Source of the DNA: Xestospongia bergquistia
Taxonomy: Eukaryota; Porifera; Demospongiae; Haplosclerida; Petrosiidae
DNA length: 64,000 nt
Reading direction: 5' to 3'
Assembly (NCBI GenBank): GCA_963965975.1
Contig: OZ014422.1
Span: 1-64,000, forward strand
Position 1 is the first letter of the stretch, and every line of letters begins with the position of its first letter. The position numbers and the translations under genes were made by a program. Below, one piece after another: positions 1 to 64,000 of the stretch. A model generated the notes under the pieces. The model searched no databases and was not told where the DNA came from. It saw only the letters and a list, made by a program, of their open reading frames with translations.

Positions 1-3000
1 CTCATGTCACTTAAGGAGAGACTATCAGCCCTATTCTCTAGTCGGCCTTTAAGATACTCAAAAGAGTATACTGGTAACCATCTCAGAGGTCTGATGCATT
101 GCAGAACGCTGCCCCACAAGACATTGACAATCACAACTGTTTCAGTTTCTTTATATATGTACTGAAGATTGTCTTCACGCTCTTGTGGGGCGCCTATGAA
201 TCTCATTAACGATAACAGACCAGCAATGGTCAACTAAATTGGCTGTTTAAATAATTAAAACTATAAGAAAATATATTTTTTTAAGGGACAAGAATAAACT
301 CATCATATTTATGCAGGAACCTGGCCCCACAAATACACCAGCCTCATCTCCATAAAGAGAGACTACCAGCCCTATTCTCTAGCCGGCCTTTGGGATACTC
401 CAAAGAGTAGGCTGGTAACCATCACAGAGGTCTGATGCATTGCAGAACACTGGCCCACAACACACTGGCAATCACAACTGTTTTAGTTTCTTTATATATG
501 TACTGAAGATTGTCTTCATGCTCTTGTGGGGCGCCTATGAATCTCATTAACGATAACTGACCAGCAATGGTCAACTAAATTGGCTGTTTAAATAATTAAA
601 ACTATAAGAAATTATATTTTTTTAAGGGACAAGAATAAACTCATCCTATTTATGCAGGAACCTGGCCCCACAAATACACCAGCCTCATCTCCATAAAGAG
701 AGAGTACCAGCCCTATTCTCTAGCCGGCCTTTGGGATACTCCAAAGAGTAGGCTGGTAACCATCTCAGAGGTCTGATGCATTGCAGAACACTGGCCCACA
801 ACACACTGGCAATCACAACTGTTTCAGTTTCTTTATATATGTACTGAAGATTGTCTTCATGCTCTTGTGGGGCGCCTATGAATCTCATTAAGGATAACAG
901 ACCAGCAATGGTCAACTAAATTGGCTGTTTAAATAATTAAAACTATAAAAAAAAATATTTTTTAAGGGACAAGAATAAACTCATCCTATTTATGCAGGAA
1001 CTGGGCCCCACAAATACACCAGCCTCATCTCCATAAAGAGAGACTACCAGCCCTATTCTCTAGCCGGCCTTTGGGATACTCCAAAGAGTAGGCTGGTAAC
1101 CATCTCAGAGGTCTGATGCATTGCAGAACACTGGCCCACAACACACTGGCAATCACAACTGTTTTAGTTTCTTTATATATGTACTGAAGATTGTCTTCAT
1201 GCTCTTGTGGGGCGCCTATGAATCTCATTAACGATAACTGACCAGCAATGGTTAACTAAATTGGCTGTTTAAATTATTAAAACTTTAAGAAACTATATTT
1301 TTTAAGGGACAAGAATAAACTCATCCTATTTATGCAGGAACCTGGCCCCACAAATACACCAGCCTCATCTCGCTTAAAGAGAGACTACCAGCCCTATTCT
1401 CTAGCCGGCCTTTGGGATACTCCAATGAGTAGGCTGGTAACCATCTCAGAGGTCTGATGCATTGCAGAACACTGGCCCACAACACACTGGCAATCACAAC
1501 TGTTTCAGTTTCTTTATATATGTACTGAAGATTGCCTTCATGCTCTTGTGGGGCACCTATGATCTCATTAACGATAACTGACCAGCAATGGTCAACTGAA
1601 TTGGCTTTTTAAATAATTAAAACTATATAAGAAACTATGTTTTTTAACGGACAAGAATAAACTTATCCTATTGAAGCAGGAACTGGGCCCCACAAATACA
1701 CCAGCCTCATGTCACTTAAGGAGAGACTATCAGCCCTATTCTCTAGTCGGCCTTTAAGATACTCAAAAGAGTATACTGGTAACCATCTCAGAGGTCTGAT
1801 GCATTGCAGAACGCTGCCCCACAAGACATTGACAATCACAACTGTTTCAGTTTCTTTATATATGTACTGAAGATTGTCTTCACGCTCTTGTGGGGCGCCT
1901 ATGAATCTCATTAACGATAACAGACCAGCAATGGTCAACTAAATTGGCTGTTTAAATAATTAAAACTATAAGAAAATATATTTTTTTAAGGGACAAGAAT
2001 AAACTCATCATATTTATGCAGGAACCTGGCCCCACAAATACACCAGCCTCATCTCCATAAAGAGAGACTACCAGCCCTATTCTCTAGCCGGCCTTTGGGA
2101 TACTCCAAAGAGTAGGCTGGTAACCATCACAGAGGTCTGATGCATTGCAGAACACTGGCCCACAACACACTGGCAATCACAACTGTTTTAGTTTCTTTAT
2201 ATATGTACTGAAGATTGTCTTCATGCTCTTGTGGGGCGCCTATGAATCTCATTAACGATAACTGACCAGCAATGGTCAACTAAATTGGCTGTTTAAATAA
2301 TTAAAACTATAAGAAACTATATTTTTTTAAGGGACAAGAATAAACTCATCCTATTTATGCAGGAACCTGGCCCCACAAATACACCAGCCTCATCTCCATA
2401 AAGAGAGACTACCAGCCCTATTCTCTAGCCGGCCTTTGGGATACTCCAAAGAGTAGGCTGGTAACCATCAACTGTTTTAGTTTCTTTATATATGTACTGA
2501 AGATTGTCTTCATGCTCTTGTGGGGCGCCTATGAATCTCATTAAGGATAACAGACCAGCAATGGTCAACTAAATTGGCTGTTTAAATAATTAAAACTATA
2601 AGAAACTATATTTTTTAAGAGACAAGAATAAACTCATCCTATTTATGCAGGAACCTGGCCCCACAAATACACCAGCCTCATCTCCATAAAGAGAGACTAC
2701 CAGCCCTATTCTCTAGCCGGCCTTTGGGATACTCCAAAGAGTAGGCTGGTAACCATCAACTGTTTTAGTTTCTTTATATATGTACTGAAGATTGTCTTCA
2801 TGCTCTTGTGGGGCGCCTATGAATCTCATTAAGGATAACAGCCCAGCAATGGTCAACTAAATTGGCTGTTTAAATAATTAAAACTATAAGAAACTATATT
2901 TTTTTAAGGGACATAAACTCATCCTATTTATGCAGGAACCAAGCCCCACAAATACACCAGCCTCATCTCCATAAAGAGAGAGTACCAGCCCTATTCTCTA

Positions 3001-6000
3001 GCCGGCCTTTGGGATACTCCAAAGAGTAGGCTGGTAACCATCTCAGAGGTCTGATGCATTGCAGAACACTGGCCCACAACACACTGGCAATCACAACTGT
3101 TTCAGTTTCTTTATATATGTACTGAAGATTGTCTTCATGCTCTTGTGGGGCGCCTATGAATCTCATTAAGGATAACAGACCAGCAATGGTCAACTAAATT
3201 GGCTGTTTAAATAATTAAAACTATAAAAAAAAATATTTTTTAAGGGACAAGAATAAACTCATCCTATTTATGCAGGAACTGGGCCCCACAAATACACCAG
3301 CCTCATCTCCATAAAGAGAGACTACCAGCCCTATTCTCTAGCCGGCCTTTGGGATACTCCAAAGAGTAGGCTGGTAACCATCTCAGAGGTCTGATGCATT
3401 GCAGAACACTGGCCCACAACACACTGGCAATCACAACTGTTTTAGTTTCTTTATATATGTACTGAAGATTGTCTTCATGCTCTTGTGGGGCGCCTATGAA
3501 TCTCATTAACGATAACTGACCAGCAATGGTTAACTAAATTGGCTGTTTAAATTATTAAAACTTTAAGAAACTATATTTTTTAAGGGACAAGAATAAACTC
3601 ATCCTATTTATGCAGGAACCTGGCCCCACAAATACACCAGCCTCATCTCGCTTAAAGAGAGACTACCAGCCCTATTCTCTAGCCGGCCTTTGGGATACTC
3701 CAATGAGTAGGCTGGTAACCATCTCAGAGGTCTGATGCATTGCAGAACACTGGCCCACAACACACTGGCAATCACAACTGTTTCAGTTTCTTTATATATG
3801 TACTGAAGATTGCCTTCAAGCTCTTGTGGGGCACCTATGATCTCATTAACGATAACTGACCAGCAATGGTCAACTAAATTGGCTTTTTAAATAATTAAAA
3901 CTATATAAGAAACTATGTTTTTTAACGGACAAGAATAAACTTATCCTATTGAAGCAGGAACTGGGCCCCACAAATACACCAGCCTCATGTCACTTAAGGA
4001 GAGACTATCAGCCCTATTCTCTAGTCGGCCTTTAAGATACTCAAAAGAGTATACTGGTAACCATCTCAGAGGTCTGATGCATTGCAGAACGCTGCCCCAC
4101 AAGACATTGACAATCACAACTGTTTCAGTTTCTTTATATATGTACTGAAGATTGTCTTCACGCTCTTGTGGGGCGCCTATGAATCTCATTAACGATAACA
4201 GACCAGCAATGGTCAACTAAATTGGCTGTTTAAATAATTAAAACTATAAGAAAATATATTTTTTTAAGGGACAAGAATAAACTCATCATATTTATGCAGG
4301 AACCTGGCCCCACAAATACACCAGCCTCATCTCCATAAAGAGAGACTACCAGCCCTATTCTCTAGCCGGCCTTTGGGATACTCCAAAGAGTAGGCTGGTA
4401 ACCATCACAGAGGTCTGATGCATTGCAGAACACTGGCCCACAACACACTGGCAATCACAACTGTTTTAGTTTCTTTATATATGTACTGAAGATTGTCTTC
4501 ATGCTCTTGTGGGGCGCCTATGAATCTCATTAACGATAACTGACCAGCAATGGTCAACTAAATGGGCTGTTTAAATAATTAAAACTATAAGAAACTATAT
4601 TTTTTTAAGGGACAAGAATAAACTCATCCTATTTATGCAGGAACCTGGCCCCACAAATACACCAGCCTCATCTCCATAAAGAGAGACTACCAGCCCTATT
4701 CTCTAGCCGGCCTTTGGGATACTCCAAAGAGTAGGCTGGTAACCATCAACTGTTTTAGTTTCTTTATATATGTACTGAAGATTGTCTTCATGCTCTTGTG
4801 GGGCGCCTATGAATCTCATTAAGGATAACAGACCAGCAATGGTCAACTAAATTGGCTGTTTAAATAATTAAAACTATAAGAAACTATATTTTTTAAGAGA
4901 CAAGAATAAACTCATCCTATTTATGCAGGAACCTGGCCCCACAAATACACCAGCCTCATCTCCATAAAGAGAGACTACCAGCCCTATTCTCTAGCCGGCC
5001 TTTGGGATACTCCAAAGAGTAGGCTGGTAACCATCAACTGTTTTAGTTTCTTTATATATGTACTGAAGATTGTCTTCATGCTCTTGTGGGGCGCCTATGA
5101 ATCTCATTAAGGATAACAGCCCAGCAATGGTCAACTAAATTGGCTGTTTAAATAATTAAAACTATAAGAAACTATATTTTTTTAAGGGACATAAACTCAT
5201 CCTATTTATGCAGGAACCAAGCCCCACAAATACACCAGCCTCATCTCCATAAAGAGAGAGTACCAGCCCTATTCTCTAGCCGGCCTTTGGGATACTCCAA
5301 AGAGTAGGCTGGTAACCATCTCAGAGGTCTGATGCATTGCAGAACACTGGCCCACAACACACTGGCAATCACAACTGTTTCAGTTTCTTTATATATGTAC
5401 TGAAGATTGTCTTCATGCTCTTGTGGGGCGCCTATGAATCTCATTAAGGATAACAGACCAGCAATGGTCAACTAAATTGGCTGTTTAAATAATTAAAACT
5501 ATAAAAAAAATATTTTTTAAGGGACAAGAATAAACTCATCCTATTTATGCAGGAACTGGGCCCCACAAATACACCAGCCTCATCTCCATAAAGAGAGACT
5601 ACCAGCCCTATTCTCTAGCCGGCCTTTGGGATACTCCAAAGAGTAGGCTGGTAACCATCTCAGAGGTCTGATGCATTGCAGAACACTGGCCCACAACACA
5701 CTGGCAATCACAACTGTTTTAGTTTCTTTATATATGTACTGAAGATTGTCTTCATGCTCTTGTGGGGCGCCTATGAATCTCATTAACGATAACTGACCAG
5801 CAATGGTTAACTAAATTGGCTGTTTAAATTATTAAAACTTTAAGAAACTATATTTTTTAAGGGACAAGAATAAACTCATCCTATTTATGCAGGAACCTGG
5901 CCCCACAAATACACCAGCCTCATCTCGCTTAAAGAGAGACTACCAGCCCTATTCTCTAGCCGGCCTTTGGGATACTCCAAAGAGTAGGCTGGTAACCATC

Positions 6001-8836
6001 TCAGAGGTCTGATGCATTGCAGAACACTGGCCCACAACACACTGGCAATCACAACTGTTTCAGTTTCTTTATATATGTACTGAAGATTGCCTTCATGCTC
6101 TTGTGGGGCACCTATGATCTCATTAACGATAACTGACCAGCAATGGTCAACTAAATTGGCTTTTTAAATAATTAAAACTATATAAGAAACTATGTTTTTT
6201 AACGGACAAGAATAAACTTATCCTATTGAAGCAGGAACTGGGCCCCACAAATACACCAGCCTCATGTCACTTAAGGAGAGACTATCAGCCCTATTCTCTA
6301 GTCGGCCTTTAAGATACTCAAAAGAGTATACTGGTAACCATCTCAGAGGTCTGATGCATTGCAGAACGCTGCCCCACAAGACATTGACAATCACAACTGT
6401 TTCAGTTTCTTTATATATGTACTGAAGATTGTCTTCACGCTCTTGTGGGGCGCCTATGAATCTCATTAACGATAACAGACCAGCAATGGTCACTAAATTG
6501 GCTGTTTAAATAATTAAAACTATAAGAAAATATATTTTTTTAAGGGACAAGAATAAACTCATCATATTTATGCAGGAACCTGGCCCCACAAATACACCAG
6601 CCTCATCTCCATAAAGAGAGACTACCAGCCCTATTCTCTAGCCGGCCTTTGGGATACTCCAAAGAGTAGGCTGGTAACCATCACAGAGGTCTGATGCATT
6701 GCAGAACACTGGCCCACAACACACTGGCAATCACAACTGTTTTAGTTTCTTTATATATGTACTGAAGATTGTCTTCATGCTCTTGTGGGGCGCCTATGAA
6801 TCTCATTAACGATAACTGACCAGCAATGGTCAACTAAATTGGCTGTTTAAATAATTAAAACTATAAGAAACTATATTTTTCTAAGGGACAAGAATAAACT
6901 CATCCTATTTATGCAGGAACCTGGCCCCACAAATACACCAGCCTCATCTCCATAAAGAGAGACTACCAGCCCTATTCTCTAGCCGGCCTTTGGGATACTC
7001 CAAAGAGTAGGCTGGTAACCATCAACTGTTTTAGTTTCTTTATATATGTACTGAAGATTGTCTTCATGCTCTTGTGGGGCGCCTATGAATCTCATTAAGG
7101 ATAACAGACCAGCAATGGTCAACTAAATTGGCTGTTTAAATAATTAAAACTATAAGAAACTATATTTTTTAAGAGACAAGAATAAACTCATCCTATTTAT
7201 GCAGGAACCTGGCCCCACAAATACACCAGCCTCATCTCCATAAAGAGAGACTACCAGCCCTATTCTCTAGCCGGCCTTTGGGATACTCCAAAGAGTAGGC
7301 TGGTAACCATCAACTGTTTTAGTTTCTTTATATATGTACTGAAGATTGTCTTCATGCTCTTGTGGGGCGCCTATGAATCTCATTAAGGATAACAGCCCAG
7401 CAATGGTCAACTAAATTGGCTGTTTAAATAATTAAAACTATAAGAAACTATATTTTTTTAAGGGACATAAACTCATCCTATTTATGCAGGAACCAAGCCC
7501 CACAAATACACCAGCCTCATCTCCATAAAGAGAGAGTACCAGCCCTATTCTCTAGCCGGCCTTTGGGATACTCCAAAGAGTAGGCTGGTAACCATCTCAG
7601 AGGTCTGATGCATTGCAGAACACTGGCCCACAACACACTGGCAATCACAACTGTTTCAGTTTCTTTATATATGTACTGAAGATTGTCTTCATGCTCTTGT
7701 GGGGCGCCTATGAATCTCATTAAGGATAACAGACCAGCAATGGTCAACTAAATTGGCTGTTTAAATAATTAAAACTATAAAAAAAAATATTTTTTAAGGG
7801 ACAAGAATAAACTCATCCTATTTATGCAGGAACTGGGCCCCACAAATACACCAGCCTCATCTCCATAAAGAGAGACTACCAGCCCTATTCTCTAGCCGGC
7901 CTTTGGGATACTCCAAAGAGTAGGCTGGTAACCATCTCAGAGGTCTGATGCATTGCAGAACACTGGCCCACAACACACTGGCAATCACAACTGTTTTAGT
8001 TTCTTTATATATGTACTGAAGATTGTCTTCATGCTCTTGTGGGGCGCCTATGAATCTCATTAACGATAACTGACCAGCAATGGTTAACTAAATTGGCTGT
8101 TTAAATTATTAAAACTTTAAGAAACTATATTTTTTAAGGGACAAGAATAAACTCATCCTATTTATGCAGGAACCTGGCCCCACAAATACACCAGCCTCAT
8201 CTCGCTTAAAGAGAGACTACCAGCCCTATTCTCTAGCCGGCCTTTGGGATACTCCAAAGAGTAGGCTGGTAACCATCTCAGAGGTCTGATGCATTGCAGA
8301 ACACTGGCCCACAACACACTGGCAATCACAACTGTTTCAATTTCTTTATATATGTACTGAAGATTGCCTTCATGCTCTTGTGGGGCACCTATGATCTCAT
8401 TAACGATAACTGACCAGCAATGGTCAACTAAATTGGCTTTTTAAATAATTAAAACTATATAAGAAACTATGTTTTTTAACGGACAAGAATAAACTTATCC
8501 TATTTAAGCAGGAACTGGGCCCCACAAATACACCAGCCTCATGTCACTTAAAGAGAGACTATCAGCCCTATTCTCTAGTCGGCCTTTGGGATACTCAAAA
8601 GAGTATACTGGTAACCATCACAGAGGTCTGATGCATTGCAGAACGCTGCCCCACAAGACACTGGCAATCACAACTGTTTCAGTTTCTTTATATATGTACT
8701 GAAGATTGTCTTCATGCTCTTTTGGGTCGCCTATGAATCTCATTAACGATAACTGACCAGCAATGGTCAACTAAATTGGCTGTTTAAATAATTAAAACTA
8801 TATAAGAAACTATATTTTTTAAGGGACAAGAATAAA
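1..8836. repeat. Satellite array with 2278-bp higher-order repeat
   Basis: The whole stretch is made of head-to-tail subunits of about 340 bp. Subunit starts, taken at the ctgg(g)ccccacaaatac motif, fall at about 321, 662, 1001, 1342, 1683, 2026, 2367, 2655, 2940 and 3279, giving lengths 341, 339, 341, 341, 343, 341, 288, 285 and 339. From 1001 to 3279 seven subunits form a 2278-bp block that recurs with almost no differences at 3279 and about 5557. Two subunits in each block are short (288 and 285 bp). The last subunit (8515-8836) is the most diverged and ends the array; the left end lies outside the window. The minus strand carries 67-91 codon open frames in each subunit, but they look like by-products of the repeat. 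No transposase or terminal inverted repeats were seen. Confidence 0.95.
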
Positions 8837-8949
8837 ACTTACCTCATTTAAGCAAACGAGAACAATAATACTAATTATATTAATTTTATAGGCATTATAA
8901 ACAAACAATCTCAAAAAAAAGTAATTTATTCTTTTAAGCCACACTTGGC

Positions 8950-9400
8950 AATTAGTCAGTGACCTTGTTATAATTTTCATGGGTCCAGAGAAACGCCAAG
9001 CATTTGTCATCAAAATCAACAGAAGACATAATCAAATCCTAAAAAAATAATGAAGAGTAATGATGTATTATGAGTTAACGTAAACTGCTGTATGTGCTGT
9101 TAACTTACACTCCAGACTCTTTGAAAATATTTATGAAGTTATAGTTTCTTCTTTAATCATATCAAGATTACTCGTTGCATTTTTTTGGACCCAAAAAATT
9201 TTGTAACTGGTAGATGATGTTAGAACAATATTTAACCCTTTCAATTCCAATGCTGTATTCGTCTAATGGCTAATAATTTACCTTCCCTTAGTCTTGGAAG
9301 TATCCCTTGGTCGACTCCTCATCATCATGTTCCTGTAGGAGGTTGTAATGCCAACCACATTTCATACATTGTTATTATTATATGCTAATTAAACTTGTAA
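8950..9400 (-). repeat. Diverged duplicate segment, copy 1
   Basis: This stretch and 13850-14130 share scattered blocks: the minus strand of both encodes VDFDDKxLAFL followed soon by a stop, and both contain ccacatttcatayattgttat further along in the same order. They look like an old segmental duplication or two copies of a dispersed element. Function unknown. The region overlaps the end of the prominin fragment. Confidence 0.45.
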
Positions 9401-10435
9401 ATTGCTAGCACAAAACAATTATTGTTTACATTATAAATAAAAAGTACTTAATTTTTTTAACTTTAATTAATATTATAACAACAACCAAAACTATAAGTTA
9501 ATAGGTCTTTAATCTGTAATAAAATAATGATAATTTAATCAAAATAAATCACATTATAGAACTTACGGAAAACTGTCTTCATAAGGAATACCGTGGTCTT
9601 CATCATACTTCATTCGACGATAATATTGAGATGTGACAATAGCAAATACAATGACAGGAATCAGAAAAACACCACACAATCCAAGAGATAACCAGAATCC
9701 ATTCTAAAGAAAAAGACAAGATGAAAACTTTTTAAATTTATCTCACCAATCCATCTAAAGTAAAACCACAAACTGCATTAAAAAATCCAGTGTACACAGC
9801 ATAGACTGGATAGCAATTACCAACATCATTTTGAAGCTATAATAACAAGATTATATAAACAATCACTACAGTTATACTTACAGCTGAAAATGCATGATTA
9901 ATTAATTGTTGTGAATATCCAATTGCTCGAGGAAAGACAGTTTGAACATCCTAGCAATACAAAATATTATACCAAGTATTGTGTGCACTAACTTGAACTG
10001 GCGGATCAACACCTTTTTCAATGAAATTGTTAAACGTGGAGTTGATATCAGACAACAGATCATCAATACCATTCTAATCAATCATATTAGGTATAATAAC
10101 TAAATAAACATTTAGAATACCTTCAATATTTGTGTGTTGTTATCTAATTGAGACACTTGTTGATCTAATAAATTCTACCAAAACATTGAAACTTAGTTTA
10201 TAAATCATACCACTTGATTATGAATACTATTAACTGAATTATTGACTTGAACTAACTGATTAATAATGACTTGTACATCATCTGCAGTCTGATTTAGTCC
10301 ACTCATCTTTAAAAAACAAACAATGCAAGAACATAATTCGTTTATAACTTACTGTAAGGTTATCATGAAGGATAATAAGATCATTAATTTGCATATCAAT
10401 ATTAAAATTAAGAATGTTACGATCTAGAGTTTCCC
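9032..10435 (-). pseudogene. Prominin-like gene, C-terminal third only
   Basis: Seven short exons on the minus strand, each with good GT-AG borders, read as the end of a prominin (CD133 family, cholesterol-binding five-pass membrane protein of plasma-membrane protrusions). Upstream exons carry the heptad-like extracellular helix region (DDLLSDINSTFNNFIEKG); then come NDVGNCYPVY, a conserved prominin cysteine segment, and the last membrane segment with the YYRRM juxtamembrane motif (exon about 9567-9700). A final exon at about 9038 would add one residue and a TGA stop. The first recognisable exon starts at 10435; no signal peptide or first four membrane segments were found upstream, so this is either a 5'-truncated copy or the tail of a gene with very distant 5' exons. 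A second open frame in the final exon (8952-9038, FDDKCLAFL) is in another phase. Confidence 0.7.
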
Positions 10436-10860
10436 TGAACTACAGTAGTATAGTACTTTTACCTATGTCTATATGATTAAATTTTTACGGTTAGAATGAA
10501 TTTCTGACCATACTGGTTTCTCTCTTCAAAAGGCAGCCATTTTATTGATTAATAAAATTCACGAGATCACATTCCTCATGGTCAATGGCATCTCCTATAC
10601 TTTGCTTATGGAAAATACAAGAAATCTCATTCTTGTGGGTCCTATCATATAAAAAATGATGTCAAAAGAACCTAAAGATCGTCAGAAGACCACTTGATTT
10701 TGAAATTTTGAAATCTGACGAGTAATTAGGAAGTTACAGCAAAAAACGAAGTACAAGGTGAATGTGAATGGACTTTAGTAACCTAAGAAGACAATGGCAA
10801 TAAGAAATACACTATAACCATGCTCCATTAGTAAAGCAACACCAAGAAGTGTAAATCTAA
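10436..10860. other. Non-coding stretch, nothing recognised
   Basis: AT-rich sequence upstream of the prominin fragment. No open frame with exon-like borders and no clear prominin exon was found here. Confidence 0.5.
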
Positions 10861-10899
10861 CTGCTACCACAACACCCCACTAATCACACTTCATCTGCC

Positions 10900-11190
10900 A
10901 CATCCACCAATTATTTTAATTGTGGCTTACCTTGACTACACCTCATATTTCAATTATTCCTATGTCAGCCTAGAATATAAGCCTGACTACACACACAAAT
11001 ATTACAGCAGACAAACCTACTAACAATTGGGTGTGGCATATTCTGACCACACCTCATCAATTAATTCCTAGGTCAGCACCATGCATACTTATAGTACACA
11101 CGCCTACCAACTATTGGGTGTGGCTTATTTTCACCACACCTCATATTTTTATTAATGCTCTAGGTCAGCCCAGAATAGCCTTGGCGTGTT
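10900..11190. repeat. Three diverged short tandem units with GGTGTGG/CCACACC arms
   Basis: Three units starting near 10919, 11027 and 11114 share ttgggtgtggctta, a short spacer, ccacacctcat, then a ccta(t/g)gtcagcc block. In each, GTGTGG and the following CCACAC can pair into a small hairpin. A 65-codon open frame (11031-11228) runs through them but has no recognisable features. Confidence 0.6.
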
Positions 11191-11330
11191 TGGGGGTGGA
11201 AACAAGACAACTAATTAGTTGCTTGTGACTTCCTCAGCCTTCTCCTGGATTATATACTCACCTTTCTCCCTTACTCTCAAAGGTATAATTGTATTGTACT
11301 TTAATTACAAATACACACTACCAAATCTAT

Positions 11331-11956
11331 GACTGTCAAATGTACCACTCTCAAATGATATACTACCAACAACTACACTTTATGACCTTGTGTAAAGTAC
11401 TAGTGAACTTACACCCTCAGTGTGGAGATAGAAGAGTGTCTTGAGACAGCAACCCCCACACTAAAAATCTGTAGAAAAAAAGTTGAAAAAAGAAGAAAAA
11501 ATATGAAATAATATATAATAAAAATTATAAAATAAAGCATACATTATTGTTACCTCCAACTTACAACCACACCTAGATCCTGGACTCCAACGATGCTATA
11601 AAAAGAAACAGAAATAAGAAATAATTTTGTGCTATAAACTACTAAGTCAACATAATACACATCACTAACTTACACCCTGAGATGGAGAGATGTGTCTTGG
11701 GCAGCAACCCCCAACCTAAAGATCTGTAGAAAAAGAATTAAGAAAAGAAGAAAAAATATGAAATAATATATAATAAAAATTATAAAATAAAGCATACATT
11801 ATTGTTACCTCCAACTTACTACCACCACACCTAGATTCAGGACTCCAACGATGCTACATAAAGAAAGAAGAATAAAGAGTAATTATGTAATATAGGCTAA
11901 CATTACATTACAATATATTGACAGTATATCATTTGAGAGTGGTACATTTGACAGTC
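11331..11956. repeat. Inverted-repeat-bounded element containing a 255-bp tandem duplication
   Basis: A perfect 34-nt inverted repeat (11331-11364 and 11923-11956, beginning gactgtcaaatgtaccactc on the left) encloses about 560 bp. Inside, 11409-11610 and 11669-11865 are direct copies, 255 bp apart measured at atatgaaataatatataata, sharing cagcaaccccca, a long AT-rich block and actccaacgatgcta. No open frame of note. It could be a non-autonomous DNA element with a duplicated interior; target-site duplications were not identified. Confidence 0.65.
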
Positions 11957-12990
11957 GTACATTTGGCAGTATCACAAAATAAAAGTTACTGAAGTACTCT
12001 TAACAGTTTTACTAACAAATAAGAAACTTACACTTTATAAATTCTTTAACCTGTTTGTGTGTGTATGTGTGACTCAAACATAAAAAGGTACAATGTTACA
12101 TTATACAGTGTTATGATTTTACTAACATAATAAACTATATGTACCTTTAGTAATCATTAATAACAAACTGTCCAGATTGTTTCACTAGTACATAACATAG
12201 ACACAACGTAAACTGCCTACAGAATAAAAAATTATATCATCAGTGACTATAATTGTGTATGTTGCTACATTATGTTACCATGTTATATCTGCTAGCAGCA
12301 TCCATAATACCAAAGACTCTGGAAGTGATCTAGTGTCTACAATATCATATAAAGCAGTTTATAACTAATTAATATTTGGTAACTTTTCATTGCTATTCAG
12401 GAGATAGGACTAGCATATAATCCTATGAAGAAAGAAAGGATATGAAAATAGTGATCTGACAAAAGGCTTACTTGAGAAATCTTTCTTGTTTTTACCCAAA
12501 GTTGTTCTTACTATCAGTAGCACTCAAACACATTATGATTAATATACAAATTAATACACAATTTATATGTGTACCTCATATTATGGTGATAGGAGACATT
12601 GACATGAAAGAAAATACTGCAATAAACCATGAACCTATTCTTACAGACACATAAACAGTAAACATGATAATTGACTAACCTCTTATCAGTAATCTTATTT
12701 TAATCTGAGAATATACATTGACAAAAATGTGAACAAAATTAAATAGAATGGATTCTTACAAATATATTTAGACATCAGGCTGTTCCTATAGCCACACACA
12801 TTTGGCTAACCACTTTTATAAACTCATTGTAAGCCTGTGATAAAGAGTGGGAGAATACACAATTAATTATACTACAGTCTTACATATTCCTTATTATCCA
12901 GAAGTTAGTATACAAATCTGACAATTTATTCAACTCCATGAACACTTATGAATTAGAAACATATCAATATTGCAATGTAGAATGACAGAC
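11957..12990. other. AT-rich intergenic stretch
   Basis: No gene recognised. A 60-codon open frame at 12472-12654 has no domain, membrane segment or exon context. Only low-complexity AT-rich sequence is evident. Confidence 0.5.
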
Positions 12991-12991
12991 C

Positions 12992-13222
12992 TTCAATTCT
13001 TCTTCCATTCTTGCTGTAGCAATGTCTTTTTAAAAGTTATCGCGCCAAATTCTGGACAATCACGTGATTTGTAGTATACTGACGTAGTGCACGTATTCAG
13101 TATATTATAACTATGACCTGTAGTTACTAGTATACTAAGTCAGTATACTGTAAGTTACGAGAACGTATACAATTTTCGACCATAATACTAAATTACTGCA
13201 GCAAGAATTGAAGAAGGATTGA
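12992..13222. repeat. Inverted repeat with nested GTATAC palindromes
   Basis: An imperfect 31-bp inverted repeat (12992-13022 against 13192-13222, sharing gcaagaat(g/t)gaagaa on opposite strands) flanks about 170 bp that contain several agtatact/gtatac palindromes and cacgtgat. This could be a hairpin element or a bidirectional promoter; no transcript can be assigned. Confidence 0.45.
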
Positions 13223-13849
13223 ACTGACAGTTGTTAATAGAGTAGAATATATGTGACCTAGTTTGCGACCACTTCTGTCAAATAAAAAGTCTCAGTATGG
13301 ACAGAAAAAGTGATGATTTCAATATTGTTAGGAATTTGAGTTAAACCAAAAAACAAAGAGAATAGTACCTAACAGTCATTTTGAAGCGTCTATAAAGTCA
13401 AAGTTCTTTCTACATTAGTACGTAGAAGCATTCGCGTTCTCATATATTAGTATACGATATGCGTAGGTGGAAAATTAAATTCCACTATTCTCAAAATTAA
13501 TTTTTGGTAGTAGCCACTGTATTTCCGTTTATATCTTGTTTCTTTAGCAACACTTACATTTATCCAAGGTATCAAACAATTCAACATTATCTATACTTTA
13601 AATGGTATGAAAATATGAAAATGACAGAAATGACTCAAGTGGTCCTTTTTTGCATATCCAGTCACATATAGTCAGATTTATGTTTTAACTCTTGGATAAT
13701 GAAGAACATCCAAGACTGTGTTATATGTAATGTTGTTGTGTTATCTCTCTGTGTGTTATTGATCTTTAATAACTTTTTACAGTTGTACTGTTCTCAACAA
13801 TGAATTATGTCCTTCGGCAACAAGTTAACTACAAAATATGAAAGTCAAA
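13223..13849. other. Intergenic stretch, nothing recognised
   Basis: No gene, exon or clear repeat was identified. A 15-codon frame starts at 13296 but has no supporting context. Confidence 0.4.
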
Positions 13850-14130
13850 TTTCCTTTGTGGCTCATTAGAAAAGCCAAATATTTGTCATCAAAATCAACA
13901 GCAAACACAATCACTTCTAACTGGTTCTTTTCATATAGTCTTCCTTGAAACTTCTTATGTACCTAATTTATAATATCTCCCATTCCTCATCAGTTAGCCC
14001 AGTTAATCACAAATACGAACAGTTCCTTTATCAATGTCAAGAAGTCCAGCTGGATTCCCAAATCATAACATAACTATAATATGGACGTTGTAACACCTAC
14101 CACATTTCATATATTGTTATATTATATACT
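13850..14130 (-). repeat. Diverged duplicate segment, copy 2
   Basis: Partner of 8950-9400. The minus strand reads EVIVFAVDFDDKYLAFLMS and a stop about 14 residues later, then, further upstream, other interrupted coding-like pieces (GLLDIDKGTVRICD followed by a stop). It looks like a decayed coding segment; the parent gene was not recognised. Confidence 0.4.
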
Positions 14131-14468
14131 ATTATACTTAACCAATCAACATGAGAAAAAATAGTTCCATCAAATATTGTCCTGAACTTAAACACATTAA
14201 TATTAAAGTTAATTAAAAGTTGTGGTCAACTGGTGTTACCACTAATAGAGTAATTTTTCACAAACGTTTTAATGTGTATAAAATAAATGTACAGTATTAT
14301 TAAAGCAAAGAGTAATATTATAATAATATATTTAATGACTGAATTAAAAAGACAATACATTATTAATCTCTAGGATAATCCACATGATGTATTAAAGGAA
14401 TCATGGCATCTGCTAGTTACTTAGTACAAGAGACTAGTACCAGCATTCTATCTAGATTTTTTTTTGAA

Positions 14469-14733
14469 GGGGGGGGGGGATAAATTGACTTCCAATGCAC
14501 TTTTAGCTTTATTGAATAACATGTTGCAAATAACTAAAGAGAATAAATAATAATTATTAATTATAATGCTTTTTTTTTCTTGACTTTTTTTGTAATTTTC
14601 GATAATTTCTTCCAATGCTTCATCCGTTAAACGTTCAGGTCCTTCAATACATAATTCTCATTGCATTCTCTAATGTTTCTTCTCCTATCCTGCTTCTCAA
14701 TCTTGTTTAAAGCGTCCCCCCCCCCCCCCCCCC
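14469..14733. repeat. Opposed G11 and C18 homopolymers around a decayed coding-like segment
   Basis: A run of 11 G at 14469-14479 and a run of 18 C at 14716-14733 lie about 240 bp apart in opposite sense. Between them the minus strand has a short coding-like piece (EGPERLTDEALEEIIENY) broken by frameshifts. The C run directly joins the end of the inositol monophosphatase remnant. Homopolymers of this size are also frequent sites of base-calling and assembly error. Confidence 0.6.
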
Positions 14734-14980
14734 AGTAGATAAACCCAGAGCACACATGCCACGTCCCATCAAATCAAAGGGAGCTCCTATAATAAATTTT
14801 TATAAATAGTGAAAGATATTTGCTTTACCTGTTGGGTAGAGAGAAACTCCCACCAGCTTCTCTGACAAGGAGTTCTCCTGCTACATAATCCCAGCAATGA
14901 ATCCCATAATCAAGTCAGCTCCACCGATAGAAACCATGCACAAACTAAGAGCTGAAGAACCTAATGTACAAATGGTATAG
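14734..14980 (-). pseudogene. Inositol monophosphatase (IMPA-like) remnant
   Basis: Two minus-strand exons match the C-terminal part of inositol monophosphatase, the Mg-dependent enzyme that releases free inositol. The first (about 14980 to 14829) reads LGSSALSLCMVSIGGADL, then after a one-base frameshift YGIHCWDYVAGELLVREAGG, which is the family motif containing the metal-binding WD. The second (14786 to 14734) reads GAPFDLMGRGMCALG, the next conserved block, and then stops at the poly-C tract. The N-terminal metal site and the rest are missing. The frameshift, the truncation and the missing exons argue for a pseudogene. Confidence 0.75.
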
Positions 14981-15130
14981 TCTATGCATAATAAAACTAT
15001 TAGTTAATAAAGAGTTATAATAATAATTATAATGTTATGACAATTACTCCTAGCTATCACTAACAATCTGAAATAATTATTTACATCTTGAGGGTGGAGC
15101 TTATTTTACAAATTTCGGGTTTGGCTATCA

Positions 15131-15584
15131 GCAAAAATAACATTATCTTATGAAGAGTTTTTGAAGGATATTTCTCGGTTTCTTGATCTTTCGAATTCAT
15201 CAAGAGATGGATGGGACCTCAGAGAGATAGATGAAGTGAAGTATCTATGCAAAAAAACTTCTTTAGATCATAATTGGTTATGTGATTATCATGTTGTCTA
15301 TAACGTCTACCACTCAGTAGCTACATTGTATTTTTCAGTTACTAAAGTAATTGGTGAGTTAGTATCTCTTAAGGAACTCTGGCCCCATTTGTTAGTGAGC
15401 AAATATGACAAATGGTCAATAATCACTCAAACTGATCTTATCTACTTATTTCTACATTCATCCTTGTCACACAGCCACCATGATGAAAAATATCGAAGGT
15501 TCTTTCTATTTCCTCACTTGGTTAAGCAGTTTAGCTCCTATTGTTGGTCTTCAGTTACCATTATTTATTGTAAATAATACATAA
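15131..15584 (+). pseudogene. ATG10-like autophagy E2-like enzyme, frameshifted
   Basis: ATG10 is the E2-like enzyme that transfers ATG12 to ATG5 during autophagosome formation. Here a probable exon starting after an AG at 15130 reads LSYEEFLKDISRFLDLS, then CDYHVVYNVYHSVATLYF, matching the family's core strands (EYHVLYSxSYQVPVLYF), then LKELW and WSIITQTD. Near 15435 the frame must shift by one base to continue as YFYIHPCHTATMM and FLTWLSSLAPIVGLQLPL, which holds the active-site HPC motif and the conserved C-terminus; stop at 15582-15584. No initiator ATG was found in frame in this exon, so an upstream exon is expected. The catalytic cysteine survives, so a sequencing indel in a working gene is as likely as a pseudogene. 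Confidence 0.7.
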
Positions 15585-15704
15585 TTTATCAATCACGATA
15601 CATTATTTAGTTATTGAAGTTGTTGGTCGTCCTACAAACTGTAGCTTATATTGCATAGTAGCCAATACACCTATCAATAAAATAGTAGTACATCTATCAC
15701 TAAA

Positions 15705-16289
15705 TTATATCTCACTTTCATGAAATTTATGTTTGTCTTGAAGAGAATGTTGTAAGTTGGATGTCAGATAATCAATTTTTCTTTGAAAAAATTGAAGAGC
15801 ATTCTCTTGCTTCTAATAAAAAAATAACAATATCCAATATTCTTGGTAATAAAGCACTTACTTTTGTCAACATAATATCCTATACCAACATCACATATAA
15901 AAGTATTGTTGTGTTGTAACAAACCTGGTACATACATCTATCAAAACATTAAGGTAGCAATATAATAGTTACTAAAGTAATATAGGATACAGATGATGTC
16001 AAAGGTACTAACACCTCTTTCCCTACAGTGTTACTGGCATAATTTACAATTACATGCAAAGCAATTAATACCTTCACTTGATGGAGTCATGTACCTTAAA
16101 CATGGCTTAGATTCCATCAATTTCTGTTGAACAAATTTTAGCTGAGCCGTCGATGCTGTTAACATACTCACTTCCTATAAAAACCAAGCTTAACACAAAC
16201 AGCAGTATATAACTAGCTTCTTCTAGTGTATTTCTTAGATGATCAAGTTGAGGTAATGATATAGAAGACAGGTCAACTTCTTTAGCCAT
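15705..16289 (-). CDS. PFDN5: Prefoldin subunit 5
   Basis: An alpha-type subunit of the hexameric prefoldin co-chaperone, which hands nascent actin and tubulin to the CCT chaperonin. Five exons on the minus strand join as MAKEVDLSSISLPQLDHL, then EVSMLTASTAQLKFVQQK, then GKEVLVPLTSSMYVPG (the conserved beta-hairpin region), then DVGIGYYVDK, then the C-terminal helix starting KQENALQFFQRKIDYL. The order and motifs match animal prefoldin 5 end to end, with two coiled-coil helices around the hairpins; the C-terminus is shorter than in mammals. The first intron (16175-16217, 43 bp) appears to use a GC donor. The start is the ATG at 16287-16289; an upstream in-frame ATG would add 12 residues. Intact, unlike its neighbours. 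Confidence 0.88.
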
Positions 16290-16383
16290 TTTACAAACAC
16301 ACGTGCACAATAAAAATAACCACACTCACTATTGAAATTAATTAAAACAATACTACAGTATATTAAAGTTGAATGATTGATAG

Positions 16384-16500
16384 TTAGATCAATACTTTAG
16401 CTATGCCATCAGCTCCAGCACTAGCAAAGTAAGGTTTTGTTAAATGACATGCTACATTATAAATTGATTCATCAAATCGTTTTCGATGTGCTGTGATTTC
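16384..16500 (-). pseudogene. Striatin C-terminal WD40 fragment
   Basis: The minus strand reads ITAHRKRFDESIYNVACH and ends ASAGADGIAKVLI plus stop. This matches the extreme C-terminus of striatins, the WD40 scaffold of STRIPAK phosphatase complexes, including the final blade that closes the propeller. Just upstream an in-frame TAA precedes it, and no further WD40 exons were recognised up to 16730. It may be an isolated exon copy, or the last exon of a gene whose other exons have been lost or lie elsewhere. Confidence 0.65.
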
Positions 16501-16728
16501 TTAATCAGACTTTTCTCTTGGATTACTATAACCAGTGAGATTATAACAATTTAATAAACAAGTCATTATTAATTCCACTGAATTTATCTCTTTAAATTAA
16601 CTGCCAAATTAATTAAGTGAATGGTGATTATAATTATGGTTACTTTATAACAGAAAAAGTAGTGTTGTCATGTATTTATAAATGCTAGGATATAGCCTTT
16701 GATACCTTTACTAAATTAACTTACCTAT

Positions 16729-16954
16729 TGTCTTTTAGACTTTCTTCAATATCACATTGCTCATCAGTTTGTGATTCAGTTTCATCACTATAGATTACAT
16801 GATTACAATACTATTTATCAAATGTTAGACTACTACCTGATTATAGATAGATTCCTCATTATCAGAATATTCATTGCACTACTTTCAAAACAGAATTCAT
16901 TTACTCATCATTATCCTCTTCACCAATGAATCGAGTACTACAGCTCTGAGCCAT
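16729..16954 (-). CDS. Possible small acidic protein, exons only
   Basis: From an ATG at 16952-16954 the minus strand reads MAQSCSTRFIGEEDNDE, then probable further acidic exons (CNEYSDNEESIYNQ and DETESQTDEQCDIEESL) separated by very short AG/GT-bordered gaps, ending in a donor site near 16730. The first proposed intron would be under 30 bp, which is doubtful. The protein is not recognised; it could be the 5' end of a longer gene related to the striatin tail downstream. Confidence 0.3.
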
Positions 16955-17409
16955 CTTTCTTCTGTTTTAAGGAATAATGTATGCTACTGCTACTCTTAAG
17001 TGATTGTTTTATTATTTGTTTACTTATTACAGTGTATGATAGACTATTATAGTCTAATTTTTGTTGTGGTTTGTGCATTCACCTATATATCGAGATTGCA
17101 GTGAAATAGCAGTGAGAAACGAAGGAATATAAACGTTCTAATGACGTAATCAAAGCTCCAAACACTGTAACAAATATTCAAGACATTGTAGCAGCTTTTA
17201 GAACTGTAAATACAACTATTGCAGCTTCCAGAAAGCAAGAAATGTGCGCAACGTCACCGATGTGTTTACACGTCTACGGAACTGAATGGCAATTAATTAA
17301 TGACGTGATAACGCTGCGGCAATTAAAGAAATTCCTTAGACATAACTACATGGTCAATTATACTTATAAATAAACAATTTGGCAGCAATATTATAATAAC
17401 AACGACAAG
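16955..17409. other. Intergenic stretch without recognised genes
   Basis: About 450 bp between two minus-strand units. Contains an ATGACGTAAT-like site near 17140 and atgacgtga near 17300, which resemble CRE/ATF sites. No coding sequence was seen. Confidence 0.4.
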
Positions 17410-18528
17410 TTATGTAGAATATATTGGATTAATAGTAGTAAGTGGATATTCATCATGTTGCTGTTGTTTGTCAAATGTAGAGTAGATTTTAGACCTATGT
17501 CCTCTCATTAATTGATAATGGCCTGATTTACGACAGTAATACATTCCACTGCAAACAGCTAAAATTGTGAATACAATTTGGCAAGTTCCAAACACAATGA
17601 TACTAAGAGCCATTGTTGAACCCAATATAGAAAGACGTGGTGATCCATTTACTATAACTGTATAATGAGAATCCCATATATTCGAAGGATGCTCTCCTGT
17701 AACAACGACTAGTTTGTTCCACTGACCAGAATAGGGAACAGATACTTGACAAGATGGATGACTACTATCAATAGTACAATGAGATAGGGAATAATGTTCA
17801 ATGTTAAATAGTTGATATCTCTCAAAGGTTTGTGTTATGTTGGATGACACTTGATGACTGTCATTAGTATGATATACAAAATAGTAGTTATCATCAGAAT
17901 CAGCAGTAAATGTTGGTATGGATACAGTTTGAGGACAATTTAAGGTTATATAGAGTTTGTATACAGTATATTGAACATCAAATGTGGCAATCCAACGTTT
18001 AAAATTACCAGTACCTTTCACAATAGAAACATAGTAACCAGATCCACTGGTAACACAACCTAAAAGAGAAAAATTTGAACCTTTAAAGAAATAAAACTGC
18101 CAAAATAAGTAGTCCTGTCCAAAAATAGTGAAAGTATCCATTATCTCGAACTTGTTGGTAGGGACTGTTGTCGGAACATCGTTGACAAGATAAAGTGTTG
18201 CGTTGATTAGAACAGGTGCGTCGAGATCATCAGAGTAGTACAATTTAAGAGAAGAAAAAAATCTCGATGGGAACTCCACCAGGCGACTATCTCCAGGGGT
18301 CATTCTTAAATCTTTACTGAAACGATAAGAAGTTATGACACTTCCTAAAATACTTGTATAAAGCAACATAGCTAACACAGCTAGAATTCCAAACCACCAG
18401 CAGCAACAGCAACCTTTCATGCGATTAGATAGCTCCATTCTTGCTTGAGCCCCACCCAATCTGCAGTGCTGTGGGAGGTACCATTGATCACGTGATGTCC
18501 TTTCCACCCCTAACCAAAGACTTGGCAT
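17410..18528 (-). CDS. Intronless two-pass membrane protein, APD1-4-like ectodomain (paralogue 1)
   Basis: A 372-residue protein in one exon. A short basic, Cys/Trp-rich N-terminus is followed by a membrane segment (about residues 45-68), an ectodomain with many NxS/T sites, and a second membrane segment (about 305-330) before a cytosolic tail. The ectodomain order (ATLYLVND, LFWQFYFFKGSNFSL, a G-x-FKRWI block, YYFVYHTN, then two Cys separated by nine residues) is shared with the paralogues at 22207 and 23504. It resembles the N/middle domains of plant APD1-4 ubiquitin ligases, but there is no RING finger here; that link is an inference from memory. The tail has YPLTTI, a possible YxxPhi sorting signal. 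Start at 18528 or at an internal Met (18438). Divergent from the ankyrin gene 72 bp away. Confidence 0.85.
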   Translation of the reverse strand: MPSLWLGVERTSRDQWYLPQHCRLGGAQARMELSNRMKGCCCCWWFGILAVLAMLLYTSILGSVITSYRFSKDLRMTPGDSRLVEFPSRFFSSLKLYYSDDLDAPVLINATLYLVNDVPTTVPTNKFEIMDTFTIFGQDYLFWQFYFFKGSNFSLLGCVTSGSGYYVSIVKGTGNFKRWIATFDVQYTVYKLYITLNCPQTVSIPTFTADSDDNYYFVYHTNDSHQVSSNITQTFERYQLFNIEHYSLSHCTIDSSHPSCQVSVPYSGQWNKLVVVTGEHPSNIWDSHYTVIVNGSPRLSILGSTMALSIIVFGTCQIVFTILAVCSGMYYCRKSGHYQLMRGHRSKIYSTFDKQQQHDEYPLTTINPIYST

Positions 18529-18600
18529 ATTTGGAAGTGAGTTTGTGGTTTAACTTTAATGTAAAATGTGATCTCTTGTTTCAATTAACTAGGTGTAGTA
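18529..18600. promoter_or_regulatory. Shared 72-bp head-to-head promoter region
   Basis: Only 72 bp separate the start codons of the membrane-protein paralogue (minus) and the ankyrin gene (plus), or about 162 bp if the internal Met is used. Any promoter must be bidirectional or overlap coding sequence. No TATA or known site is evident. Confidence 0.5.
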
Positions 18601-21600
18601 ATGTCAGATGAGCTGTTGTCAAAATTTCATCGAGCTTGTGCTGATGGTGATATCAACCAAGTTAAGGAACTCCTAACTAGCCATAATGACATCAGAGATG
18701 CTATAAATAAATGTGTTTATAATAATGGCTTTGGAGGTACACTAGCTGCTATTCATCTAGCTGTTGAAGGCATGCATAAGGAGGTGTGCCAGTTTTTATT
18801 AAGCAATGGAGCTAGTACAAGTGTTACCGATAGCGAAGGTTACTCACCCATTCATATTGCCTGTAATGTCGGCAATGTCGATGTTCTCAACCTCCTTCTT
18901 GATAATGGTGCTGATCCAGAATCCCTTGTGGAACGTATTGGTTCAACTACATTACACGAAGCTGTGTGTAGTGGTTCTCTTGAAATTGTAGAGGCTCTTT
19001 TGGATCGAATTTCCAATAAAGATCTTGTTAACCACCAAGACACAAAGGGCTGGTCCCCACTTCATTATGCTTGTCAATATGGTCACAACAAAATAGTAAA
19101 AGTTCTTCTCGCTCATAAAGCAAAAGTTGACTTGCAGGTGCAAATAGGCAGAACGTCCTTGCATCTTGCAGCATTTGAAGGTCATATTGAGTGTGTTAAG
19201 CTTTTGTTAGATCATCATTGTGATGTAGATATCCAAGATGAAGAAGGGTGGACAGCCATTATTCTTGCTTGTCAAGAAGGTCATCCTGAAATAGTTCGAA
19301 TGCTTATAGAGCACTGCCCTGATTTGAGTTTAGTTAGTAATCTCACTGGTCGAAATGCCATTCATGCAGCTAGTTTCCACGGTCATCTTCAATGTATTAG
19401 TCATGTTTTAGAAGCCGATTGCGACAACCTTATACATGCCAGCGACAAGGATGGGTGGACACCTCTTCATTTAGCTGCTCAAGAAGGTCACTCAGATATT
19501 GTGGAACTCTTTCTTTCTAACAAATGTCAAGGGATAAAAGTTGATTGTCAAGCCAAAAATGGCCGTACTCCACTTCATAATGCTGTTTTGAAAGGAAAAT
19601 TGAAAGTAGTGGAGTGCCTTTTACAATTTGGAGCCGACATCACTGTCAAAGATTCCAAAGGTTGGAGTCCTCTTCATGTAGCAGCTCAACATGGATTTTA
19701 CGAGATTGTCAAAATGTTAGTGATTTATGGAGCTGATATTAATGACATCATCGACAGTGGACGTAATTCTCTTCATTTGGCAGCTTTTGAAGGTCATAAC
19801 AGAGTGGCTGAATTTCTTGTAAAAAATAACATCAACTATACTCTTCAGGATAAAGATCAGTGGAGCCCTTTGCATTTAGCAGTACAAGAGGGACACCTGA
19901 AAATAGTGGAGCTCCTCCTAATCCAGCCTAAAATTATAATCAATGTTCAAGCCAAAAATTTAAGAGTTCCACTTCATTCAGCTTGTTACCATGGCCATCT
20001 AGCTATTGCCAAATTACTGCTACTTAGAGGATCAGAATGGACAATTAAAGATGAGAAAGGATGGACACCTCTTCATCTTTGTGCCCAGGAAGGTCATTTA
20101 GAAATTGTAAAAGAGTTAGTTCTACTAGGTGCTGATGTCAACACACAATCAGATAATCTTCGTGCTCCTCTTCATTTAGCTTGTATGAAGGGAAAGCTGT
20201 CTGTTGTTGAATATTTATTAGGGCATGGAGCTCAGATTGATATGAGGGACTCACGAAAGTGGACTCCTCTTTGTATCGCATGTCATCATAATCATTATCA
20301 AGTTGCCAAGTTACTCATTGATGATGGCGCAGCAATTAATGTTCAAATTGGAGGAGGTCGTAATCCATTACATTTAGCAGCTTTTAATGGCTTTCTGACA
20401 ATTTGTGAACTGTTAACTGATAATGGAGTTGAGTTAAATGGAAAAGACAGTGAAGGCTGGACTCCTTTACATCTTGCTGCACAAGAGGGTTCATTAGAAG
20501 TTGTCAAATTATTAGTTTTTAAAGGTGCAGATATTTTGTCCTCATCTGTCAGTGGTCGTAAACCTCTTCACATGTGCTCGTCATCTGGTTATGTTGAAAT
20601 TATTGAATTCTTGCTTTCACATGGAGCACAGGTCAATTCTACAGATGCCAAATTATGGACACCACTCCACTCTGCTTGTAATAAAGGTCATCTTAAAGCA
20701 GCAACTGTCCTTCTCAACCACGGAGCTGAAATAGATGCCAAGATTCATATGGGACGTAATTCACTTCATCTCTGCTCTTTTAATGGACATAAAGAAGTTG
20801 CAAAGTTTCTTTTAGAAAAAGGTATTAGCATTCATGAGAAAGACAAAGATGGATGGACATCTTTACATTTGGCAGCTCAAGAAGGTCATATTGAAATAGT
20901 CGAGTTACTTCTTGATAAAGGTGCTGATGCTACAATACAAGCTAACAATCTTCGCATACCATTACATCTTGCTGCTATGCATGGCCACTCTAATATTGTG
21001 AAGCTCCTACTTAAACATTCTCCTCAGACAGATGCAACAGATTGTAAGAACTGGACTCCACTTCATTCAGCTTGTAACAAGTGCCAAACAGACACAGTTC
21101 GTGTTCTAATAGAACAAGGATCTGATGTTCATAAAGTAATTGACACAAAAAGAAATTGTCTACATTTGGCAGCTTTTAATGGGGGGAAAGAAGTGTGTGA
21201 GATCTTGTTAGAACATGGTTGTGATCTTTTAGCCCAAGATCAAGATGGCTGGTCATCTCTTCATTTAGCTGCTCAAGAAGGTCATCTAGAAACTGTTTGT
21301 CTCTTTCTAGATCATGGATCTGAAGTGGAAGTTCGATCTAACGATGGCCGATCTCCTCTTCATTTAGCTTGTCTTAAAGGTCGTACTGATGTTGTTCAGT
21401 TATTAATATCTCATGGCGCACGCTGTGATGTTATTGACAATAGTAATTGGACTCCATTAATTGATGCTGCTAGTGGAGGGTTTTTAGAGCTTGTCAAAAT
21501 TCTTATTAACCACCAAGTTCCATTAGATGTTCAGACTTCGGGAAGACTAGAAACAGCTCTTCATCTTGCACTTTATAATACTCACACTGAAGTTTCTCTA

Positions 21601-21951
21601 TACCTTGTACAGCGTGAAGCTAAATGTGACTTGCTTGATGTCTCAGGAAAAAATGCTTTTCACTTAGCTGTACAGAAGGGTCATCTAAAAGTTGTTGAAG
21701 AAATGTGCAACAGGTATGAAGTGTTACTGTATGAGAAGACAGAATCAGGCATTTCACCTCTCAAATTAGCCTGTCAAAATGGCCACATTGATGTAGTAGC
21801 ATTTCTTTTACATAAAGGAGCTGTTCTTAATAACATGATAGATGAAGCTAAGTCTGCTCTAGAAGCTGCTCGCTCTAATGGACACAATGATATAGTCTGT
21901 TTAATTGTTGACAGTGGAATATTGGAAGGAGATGGTTGGTATGTTGGATAG
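18601..21951 (+). CDS. Giant intronless ankyrin-repeat protein, about 32 repeats
   Basis: A 1116-residue protein in a single exon. From residue about 5 to 1105 it consists almost wholly of 33-residue ankyrin repeats (consensus G-x-TPLHLA--GH--IV--LL--GA), predicted to stack into a long solenoid for protein binding. No death, SAM, kinase, TPR or membrane domain is visible, and no signal peptide, so a cytosolic or nuclear scaffold is likely. Repeats alternate between two kinds: one beginning D-x-GW(T/S)PLH...AQEGH and one beginning (G)R(N/x)(S/P)LHLA, giving a two-repeat super-unit. The first and last few repeats are more degenerate, as capping repeats usually are. Neighbouring genes on both sides are intronless membrane-protein paralogues, unlike the intron-rich genes elsewhere in the window. 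Partner and pathway unknown. Confidence 0.93.
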   Translation: MSDELLSKFHRACADGDINQVKELLTSHNDIRDAINKCVYNNGFGGTLAAIHLAVEGMHKEVCQFLLSNGASTSVTDSEGYSPIHIACNVGNVDVLNLLLDNGADPESLVERIGSTTLHEAVCSGSLEIVEALLDRISNKDLVNHQDTKGWSPLHYACQYGHNKIVKVLLAHKAKVDLQVQIGRTSLHLAAFEGHIECVKLLLDHHCDVDIQDEEGWTAIILACQEGHPEIVRMLIEHCPDLSLVSNLTGRNAIHAASFHGHLQCISHVLEADCDNLIHASDKDGWTPLHLAAQEGHSDIVELFLSNKCQGIKVDCQAKNGRTPLHNAVLKGKLKVVECLLQFGADITVKDSKGWSPLHVAAQHGFYEIVKMLVIYGADINDIIDSGRNSLHLAAFEGHNRVAEFLVKNNINYTLQDKDQWSPLHLAVQEGHLKIVELLLIQPKIIINVQAKNLRVPLHSACYHGHLAIAKLLLLRGSEWTIKDEKGWTPLHLCAQEGHLEIVKELVLLGADVNTQSDNLRAPLHLACMKGKLSVVEYLLGHGAQIDMRDSRKWTPLCIACHHNHYQVAKLLIDDGAAINVQIGGGRNPLHLAAFNGFLTICELLTDNGVELNGKDSEGWTPLHLAAQEGSLEVVKLLVFKGADILSSSVSGRKPLHMCSSSGYVEIIEFLLSHGAQVNSTDAKLWTPLHSACNKGHLKAATVLLNHGAEIDAKIHMGRNSLHLCSFNGHKEVAKFLLEKGISIHEKDKDGWTSLHLAAQEGHIEIVELLLDKGADATIQANNLRIPLHLAAMHGHSNIVKLLLKHSPQTDATDCKNWTPLHSACNKCQTDTVRVLIEQGSDVHKVIDTKRNCLHLAAFNGGKEVCEILLEHGCDLLAQDQDGWSSLHLAAQEGHLETVCLFLDHGSEVEVRSNDGRSPLHLACLKGRTDVVQLLISHGARCDVIDNSNWTPLIDAASGGFLELVKILINHQVPLDVQTSGRLETALHLALYNTHTEVSLYLVQREAKCDLLDVSGKNAFHLAVQKGHLKVVEEMCNRYEVLLYEKTESGISPLKLACQNGHIDVVAFLLHKGAVLNNMIDEAKSALEAARSNGHNDIVCLIVDSGILEGDGWYVG

Positions 21952-22206
21952 ACACTTTGACATATGCGTGTATGTGTGTGTGTGTGTGTGTGTGTATTGG
22001 ATCCTGATAGCTTTCTTCTTCTGTAGTAAAATATTTATTGTCCTCCTTTATACTTGAAATAATGATATTATGTGGGCGGACACATTTTTTAATCAATCAA
22101 TTATTATTAATTTTAGTCAATGAATACCAATAAATATTGTCATGTGATGATTCTTTAGCATTTTTTGGGGTTACTGTTTTGTACTCCTGATCTTATATCT
22201 CTAAAA
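21952..22206. repeat. Short intergenic region with (TG)n microsatellite
   Basis: A TG dinucleotide run at about 21967-21996 lies just after the ankyrin stop codon. The remainder is AT-rich and presumably holds the ankyrin 3' end and the promoter of the next gene. Confidence 0.7.
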
Positions 22207-23319
22207 ATGCCTCACGGAGGTGGTCATGTTGGTGGAGGTCATCATGGCGGTGGTGGAGGGGGAGGATTTCGTCATCATCATCATCATCATCATTATGGTG
22301 GTGTGGTGTATACTTCTGGTCCATTCTTCTATGGGCGTTATCGATATCGTGGTTGGATCTGGGGTGGTGTTGGAATAGTTATTCTAATTTGCATTGTTAT
22401 TGCTATTGTTTTGTCAGTACAATATGGTGGAGAAACTAATGATGAAAATATGTACACTCCCTATGATACTCGTCTTCATTATTTTTCAACTTTTTTCTAC
22501 TCTGGTGCTACAGTAAGATGTCAAGACATTCCAGTCAACAATAATGGCTTTCTCTATCTCCTTCAAGAGAAACCACCCCTTACCTCACAGAATGTCTTCA
22601 GTTTCAATGACAGCTTCAAGATTGACAAAGGAGAATACAGATATTGGCATTTTTACCTTTATCCTAATTCTAACTTTACATTGACAGCCTGTGTTGTTGG
22701 TACCTCATATACCTTTTATATAATAAAGGGAACATCTAAATTCAGACAATGGATTGATTCCCCAAGCACTAGTAAAAGTGTTAAACATTTATTAGTTAGC
22801 CAGTCTTGTGATGATGATGATGGTAGTAACTCAATGTCATATACAGCAACTGAAGAAGATCATTATTACTTTGTTTATTATTATGATGGTTATAATAGTG
22901 TGGGTGGTAAACAGTTTCTTTCCTTTGAACGTTATGAATATTCTGTTCCTGACAGTAATGTTATAGCTGATCAGTGTTCTTTTACTGCAACTTCATCTTG
23001 TAAATTGACTACTGACTTTAGATCAAAATACAACAAATTACTAATTGTTATGCCATCTCCATCCAATGTAGACTGGAATACAGACCAATATCGAGTTTAT
23101 TATACCTCTCACAATCAACCACTGGGCTATGTTATAGTGATAGTTCCACCAGTTCTCCTTCTTGTGGTCATTGTGATAGCTATCATCATAGCTATTATTT
23201 GCTATCGTAGAGCAAAGAAGAGATCTTATAATCCTCTTATTAATGAGACTACATCTGCTTCTCCTCCTTCATATAATCCAAATTATCCAAGTGATTTATC
23301 TCCTCCTCCTTATAAATGA
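22207..23319 (+). CDS. Intronless two-pass membrane protein with His/Gly-rich N-terminus and PY motifs (paralogue 2)
   Basis: About 370 residues from the ATG at 22207; an in-frame ATG at 22165 would add 14 residues. The N-terminal cytosolic segment is Gly/His-rich with a run of seven His, followed by a basic aromatic stretch and membrane segment 1 (about residues 58-80). The ectodomain shares with the paralogues the GFLYLL, YWHFYLYPNSNFTL, FYIIKGTSKFRQWI, YYFVYYYDG and paired-Cys (QCSFTATSSC) blocks. Membrane segment 2 is followed by a tail containing PPSY and PPPY, classical ligands for WW domains of NEDD4-type ubiquitin ligases. Fold assignment to the APD1-4 group is an inference. The cytosolic His cluster could bind metal, but this is not shown. 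Confidence 0.87.
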   Translation: MPHGGGHVGGGHHGGGGGGGFRHHHHHHHYGGVVYTSGPFFYGRYRYRGWIWGGVGIVILICIVIAIVLSVQYGGETNDENMYTPYDTRLHYFSTFFYSGATVRCQDIPVNNNGFLYLLQEKPPLTSQNVFSFNDSFKIDKGEYRYWHFYLYPNSNFTLTACVVGTSYTFYIIKGTSKFRQWIDSPSTSKSVKHLLVSQSCDDDDGSNSMSYTATEEDHYYFVYYYDGYNSVGGKQFLSFERYEYSVPDSNVIADQCSFTATSSCKLTTDFRSKYNKLLIVMPSPSNVDWNTDQYRVYYTSHNQPLGYVIVIVPPVLLLVVIVIAIIIAIICYRRAKKRSYNPLINETTSASPPSYNPNYPSDLSPPPYK

Positions 23320-23370
23320 AGCTGAAATTATCTGAAATTATGTACTGTGTTATATCATCATGTTATTGCT

Positions 23371-23396
23371 ATATATATATATATATATATATATAT
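23371..23396. repeat. (AT)13 microsatellite
   Basis: Uninterrupted AT dinucleotides between two tandem paralogues, 50 bp after the stop codon of the first. Confidence 0.9.
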
Positions 23397-23503
23397 TGCT
23401 GACTTTACATTCTATTTATGTACATTGTTTTCCAATTAAATTGTTGTTATGATAGCACATTATCACATGATCAAAGTATCTGCTGTAGTAGCATAAGAAA
23501 GAA

Positions 23504-24622
23504 ATGGCAAGCACTGGTCTTTTAGCAGCTAGTATTACCAGTAAAGATCTGGCATTTCATGAAAGTGATTACCATACTCCTCGTGGGAAAAATGTTCTAT
23601 TGAAACGGAATTCATCAGCATGCTTGTGTCTTGTGATATCAGTGGTTGTTCTCTTTTTTCTTTTCTTTGGTATAACATTAGGAGTCAGATTGTCTGGTAC
23701 ACATAATTTTGTTACCCTTTCTGTCACTCTAGGAGATACCCAATTAATTGTTTTCAACAACCACTTTTGCCAAGGTGCAACATTAACAGTTGATACTGAT
23801 GAAGCTAAAGCAAATATGATTTTACTTAAAGACAAACCTTTGTTATCAGGGAAAAGTAACATTGTTATTGAGGCCAATTTTCAAATAACAGACTATGTTA
23901 AATATGAGGACATATATGGTTGGTATGATTATGATGAATACAGTGAAGTTATCAATTATGTAACATGGAGTTTTGATCTCTATCAAGGATCTACTATACA
24001 AGTTGATGCATGCCTCCCTTATGGAGGACAAGCTGTGTTTTATTTAGTGCAAGGAAAAAGCAACTATAATGGATGGAAGACAAACAGACAAAGTTATAAT
24101 GAAATGGCTGACATTCCTTTATGTAGTGGTGTCTCCAATTATGACTTGACGTATGATATAGTTGAAGACGACAAATATTATTTGGTTTTTATGGCTATTC
24201 AAGATGAACCTTTTATTAACATCACATTGAATTTAAATCGTACAGAATATGCTGTTGATAATTTAGCCAGTCAGCATTACTGTAATGCTACTAGCCAATC
24301 TTCCTGTACTCTTACCATCCCACTGAACAGTTATCATTATGCTTTATTAAGTACAATAGATACAACAACTAAGCATTTAGCATATGGAAGTAAGATTACC
24401 TTATTATGGAAATGCAACGCTCGTCAATGGATATATGTGATCATGTTCTTTCTACCAATGATATTCTTGAGTGCATTGTTTATAAGCATGTATTGTATTT
24501 TTGTGTGGTTCACTAAACGCAAGTTTCGTTCCTATCAAACACTCGATACTATCAACCAGTCTGATCCCCCTTCAAGACAAGCTAAACTCTTGTATGAAGA
24601 ACCTTCTCGTCTGACTCTATGA
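23504..24622 (+). CDS. Intronless two-pass membrane protein, APD1-4-like ectodomain (paralogue 3)
   Basis: A 372-residue single-exon protein, in tandem with paralogue 2 (185 bp apart). A cytosolic N-terminus of about 40 residues leads into a membrane segment (CLVISVVVLFFLFFGITLG), an ectodomain and a second membrane segment (about 303-330). Shared blocks are ANMILLKDKP, VTWSFDLYQGSTI, VFYLVQGKSNYNGW, KYYLVFMA and YCNATSQSSC. The loop between the first two is longer and rich in Tyr/Asp (EDIYGWYDYDEYSE). The tail (FRSYQTLDTI, LLYEEP) has Tyr-based motifs but no PPxY, so the three paralogues differ mainly at their cytosolic ends. Function not known. Confidence 0.86.
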   Translation: MASTGLLAASITSKDLAFHESDYHTPRGKNVLLKRNSSACLCLVISVVVLFFLFFGITLGVRLSGTHNFVTLSVTLGDTQLIVFNNHFCQGATLTVDTDEAKANMILLKDKPLLSGKSNIVIEANFQITDYVKYEDIYGWYDYDEYSEVINYVTWSFDLYQGSTIQVDACLPYGGQAVFYLVQGKSNYNGWKTNRQSYNEMADIPLCSGVSNYDLTYDIVEDDKYYLVFMAIQDEPFINITLNLNRTEYAVDNLASQHYCNATSQSSCTLTIPLNSYHYALLSTIDTTTKHLAYGSKITLLWKCNARQWIYVIMFFLPMIFLSALFISMYCIFVWFTKRKFRSYQTLDTINQSDPPSRQAKLLYEEPSRLTL

Positions 24623-24706
24623 ACTGTGTGACGTGTGCGAGTGTAACAACTTTTAATAACTAATAATAACTATTATTAATAACTAGAGTGCCTTTTTGAT
24701 GTTTTT

Positions 24707-27069
24707 TTATTTGAAAGATATACCACTAAGCAACTCATCTAATCTTGGAGTTGCAGAGAGATTGCCATGGGCAACCAATGTAGGGCGAGTAGCAAAGACT
24801 GTTTTAGCAAACTGTAGGAAAATAAAATAATTTTAATTGACAATAGTCAATATAACCTACTTGTACTATATCTTGTTCAGATATAGTATTTATAATACTT
24901 TCTTCAAGTGGACTATATGAGCCATTCATAGATATCTAGATTTAATATGATAACATATCACAAACTGATATCTTACTTGTGTACCAATGTCATGAGTTAA
25001 AAAGAGTTGACTTTCTCCACGCATTAATACATTAGCTATATATTGGTTTCTAAACAATACACAATTACATTAACTCTAAATATGATGTATTTACTTGGCT
25101 CGTGAGAGATCATCAGATGTGAAGTGACCTTTTGCTATATCACTAAACTCCTTTATTGCTGATTTGAGTACCTAATTAAGTGGGTGTGGCTTTATACAAT
25201 ATGCTACTACTCACTTGTCCCATAGCTGTACTATTAGACACAGCATATATACCAAATAATCCATTGTCAGAGTAAGGGATATTCAGTGCATTTATCTAAC
25301 AAACATCAAGATATTCAAAACCACAAATAAACTATTTCATGTAAAAGGATATAGTCTATTTTATACTTTATTTTGTATAATGTACCAACTTCAGCCCTTC
25401 CTCTTATTATTTATAAATACTTACAACAAATGGAACATCAACTGTTGTAGCAACTGCTTTATTTAATCTACAAAGAAGTAATGCATCCACACACAATATA
25501 CTAAGTTACCTAGCTGTAGCTGAACCACTTCCCCATTTAATACTAGGTCCGCCACCCAATAAATACTACATAGTATAAAACATTAATGTCACACTCTAAG
25601 AGACTTGTACCTCAAGAACTCCAGCAATAATCAAATCTTTATTAGAAGAACTTTTAAAACTATAACACAGTCAACTTAAGACAAACTGTGCATTCATTTA
25701 CCTTGCTCCTTTACATACCACACCCACATGAGCTAATGGTGAACCTGCTTCTAATCTTACTTCATTTCCTAATGGACTAACATATAGGTATTATGATATA
25801 GAAAAGATATACCTCCAATATAGTCTGCTTTAGTTGGATTAGATTTAACTCCTTCAGGAACAGTAGCTAAACTTGTTTGTGTGTAGTTCACCAAATCTTG
25901 ATGATTAATACCTAACCAAGACATAAGTGACCACACCTTCTCATTATCTACTGACCTGTACCCACTACTGTCATATGTTGACCAATATACCACTGACTAA
26001 CAAATTCTTTCAACTAAAATAATCATATCAGTTTGTGTATATGAATATACTAACTCACATTATGTCCAGTCAATTTATTGAAATGATAAGAGGGGCAATA
26101 AAGAGAATTACTAAGGCCACTCCTATAAGTTGTTATACATATAATTATAATAAATATAATTTTACCTGAAAGAAGCTTTATGGAGTCCTTCAAATACAAC
26201 TAATACAAGAGATAAAGTAATAACAGTGACATGTTAGATACCTGTGTCTGGTTCAATAGAAGCTCTGATACTATCTAATTTTAATCGCTCCATTTGATTT
26301 TCAATCTATAACAAAAGAAAATGAAGACCAGGTTAATATATCAGACTGACCTCCCAATGAAGGAAACTAGGAGATGAAATTGCTCCACCTAGCATTTTAA
26401 CAGTTTGTTCCCTAATTAACAATAATATTAACAGGATATGTCCCCTTACTTACTGATTGTCTCTTAGACATTCTGCTGAATAAATAACATACTCTCTTGT
26501 TGTTGTGGCACTAAACAATTTAATAAAATCATCAAATTGTAATGAGGGGATCTTACCTCACACAAGCACCCAGATAATCTACCTCCCTCAATAAACTGAA
26601 GGCTGTCTTATCTTGTGTACTCTAAATACCAAATATTAACACAACTACCACAAATAAACTACTTACCAAAAAGGCACAATTCCTTAACAGATGGGTTAGT
26701 CCCTGTTCGTTATAGTTCTCAACACGACTGCCACATTTAATATAGACAGCTATATTAGTATAAGGTAACCCTGTCTCCTTTGATGTTACTGTAATTCCAT
26801 TAGATAATTGAGTCACCTAAACACATAATATTGTCATTTCAACAGTACTACTTAAGGAGGACAGACTTGAACAGATGCTGGCTGGTCTGGTGTAGCAGAT
26901 GGAGAATATGGTAAATTTGGTAGTGCCTCAGTGAGGGGAAGGGCAGCAACAGATCTACTCAAAGATCTCTAATCAATATAAGTTATAAATGATTAATAAA
27001 TTTATATAAAACTGATACCTTAAAATATTTCGAAAATTGTCCAGCTTTCTGCAAAAAACCAGCAGCCAT
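24707..27069 (-). CDS. UQCRC2: Cytochrome bc1 complex core protein 2
   Basis: A mitochondrial inner-membrane complex III subunit of the M16 peptidase family. At least a dozen small exons run from ATG 27067-27069 (MAAGFLQKAGQFSKYF, a basic presequence) to the stop at 24707. Recognisable blocks include QLSNGITVTSKE, NEQGLTHLLRN (in place of the zinc-binding HxxEH of active peptidases, as in core 2 proteins), TTREYVIYSAECLRD, a WEIENQMERLKLD block, NSLYCPSYH and a C-terminus ending HGNLSATPRLDELL, all in the order of animal UQCRC2. Loss of the zinc motif fits a structural role. Head-to-head with the PIG-X-like gene, 50 bp between start codons. Confidence 0.87.
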
Positions 27070-27119
27070 TTTGTTCTAAGCCTAGTAATTGTTATACCAA
27101 CGTGCACGGTATTTTGATC
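27070..27119. promoter_or_regulatory. 50-bp head-to-head promoter region
   Basis: Lies between the start codons of UQCRC2 (minus) and the PIG-X-like gene (plus). No core promoter motif is obvious. Confidence 0.45.
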
Positions 27120-27897
27120 ATGTACGGACTTTTATTCATGTATGTAAGCATGTTTCCTGTATTGTAATTTCTTATTTTTAGTTTTATAGTTCATTTTGTT
27201 CAGTCAAACAATGAGTGTATTTATATGTCAATAGAAGGTACAGGATATCACAGGTATATATAAAAAGTTAATATTGATGTAAATGGTATCATTGTTAGAA
27301 GTGTAATTCTTATTACTAATAGCAGTGGTCACTATAGAAATAATGATGTCATTGTTTTTAATGTTACTAAAAGTCTCTACATTGACAAAGATGAGGTACC
27401 ACCCACTCACATAATCATATTTTTATTTTTTTAATATACCAGATTTTTATGTTAGGTGGGATACAGGTACATGTCATCAATAATTGATGGTTGCTATGGT
27501 TACCACACATAGATGGTGTTCTATAGTTGTATTGATACAGAACAATCTGCCATTTTGTCAAGTGATCACATTGTTCATATTAATTGGTTAGCCTGGCAAG
27601 TACTATAATGATAATTATATTGATTATTACAGGAGACAATATATTGCGTTTCCTCTTCACTTAAGATACCATCCTCCTTCAAATAATTTGTACTATAATG
27701 TAACAGTTCCTCAACCTGTTATACAAACTTGTCAAACCAGTTTAGAATGTTTTCATAAGGTCAAGTGTCAGATAAGTGATGTCATAATGACTGTACCATG
27801 TGGTGTAAAAGACCACGCCCACCTTGTTATACTAGGTACTGTACTAGTGACATGTTTAGCTGTTATATGGATTATAATAATAACATCAAACAATTAA
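27120..27897 (+). CDS. PIGX: PIG-X-like subunit of GPI mannosyltransferase I
   Basis: PIG-X (yeast Pbn1) is an ER membrane protein that stabilises the GPI mannosyltransferase PIG-M. A short signal-like exon from ATG 27120 (MYGLLF) is followed by CIYMSIEGTGYHR, then SGHYRNNDVIVFNVTKSLYI, an exon with YSCIDTEQSAILSS, and the last exon FPLHLRYHPPSNN...VPCGVKDHAHL followed by a C-terminal membrane anchor. The FPLHLRYHPP and VPxG motifs and the tail anchor match the family. Between GYHR and the next block the open frame meets TAA at 27261; either an intron of about 70 bp (27252 to about 27318) removes it or the gene is broken. The middle exon borders are uncertain. Confidence 0.65.
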
Positions 27898-27918
27898 TGA
27901 TGGGTTAAAAAAAACATT

Positions 27919-29329
27919 TTAATGATCATCTAACAAGTCACTCCAATGACCTAAAGTATGATAATATTAATATATATTGTATTATTACTTACCATCTGTT
28001 GGGTTTTTAAGAGCATGTTGTAAATCACCATCTTGAAGAATATCAGATAATGACACCCTATCCTGTGATGACTTAATTAACATTTGATGAAGAAGTTTTC
28101 TTGCTACCTTAAACTCCTATAACATATCATGTAATACATTTTAAACATATTATAAATATACCAGAGGTATGTCAGTTTCTATTAACTCTTTAATATCTTT
28201 CTCACTCACGCTATCTGATGCTGAGCGGGCAGCATCAAATCCTAATGAAGAATGTAAATGCTAATAAGAAATCACATGACCATCACATGATCTTATCACA
28301 TACTTACATATACAAATCTGTTTTTATTATTTGCCATATCATACAAGATACATCCAATGGACCATACATCACATTTGTTGTCATAGCTACATAATTGTAT
28401 TCCATTATAATGACATCATTAATACAACCCTACCCAAGAGTAGAACCATTACCACACCCACTTGGGTTGCTAAGGTAGCTGAGGAAGAGTTCTGGAGCCA
28501 TGTAAGGAGGTGTCCCTATAGTTAATTAATAATTGATCTTAATAACAAGTAATCTTGCTAACCACAAAATGTTTTGGCAATTGATGATTGATTCAGTCTC
28601 CTAGCAACACCAAAGTCGCCTAATAACAAATAACATGCTGACCATGCCCACTATTATTAAAATTACTGACCAAGTTTAATTTTCCGTCTTGAGTCTAAGA
28701 GGATATTTTCAGGTTTCAGATCACGATGAATAACTTTATGATAATGACATATTTGTACAGCTTTACAAATTTCTAATAACATATGTAAAATAACCTATAA
28801 TTAAAAATGATGTCATTATGAGTCATAACTATAATAATAGTTACTTTTTCATTAAGTAATTGATGACGTCTGTTTCTTTTGATCCATTCTAATAAATTAC
28901 CACCTTCACAATATTCCATTATCATAACAAGACCACACCCACTGTCAATTAGTTCGTGTACACGCACGATATGATCATTATTAATACCAGCTTGAAGTTG
29001 TACCTAGTGATAATGTCCACATATTTAACAGTAATTAGATATTGTACCTCTTGTTTATTGCTCTCTGTATTATCTAAATGTTTTGCAGCATAAATGACAC
29101 GAGTTCTTTTATCAATAACTTTATAAACCCAACCAAATCCACCATGACCTAACTTCTCAAGAATGTCATACTTCTCTGTAAATTCAATGGGTAGTGGACC
29201 TAAATCACTAGGACCATCACTATATGTATTATAAAATATTAAAATAAAATGAAAACGTACTACTAACCTGTCGTCATCAGGTAATAAAGTACTAGTCGTT
29301 GTTGATAACGTAGATGGTGTACCTCCCAT
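27919..29329 (-). CDS. NEK-like serine/threonine protein kinase
   Basis: Multi-exon minus-strand kinase of roughly 310 residues. After a Ser/Thr-rich leader (MGGTPSTLSTTTST), EKYDILEKLGHGGFGWVYK is the Gly-rich loop, AAKHL carries the catalytic Lys, MEYCEGGNLLEWIK is the hinge, HRDLKPENIL the catalytic loop, GDFGVAR the DFG motif, and FCGTPPYMAPEL the activation segment and APE motif; a CDVWSIGCILYDM helix follows. All catalytic residues are present, so activity is expected. The hinge and overall style suggest a NIMA-related (NEK) kinase; the short C-terminal tail (DGHWSDLLDDH) has no further domain. The start codon lies 4 bp from that of the divergent GTPase gene. Confidence 0.8.
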
Positions 29330-29333
29330 TTTT

Positions 29334-30544
29334 ATGAGGGCGAGACAACATTCTAATTATAGCGCAATGGATGAAGGCACTATGACATGTCAGGAGAGAG
29401 ACATTATGTCAAAGAGACGAGAATATGTTCAGAATTATAAACCTCCTGTTTGGACCTCCCCTAGTCCTGATCCTGTGAGTGGACAAGTCACGGAGGTTCC
29501 CATGGTGACAAGAGCTAGTAAGTATTAACTTTAAAAGATATTTGCTTCATTTCATTTTTTCTTTAACTCAAATTCTTAGATATTGTATTTTTTGGGCCAG
29601 TAGGTTCAGGAAAATCATCTTTAATAGGTAGTTTATATCGTGCATGTAATGAGGTAGCTGAATTTCCAGAGAAAGTTCGACGAACACTTCGTCATCCTCG
29701 TCGTGACAGCCATGGAACTCAAAACTGGTTAGAAACTCCAGGTAATGTACAAGGTACTATTGTTTATCAAGATACTCGTGGAGATACAGTGAGTTAATTG
29801 TCATTTTAATGTTTTATGATTAAATTGTTAAAACAGGACTATGATGTGCAAGAACGTATGAGACATGAATTCTCTCTAAGAGGAATGTATCGTGATGAAG
29901 CTCCTTTGAAACCAACTCCTCTATATAGCACTGATTGGTGGACCACTCAACGGTAGACCTATCTTAATGTACCTTATAGTATATGTTATTAGGTTTTTTT
30001 GGGAGCGTACTTTAAATGAAGTCCCACATTGTGTTGTCTTTGTATTTGATGGTTCTAGTGATCCATTTTTAGATCAAGAAAGTTTAGAATTTTTTAAAGT
30101 TGTCTTTGAAGATTGTACACGATATGGTATAGTTATTTTATAAGTGATATTGTTTTTGACCACACCCCTTAGGATATGAGCCAGTAATTGTAGTGACACA
30201 TTTGGATCTCATATGTCGTGAAGCAGAACGTCAAGGTCGCAATTGGGAGGTAGAGGTTCATCATAAACAAGACAAGGTTGGGTAACATACTATGTCATCA
30301 TTATGACATCATTGTATTTAAGATATTACAAGCATTTGAGGACTTGAATCTCACTAGAAAATCTATTTATTTTGTGACTAATTTTCATTCCGGTCAACGA
30401 GGGGGTATCCCCTTGTGGAGCCACACCCACCATGGCTTTGACAAAGCTAATAAAAAGATGGTGGACTTAGCTCGTGATTTATTAAGTGTAGCTGACAGAT
30501 TTATTAAAAGACAATATGGACACTCAAAATGTGTTTTATTATAA
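29334..30544 (+). CDS. Prenylated P-loop GTPase-like protein (IFI44-like)
   Basis: About six exons. After a basic N-terminus (start 29334, or the ATG at about 29370), FFGPVGSGKSSLIG is a Walker A motif; VYQDTRGD is a likely switch/Walker B region; HCVVFVFDGSSDP and VIVVTHLDL resemble the strand before G4 and a THxD form of the G4 motif. This is reminiscent of the IFI44/IFI44L group of dynamin-superfamily-like GTPases, but assignment is tentative. The last exon ends GHSKCVLL, a CaaX box whose final Leu predicts geranylgeranylation and hence membrane attachment. Convergent with the next gene, 20 bp between stop codons. Confidence 0.75.
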
Positions 30545-30564
30545 GTTTAAGTTATTATAATTAT

Positions 30565-31467
30565 TTATAATATATGACAATTTAGGAATCCTTCAGGATT
30601 AATATCACTTTGTGCCAATTCAGTTAGTTTAGTCACATGACCATCACATGGTTGGTCATACCAAGACAACACTTGATTATGCTGTAAATACTTCACCAAA
30701 TCAACTTGGACATTTAGTCTTGTTGCTAATTCTGGAGAAATCAATTCATTTAATGAGGAGGTGTGGTCTTCCTCTGGAGAGCTGGACATGTAATGAGTTA
30801 CCAAGAAAGCCACTTTATTTGAGCCTGTTACAAACAATAATAAATGACATAGTTATGACATCATCACCTTACCTAATATTGCTTCCAGATTTTTGACTAG
30901 ACGAGTATAAAATCCATCAGGACCAGTCAATAAAATACGAGCTTCAGATGCATTATAACAAAGACAAATCAAGTCATGTGACTTAAGATCTTGCCAATCA
31001 AAATTAGCTTTTATTAATATAGTTCTACGGACAGTAAATGGTACAAACTTCATTAAAGGGGTGTGGTTTGAATCAAGTGGGGCTAACGGTTGTAATTTAG
31101 ATGCAACCTGTTGAGGTTCATCAAATTCTCGACCGATTACAGCAACCAATAATTGGGTGTGGGTGTCTCTACTATAACTTATTTGAGGAGTTTGATAATC
31201 TTTCAGAGAAACCATTTCCTGTGATGTAGTAGAACTTGTTGAACTGGTTGAACTAGAATTATCAGTTTTATGAACTGGTTCAGAAGATGATATGGAAGAT
31301 GTGTCCAGTTCTTTAGATTCCTCCCATTCTTTTTCAACATTTGTTGTAATTACTCTATCTTCATTAAGAGTGTCCTTTTCTTTATTCTTGTTTCTTGTAT
31401 CTTCCTCTTCCTCAAGTTTCATTTCATCAATGTGAGGACGAATAAGACCAGAGAAATAATCATCCAT
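30565..31467 (-). CDS. Unrecognised two-exon protein
   Basis: Exon 1 (31467 to about 30870) begins MDDYFSGLIRPHIDEMK, then an acidic and Lys/Glu-rich stretch, a Ser/Thr-rich linker (SSSTSSTSSTTS) and a compact domain (LLVAVIGREFDEPQQVASKL, FTVRRTILIKANFDWQDLKS, LICLCYNASEARILLTG). Exon 2 (about 30824 to 30565) continues SNKVAFLVTHYMSSSPEED and WYDQPCDGHVTKLTELAQ. Alternating hydrophobic strands and helices suggest an alpha/beta fold, but no known motif was recognised. No signal peptide or membrane segment. Head-to-head with the coiled-coil gene (about 60 bp) and tail-to-tail with the GTPase. Confidence 0.7.
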
Positions 31468-31526
31468 TGTTGAAAGGTGTGGCTCAGTGGGCGTGGTATA
31501 ATTATTATTTATTTTTGAAAGATGTG
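31468..31526. promoter_or_regulatory. 59-bp head-to-head promoter region
   Basis: Separates the start codons of the unrecognised two-exon gene (minus) and the coiled-coil gene (plus). Contains gtgtggctcagtgggcgtggt, a CACCC/GC-box-like stretch. Confidence 0.4.
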
Positions 31527-34207
31527 ATGGTGAGAAATTATATTAATTATTATTGTTTATATTATTTATGAATGTAGGCTAATGAATTAGATGATATTGA
31601 GTCTTCATTGTTTGTATCACTTCATTCATCTAATAAAAGTCAACGTCGTAGCTCAAGACAAACTACTCCACCCACTAATCAGAAATTATTTGGTCAGTTA
31701 TATAATTTCTATTTGTTGATATTAATTACTATATAATAGATACAATTGATGATGATATTTTAGATCTATTGTCTGATAATGATGAGTCTCAATCTGGATC
31801 ACGATATATTCCATCATCTGCTAATAAGCGTAAACCACTTGATCTTCCATTCCTTAAGCAAAAACAGGTTTCTTCACCCACAATACCTCCAACAACAGCA
31901 ACTCCACCCACAATACCTCCAATGACAGCAACTCCACCCACAATACCTTCAACTAAAGCTGTTACAAACACATCTCCACCTATTCCTGACTTATCAACTA
32001 AGTCAATAATAGCTCCACCCACTTCTGATTTATCAACTCAGTCAGATGTAGTTCCACCCACTTCTGATTTATCAACTATGTTGAGTAAAGCTCCACCCAC
32101 TTCTGATTTATCAACTTCATTAAATGTAACTTCTGTCATGTTAACTCCATCAACACCAATTACAACAACAGTTACATCATCTCAAGTTTCAATAGCTCCA
32201 CCCACATCTGACTTATCAACTTTGACAACAGTAAGTCTTCCAAGAACTAATCGATCAAAACCAGTGAAAAAAGTCCATTTTGAAACTGAGGACACACCTT
32301 CCGTAGTATTTGAGAGTCAAATCTTGTCAAATGCCACACACCCTATTAGCAGTACTGACCAGATATCACCTACCAGTCAACAACAAGGTCAAGTAAGTCA
32401 TATTATAGTCACACCTCTCTTATTATGATCCATGTAGTCTATAGATAAAGACTGTATTAATAGAATAGAAACATTGTTAACAATAAAATTACAAGAATTA
32501 CAAGATAAACAAGAAACAAGGTACTCATAATTATATAGTAGGTATTATAATAATGTTAATAGATTAAAGGAGACATTAACTGAAGTGAGAGAATCTTACT
32601 TAAAAGAACTTGACTCATATAAATGTCATATGTTGTCTACTCAACAACAAATTATAAACCAGTTACAGGAGAACCACAGGTTAGCTGTTTAAAGTATGTT
32701 ATCAGTAACTATGTTATATACAGACTATCTATTGAGACATCACAAGATGGACATATTAAGTAAGACTGTTATTAAAGAGAGTATTAAAATAATGTTGTGT
32801 TTAGAACATTAACAGATCAATTACAAGAAATAACTAAATTTTATAATAAATTTGAAGAAACTATTTCAAAAGAAGTGAAAGTTGAACAAGTTCATTTGAA
32901 AGCACAACAAAATCAAATAGAAGGTAATATTTATATGATGTCATTATTACATCATTGTGTATTAGAGCGAGAATGTCAACTTTTAAAACAACAGGATATG
33001 TTAGAAAGTGATCGTCAAAAAGTTTATCAATTAATAGAAAAATTAGAACAGCATTTATATCAAAAAGAGAGAGAAATTCAGCAGGTATTATTAAAATACT
33101 AATTTATTATGAAATGATTACAAGTAGAAACAATGGACAATTAGTCAAAATGAAGGTAAATTAAAGGCTAGACTTGCAGCTTTTGAAGAAGACAAGTTAA
33201 AAACAATGACTACAATTAATGAAGAGAGACAATTATTACAAAAATCAAAGGTCTTTTAAAACAATCACTTAATAAATATTATTATTATCAATTGTTTTAG
33301 GAGGAATTTTTACGTGAACAACAATTATTATTACAACACTGTTATAAATTATCTCATGAATTTAGTTTAGTTGAAGAGAACCAACAAAGACAATCAATAA
33401 AAAAAGTACTACTAGTAAATAAAGTCATCATTAACATATCCCCCTTATATTGGTAGATTGAAAGTGATCTGATGATACTTAGAGGACAAGTTCAAGAAGA
33501 AAGAGACCATCTCAATTATGAACAAACTATTTTAAAAGAACAACAACAAGATATTCAAAAAGAAAGAAAAGAAATATCAAAAGAGAAAGAAAGACTAGAA
33601 GCTCTTCAGACAGAACTTGAAATGCGAGCAGTACAAATCAATGAAGCAGCAAAGGTGAACTCACTACCATCATATAACTGACTAACATGTCATTAACATG
33701 ATATAACTCACTTGTATAGAGAGCTGAACAAATGTACTCTGAAGGTCTCTCTTCACTTCAAAAGGCTCAGCAATTACAAGCTCATTTCAAAGATCAATTT
33801 ACATTATTGCATCAAGAACAACTGAAATTAAAAGAGAAAGAAAAGCAATTAATGAAGGTCAGTGTGTGGCATCATTATGACATCATTGTTATTACTTAAT
33901 AGGAGAGGATGATACTAATGAGAGACCAACGACAACAAGGTGGGTGTGGTCTTATAATAACTATTAATAATATACTAAAAACAGTAGATTCTTCTCCTCT
34001 TGTTTCAACTTCTCCTACAAACTCTGAGTCTCTACTAAAACAACTTGAATTAAGTGAAAGTTTACGAAAAATTATTAAAAAGAATGAAAAAGTAAGTCAA
34101 TAAAATAAACTAAATCATTTATTTTTTATTTTTAGGATGACAATAAATTAAAAGAAGAGAAAGAGTTTCTTCATGTTTTAGTACAAACTCCATCAGTTGT
34201 ATTATAA
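31527..34207 (+). CDS. Coiled-coil protein, FBF1-like
   Basis: The start ATG (31527-31529) appears to be an exon by itself, spliced to ANELDDIESSLFVSL. A disordered Pro/Ser/Thr-rich region follows, including five near-copies of APPTSDLST. From about 32440 many short exons encode a long coiled coil rich in Gln, Glu, Lys and Leu (LQEITKFYNKFEETISKE, KERKEISKEKERLEAL, MYSEGLSSLQKAQQLQ) and end HVLVQTPSVVL at 34207. An acidic disordered N-terminus plus a long C-terminal coiled coil resembles Fas-binding factor 1, a transition-fibre and keratin-associated ciliogenesis protein, but other centrosomal coiled coils are possible. Its last 37 coding bases overlap the end of the opposite-strand transporter gene. 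Confidence 0.6.
31870..32225 (+). repeat. Coding short repeats (APPTSDLST and TxPPTIPP)
   Basis: About three copies of a 30-bp unit containing ctccacccacaatacct and five of a unit containing gctccacccacttctgattt, in frame, with spacers of varying length. Encodes a Pro/Ser/Thr-rich linker in the coiled-coil protein. Confidence 0.8.
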
Positions 34208-36065
34208 TATTTATAATTTTTATTTACTAGTATAAATATTGTTATAACAATAGCCATTATTATTGAATATACTAAAAACTGATAGACAAGTGGAAAAGCT
34301 ATTAATGCAATGACAACATTTAATAATGATCCAAGAGCTTGAGTAATACACCAAAGAGCTTTTATGACATTACTATAATAATCATATATAAATAATTCAT
34401 TATCATTATTAATATTACCGTAATTTAGGTGGAGATTGTGAGTATGCAAACTCTAGTCCAGTAACAGCCACTAAAACTTCAGCAAATGAAATAAAAACTA
34501 ATTGTGGTAGTTGCCATAGCAACGAAACAGATCCACGACAATCATTAACATCTTCAGAAATATAAATTTGTAAAAGACAAGCTAAAATAAAACTTAACAT
34601 AGCACATATCATACCAGCAGTTAACTATAAAATACTAATGACAAAAGTAATAACAACAATATCTAATATACCTTATGTAATGGCTGGATAGTTATGTTCA
34701 TAACATGTTGTATATGAGGATAAACAATATAGTCCAATAATGGTATAAATAGAATAACCATTAAATCATTAATACTGGGCATTAAATCTAAGAATAGTAG
34801 TTTAAGTTAAAGTGTCACAGGATATTGTACCTGGTGGAATATGGAGTGATCCAAGATAACAATTCATTTGAGTTCCTTGTAAGACCCAAGTTGAGTTTTG
34901 TTGAAAGAATATTGCCCAAAATATTATCATAGGAATATAAACACCAGATATACGTAATAACTGATAGCATGTGTCTCTTGAATTAGTAGTTACATCATTA
35001 TGATGTAATTTATCATCTTTTAATAATGTCTGTGATTCTTCTTGAGGTGGTTTCTAAATAAATATCTCAACAAAATAGTTTTAACAACTACACTAACTTT
35101 ACAACAAACTGGCTTTTTACGATGATAACTCCATGTACCCAATAAAAATAACAAAGTTGACAATGTATATGGACCTAAAATGTATCGTTTATTATATTAT
35201 ATAATATTACTTACTCCATGTTAATAATAATGTTATCAAGAACCCAAGACTTTGTCGAGATACTGGCATACCAGACTCACTTACTAAATTACCAACATTG
35301 ACTGCTAAATAATACCACGAAAATGATTTTGCCTTAGCTGATGACTACAAAACAATACTACATCTAGTTACCATGGGAACAATAAACCTGTTCATCTGTA
35401 AATTGATCTCCCACAAATACACTTTGTATAGCATTTGTATGTCCATAACCCACAGCAAATATCTTAAAGAAAAAAATAATTTTTTCATTTTTTTATTAAA
35501 CTTACCATTAATCCAAAAAGTATTAAAACTACTGACAAAGACGGAGAGAGAGATAAATTGACAGAGACTAAGTGATGTCGAGTTAATTCTGAACAATTAG
35601 AAGAGTAGATGGTCGTGTTCTTACAACATGTAGGTACATTAATGGAATATTGCCATGACGACAGAACCACTAGAGCTAACCCAACTGTCGCTAATAGATT
35701 GCTTATATTTTGAGTGTGATAATTACCCAAAATATAGTCAGCTAACAGTCCACCAGTTAGAGCACTAAACTGTGATAATGCTATAAATATATTAACAATT
35801 ATTGTGCTTAATGTTTTAGCTCGTGATATACTGGAACAAACAAAGAGATAACGAGTAAAGTATAGTTCCAAAACAGCTTGTAGACCAGTAAATGAACTTA
35901 AAGAATATATAAATGACAAGAACTCACAACAATAAGATACCTTTGTAATGCTCCAGTACTTAATATAAGAAAAAGAGAAAAGTAATGAATAAATGCTTTG
36001 GATGGTTTCTTTTCTTCAGTATTAAGAGATTGTTCATTAGTAGCGCTGTAATTCACTGCTGCCAT
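34171..36065 (-). CDS. SLC15-like proton-coupled oligopeptide/histidine transporter
   Basis: A multi-exon 12-pass transporter of the POT/PTR family. Exon 1 from ATG 36063-36065 gives MAAVNYSATNEQSLNTEEKK, then the first membrane helix. SFTGLQAVLELYFTRYL, then FSALTGGLLADYILGNY, is the family's conserved N-terminal region (GGxxADxxxG). Near the end, AEVLVAVTGLEFAYSQSPP is the PTR signature segment, followed by three more helices and stop at 34171. The placing of the long loop with TCCKNTTIYSS suggests the SLC15A4/A3 or A1/A2 type; not resolved. Head-to-head with the RING gene, 78 bp between start codons, and overlapping the previous gene tail-to-tail. Confidence 0.82.
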
Positions 36066-36143
36066 GCCTCCTTAAACCACACCCACACATATTATGCTAT
36101 CCCATTCACCAGCCCCACCCTTCTAACATTGCAGACGAGAGAT

Positions 36144-37167
36144 ATGGGAATTGCAGTACATCTTATCGAAGGTGGTGAAGTCAAAGAGGAGCTCCTATGT
36201 TGTGTATGTTGTATGATATTAGAAGTGCCATGTCTTACATTATGTGAGCATTACTGCTGTCAACAATGTTTGACAACAAAAGTTAAAAAGAAACCTCGTT
36301 GTCATAAATGTGAAGTGGTTGTATCTCCTGCTGAAAATAATCTTGTACCAGATGAGATCATCAAAGCTATTGAGAAGTTATCAGTTCACTGTGTACTAGG
36401 TTGTAAAACAGTCCTTCCAATGAGCTTATTACATCATCATGTTACAAAGGAGTGCCAATTACGAGTCATTACTTGTGTTAATAGAGGGTGCAACCATCAA
36501 TGTTCAGTGCAAGATTTGGATCAACATCTAATAGAGTGTCCATATCAACTTGTACAATGTCAAGTTTGTCAAGCTGTTGTGACACAACGTGATATGTCAG
36601 CACATCAAGCTATTAAGAGATGTTTTGAACAACAAATAAAACAAGAAAGAGTAAAAAGTGCAAGAAAACTAAGTAGCGAATTAAAAGGTCATCGTATTGC
36701 TATGATACAACAACGTCATCTATCTGATCAAATGGAACGCCATCTTGTGAGTCAACATTATAATCAGCAACGTGTTTTACATCGTTCTACAAGTGCCGGA
36801 CCACTCACTAGTCACTCCATTCAGTCACGAGTTGGTAGTGCTATTGTTTTACAACGATATTCACGTAATATATCTGTACCTAATGCCACACCCACTTCAT
36901 GTATGAGCTGTGAAAACCATTTTCTTTCTGGGCGACGTCCTAGTGCTCGAAGACATTCCCACACAAAGGTAAAATCATATTTAATCATGATGTAATAATC
37001 ATTTTATTCTTTCAATTTTCATAACCTTTGAACAACATTGATTAAATAGCCAGTAAGTTAAACTCCTGTAATTAAAGTACTAATTATATTGTTAATTTTA
37101 GTGTGATCATTGTCAACATTGGAGAAGATGGAGTGGTCCAAGAGGATGGCCAAGTACAATGACTTAA
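36144..37167 (+). CDS. RING and TRAF-type zinc-finger protein, RNF41/RNF151-like
   Basis: Start chosen at ATG 36144 because MGIAVHLIEGGEVKEELLC lines up with RNF41-type N-termini; the open frame itself runs further upstream through the promoter of the divergent transporter. A RING finger follows (CCVCC, LCEHYCCQQCL, CHKC), then TRAF-type zinc fingers (CVLGCKTVLPMSLLHHHV, CVNRGCNHQCSVQDLDQH, CQVCQAVV), then a basic helical region. A second exon (from about 37103) adds CDHCQHWRRWSGPRGWPS and a stop at 37165-37167. Expected to be an E3 ubiquitin ligase acting in the cytosol. Its stop codon overlaps that of NUDT1 on the other strand. Confidence 0.8.
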
Positions 37168-37732
37168 CTTTTTTCAGTAATAGTATATTGTAATAACTTA
37201 GTGTGTCCCTCAAATAGAAAATATCCATCAAAATACTTTTGAGTTAACAATAATGGATACCAGAGTATATCATCCGGCCACATCTCATCATATGGTATAT
37301 CTTCATGATTAAACCAACGAGGCTGCATCTCTGGATGTATGAGGACATCAAATGACATCATATGACATCACAATGTACCTTCAGTTTCCACAGGTGATCC
37401 TGTAAAATGTTGTGTTCTAAACACATGTACATCTAATAGTTGTGGGTCATTGACAAATTCAAATGTTAAAACACCAACATGATCAAGATCACCAGTAACT
37501 ATTAATCCACTCTCCTCCATTAGTTCTCTAAGTAGACATACCTTGACTTCATTAGTGACAGTTATATTGTATTGTACCTTTTAGCTCCTTCATCAATAGT
37601 CTCTCCTGGTTCAACTTTCCCTCCAAAACCATTCCACCATCCTGCGGCAAATCCTCTTTTCTTTAATCCTAACAAGACTTGGTTAGGTTGCAATACAAAA
37701 ACTAAAGTTAATAGTTTCTTTGGTACTGCCAT
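37164..37732 (-). CDS. NUDT1: 8-oxo-dGTP diphosphatase (MTH1)
   Basis: Sanitises the nucleotide pool by hydrolysing oxidised purine nucleoside triphosphates. Three exons from ATG 37730-37732: [18 protein letters not shown], the Nudix box split by an intron ([15 protein letters not shown] then ELMEESG; GX5EX7REUXEEXGU), then [18 protein letters not shown], then [19 protein letters not shown], whose W and PDD match the substrate-binding residues of animal MTH1. Ends TEKS at 37164. Length about 155 residues as in the family. Confidence 0.93.
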
Positions 37733-37842
37733 GCTGCAGAATCTAGCCACACCCACACAAATTGATAGTATAATATAATTTTAGAACATTTCCGTTTACG
37801 TCCGTCATATGACTGAAGAGATACTTATTAGTATTAATAATT
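37733..37842. promoter_or_regulatory. 110-bp head-to-head promoter region
   Basis: Between the start codons of NUDT1 (minus) and EXOC3 (plus). Contains gccacacccacac and tttccgtttacgtccgtcat, a possible ETS-like TTCCG element. Assignment as a bidirectional promoter is an inference from spacing. Confidence 0.4.
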
Positions 37843-40800
37843 ATGGATAAACACCCAGCTAGAAGACACACTATACTGCCAGAATTTGATGACAAGGCAG
37901 TACAAAACAAAGAGCCTGTTATGGATTATGAACAAGCTAGTGTCGAGTCATTTGATGCCGCAGCTAAAGCAGTAGCAGATTTATTAACAGTAAGTGACTC
38001 TAACAGAATATATTGTTGACTTAGTTTAGAAACCAGAACAATTAGACTATCTTGATCAAATTAGAATGAAAATAGCTCGTAAAAAGGTGAGTTTATTAAT
38101 CTAAATAACTCTTTGTAAATACCTGTTCCCAAGGCAACCATTGAGTCACAATTACGGAATGCAGTTCAAACTCAACTAGAAGGTGTTCAAAATGGACTTG
38201 AAGGATTAAAACTGTATATAATGAAATTATTAAAATTTTATTACTATTATTTTCCTTCAGTGCTACTGATGTTGTTAAAGAGATCAAAGATGGTATGCAT
38301 CAGGTTGAGGAAGTTTATAAACAATGTAGTGAGCTCTCTGATGCGATTGGTTCATTACGTGAAGTGAACAGGAGGTTTCAGCAAGTAAGTGTGATGTTAT
38401 AATGATGTCATACTTTTACTCTGTAATTAGTTACGTACAACAAATGTCCATATTAACAATATATTTGGTGTACCTCAAGCTGTTGAGGAAATACAAGGTT
38501 TGATTGAAGAAAAAAAATTATTGCAAGCTCATCAATTGTAAGTTTATAATTAGTTTGAGTTAGCCCCTTCTCATTAATTAATAGATTAGCAGAATTGGAA
38601 CACACTCGTGATGAACTATTGATTCAACTCTATCAAAGTTCTGATGCTTTTGTAGACAGGAATACAGTGAGTCATAATGACATCATCATGTTATTACCTT
38701 TTATAGGCTTTACATCGCTACTTTGAACCACTTATTGGTCTGTCAGTAAGTAATTATGAAATATTATTATAAATGATTTTAATTAAAGAGCGCACTTGGA
38801 CAACAGTTATGGTTAATATTAGATCGAGTTACAGAGAATGTTGTACAAGATCCTACATCTGTAGTAACTGCATTACGTATTGTACAACGAGAAGAAAAGT
38901 AAGTTATATTAATTTATTATTTTAATTATTAGTTTTTGTAAAGAGCTGATCATTATATTGAAGATAATCTGAGAGAAAAAAATGTACCACTAACTCAAAT
39001 ACCAAACCGTCCTAAAAAATGGAGAGAGAAAAGTGTTCAAATCATGGAAACTTCTATCACTAACAAGTTGAGTTCTCATTAATTAATTCTTAATTGTTGG
39101 GTGTGGTCATTAGATTTAGTGACTTACAACCTTATGGTATTGCTGAAAATAAGGAATGGCTTGATGATCATTTGACTGAAGTTGCTTCTGTTTGTTATCA
39201 AGTGAGTATGCCCCTATTATTAACACATCATTATTAAAATGCCATAGGATCTTAAAGCAATGAAAGAACATGGCATGCTTTGTTTTCCACCTGATTATGA
39301 CATATTGGATATGTATATTAAACATTATCACGCAAACTTGAAGAAAATAGTAAGTCACGATAATAATAATAGTTTAATATATGTCTCTAATATTATAGGT
39401 AACTGAATTAGTTAGTATGGACCTTAATGCTCGTGATATTATCAAGTTAATGATTTGGGTAGGTGATGTCAGGTAGGTATCATGTGATCAGTCATATGAC
39501 AGTGACCTTTATCATGTGACCTTTTAAAGGCAATCATTTCGTGAAGTATTAGGAATTGATTTACAAGAACATGGACAATTAATTGATGAGAAAATTGAGG
39601 GGCAACTTCAAGAAACGTATGTAACTTAATATTTAATTGATAACATGTCCTATAATTTTTAAGTTGCGTTACTCAAGTTGAATGGAATGTAACTGAATTG
39701 TCTAAGAAAATGTTACAAACAGAGTCAGAGGTATAACAATATTCATGAGTTAATAATGATGTCATTGTTTAGGACTGGGCATCTCAGGATCTACCAGAAT
39801 CTGATAATACTGGTTGTTACTATACTACTGTAGGGATATTGCTGTTTGAAATGATTGATCAAAATGTGTGTCTATTTTAACATACTATGTGTCCATTTAA
39901 GCAATATATTAGATATCTGCATTATCAATGTTGGGATTACAAACAAAAGAGAAAGTCCTACAAGTTTGTTTAAAACAAGTTGCTTCGTTTCAAAAAAAAT
40001 ACAGAGGTATGTAAATTGACTGCATGCATTGCTAGCAGACAATGTCTATTGTAGATCTCATTGATGAAACCTTTAAATCTCATATGGCATGTGGGCGGAG
40101 ACACCCTCCACTTTTTTTCCAATATATGGTATGTTATAATGTTATATAATATTATATAATATTATTATGTAGATTGCTGTGGCTAATAATTGTCAATCAT
40201 GTATTGATTTCTCAGATCGTCTCAAAGTAACATGATCAGTAAATGATATGAATATCATAGTTTTTTTTATAGAAATCATGTGTTGATGAATTTGGTGGAG
40301 AATCAAAATTAACTATTGAAACTACTGAACTGTTTAGGACAATTTGTGACAACTTTGAAACTATTGGTTTGCGTTGGTTAGCAGTTTGTATGATAATCAT
40401 GTGACTTGTCATGTGACCTCTTTAGTTGTGAAATTTTATTGGTTCTCATGTTTGAAGATTTAATTCCAGTATTAGATGGACTAATGACAAAAGACTTCTG
40501 GTAAGTTGTAGTTTATATATTTAATAATAATAATTTATACAATAATTATTATAGGTTAAATAAACCACTTGATTTAGTGGATAAAATAGAAGGAACAGTT
40601 GTTGATTATAATAGTGATTTGGAACATCTTAAAAAGAAGTAAACAACTTTATTTATTTTACAAATAATTCTTCTTTTTAAGACATCACACGTATACTATT
40701 GTGCAGACTCAGCGTAGAATATTAAAAGCTTACTTTGAATCAATGATGAAAAAGTAGGTGTGGTTATTTTATGACATCATATAATATTATTAATATAGGA

Positions 40801-41311
40801 AAGTGACATTAAAGAAAAAAGATGATCGTCAAAAAGCAGCTTCATTTATACGTGAAGAAAGTAAAAAAATTGGCAACTTGTTCATGCGTTTATCACATGC
40901 CACTAACCCCAAGGTCAGTTAAATATTAATTACTTCATTATTAAAGAGGGTTCTACTCAGTATATACAAGTATTGGACCAATTTGCTGAGCTATTACATT
41001 CCAGTTTAGATACTGTTCCATTTATTATTGGGGTAGGCCACACCCACTATTTATGTTTTTATTAGCCACTTTAGGGCTTACAATCACGTCATCCTGAAGT
41101 TAAATATAATCATGTAGTAGCTGTGTTAGCTATGAGAGGAGATCTTAATAAAAATGGCTGCCAAAAGTTAATGGACCGTACACCACTTAGTCCTGAATCA
41201 CAAGACGATGAACATGAAGTATCTCCACCTCCATTTCATGGAGGACGACAAAGAGAAGAAAAGTCTATTTTAGCTCTTATCCGAATCCAGAATCCTTGGT
41301 CTTTATTTTAG
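37843..41311 (+). CDS. EXOC3: Exocyst complex component 3 (Sec6)
   Basis: A subunit of the exocyst, which tethers secretory vesicles to the plasma membrane. Over 20 small exons encode about 750 residues from MDKHPARRHTILPEFDDKAV to IQNPWSLF. Typical Sec6 stretches include the N-terminal coiled coil (LREVNRRFQQLRTTNVHINN), ALRIVQREEKADH, MDLNARDIIKLMIWVGDV, and the C-terminal helical bundles ending LAMRGDLNKNGCQKLMD. Repeated introns contain ATGATGTCAT/TGACATCAT words. Tail-to-tail with POLD2, 20 bp between stop codons. Confidence 0.9.
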
Positions 41312-41331
41312 ACTATAAGTGTGTGTGTGTG

Positions 41332-43273
41332 TTACATATCATCATCAGAATCTAGATCGTTCATTACTGTGACTTCATGTAATGTTAACTCTGATAATTT
41401 CTCTAGTTCAGGATTAGGTTTCTGTCTTAGTGATGTTGAGAATGAGACCTCTTTACATTGAAATGTACCCAAATTGATAAGGACACAGCTGTGTTGTATA
41501 TCAAATGTGGGGATACAAACTAGCACTATTTCTTGACCATCATCTCCTAATAATTAGTAATTACTAAAGGATCAACCTCATTAGCTTTACCTGTCAAATG
41601 TTTGGTTTGAAAATGAGGCTGATTACCCACAAAGTAAACATGAGGAGACTCTGTTAAAATAAATGGATCTTCACGAGAATAAGGGAAACAACCTAATAAA
41701 AAGAGGTGTGGTTTGAGTTAATGTAATTATAGTTATACCTAATGTATCAGGAGTAGTGGGGGCAAGATGTGACCAATTTAATGTCATCTCTAATAGTTCT
41801 AGAGAATCTAGTCCTTCAGTAAAACAATATAAATTATTAATGTTCTCTCCTGATGTACCCAAAAACCTAATAATTTTTGTGATCTATAAAACAAAATGTC
41901 ACTATATGTATGCATACCTGACTCCATCAATACTACAATGATAAGGATTAGTGACACTAGATAATGTTGTATATTGAGAGCTTTGAGGAAACATACAATG
42001 ATGTAACGGTTGCTGTGGTAACTGGTTATTAGTTGGATCATGTGATCCAGGCATTATATCAACAGCAACACTACTCTATAAAATGGACACACATTACTTA
42101 CAATAGACAGCCAAAATTAACTTACAGCTAATTGTGCAATAATAAAATCTAATTCTTCCATTGCTTCTACTGACTCAGCAGAATAATTCCGAGATAAATA
42201 TTTAGACTATTAGAGCTAAAACATGATGACATCATTATTACATAATAATTACCTTTGTACTCTTATTATTAACAGTTTGTGGTCTGTCTGTAATAGAATT
42301 GCCAGCTATAATAATTCGAGTTAGATGAGACCAGACATTATTATCCTGAAATATATGAGATTAACCCTATCAATAAAGTAATAAATGATATAATTATGTA
42401 CCTTTGTTCCACCTAATTGACCACTAATATAATCTATCATTAATTGAATAGATAGTTGATCAGAACAACATGAGCCAATATTTAAACCAGATATTAATAA
42501 GACATATCTTGGATATTAAATATTAACATATACTAGTCAAGGGAATAACCAACTTGTCTTCTGATAATGAAGGGGGTGGAGCTACTTGTGGAGGTAGTCC
42601 AGCAAAACAGTAGTCATTGACTTCAAATTTTCCACTAGTAGTTTCTGATCCCAATAATGCTATTATAATACCTGGTTATTAATGGTTATTAATAGTTATT
42701 AATGTAATAATTATATACCTGTAGTTAATTTAGTGACAGGAACTTTTCCAATTAGTGGGACACGTTGTATATAATCTTCTAATATTAATTCATCATTATC
42801 TGATAAATACTTCACGCGTGATGGTTGAGGCACAATATGATGCTATAATATGTTGTCACATGGTTGCATTAAATGATTCACTTACAGAGTCACTGATTTC
42901 TTTTAAAATACTTGGTTGTAAATCCATCTTCTTAAATATTGTACCAATAATACAACAAGTCACTCCAACCTCAAGATCTTTGAGCTCTTTGATTTTAACA
43001 TCATTTCCTATATAATATCATAACCACACCCATTAATTAGTAACAGTTACCCCATTTTCTTTTAGCAGCCTTCTCCATACATGGTTTCATATTATTTAAT
43101 CGAACATAATATATATGACTATATTGAAGGCCATATTTTCTCTCTTGAGGAGTATAAAATATCTGTGAGAGATTCTCATAAGTAGCAGTAGCTCGTGTGA
43201 AAGGTTTTATAAACTCTTCATCATGAGGGCTAGGCGGCTGGAGTAAGAGATCCATTTTAAACCCTCTTTTCAT
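41332..43273 (-). CDS. POLD2: DNA polymerase delta small subunit (p50)
   Basis: The B-subunit of replicative polymerase delta, with a calcineurin-like phosphoesterase fold lacking catalysis. Exon 1 (start 43273, or MDLLLQPPS at 43255) has [20 protein letters not shown], matching the start of the family's OB region. Later exons carry a block with [13 protein letters not shown], a block with [12 protein letters not shown], and near the end [47 protein letters not shown], in family order. Ends NDLDSDDDM at 41332. The start codon lies about 35 bp from a solitary relative of the satellite repeat, so its promoter is within or beyond repeat sequence. Confidence 0.9.
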
Positions 43274-43306
43274 CGATGGTCAAGCAGTTAATCATATTCA
43301 TACTTA

Positions 43307-43562
43307 CGTTAATGAGATTCATAGACTATCACGGTGCGCCCCACAAGAGCATGAAGACAAAATCTGACGTACATATAAAAGCAAACCAAAACAGTCATGA
43401 GTGCCAGTGTGTTGTGGGCCAGCGTTCTGCAATGCATCAGACCTCTGAGATGGTTACCAGCATACTCTACGGAGTATCCGAAAGGCCGACTAGGATAGGG
43501 CTGGTAGTCTCCCTTTAAACGAGATGAGGCTGGTGTATTTGTAGTTCCCGGTTCCTGAATGC
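43307..43562 (+). repeat. Solitary diverged satellite subunit
   Basis: The plus strand here matches the reverse complement of one ~340-bp subunit of the 1-8836 array: gcgccccacaagagcatgaa, then gttgtgggccagcgttctgc, then gatggttaccagcatactct, then gatgaggctggtgtatttgt, in the same order, with many substitutions and short indels. An 80-codon frame (43276-43518) crosses it but looks incidental. Confidence 0.9.
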
Positions 43563-44120
43563 GACATTCCCTAAGAGCTGGAATCCCGTACGGCTGGTTT
43601 TAAGTTAGGGCGACGCTCCAGCCAGGATTACCTCGCGAAGACGAGGGTTACCAAGCCAGGTGGCGGTCCCAGCTAGCAATAGCAGGGAATCCTGGAACCT
43701 AAGTGGAAGCCTGAGTGGGTGAGCGAGTAGGAATCGTTTGGGCAACACACAAGGGTTTTTTTTTGTTTTTTATATTTTACGTATAAATCTTAAATCTATT
43801 AAATTACTGGGAGGATTTTAAGTAGAACTGGTCAGTCTGATATTAACAATCGAATTTAAAAAATTGAGACACAATATTGAAAGTACGATAGAAGCTTGGA
43901 TGTGCTTGCAGTGTCGGTTCTACTGATCATGACAGTGACTTCCATTATCTTCAAACCCAGTACAGTTGGTTTGAAGTGAGGATTAATGTTCAAGATAGGA
44001 TTAACTCTATCATGGCGGTGCTGGCTAGTAGGGAATCTTGGATACTAAGTAGGTGGGCCTGCTGTTGAGTGAATAGGTTTGTATGGGCAACATAACTGCA
44101 CTTTATTTTTTGAAATGTAA
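43563..44120 (+). repeat. Two copies of a second dispersed repeat
   Basis: Adjoining the solitary satellite subunit is a relatively GC-rich segment (43563-43760) ending gggcaacacacaagggtttttttttg. A diverged second copy in the same orientation ends near 44115. Both share (g/a)tggcggt, agctagcaatagcagggaatcctgg-like and gggcaacaya blocks. The T-rich tail after the first copy would fit a polymerase III terminator of a SINE, but no clear A and B boxes were found. Confidence 0.6.
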
Positions 44121-44955
44121 TAAAATATTGATCTGGCAAGTGTCTAGGTAGCCTGCAAATATTTGAATGTGAAATTAATGATCCCTGTTCTTAACTCTAG
44201 ACTAGAAGTATATATTTTACTTTGCATAATTTATAGATGCAAGAATAATTATTTTATTATAATTATTAGCTTTTATGACAACATTCTGACAAAAATAGGA
44301 AACACAAATGACACAATATAATTTGATGACCTAGTATATTAGAATAATAGTAGAATTGGTTAATACTATGATAATAATGAGATGACCTTAAAAAAACATA
44401 ACATTTTAAATGAACTTGATGACAATTATAAACTTATGACAAATTGTGTGCTCCAATGAGGTGACTTTATACATCTGACCAGTCTTACAAAACCATTATT
44501 AAAAGCACAAATCATCCACTGACTACTAGATTCCTGTCTATTATGGCTGTATCTTACATGTACTATTCCAAAACCAAATGTAATACTTGATAACTACATT
44601 TGACAATTGTGTAATACTGAGTGTGACACTAAATAGTATGATTGTCTGCTTCTGTCAAAAGATTTGTTTGTGTTCATTCATATTAATAATGTAAATATCA
44701 TTATGTCCCTTTTTATGCTACAAAAAATAAAATCTTTACCTAAGCAGTCTTCTTCATTATGTTTTGTTCTCCTTCTGTCTAACTTCACTATACAGTTCCT
44801 TTTGTTCTTCCAGACAAGGATAAGACAATCAACTCACAATGTGCAGCTTTGCTCACTTGAGAAAATGCAATAAAAACTTGAAAATAAAGGGTTAAAAGTA
44901 AGTTGTCGGACATAATAAAAATTAATTAATTACTATAATTAGCCACACCTCCAAA
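44121..44955. other. Intergenic stretch without recognised genes
   Basis: AT-rich sequence. A 69-codon open frame at 44664-44873 has no recognisable domain and no exon context. The last bases form the mLST8 promoter. Confidence 0.5.
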
Positions 44956-46251
44956 ATGGATTCCAGTATTGTATTAGTTACTGGAGGTTATGATCACTGT
45001 CTCAAGTTTTGGTATCCTCATGATGGGGTCTGTTATCGAACTATACCTCATCCAGACTCGGTAAATACGTTATTTGTTTGTATAAATATAATCTTTTTGT
45101 ATAGCAAGTCAATCAATTAGCTATAACACCAGATAAACGTCATTTGGTATCAGCAGGTATCTTATATAATATTGTAATATATTAACTGTCTTGTTAGCTC
45201 ATCAACAGATTCGTATGTATGATATTAACTCATCAGATCATACTCCAGTCAGTATTATAAAATATACAACTAATATATTATATTATAATAGATATATGTG
45301 TTTGAGGCTATGACTAAAAATGTCACAAGTGTTGGATTCTATCAAAACGGTCAGTTTATGTTCAGTGGAGGTGAAGATTGCATGGCAAGAATATGGGATT
45401 TGAGGTCAGTGACCCCTACCATAATTACTGATAATTAATGCATTACTTAGAGGGCAAAGTCAACAATGTCAACGATTATTTCAAGTAACATCTCCCGTTA
45501 ACTGTATGTGTCTTCATCCAAACCAAGCCACATTAATTGTAGGAGATCAAAGTGGTACAGTACATGTTTGGGACTTGACAACAGATTATAATGAACAATT
45601 AGTTAGTACATGTCACATATAATGTTTGTCATATTACTCATTGTTTATAGATACCTGAGCCAGAAGTCCCCATACATAGCGTTCATATTGACTCTGATGG
45701 TGCCTACTTAGCTGCTGTTAATAGTAAAGTAAGACATAACACAATATATTATATCATATTGTGTTATGTTAGGGTGTGTGTTATGTCTGGAGTTTAAGTA
45801 GTGGGAGTGGCTCTACTCATCCTATTACTCTAACACCAAGAACAAAAACAGCTGCTCACAAACGTTATGCCCTAAAGTGTCTTTTCAGTCCTGATTCCAG
45901 GTAGGTCTTAAACCCATACTGAATAAGCCTCATTTTGGATCATCAGTTTACTAGCTACTACATCTGCTGATGGTACATGTAAAATCTGGTCAACAGCAGA
46001 TTTTAGCTTACGTAATACTCTTAAAAGAACAGTTGATAAATGGGTTTGGGATTGTGTTTTCTCTTGTGACTCACAATATTTATTTACAGGTAAGAGTCAG
46101 TACAATAACTCGTGTATCTCCTTGTATCTCTGCTACGCTAGCATCCAGTGACCATGTTGCTAGACTGTGGCATGTTGAACAAACATTACCACTAAGAGAG
46201 TATCAAGGACATACAAAGGCAGTAACTGCTATTGCTTATAGTGACAAATAA
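44956..46251 (+). CDS. MLST8: mLST8 (GbetaL), TOR complex WD40 subunit
   Basis: Stabilises the kinase domain of TOR in TORC1 and TORC2. About nine exons encode some 310 residues: [65 protein letters not shown] (with ARIWDLR), [18 protein letters not shown] (VHVWDL), [61 protein letters not shown], and the closing [14 protein letters not shown]. Seven WD40 blades in the order of animal mLST8. Convergent with the tweety gene, 83 bp between stop codons. Confidence 0.93.
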
Positions 46252-46334
46252 TAGAACAGCTGTGTTTTAAAATGAAAAGTGTGTATGGTTTTTTACATGT
46301 GTTTTTTTAAGTAAATAAAATTAATGGGAGGAGC

Positions 46335-48519
46335 TCATACATCAAAGTGGTCATACTCTCCAGAAGTAGGCCGACCAGAAGGAAGATCAGAGTACTGTGA
46401 GAAAGAAGAATTAGGGGTGTGGCCAGTGGGTGTGACTTCACACACACTGACCTGAGGAGGTGCTGCATATTGTAGACCACTCATCATAAACTCCTCCCCT
46501 CTATTATGTTGCTGTTTTGAACCACTACATAAAATAATATCTATATAGTTTATATGAGACCACATCCACACCCTCACTTAGCGTATGGTTCAGAATAACT
46601 TCCCCTCCGTCCACCTGACGGTACTGACCAAGATACGGCTCTGTTATTATCAAATGCTACAATATCATCATTGTTAATGTCATCCTCTTGGCTAAGGAGG
46701 TATTGTTATAATGTATAATAAATTGATTATATACCTTGAATTAACCAGGAGTCCTGCATAACAAGTAAGACAGCACATTAATAACATGAAAGACAGAGCT
46801 AGTCCTCCAAGTAAACTCAGCATTACAATGACATATGTACTGGATATGTTATAAATAATGATATACTAGAGAAATTATAAACTTACTATCCATTTTTACA
46901 CAAATGTTCTAAACCATTCAGATAATCCTAAAATAATAACTTTAATATAATTTATTATTATTATCTACAGACTTCATGAATGCCTTGAGATGTTGAACAA
47001 AATAACTTCAGCATTATATTAGAGGAAATATTTTTTCCTGTCTGAAACTCACCCTGAACAGTCCGGAAATCATCCTAAAATAGAGAGGTATGGCTCATAA
47101 GTATATATATGTAACTAGTACTTACTGTTACACTGAGGTTGTTACTAGAGATGTACTCATCAACAATAGATTCAGCATTACTTATAGCATCAAAGGCATC
47201 TCTTGTCCTATTGAACTCCTAGATGTGGTGACATGTCAGTATCACAAATAGAATACTTACTTGTTGAAAAGGGAAACAGCTATTATCACAGACTATATAA
47301 TAGTCAACAACATCTATAAGAGGAGAATGATATGTATATATATATTAGTTGATATGACTACCTCGAGCTAAGCCATCATTAGTATTATTTCTGATCAAAG
47401 TATCTGGGTCAGCACAGATATCAGCTAATACAATAGACACTGCTAATGATCCTCCAGCAAGTACCCAAACTAGTAAAGTGACAACTCCCAGTATTACTAA
47501 CATACTGAAGAGACTAATGACACTAAATCATATATTAATACTTACATAATGACACCAACTGATGTCATACATATTGTTACTAAACATATTAATAACAGGA
47601 TCAAAACAAGAAAGATGAGAAAACCAATAACTGTCCAATTTCTAAAGAACATTATAAAACACATTTATATTAATTCTTATTTACCTGACAGTTTCAAAGT
47701 ATTCCACTTGATCTACAGTATCTGTATATTGAAGGCCATTCAAACTATTACCAATACTAGTAAAGGCAAAGTTTATATTATCATTAGCAGTCTGTAAACT
47801 GAGTGAACTCTCATAAGCTAAACTCTTATTGCTACCACTAGATGCATTAATAGCAGAGATCACAGTTCCCAATGAAGCACTTACAGAACTATAGTTATAT
47901 CTATTAACCTGTAAAATATGAACAAGTTGAAAATTACACAACAACTGTTATCAAAATCATACTGAAGTGTTGATGTCTTGTATATCATTAACTGCATTAC
48001 GTCCGTCATTAAGGAAATTGTAAACTTCTTTATCTAACGTCACTTCAGAATACATACTAGCTCCAATGATACCCCTATGAGAGAGATGACACACCTACTC
48101 ATAACATTATATTACCCCTACACACTCTAACTATTCATGGTATGTTACACATACTTACAAGCAAAAAACAACCAATATCGAAATAAGAAAAGCACAGGTA
48201 ATGTTTATTGCACGAGGTCGTTGTTGTTTTTCTCGACAACAACAACAACAACAAATACAGATGTAGTAAATAGAGAGAAGAATGAAAATACATATACAGA
48301 ACAGGATAGGTACACAAGCCCATATTATAATAGACTATATAAAAAATAACATTAACTCATATGATGAATATATTGCCTTACTTCAAAATAATCCAAAGAA
48401 ACAACAAAATCAGAGGGAACTTCCTTGAGGCTAGTATCAAGATGAGGAATAGAATGGAAGGAAGTTACTGGCGAAATTGGAGAGTAACTACTGCCATCTG
48501 TTCTACAGTCTACAGCCAT
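46335..48519 (-). CDS. TTYH: Tweety-family membrane protein
   Basis: Tweety proteins are five-pass membrane proteins of the plasma membrane, once proposed as chloride channels and now linked to lipid transfer. Start ATG 48517-48519 (MAVDCRTDGSSYSPISP), then an exon with a membrane segment and the juxtamembrane CICCCCCREKQQRPRA, a helical ectodomain region (MYSEVTLDKEVYNFLNDG), VWVLAGGSLAVSIVL as a later helix, LADICADPDTLIRNNTN and YYIVCDNSCFPFQQ, which is the tweety ectodomain signature (SDFC--PD----; YYLYC-----PFQQ). A last helix (SLLGGLALSFMLLMCC) precedes a cytosolic tail ending GRPTSGEYDHFDV. The TGT run encoding Cys is conserved biology, not a microsatellite artefact. Middle exon borders are approximate. 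Confidence 0.85.
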
Positions 48520-48685
48520 ACTCGGAACAACTGTTCTCTAATGTTTGTAGGAAGGAAAAGCTAAGCTGTGCAAGTCAGTCCAGTAGGCTTCTTTGCAAAA
48601 ATGCAAAAAGTTGCAATAATTAGAGGAAATACGGTATATAATAAATTTCGTATTATATAAAAAATTATGAATGACACACAATAAA

Positions 48686-49380
48686 TCAGTAATATTCATT
48701 TGGTTTGAATATAGCAGTCAATATTAAAGCTATTGTTAACCAAAATGCAATTATAACTGACAATAAGATGCATCCTATTGTAATAGCTCGTTTAGAAAGT
48801 TCATATGTTCTGAGAGAATATTGTCTGGATTTGAGAAGATCACCATTTTCAAAATAATATTGCACCTAATTAAATTTTAATATATGATTATTTTCTAATT
48901 ATTGCCCAACATACTTTTTGTGAGTTCAATAGAGCAACAATTCCTATTGGACAAAATAAACAACAGCCAATTAATGAAAGAGTTAAATAATCCTCGGGCA
49001 TTGGATAACGATTTCTTGATTTCTTTTTTTTCTATGACATAAAAATATGTTCCATTAATAAGATACAGCTATTCCTTACATCAATTATCATAATCAAACG
49101 TGTGTCTTCTGGTAAGGCCGGAGGTAAACTGATCACACGATCAGATGTACAAGTCACATGATCTGATTGAACAATCACATGATCAGTTGTTTGATCTGAT
49201 AACATTGCCTTTGTAGTAGTAGATGATATATGACTGTCCTCATTATCATCATCATCATCATCAGAGTTTAATTGATAAGTGAGGAGTTCCTTCATTTCAG
49301 ATAAATTTCCTTTTTCTTTACCTGCACAGTTAACAATATCATATACACACATGTCGTATAAAGATACCTGCTGTAGCCAT
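48686..49380 (-). CDS. CD225/dispanin-family two-pass membrane protein
   Basis: Four exons from ATG 49378-49380 (MATA, then GKEKGNLSEMKELLTYQL). An acidic Asp run and a Ser/Thr-rich stretch precede PPALPEDTRLIMIIDV, a basic RKKKSRNRYP, then the CD225 core: PEDYLTLSLIGCCLFCPIG, ALLNSQKVQYYFENGDLLKS, and a second membrane segment (AITIGCILLSVIIAFWL). The hydrophobic hairpin with FCPIG and the small basic loop match the domain shared by IFITM, SYNDIG and PRRT proteins, which act in membrane fusion and trafficking. Specific orthology not resolved. About 190 residues. Confidence 0.78.
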
Positions 49381-49480
49381 TATCTTTCGTCTTTGTTTGG
49401 ATTATAATTTGCAAGTTTCATTTTTGATTAGAAGCAATACAAATGACTTCCTCCATTGCAATAATCTAATTAAAATAATT

Positions 49481-50281
49481 TTAATAGTTATTAAGACTAG
49501 CAAATCTCTCTTTATCAAGTAATTCTAATTCTCGTAGTCTCTGAGATATTTCTGTTAATATTTTACTCTTGTAGTTTTTGTCCTGACCAAGTTCTTCCAT
49601 ATCTCGTAGAAACTCTTGTCTTTCAACTATTTCTTCTACCACTATATAAAATGTACTAACATCATTACTGAACATGATAAAGAGGATACCTTCATCAAAT
49701 CGATCTATTTCATCTTCTTCTTGAACTGTTATCTTTTTTTCTTGTATCTTTGACATATCATCTGAGTCACATGACATTATTTTTTGTAGACGTTCTTTCT
49801 CATGACTGGAGTTATACCCTATTGTTATTTAATTAATTAACAGATTAATAAACATCTTACTTGGAACAATAATTGGAGGGGTATCGTCTTCTGATGCAGC
49901 TTGTAATTGAGTTATTGTATCTCGTGTCCGTAGACCACGTCTATTATTAGATACTGAACAAGACTTTTGTTGAGATCTTCTAACTGGTTTACTTGAACTA
50001 GTTGGATGACATTGTAATGGCAGGGATTCACCCCCTAGTTATTAATCATCATGACACTATAATCAATTAATTATGACAGGAGTACCTCTCATTTTTTGCT
50101 TGAGTTGTCGTTGTTGGAAGTTAGTTAGTCGAGACTCTTCCATCATCACTGTAATTATGATGACATAATGATGTCATTATAAATGTTACTAACCTTTCAA
50201 GAGTTCTTGAGTCTCTTGACTAAAAGAGACTTTAGGAGTGGAAAATAATCCACCAGTAGCAATAGGATGAGTTCTGGACAT
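49481..50281 (-). CDS. UPF0193 protein EVG1 (C22orf23-like)
   Basis: Six exons from ATG 50279-50281: MSRTHPIATGGLFSTPKVSF, then MMEESRLTNFQQRQLKQKMR, which is the family's conserved segment, then GGESLPLQCHPTSS, a basic linker, DMSKIQEKKITVQEEDEID, and the C-terminal helix VEEIVERQEFLRDMEELGQ ending FASLNNY. UPF0193 proteins are uncharacterised but enriched in ciliated lineages. The start codon is about 87 bp from that of WDR90 on the other strand. Confidence 0.85.
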
Positions 50282-50368
50282 TTTAGTTATTTTCTGGCCA
50301 TAGTTACCATAGTAACAATCAACTGCGCATGCTCAATTTATAATAGTAAATTGTTTAGGAGGGAAACC
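50282..50368. promoter_or_regulatory. 87-bp head-to-head promoter region of EVG1 and WDR90
   Basis: Sits between two genes with ciliary links. Contains gttaccatagtaacaatcaac, an imperfect match to the X-box (GTTRCC-N-GGYAAC-like) bound by RFX factors, which drive ciliary genes in animals. Inference from one motif only. Confidence 0.45.
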
Positions 50369-53300
50369 ATGGCAAGTTGTAAGTATGTTTACATGTAATG
50401 TTATTTTATTATAACTTTTATTTGTTGTTATTTAGCAAAGTATGTTAATATATTTAAAGAGTTTGGGCTGAACCAGTACAAGAGATGTTGTAAAGAAGGC
50501 AATGTGTCTTCATTCATGGTAAGTTGACTACTTATAAACTACAGTCATATTATCTCTCTCCAGGATCGTAAAATAAAGTCTACAGTGTATCGAATTACTG
50601 GTGCTATACCAGCAAATAATTACCTGTTATTTCCTGATCCATGTACTCAGAGTATGTCACTAACTGGTCGCTATCTTTACATATTATTTCAACCTATTCC
50701 TGGACACTATTTTGTCATTCATTGTGAAATTGTATCATTTAATGGAACAACTCTGCGTCTTTCACTGTCTAATTTATTTAAGGAGATCAAGATGACATCA
50801 TCATGGTTACAAATTCCATTTGCGTTTACTAACTCTGGACATGGAGTTTTAACCAATAGTGAAATGACCACACCCTCTCCAGAAAATGTACGCTGGACAT
50901 TTTTAGTCATTGATCTTAAATCTATTATTCCTCAATACTTCTCCTGTAACTATGGTTACCTCAAAAAACTAAAAATCTGTGCAAATGTTGTGATTAAAGG
51001 TGCTTATATCAGTGATATACTGTATAATCCTCAGACTCAAACCAATGATCCTGAGAATGAGTCTATTCCTCACGATTTATGTTTTCCCTTACCAAAAGGT
51101 CTACTGTTTAATTCACTTTATCAATACTTGATTTTACCTGATAAAGCTAATGGAGATTATCCTGTTGTTGAGGTTAAAGGTCATCATGAATCTACTAACG
51201 TCAATAGGAGAGTAATAAAAATTCAATCAAACAAAATACAAGTTAGTTATTAATAATAAAACTATATATTTTATTTATTTCTTATAGAGAACAGAACCAA
51301 ATTCTATTATGAAACTCGTTAGAGTAATTGGAATGGGAGGAGTTTCCAGACAGATAGTATTTTCTAGTTTGGGAAGTCGAGTGTTCTACATTTGTCATTC
51401 TATTGTTGTTGCCATGGAAACAAGATCTGAGGAACAGCAACTATATATTGGTCATACAGACCAGGTATGTTAGTAGTCATATCATGTATTAAATATCATA
51501 TATTGTCAGATATCATGTATTAAATATCATATATTATCAGATATCATGTATTAAATATCATATATTATCAGATATCATGTATTAAATATCATATATTGTC
51601 AGATATCATGTATTGCTGTTAGTGGTGATGATCTAAAATTAGCTAGTAGTCAATCTGATTTGATCAGGATATGGGAAGTAAGCTCCACCCACTGTCTAAG
51701 AGTCTTAAAAACCTCTCATCAAGTTTTGACCAACCTATGGTAAGTCTAAGATATAATATTACAAATATATGTTATATTAGTATGTCCTATATTACAGTGC
51801 TATATATGTTATATTAGTATGTCCTATATTACAATGATATATATGTTATATTAGTATGTCCTATATTACAATGATATATATGTTATATTAGTATGTCCTA
51901 TATTACAATGATATATATGTTATATTAGTATGTCCTATATTACAATGATATATATGTTATATTAGTATGTCCTATATTACAATGATATATATGTTATATT
52001 AGTATGTCCTATATTACAATGATATATATGTTATATTAGTATGTCCTATATTACAATGATATATATGTTATATTAGTATGTCCTATACTGGTGTAATTCT
52101 CTGTGGTATTGGGCGTCATCATTCTGGTAAAACTCTAATTTCAATATGGGAGACAGAACATGGAGAATTATTAATAAAATCTGTCACAGAAGTTGGAATT
52201 GATTGTATGAGAATTGCTAACTTTGATGATAGCAGGTACACAATGCTATGCTTATTAATATGTAGACCACACCCCCTAATTAGAATGATATCTTGTGGAT
52301 GGAATAATATTCGTTTTTGGAGAATTAAAGAAGGTCGTTTAAAATCATCTCCTGTTAACTTAGAAGATCAACGTGGTACAAGATTTACTGATATTCAATT
52401 TGAGAGTGGGCAATATTCAGATCAAGATATTAATAATAGACATGTGTAAGTGATCATGTGACCTGGTGTGATGATCATGTGACCTTAGGTATGCTTGTAC
52501 TAATACTGGATATATATTTGAAGTCCATTATCGATCCTTTGCTATAAAGAGAGTGTGGCAACTGTTTCCAGATACTTCAGGGGGTGTGGCTATTACGTCA
52601 TTAGCATTACATGAAAATTATTGTGTGACAGGATCAGATGATGGTTTTCTAAGACTGTGGCCATTAGATTTCAGTTATGTTGCCATGGAAACAGGTACTA
52701 TTTTTATTAATTACAAAATTGTAATTAATTTATTATCTCAATAGATCATGGAAGTCCATTACTCTCTGTGGGTGTGGCCAAAGATGGGTTGAATGTTCTG
52801 GTAGCTGCAGCTGTTAGTAATACAATTATTTTAGTATGATGTTATTATGATGTCATCAATAGGGCTATATTGGTATTCTGGATATTAGTAGTCAGACTTA
52901 TCATAGTCTGTTACGGACTCATACTGATACTGTCCTGAGAATGAGTCTAAGAGGACACTTGTTAATGACATGTTCTAATGATGGATCATTACGACTTTGG
53001 GATAGACAGACTTATAAACAAGTATTACTTTATATTATAAGATATGATGTGACCACACCCCTTAGTTATATGAATTTACTAATGATGGTGAGCTACCAAT
53101 GACAGTATCATGTCATCCAATATGTCATCATGTTATTGTTGGTTATGATAGTGGTGCTGTTAGATGTATAGGATTAGATGATGGACAATTGCTAAATGAA
53201 CACAAGTTAGTTCTCATGATGTAAGTATGACATCATTTCTTACTGTTTTAGGCATCACACTGGACATATTATGGGTGTGGCTTTCACTCCAGATGGTCGT

Positions 53301-56300
53301 AGAATGTTTTCCTCATCAATAAGTGGATTGCTAGCAATGTATGACTCCACCCATCAAGCATATCCTGTATTGAAGATATTAGGTACATGTATAAGCCCCT
53401 ATAATTATTTATCATAATTATTATTATAGGTAATACTGTCGCTAAAAATAATAAAGACTTAGTTATTTCTGATGATGGATGTAAGCTAGCATTTATTGGT
53501 CCACTTGACTTTACAATATCTATTGTATCAACTGAGTCATTAAATGAAGTAAACAATACATGTGTGATTACATTGTATAATAATATCTTATAAGATGATG
53601 CGTTATGACATCACACCTTGTGATAAAGGGGAACAAGCTCTTAGTATTTGTTTTACATGTGATGTCATTGGTCACATGATTGTACTGACCAATCAAAATA
53701 GACTCTTAAAATATTCTGCTGTCACTGGCCAACTATTAGCTGAGGTACATATTGCTCTGTTTTTAATTATAATGACATCCATTTTGTATTAAAGATACGT
53801 CCATTACACAATTCAGGATGTAGTGCTGTCACAGTTAGTAATAATGGACGATACATTATAACTGGAGGAGTTTCTGGAGATATTAAAATATGGGACTATT
53901 CTATGAGACATGATACTATGTGCCAAGTAATGAGGATATTCCATTAATTATTGGTATTAATTATTTTAATTTCAGACATTTATTGGTCATTCAGATACAG
54001 TGTCACAAATTTTAATATCAGAAAATCAAGTCATTACATCAGCTGATGGAATCTTTATATGGAACATAACATTAGACAGTATGCCAACTCCACCCACTTC
54101 ACATAATGTTCATCTGTATGTATCTCCACGTAAGAAAGCACCATCTCCTATCAGTTATAAACCACTTAATACTGATATTACAATAACTCCTCCTGTCCAA
54201 CCAAACCTTCCAGAGTCCAGTGATGATTCAAATGATGAGATTATATCTCATGTCAGTCAGGGAAAGGAGGGTTTTATACAGACCACTCCCACTAATCAGC
54301 AGATTGAGTCTTTGAGTCCAATTTCTAAAGCTCTAAAGTATTATCGTTATGTTCCACCCACTCAAACTAAACCCAATCAGTTATATCTAGCTCCGCCTTC
54401 TCAAGCAGCACTAAAATTAAATCATGTGATAGGATTTACTGCTAAAGGACGAGGAAACGTCCTATGGTATCCTCCAGCAGGTAGGTGTGGTTTGTAATGT
54501 AACTGATTGTTATTTATTAATAGGCTTACTGATCTATAGCAGTGGTAGTATTATAGTGTTACAAGATCTTTCATCTTATGATAATCATACATTATTAGTG
54601 GGACATCCCACTGAAATAACAACATTAGCACTTCAACATGATGGGTGTGGTCTTGTCTCAGCCAGCTATGCCCATCAAGAATGGAACTGTGAGATTCGTG
54701 TTTGGGATATAAGTCATAAATGTTGTGTTAAGGTAAGTATGATGTATTCCATGTTCTCATAGAAATTTATTATACAATTAGTTAGTGTCTTATCACAAAT
54801 ATGGAGTGATCTCTATGTCATATTCAACAGATGACAGATTTTTATTATCAGTGGGTATGTTCCTTATAATAATATTATAATGGGCATATTATCTATAGGA
54901 GATACTGGTGAACTAGTTATATGGTGTACTAGAGACTATACTGTACTAACTGCTGTGTCATCTCCTGTATTAGAAGTTAGATGGGATCCAAAGATTGCTT
55001 ATGAGTTTGCTACAGTGGGCGTGGATGGTCTAACATTTTGGATATTTGAAGAAAATACAAATGAATTAAAAATGCATGAGCCTACAATGCCTTCTTCATT
55101 AACAAATCAAGAGGTAACCCTTATTAATTAAGTGACTATTATTAATTATATTATTTTATAGTGTACTGCATTGTGTTATGCTGGACATTTTCTTTATATT
55201 GGTACAATCAAAGGTATGTTTGCTAGTCATGTGATGTGTCATGTGACATGTCATATGATCATAGGAATAGTGGCTATTTGGAACACACAAAATAACAAAT
55301 GTCTTTTGTTTTGGAAAACAAATTGTTCTGAAATAGGTGGGTGTGGTTTAATGTTATTGTTGTTATTGTGTTAATATAGGTTCAATAGTTTCAAATATTA
55401 AACAATTAATAGTGGGTGGAGCTAATGGAATACTTCAGTTATGGTCAGTTGATCCTACCAGGACTACACCCACTGCTTTATTAGAGAAATCAATTGATTT
55501 AATGGGTGGAGTTTATTCTATGGTTTTTGATACAAATTTACAGATGGTATGTATGTATTATAACCTTAATCATTTTATTATAATTATAGGGTGTGGTCAG
55601 TGCTAATACAGTCTGGTATATAAACTGGCTTGATGAGTCTTACATTGATTTATTACATAATCACCATGGCAACATAACAGGACTTCAATATTGTTCCAAA
55701 GGTGATGTGTTAGCATCATGTGATGATCATGGGATGATAACAATTTGGGATACAGTTCATTGGAATGTTATTAGTCAGTATATAACAAAGAAGGTATTAT
55801 AATGAAATAATTGTACTAAAATAATGTCTTAATAAATAATATAGACAATATAGAAACCATTTCTATTTTGTTCATTCATTATTATAGGCCTGTACTGCTG
55901 TGAGTCTAACAAACCACACCCATCAATTAATATGTATATGTGGTTATGATGATGGATATATTAGAGTATACAATGTGGACAATAGAAATGTAATAATGAA
56001 AATTAAACCACATGATGGACCAGTTACTAAATTAGCTACATCAGTTGATGGTAAATCAATGACATCATTATGACATCATCTTGGTTTTGCTTCATATAGG
56101 TCAATTAGTATTATCTGGCAGTACTAATGGTCTTATCATAGCAACAGATTTATATAAAGGTGTCACAACAACAGTTATATCTGATCATAAAGGATCAATT
56201 ATCACAGATATAGATATTACTAGATATTCTGTGACAGTAAGGGTAACCCCTCATCATTTTCTCATTAATTATATAACCTTAGCTACCAGGTGTAGTAACA

Positions 56301-56902
56301 GCTAATGAGGAAATGTGGCTGGTTGCTAGTCATGATCAACGAGTTAGTATATGGTGTAAAGATAACTTGATTGACTGGTTAACATTTCCTGTACCACCTG
56401 ATCATCAAGTTTGTCATGTTATATAATACTATAATACATTATATCATTTATAATAGTCAGACAGTATTGCATTAGCAAAGTTTTCTCGCTCTGATCCTGA
56501 TCATATCCTCTATACTGGACATGGATTAGGAAAATGTTTGCAAATTTACAGTCTTACTCAAAAAACAGTAATATATTATTAATTTCATTGACATCAAATA
56601 ATATTAATTTTATAGATTATCAAAAAGATTCCATTAAATTACTGGGCAACCTGTATGGTGGTGTCACATGACAGTCACATGATAGCTCTTGGAAGCCAAG
56701 GTACAAAAGTTTATATAAGTAATAAAATGTGTATTAATGTTTATTAACATTAGATCAAGTTTTAACATTAATGGACAGTGAGGGGGTGTTTCAAGAAAGC
56801 TCCACCCATTGCCACAGGCTTTCATGTGTTGCCTTTTCTCCAAATGGATTCCAATTTATTTCTTCAAGTCAAAATAATTTCCATATATGGCAAGTCCAAT
56901 AA
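50369..56902 (+). CDS. WDR90: WDR90/POC16, centriolar and ciliary WD40 protein
   Basis: More than 25 small exons. Start at 50369 (MASS then KYVNIFKEFGLNQYKRCC). The N-terminal CFAP20/DUF667 domain spans exons 2-3 (VYRITGAIPANNYLLFPDP, SMSLTGRYLYILFQPIPG, FSNLFKEIK-like LSLSNLFKEIKMT, VRWTFLVIDLKSI), then come many WD40 repeats (QISCIAVSGDDLKLASSQS, DLIRIWE, DGGLRLW-like DGFLRLWPLDF, DDHGMITIWDTV) to FISSSQNNFHIWQVQ. This CFAP20-plus-WD40 layout is diagnostic of WDR90, a microtubule-wall protein of centrioles needed for cohesion and ciliogenesis. Two introns contain minisatellites. Convergent with USP1, 5 bp between stop codons. Confidence 0.9.
51477..51615 (+). repeat. 31-bp minisatellite in a WDR90 intron, unit spans the 3' splice site
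   Basis: The word atcatgtatt recurs at 51481, 51512, 51543, 51574 and 51605, exactly 31 bp apart. The last copy is the true intron-exon border: tattgtcag followed by ATATCATGTATT, where coding resumes as ISCIAVSGDD. The earlier copies are intronic and carry the same t(g/a)tcag|atatcatgtatt border. Confidence 0.92.
51757..52090 (+). repeat. 37-bp minisatellite in the next WDR90 intron, unit spans the 3' splice site
   Basis: The unit gttatattagtatgtcctat recurs every 37 bp from 51771 to about 52067 (nine copies). The last is the probable real border: gttatattag followed by TATGTCCTATACTGG, coding as CMSYTGVILCGIG. Each upstream copy carries the same tattag|tatgtcctat border. Confidence 0.92.
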
Positions 56903-56907
56903 CATTT

Positions 56908-58262
56908 TTAACACTTTGATGTATAAAACAAAATATATGGTGTACATATCATTTGTAATGGTGAAATAAGGTCTTGAAACTGGTTATTGGTTAACAGTGA
57001 CACTGTCTCGTCATCAAATAATACCCAAATATTACTAGGGGTCTTCTCAATAAATGATCTTTTAATAGCTGTAGTGTAATGTCCAGTGTTACAGGACTGA
57101 CCAGTATGAAAGATAATTGCGAAAAGGGAGTACATACTAGATCTGTTAGGACAATTCATTGCACACCAAGATGTAAAGGAGATATTTAAAGGAATAGCAA
57201 TAGTTCCTGTTGTCTTGGAAACAGATAAATAACTTGAGTGGGTAGAAAATCGATTAAAATGGAGTATCATTGTAGATGGAAGGTGTCCTATAGTTACAGA
57301 ATGTTTTGCTTCAGTTAAATGATTACACTTGTCACATGAATACTTATTCTGATCTCTAAGATAATCTATTGATGCAAATTGACTAAGGGACCAATGTAGA
57401 GAATATGGACCACATTGTAAACTGTCTCTATTTGTAACAGGAATACTAAGATAAGTAAAAGGTTCCTTACGTACAACTTTATTCTCACATAGTAAGCATT
57501 TTGTTTCAAATGCCAATGTACCCTCAAAGAGTTTAGATATAATGTCTTCTTTTAAACAAGAGGTCTTTGGTATTCTCTTTGGTGGACAACTAGAGAAGAA
57601 CTCAGTTATTTTAATTGGTCGTGGTAACTTTGGGGGTGGAGCATTAGGTAGTTCATCAGAACATTGTCTTTTTCTGTTATCAAGTGTTACATGTTGTAGA
57701 CTGTGGAATAATGTAGTAAGAAACTCTTGACTATCATGTTGTCTAGTCTTCTCAAAGAAAGTAAATGTTTCTCTAACAAAGATGTTACCATGACAACAAA
57801 TAGAATACATAATACTTACTGTATTTTGTGGACAAAGTTTGAAGGATCGACTATCATTTTGTCATTTGATTGTAACATTGACAGTATTAACTACAAATGA
57901 TCACATAAATTAATCAGATGATATTGTTATTTGCTGACCTCATTGAATTCTTTTGCTATCTGATCGTCAGTATTTGTTGGCTTTTCGTTCTGTGGGAATA
58001 CCAATGTTACCATGGCAACATGGTATTGACATACCTTAATGATAGCTAGTTGTTCAACAACACCAGGACAATATCTTAACACTTGTATTACAGCATTAAT
58101 GTAACAAGTGTTTCCTAAATTGATAAGTCCAATGTACATATTATTAGAAACATCTCGTGTTGTTTCCTCGTTTGATTTGATTTCAGATGTATTGCCATTT
58201 GAAGACTGTTTAAATTTCTTCAATGACAATTTTCTTCTTTTCACATCGCTTCCATCGGCCAT
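56908..58262 (-). CDS. USP1: USP1-like ubiquitin-specific protease, compact form
   Basis: A C19 cysteine protease; USP1 removes ubiquitin from PCNA and FANCD2. Exon 1 from ATG 58262 (MADGSDVKRRKLSLKKFKQS; an upstream in-frame ATG at 58292 exists) contains GLINLGNTCYINAVIQVL, the catalytic Cys box. A later long exon has RQHDSQEFLTTLF (QQDAxE-like box), ISKLFEGTLAFETKCLLCE, HWSLSQFASIDYL, KYSCDKCNHLTEAKHS with zinc-ribbon cysteines, GHYTTAIKR with the catalytic His, WVLFDDETV and TPYILFYTSKC. The ISQFASVE- and TEAERS-like blocks and the RKLSLKxF N-terminus point to USP1. At roughly 430 residues it lacks the large insertions of vertebrate USP1. Confidence 0.87.
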
Positions 58263-58396
58263 TTTGAAAGTGGCGGGGTTGTATTTGATCACGTGCCGAC
58301 ACTTTAAGTACTTGCGATTAATTATTTAACCTTGCAGCGAGATATTCGATAAGTGGATTAAGGACAAGTTGCTATAACAGAGCACTGTGACAAGCT
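58263..58396. promoter_or_regulatory. 134-bp head-to-head promoter region
   Basis: Between USP1 (minus) and the caskin-like gene (plus). Contains gatcacgtgcc, a CACGTG E-box. Bidirectional function is inferred from spacing. Confidence 0.4.
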
Positions 58397-61300
58397 ATGG
58401 GGAAAGGGAACGAGTTAATTCTGCTTCTTAAGACCGGAAACTCGGGAGAAGCAAGAAAATTGGTTGCTAAAATCAAGAAACAAGGCAAGGGCTCAAGAAT
58501 ACCATTTCCTTGTTATCAAACTGTTGTTCATTTTATTGTATACTGTATTCATAAATAGATTTATTGAAAGGTGCTATACGTGATAGTGACAGACACTGTC
58601 ACAAACATGTCACTTGTAATGTAATAAACAACTAGATATAATGACACATGTTGTTTTAGTATATTGACTATCAATAGCGTATGTTTAGAGAGTATTAATG
58701 TATGTTGACTTAACATTAGAATATACGAATACACACTGGAGTTCATAATACCATTTGAGACTAGTTCACACATTGTACTCACATTGTAGGTAAAAAGAAA
58801 TTTATTGCTGCTTTGAATGAACAAGATGAAGATGGGTAAGTAATACAAGTGTAAATAGATCATGTCACTGTCATGTGATCCTTAGGTGTACAGCGTTACA
58901 TTATAGTGCATGTTATAATTTCTTGGATTTTATTGAAGAGTTCCTTGAAGTAGGAGCTGTTGTTGATGCTGAAGATAACAAAGGTTAGCCTAGAGGTCTT
59001 TAATTTAATTATGTCATTTGTTATATTAGGGTCAACCCCACTTCATATGGCAGCTACCAATGGCCGTGGGGAGGCTGTTAGTATCCTTTTATGCCGTGGT
59101 GCTGATCCCAATATTATGACAAGATCTGGTGATACATCTCTACATTTAGCATCTCAGAATGGACATAGTGAAGTGGTAAGTGTCATCATGATACACATAT
59201 ATAGTAGGAGTGACTAAAATGAACAAATTAATAACATGTATTGTTTGTTGTAGGTGGAATATTTAGTTCGTGATCACGCTAAATGTACTTTAGCTAATGT
59301 CTCAGGTCAAACAGCTTTAGATCTTGCCTGTCAAAATGGTCATTCAAATGTTGTCTCTATTTTGTTGCGTTCTGGACAATTTAATCCTCAAAAAAGTGAA
59401 GCAGCTCAAACTGCATTAAAATTAGCAGCTAAACATGGTCACACTCAAGTTTTAAGGTAGGTGGGTGTGTCATATGGGTGTGGTTATTATTATAATATCC
59501 TGTAGCCTTCTCATTCGTCATGGTTTTGATGTAAATCGTGTGTTACCAGGAGCACATGGTACTTGTCTTCATGAAGCTGCTCTATATGGTAAAATAGAGA
59601 CTGTCCATTACCTATTGCAATGTGGGGCAGACCCTTCAATCAAAAATGCTCAAGGTCTATCAGCTCTTGATATTGTCAATCATTATACTGATCCAAGGAG
59701 TGCTCAACAATTAAAACAATTATTACAAGGTATTGTTTGAATATTGTGTTGTTTATTATGTCTCCTCAGATGCTTTAGCTAATCAAGCAAGACAACGTAT
59801 TGCACAAGCTCACTCTCGGCAGCAACAACAATTACCACATCAACAACAGCAACAACAAATGTATGCTCAATATTATCAACAAAAACAACAACAACAACAA
59901 CAACAAACTCAAACCCAATCTGCTTATCCTCAAGCTCAGCAGTATTCAGGCCAGCCTCAAACCCAGCCTCAATATCATGGCCAGCCTCAAACCCATCCTC
60001 AGTATCCAGGCCAGCCACAAACCCATCCTCAATATCCTGGCCAACCACAAACACAGGCTCAATTTCCATCTCCTAAAATAGGGGGTGTAGCAATGCCTGG
60101 CTCATCTGATTTAGCAGCCATGATCGCTGCTAGTCGTAAAACAATGACAAATGAAGAACCAGAGGATCATAGGGTTTTATTGAGGAGTGCTACTCTTGCT
60201 GGAGGTCAAAGGTTAGATTATTATCACTTTTATTATTAGGTTAATTATTTATTAGACCTCAAATTGAACGAAGCCATTTACAAAAGAGAAGGAGTTTTTC
60301 TGAGGAATCTACCCAAGACCCAGTATCTTATGAACGTAGTAATCCACCTACTCTCCCAAGACGAACTCATATGGGACCGCCCTCTTTTACACCAGTTCCT
60401 CCCCCAGCAGATTCTCTAGGAACATCTCAATTAAGTAATGGTAAGATTTGATCACATGACTATCATGTGACTATCTCTTTAGTATCATCAGAACAGCAAG
60501 TTAGTCATAGTTCAACTGGTACTCCTGAGGCACCTTCACCTCCTGTAATTGGAAATGCTGCTCTTCCTCTTGGAGAAGTTAAATTAAAGAAAGTTGCTCC
60601 TAAGGTAGCTCCGCCCCCTAAACAAGAGCCACCCTCCTTTGATAATGAACTGTTGGCTAAATTGAAGAAGCGTCAGGTTACTATTGATCAACCTGCTCCA
60701 CCCACCAATCAACAGGAGTCTGAACCAGTTGTTGAAGTACCAGTTGATACTCAACCTTCTCAACCACAACCTTCAGTGAGTAAAAGTTTAGAAATAATAA
60801 TATTTACATACTTATCACATAGTCACCTTCAAAACCAGCTCCAAAAACGAAACCAAAACCAACAAAACCAAAACAAGAAGAGCCAAAACAAGAAGATAAA
60901 GAGGAACAACCTAAACAATTTACTTGGCAAGAAGAGATTGCTCGACGTAAAGCTCAAAGAGAAAGGGAAGAAGAAATCAAAAGAGAAGAGGAAATAATAA
61001 AACAAGAAGAACAAAAGAGAGAAGAAGAAAGAAGGAGAGAAGAAGAACGAAAGAAAGAAGAACAACGAAAGAGAGAAGAGGAAAGGAGGGAAGAAGAAAG
61101 AAAGAGAGAAGAAGAAAGAAGGAGAGAAGAACAACGAAAGAGAGAAGAGGAAAGGAGAGAAGAAGAAAGAAGGAGAGAAGAACAACGAAAGAGAGAAGAG
61201 GAAAGGAGAGAAGAAGAAAGAAGGAGAGAAGAACAACGAAAGAGAGAAGAGGAAAGGAGGGAAGAAGAAAGAAGGAGAAAAGAGGAAAGGAAGCAAGCAG

Positions 61301-63298
61301 AGACCAAGGTGGCCCCTCCTCCAGCAGTACGTTCTAAGCCTCAACAGTCTCCTCAAGTCCAACCTAAACCACAAAAGTCAAATATGCCTGTAGTCAATTG
61401 GAGTATGCCTACAGTACAACATAATATTGTATCACAACCAGAACCAGTACCATCTGTTAATGCTCTACCTATGGAGTCTGCACCATCACCTCTTGTTGAA
61501 TCATATGTAAAGACTCCTGAACCACACCCCTCTGAGCGTGAAAGAAGTCCTGTTATAGCTAAGATTATGGATGAAGATCGTCCATCAACTCCATCATCCA
61601 GTGATCAAAGTAAATTATCATATTATTACATGTAATATAATATGTCTTATAGTGTCTCGAAGTACTAGTATGAATTCAGTACAATCTGTACCATTATCTG
61701 CTACAATGGTAAGATAACCACACCCATTAATTATCAAGTAATTGGTTGCAACCTTGTATAGGCTGCTTTTGAGTGCGTTCCTATTGGAGAATGGCTAATT
61801 AGCTATAAATTACCAGAATATACAGCTGCTTTGGAAGGAGCAGGTTATGATAATACTGACTTTCTACTTGGTATTTCATCAGAGGTAAAGGACCACATCT
61901 TTATAATAATCTATCAAGCCACACCCACTAGGAATTAGCAGAGTTAGGTGTCTCTAAGCCAGGTCATCGTAAAAGAATTCTCTCAGCACTGAGTCAATTG
62001 ATTTCTAAAGAACATTTTCTTACATTTAAACCTGTGAGTTTGTTTATCTATTATATGATAATGTATTATATAACGATATAGACCAGTGTAGCTGAGTGGT
62101 TACAACAATTAGGATTGAGTGCATATGAAAATACAATGATAGAATCTGGTTATGATGATATTGATTTTATTACATCTGTCACTGAAGAAGAACTGACAGA
62201 AATTGGTATTATAAAAAAAGGTAATTATCCTTGATTATAACTGTTAATTAAAGGAGCTTACTCATTAGGTCATTTGAAAAGATTTAGAAAGGGGATTGAA
62301 GAGTTATCTGAATTACTTAATGCTGAGGAGCCTATTTCATCTCCCTATGTACAACCATATGTGTCACCTAGTTCTCCTAGTCATAGTATATCTAACTTGT
62401 CATCTGCAAGTCAAAACTATGAAACTACACGAGTTTCAATTGCTGAGTCTGAGACTCCATCAGAACAAGAAAAATCTGGACCACCAAGTGTTGATAAAGG
62501 AGGTGTGGTCCCAATGAAGAAATTATCGCATATTGAAGGAGAGAACCATAGGTTAAGTCAGGACTCTGGTGTTGAATGTGGCAAAAGACAAAGTGGTAAC
62601 TTTAATAAAATGAAACATTTATTAGAGAAGAAAATGGGTATCCCTGTTACGGGGGAACTTGATCTTCAAGATGAAGATGATGATGATGATGAAAATACAC
62701 CACACCCTTCTCCCCCTTTGCTTCCTCGGGAGAATGAGTCAGCTGAACGTAAACCTCCTCCAATTCCAAAGCGATCATCATCCACTACATTAACAAGAGG
62801 ATCATCAATAAGAGGAGATGATATGATTGATAATCCTGAAAGCCCTCTGTTATATAGTCAACAAAATGAGGCTCCACCCACAGCTTCACATGATAAAAGT
62901 AAATAACATTGTTTTTATTAGTGTCATTTTTGATAATTTGTTAGGTGAACCAACTCTGTCCCCTATTGAATATACTACTGATGATATTAATGCAGTTTTA
63001 GAACCTGTAGACACGCCTAGTAGTACATCGGAACCAATAACCACACCCCCTAATATGTCTAAACGATCAACTTCATTGTTGCCAGAACTCGATGAGTTAG
63101 AATTAGTATTACAAGGATTTGGAACACCTGTTGATGAAGAAGATCAGACAAAGTATAGAATATATATTTATTATTATCTTATTATTATAATAATCTAGAC
63201 CGGAGGAATCTACTCAAACTGATCGTCTATTAGCTGATATTGATGATATGTTAGCTGATCTTAATGATCATCTTGATGTTATAATACCTTCTAACTAG
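58397..63298 (+). CDS. Caskin-like scaffold: ankyrin repeats, coiled coil, two SAM domains
   Basis: Start ATG 58397 (MGKGNELILLLKTGNSGEAR). About six to seven ankyrin repeats follow (GSTPLHMAATNGRGEAVSIL, SGDTSLHLASQNGHSEVV, TCLHEAALYGKIETVHYLL), then a Gln-rich and PQ-repeat stretch (59815-60060), a Pro-rich region, a Glu/Arg coiled coil with 17-residue repeats (60960-61290), and two tandem SAM domains (IGEWLISYKLPEYTAALEGA and VAEWLQQLGLSAYENTMIES, each ending in a GH(R/L)KRxLxxI helix). The C-terminal exons end ADIDDMLADLNDHLDVI. Ankyrins plus two SAMs match caskins, synaptic CASK-binding scaffolds; no SH3 domain was seen between them. Several exon joins are inferred. Confidence 0.8.
60960..61300 (+). 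repeat. Coding 51-bp tandem repeat (Glu/Arg coiled coil)
   Basis: The marker aacaacgaaa recurs at 61061, 61130, 61181 and 61232 (spacing 69, 51, 51). Each 51-bp unit encodes 17 residues of the form EQRKREEERREEERRRE, predicted to form a highly charged single alpha helix or coiled coil in the caskin-like protein. Confidence 0.9.
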
Positions 63299-63300
63299 TC

Positions 63301-63360
63301 TGCGTGTGTTTTTGTGTTAGTGTGTGTGTTAGTGTGTGTGTGTGTGTAGTGTGTAGTGTG
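63301..63360. repeat. Imperfect (GT)n microsatellite
   Basis: GT-rich low-complexity sequence immediately after the caskin-like stop codon, similar in position to the TG run after the ankyrin gene. Confidence 0.8.
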
Positions 63361-63522
63361 AGTTAACAACTATTATTATTAAGTCATGCTGTGTATGACG
63401 TATAATCACACATCTTTATTATTAATGATAGTCCGTATATTTGCGTTTATTAAGAACTGTTGCCATAGAAACTCGGAATTGATAAATAATACTTTTAAAA
63501 TCAAAAGTAGCTGAAAGAAGTT

Positions 63523-63879
63523 ATGGCATATCAACCAAAGGGAGTCCGTAGAGCAACGAACTGGGATGAAATAGTCGAGGAAGGTATTGATATAAATATT
63601 TCTATTATTAATAATAATTAATATTTTATAGCGTATCGTTTCCAAATTGCTGGATATCGTGATGAATACGAATATTCTGAGATCCATCCATCAGAATCAG
63701 TGAGTCTATTATTATTTCAGTATTAATCTCATTTTACAACAATTCAGATTGATCGATGGCCTCATAATAACTATGTTAGAAAGTTAAAACGTCGCCATGA
63801 TGGTTATTTTTATTATTACAATAAAGAGAGAGAATGTCCTGCTAAAGAACTGCATAAAATTAAACTATACTCCTATTAA
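63523..63879 (+). CDS. MEIG1: MEIG1-like protein
   Basis: MEIG1 is a small protein that works with PACRG in sperm-manchette and flagellum assembly in mammals. Three exons (63523-63583, 63632-63699, 63748-63879) encode [20 protein letters not shown], then [17 protein letters not shown], then [20 protein letters not shown] and [20 protein letters not shown]. The YRFQxAGYRDE, DRWPxxxYVKKL and FYYYNKxREC blocks and the length (about 85 residues) match the family throughout. Convergent with the next gene, 18 bp between stop codons. Confidence 0.93.
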
Positions 63880-63897
63880 TTAATATATTAATTTTAG

Positions 63898-64000
63898 TTA
63901 TATTGTTTGATAGTTAACAAGTTCTTTCTTCTGTTGTTCTATTATTTGATGACATTCTTCAACTTGAACTTCAAGTTCTCTAATTCGTTCCTTCAATCTT
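63898..64000 (-). CDS. C-terminal end of a coiled-coil protein (partial)
   Basis: The minus strand reads RLKERIRELEVQVEECHQII, then EQQKKELVNYQTI and a stop at 63898-63900. Heptad spacing of Leu, Val and Ile indicates a coiled coil. The rest lies beyond the window, so the protein cannot be named. Confidence 0.7.
   Translation of the reverse strand, partial: RLKERIRELEVQVEECHQIIEQQKKELVNYQTI

Follow-up and report, generated by a model that had tools for sequence, protein, structure and literature searches.

APD1-4-like membrane protein genes and a neighbouring ankyrin gene near a contig end of the sponge Xestospongia bergquistia

Results

Gene content of the locus

The stretch of DNA analysed here, referred to as the window, comprises bases 1-64000 of contig C12 of Xestospongia bergquistia, whose genome was searched as 146.46 Mb in 21 contigs. 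At 17-25 kb from the contig end, the window contains a block of three genes for two-pass membrane proteins (P1, P3 and P4) and one gene for an ankyrin protein (ANK). The features of the block and of its surroundings are the following.

12 to 8836, no strand: 341-bp satellite array with which C12 begins; some TRF rows in it have a period of 288 bp
12528 to 14002, no strand: 1475-bp element, copies of which start less than 45 kb from base 1 on each of the 13 contigs C3-C15 (C12 included)
17410 to 18528, minus strand: P1, two-pass membrane protein of 372 aa with APD1-4_N and APD1-4_M; tail motifs YQLM, YSTF and NPIY
18529 to 18600, no strand: 72-bp gap separating the P1 start codon from that of ANK, candidate shared promoter
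18601 to 21951, plus strand: ANK, 1116 aa, about 33 ankyrin repeats with a four-repeat super-period
22207 to 23319, plus strand: P3, two-pass membrane protein of 370 aa with a Gly/His-rich N tail, APD1-4_N and APD1-4_M; tail motifs YNPL, NPNY, PPSY and PPPY
22730 to 23091, plus strand: stretch of P3 with a broken copy on C13 (88% DNA identity; gaps of 8, 3 and 15 bases)
23504 to 24622, plus strand: P4, two-pass membrane protein of 372 aa with APD1-4_M above and APD1-4_N below the cut-off; tail motif YQTL

Stop-to-stop frames of at least 370 codons occur in the 64-kb window at P1, ANK, P3 and P4 only; in 30 order-2 Markov simulations of the window, the longest frame comprised 187 codons and none reached 200. 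None of the four frames requires an internal intron, a statement that applies to the coding frames and not to untranslated exons. A previous sequence-only reading of the locus had described four adjacent genes without introns among neighbours that have them. All four frames were indeed recovered at the positions given, and introns were seen in a UCH gene, an ankyrin gene at about 59 kb and a region with CFA20 and propeller matches, the exon structure of the remaining neighbours being judged by frame lists only. The UCH domain is split over two frames (57927-58325, profile positions 1-26, and 56908-57861, profile positions 76-254), the ankyrin gene (59.0-59.7 kb) is divided over at least two frames, and the CFA20 domain and two weak beta-propeller matches, which stay below their cut-offs, are spread over 50.5-54.5 kb and are read by us as a putative WDR90-like gene. 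A 343-aa frame at 35964-36995, for which no Pfam family was found at E 0.01, may represent a fifth single-exon gene in the window. Judged by eye from its cysteine pattern, this frame has a RING- and TRAF-like look.

The membrane proteins P1, P3 and P4

The three membrane proteins share 19-28% pairwise identity. BLAST connected P1 with P3 and P3 with P4 at E-values of 1e-26 to 4e-8, and P1 with P4 at E 3.5e-8 in one comparison and not at E 0.001 in another. Each of the proteins possesses two hydrophobic stretches around a segment of 226-241 residues that carries two to four glycosylation sequons. The net charge of this middle segment is negative and the ends are neutral to basic, a distribution which, along with the sequons, is consistent with both termini being cytosolic and the middle lying outside or in the lumen. 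Together, the BLAST matches, the level of identity and the paired hydrophobic stretches bear out the proposal of three paralogous two-pass proteins. The APD1-4-like ectodomain that had been assigned to them was similarly supported by Pfam: APD1-4_M exceeded its cut-off of 25 bits in all three, although just so in P1 (25.2 bits, compared with 32.1 in P3 and 49.2 in P4), and APD1-4_N exceeded its cut-off of 27 bits in P1 (31.4) and P3 (51.7) and stayed below it in P4 (16.7). No RING family was detected in P1, P3 or P4 in Pfam at E 1, and NCBIfam yielded no family for them at E 0.001. The search for a relative of solved structure by sequence gave a single match (E 0.87) over the second membrane segment, which was dismissed. 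A literature search on APD1-4 yielded no paper on animal members by title. The N-terminal tail of P3 (22207-22344) is rich in glycine and histidine and includes a run of seven histidine residues, which is not so in the paralogues.

The ectodomain of P3, the one modelled among the three, gave a predicted structure of middling quality (pLDDT 63.7), with which Foldseek returned 29 matches at E ≤ 0.001. Most of these, viral capsid chains with TM-scores of 0.1-0.22 at 15-23 Å, were set aside as fold noise. Also among the 29 are 5gu5, a p24 GOLD domain, and 4dzg, a lysozyme inhibitor, for which the TM-scores normalised by target length are 0.57 and 0.62, respectively. GOLD-domain proteins (p24/TMED, SEC14L) share 5-12% sequence identity with the ectodomain model, and their Z against this model of pLDDT 63.7 hardly exceeds the 7-8 that models without a match usually give, with viral capsid sandwiches reaching up to 8.8.

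Further family members were sought with single-protein and Pfam queries, exon by exon, the best candidates being scored, so that the size of the family is a lower bound. Genome-wide, at least one full-length paralogue exists elsewhere (C1:2355808-2356719), and three of the four full members found sit within 7.2 kb. The paralogue on C1 scores 31.8 bits with APD1-4_N, and APD1-4_M was absent from it at E 1 in one Pfam search and at E 0.01 in another. Upstream of the first membrane segment its frame has no methionine and contains a splice-acceptor-like TTATTCAG, which together make a further 5' exon likely and, hence, a 5' intron probable. A tree of the four proteins placed P1 and P3 opposite P4 and the C1 paralogue with a support of 50, which does not fix their branching order. 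Beyond the full members, the genome holds four further weak matches (E 0.05-0.44) and a broken piece of P3 on C13 (6491074-6491415 in the protein search, 6491056-6491391 in the DNA comparison), which is interrupted by one TAA, is 82% identical at the protein level over residues 184-303 of P3, and lies 3 kb from the end of that contig. A horizontal origin of the membrane family was also considered and rejected: none of 122 pattern stretches in prokaryote species genomes and none of 114 in viral contigs encodes a relative.

Subtelomeric setting

The satellite array occupies the start of C12 and is followed by the 1475-bp element, for which the best 40 of 227 first-look candidates in the genome were scored. 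On the 12 contigs that share the element near base 1 with C12, the copies are 87-95% identical to it and partial on C6, C7 and C11; among the matches listed, there was none near base 1 of C1 or C2. The element also recurs towards the far end of both C12 and C13 and makes up the final kilobase of the latter; further copies at high coordinates fit far ends, and shorter matches also occur inside contigs. No run of telomere repeats was observed at base 1, and TTAGGG and CCCTAA words are scattered in the window. The copies near contig starts and the terminal satellite indicate that the block is most likely subtelomeric. It most likely constitutes a small subtelomeric tandem cluster of old, diverged APD-like copies, and the broken copy of P3 near the end of C13 hints that subtelomeres have exchanged sequence.

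The ankyrin gene

Using a custom consensus, ANK could be divided end to end into 33 repeats, the first and the last of which are weak. Identity is highest between repeats that lie four apart, with a mean of 37.5% compared with 29% for neighbours (28-38% over distances of 1-12 repeats), which suggests that the gene has grown by duplication of four-repeat blocks. No non-ankyrin domain was recognised outside the repeats, as the Pfam matches above cut-off were ankyrin families or fell inside repeats. The description of the 1116-residue product as an ankyrin-only solenoid is in line with this. Twelve NCBIfam models matched ANK, all of them below their cut-offs: ten for ankyrin effectors, one for a TRP channel, and MzaA.

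In the genome search with ANK, 41 of the 1158 first-look candidates were scored and yielded 180 matches. A hand count of the listed matches by contig, strand and frame length revealed, besides ANK, at least 31 long ankyrin frames of 904-4174 aa on C1, C3, C7, C9, C10, C11 and C14, which are open frames rather than confirmed ankyrin-only or whole genes and share 30-50% identity with ANK over the listed matches. A long uninterrupted ankyrin frame is, thus, ordinary in this genome and the habit of a class. Among the matches listed, C14 bears 16 of the 31 (at 0.64-1.97 and 5.50-5.55 Mb), C1 bears one, at 24.46 Mb and 22 Mb away from the APD-like gene of that contig, and none of the 31 is located near an APD-like gene that we found. 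A horizontal origin of ANK was rejected as well. One of nine pattern stretches encodes a relative, in Parashewanella hymeniacidonis, and its identity of 34% shows nothing, since this is about the level between ANK's own repeats. The long ankyrin stretch of this bacterium has one stop codon in the matched span, and the bacterial name suggests a sponge host.

The gap between P1 and ANK

The spacing of 72 bp that had been reported between P1 and ANK was reproduced as the distance between their start codons. The first 30 codons of P1 are doubtful, and its true start may, but need not, be the second methionine (codon 31), in which case the gap would measure 162 bp. In these 30 codons the GC content by codon position is 0.57/0.57/0.43 compared with 0.40/0.40/0.26 in the rest of the gene, and the in-frame score is 0.171 compared with 0.140 one base on, other parts of P1 ranging from -0.02 to 0.42. 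In the compact genome of the sponge Amphimedon queenslandica, a published account reports 11,379 head-to-head genes with starts less than 1 kb apart, and a bidirectional promoter is apparently common to almost one third of the genes (PMC4773876). Given how frequent such closely spaced head-to-head pairs are in Amphimedon, and if the same habit is assumed here, the 72-bp gap is weak evidence for a functional connection between P1 and ANK.

Tail motifs and candidate ligases

The tails of P1, P3 and P4 comprise 32-42 residues and carry differing motifs, in agreement with the different cytosolic tails that had been proposed: YQLM, YSTF and NPIY in P1, YNPL, NPNY, PPSY and PPPY in P3, and YQTL in P4. 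YxxPhi, NPxY and PPxY are read as ligands of AP-2, PTB and WW domains, respectively. In the three window tails YxxPhi starts at positions 8, 10 and 11, and by shuffling the chance of finding it within the first 14 positions of all three was 0.006; the corresponding values were 0.01 for two PPxY and 0.175 for one PPxY in P3, and 0.005 for NPxY in P1. All of these motifs are short and were chosen post hoc, after seeing the tails, so that the shuffling values flatter them. NPxY occurs in P3 as well (NPNY) and, thus, does not set P1 apart. Of the four tails, that of P3 alone has PPxY, whereas P1, P4 and the C1 paralogue lack it. The last of these carries YGAV near its C-terminus and has no membrane-near YxxPhi, from which it follows that neither YxxPhi nor PPxY is a rule of the family.

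Matches to WW and HECT domains were found close together on one strand at C14:1.215-1.222, C10:0.845-0.848, C10:0.181-0.191 and C12:3.083-3.086 Mb, paired by eye among 46 WW and 106 HECT matches. Based on these four loci, NEDD4-type ligases very likely exist in the genome.

Discussion

The sequence-only reading had taken the four genes for a functional module of receptors and an ankyrin scaffold. With ANK as a query at E 0.001, no matches were found in C1:2331000-2380999, a stretch that covers 20 kb on each flank of the C1 paralogue, at the end of C13 (6474400-6484399 and 6486500-6494400), or in C12:64001-74000. Scattering of the gene families without linkage, which had been named as evidence against such a module, is what was observed for the ankyrin class, and for the membrane family in the single case that can be scored, the gene on C1. 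A module in which the membrane proteins sense the outside and ANK acts as a cytosolic scaffold, co-expressed from a shared promoter, would agree with the adjacency of ANK to the membrane genes and with the 72 bp from its start codon to that of P1, and an ankyrin protein does work with a PPxY-bearing membrane adaptor in the case of CYYR1, WWP1 and ANKRD13A, as far as described (PMC11399591). However, counting ANK itself, at least 32 long ankyrin frames are dispersed over the genome, the C1 paralogue is without an ANK match within 20 kb, and close head-to-head genes are, according to the Amphimedon account, common (PMC4773876). We found no evidence that the four genes form one system, and the available tests went against it; the module is not supported, and we regard it as very unlikely.

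We tentatively favour, at slightly less than an even chance, a different reading, in which a diverged subtelomeric tandem cluster encodes endosomal proteins, P3 acts with a NEDD4-type ligase in trans, and ANK is a neighbour by chance, being an unrelated member of the large dispersed ankyrin class. P1, P3 and P4 would have both ends in the cytosol and expose a luminal or outer beta-sandwich that may bind a ligand or cargo. Just past the second membrane segment, the YxxPhi motif would route the proteins through endosomes, and in P3 the two PPxY motifs might recruit a WW-HECT (NEDD4-type) ligase. The ligase so recruited could then ubiquitinate the cargo held by the ectodomain, or P3 itself, and thereby direct it to lysosomal sorting. 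P1 and P4 may use other adaptors.

Plant APD1-4 have been described as transmembrane RING ligases that are tied to endomembranes and associate with V-ATPase and Rab proteins, and are referred to as orphan ligases, the substrates of which are not known (PMC13210498). The window proteins resemble the Arabidopsis APD1-4 (ABERRANT POLLEN DEVELOPMENT) RING E3 ligases in APD1-4_N and APD1-4_M and in their membrane location. In contrast to the plant proteins, which have a RING, P1, P3 and P4 match no RING family and end in short tails with trafficking-type motifs. On the reading favoured here, a NEDD4-type ligase acting in trans would replace the RING that the plant proteins bear in cis. The broader version of this idea, that an animal branch of APD proteins has lost or never had the RING, that the ectodomain it shares with the plant proteins works in this animal with a NEDD4-type ligase borrowed in trans through PPxY, and that the paralogues have been re-wired to other adaptors by their own tyrosine motifs, appears improbable to us.

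Known adaptors of NEDD4-type ligases offer a second comparison. The PPxY-bearing membrane protein CYYR1 has been reported to recruit WWP1 at late endosomes, and the ankyrin protein ANKRD13A to join the two via UIM motifs (PMC11399591). P3 shares with CYYR1/STMC6 and NDFIP a membrane-anchored tail that bears PPxY, in its case twice; unlike them, it has two membrane segments and an unrelated ectodomain. The likeness, which assumes putative WW binding, is limited to one of the three window proteins. Partners of the ANKRD13 type carry UIM beside their ankyrin repeats, whereas in ANK no UIM family was found by Pfam at E 1, a search in which the HMMER filters may drop weak short motifs.

Two further explanations concern the origin and the role of the membrane genes. 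They might encode immune-type surface receptors that diversify in the subtelomere, with tails that control trafficking only. The subtelomeric cluster, the identity of 19-28% between copies and the broken gene piece near the end of another contig (C13) are all in line with this; yet, the four full members found include no recent full copy, unlike large receptor arrays, and we consider such a role unlikely. Somewhat less unlikely is an origin of the single-exon copies through retrotransposition, the ancestor having had introns as the gene on C1 probably does. An upstream exon is likely in the C1 paralogue, and the window copies need no intron within their frames; on the other hand, the presence of three copies at a single locus agrees with tandem duplication, and the tree, with its support of 50, does not order the copies.

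RING-less animal relatives with defined tail motifs would suggest that what is conserved in the APD proteins is the ectodomain rather than the RING, and would provide a second system in which to seek the ligand of that ectodomain. The subtelomeric setting, for its part, suggests that, in this genome, part of an APD-like gene has been carried from one chromosome end to another.
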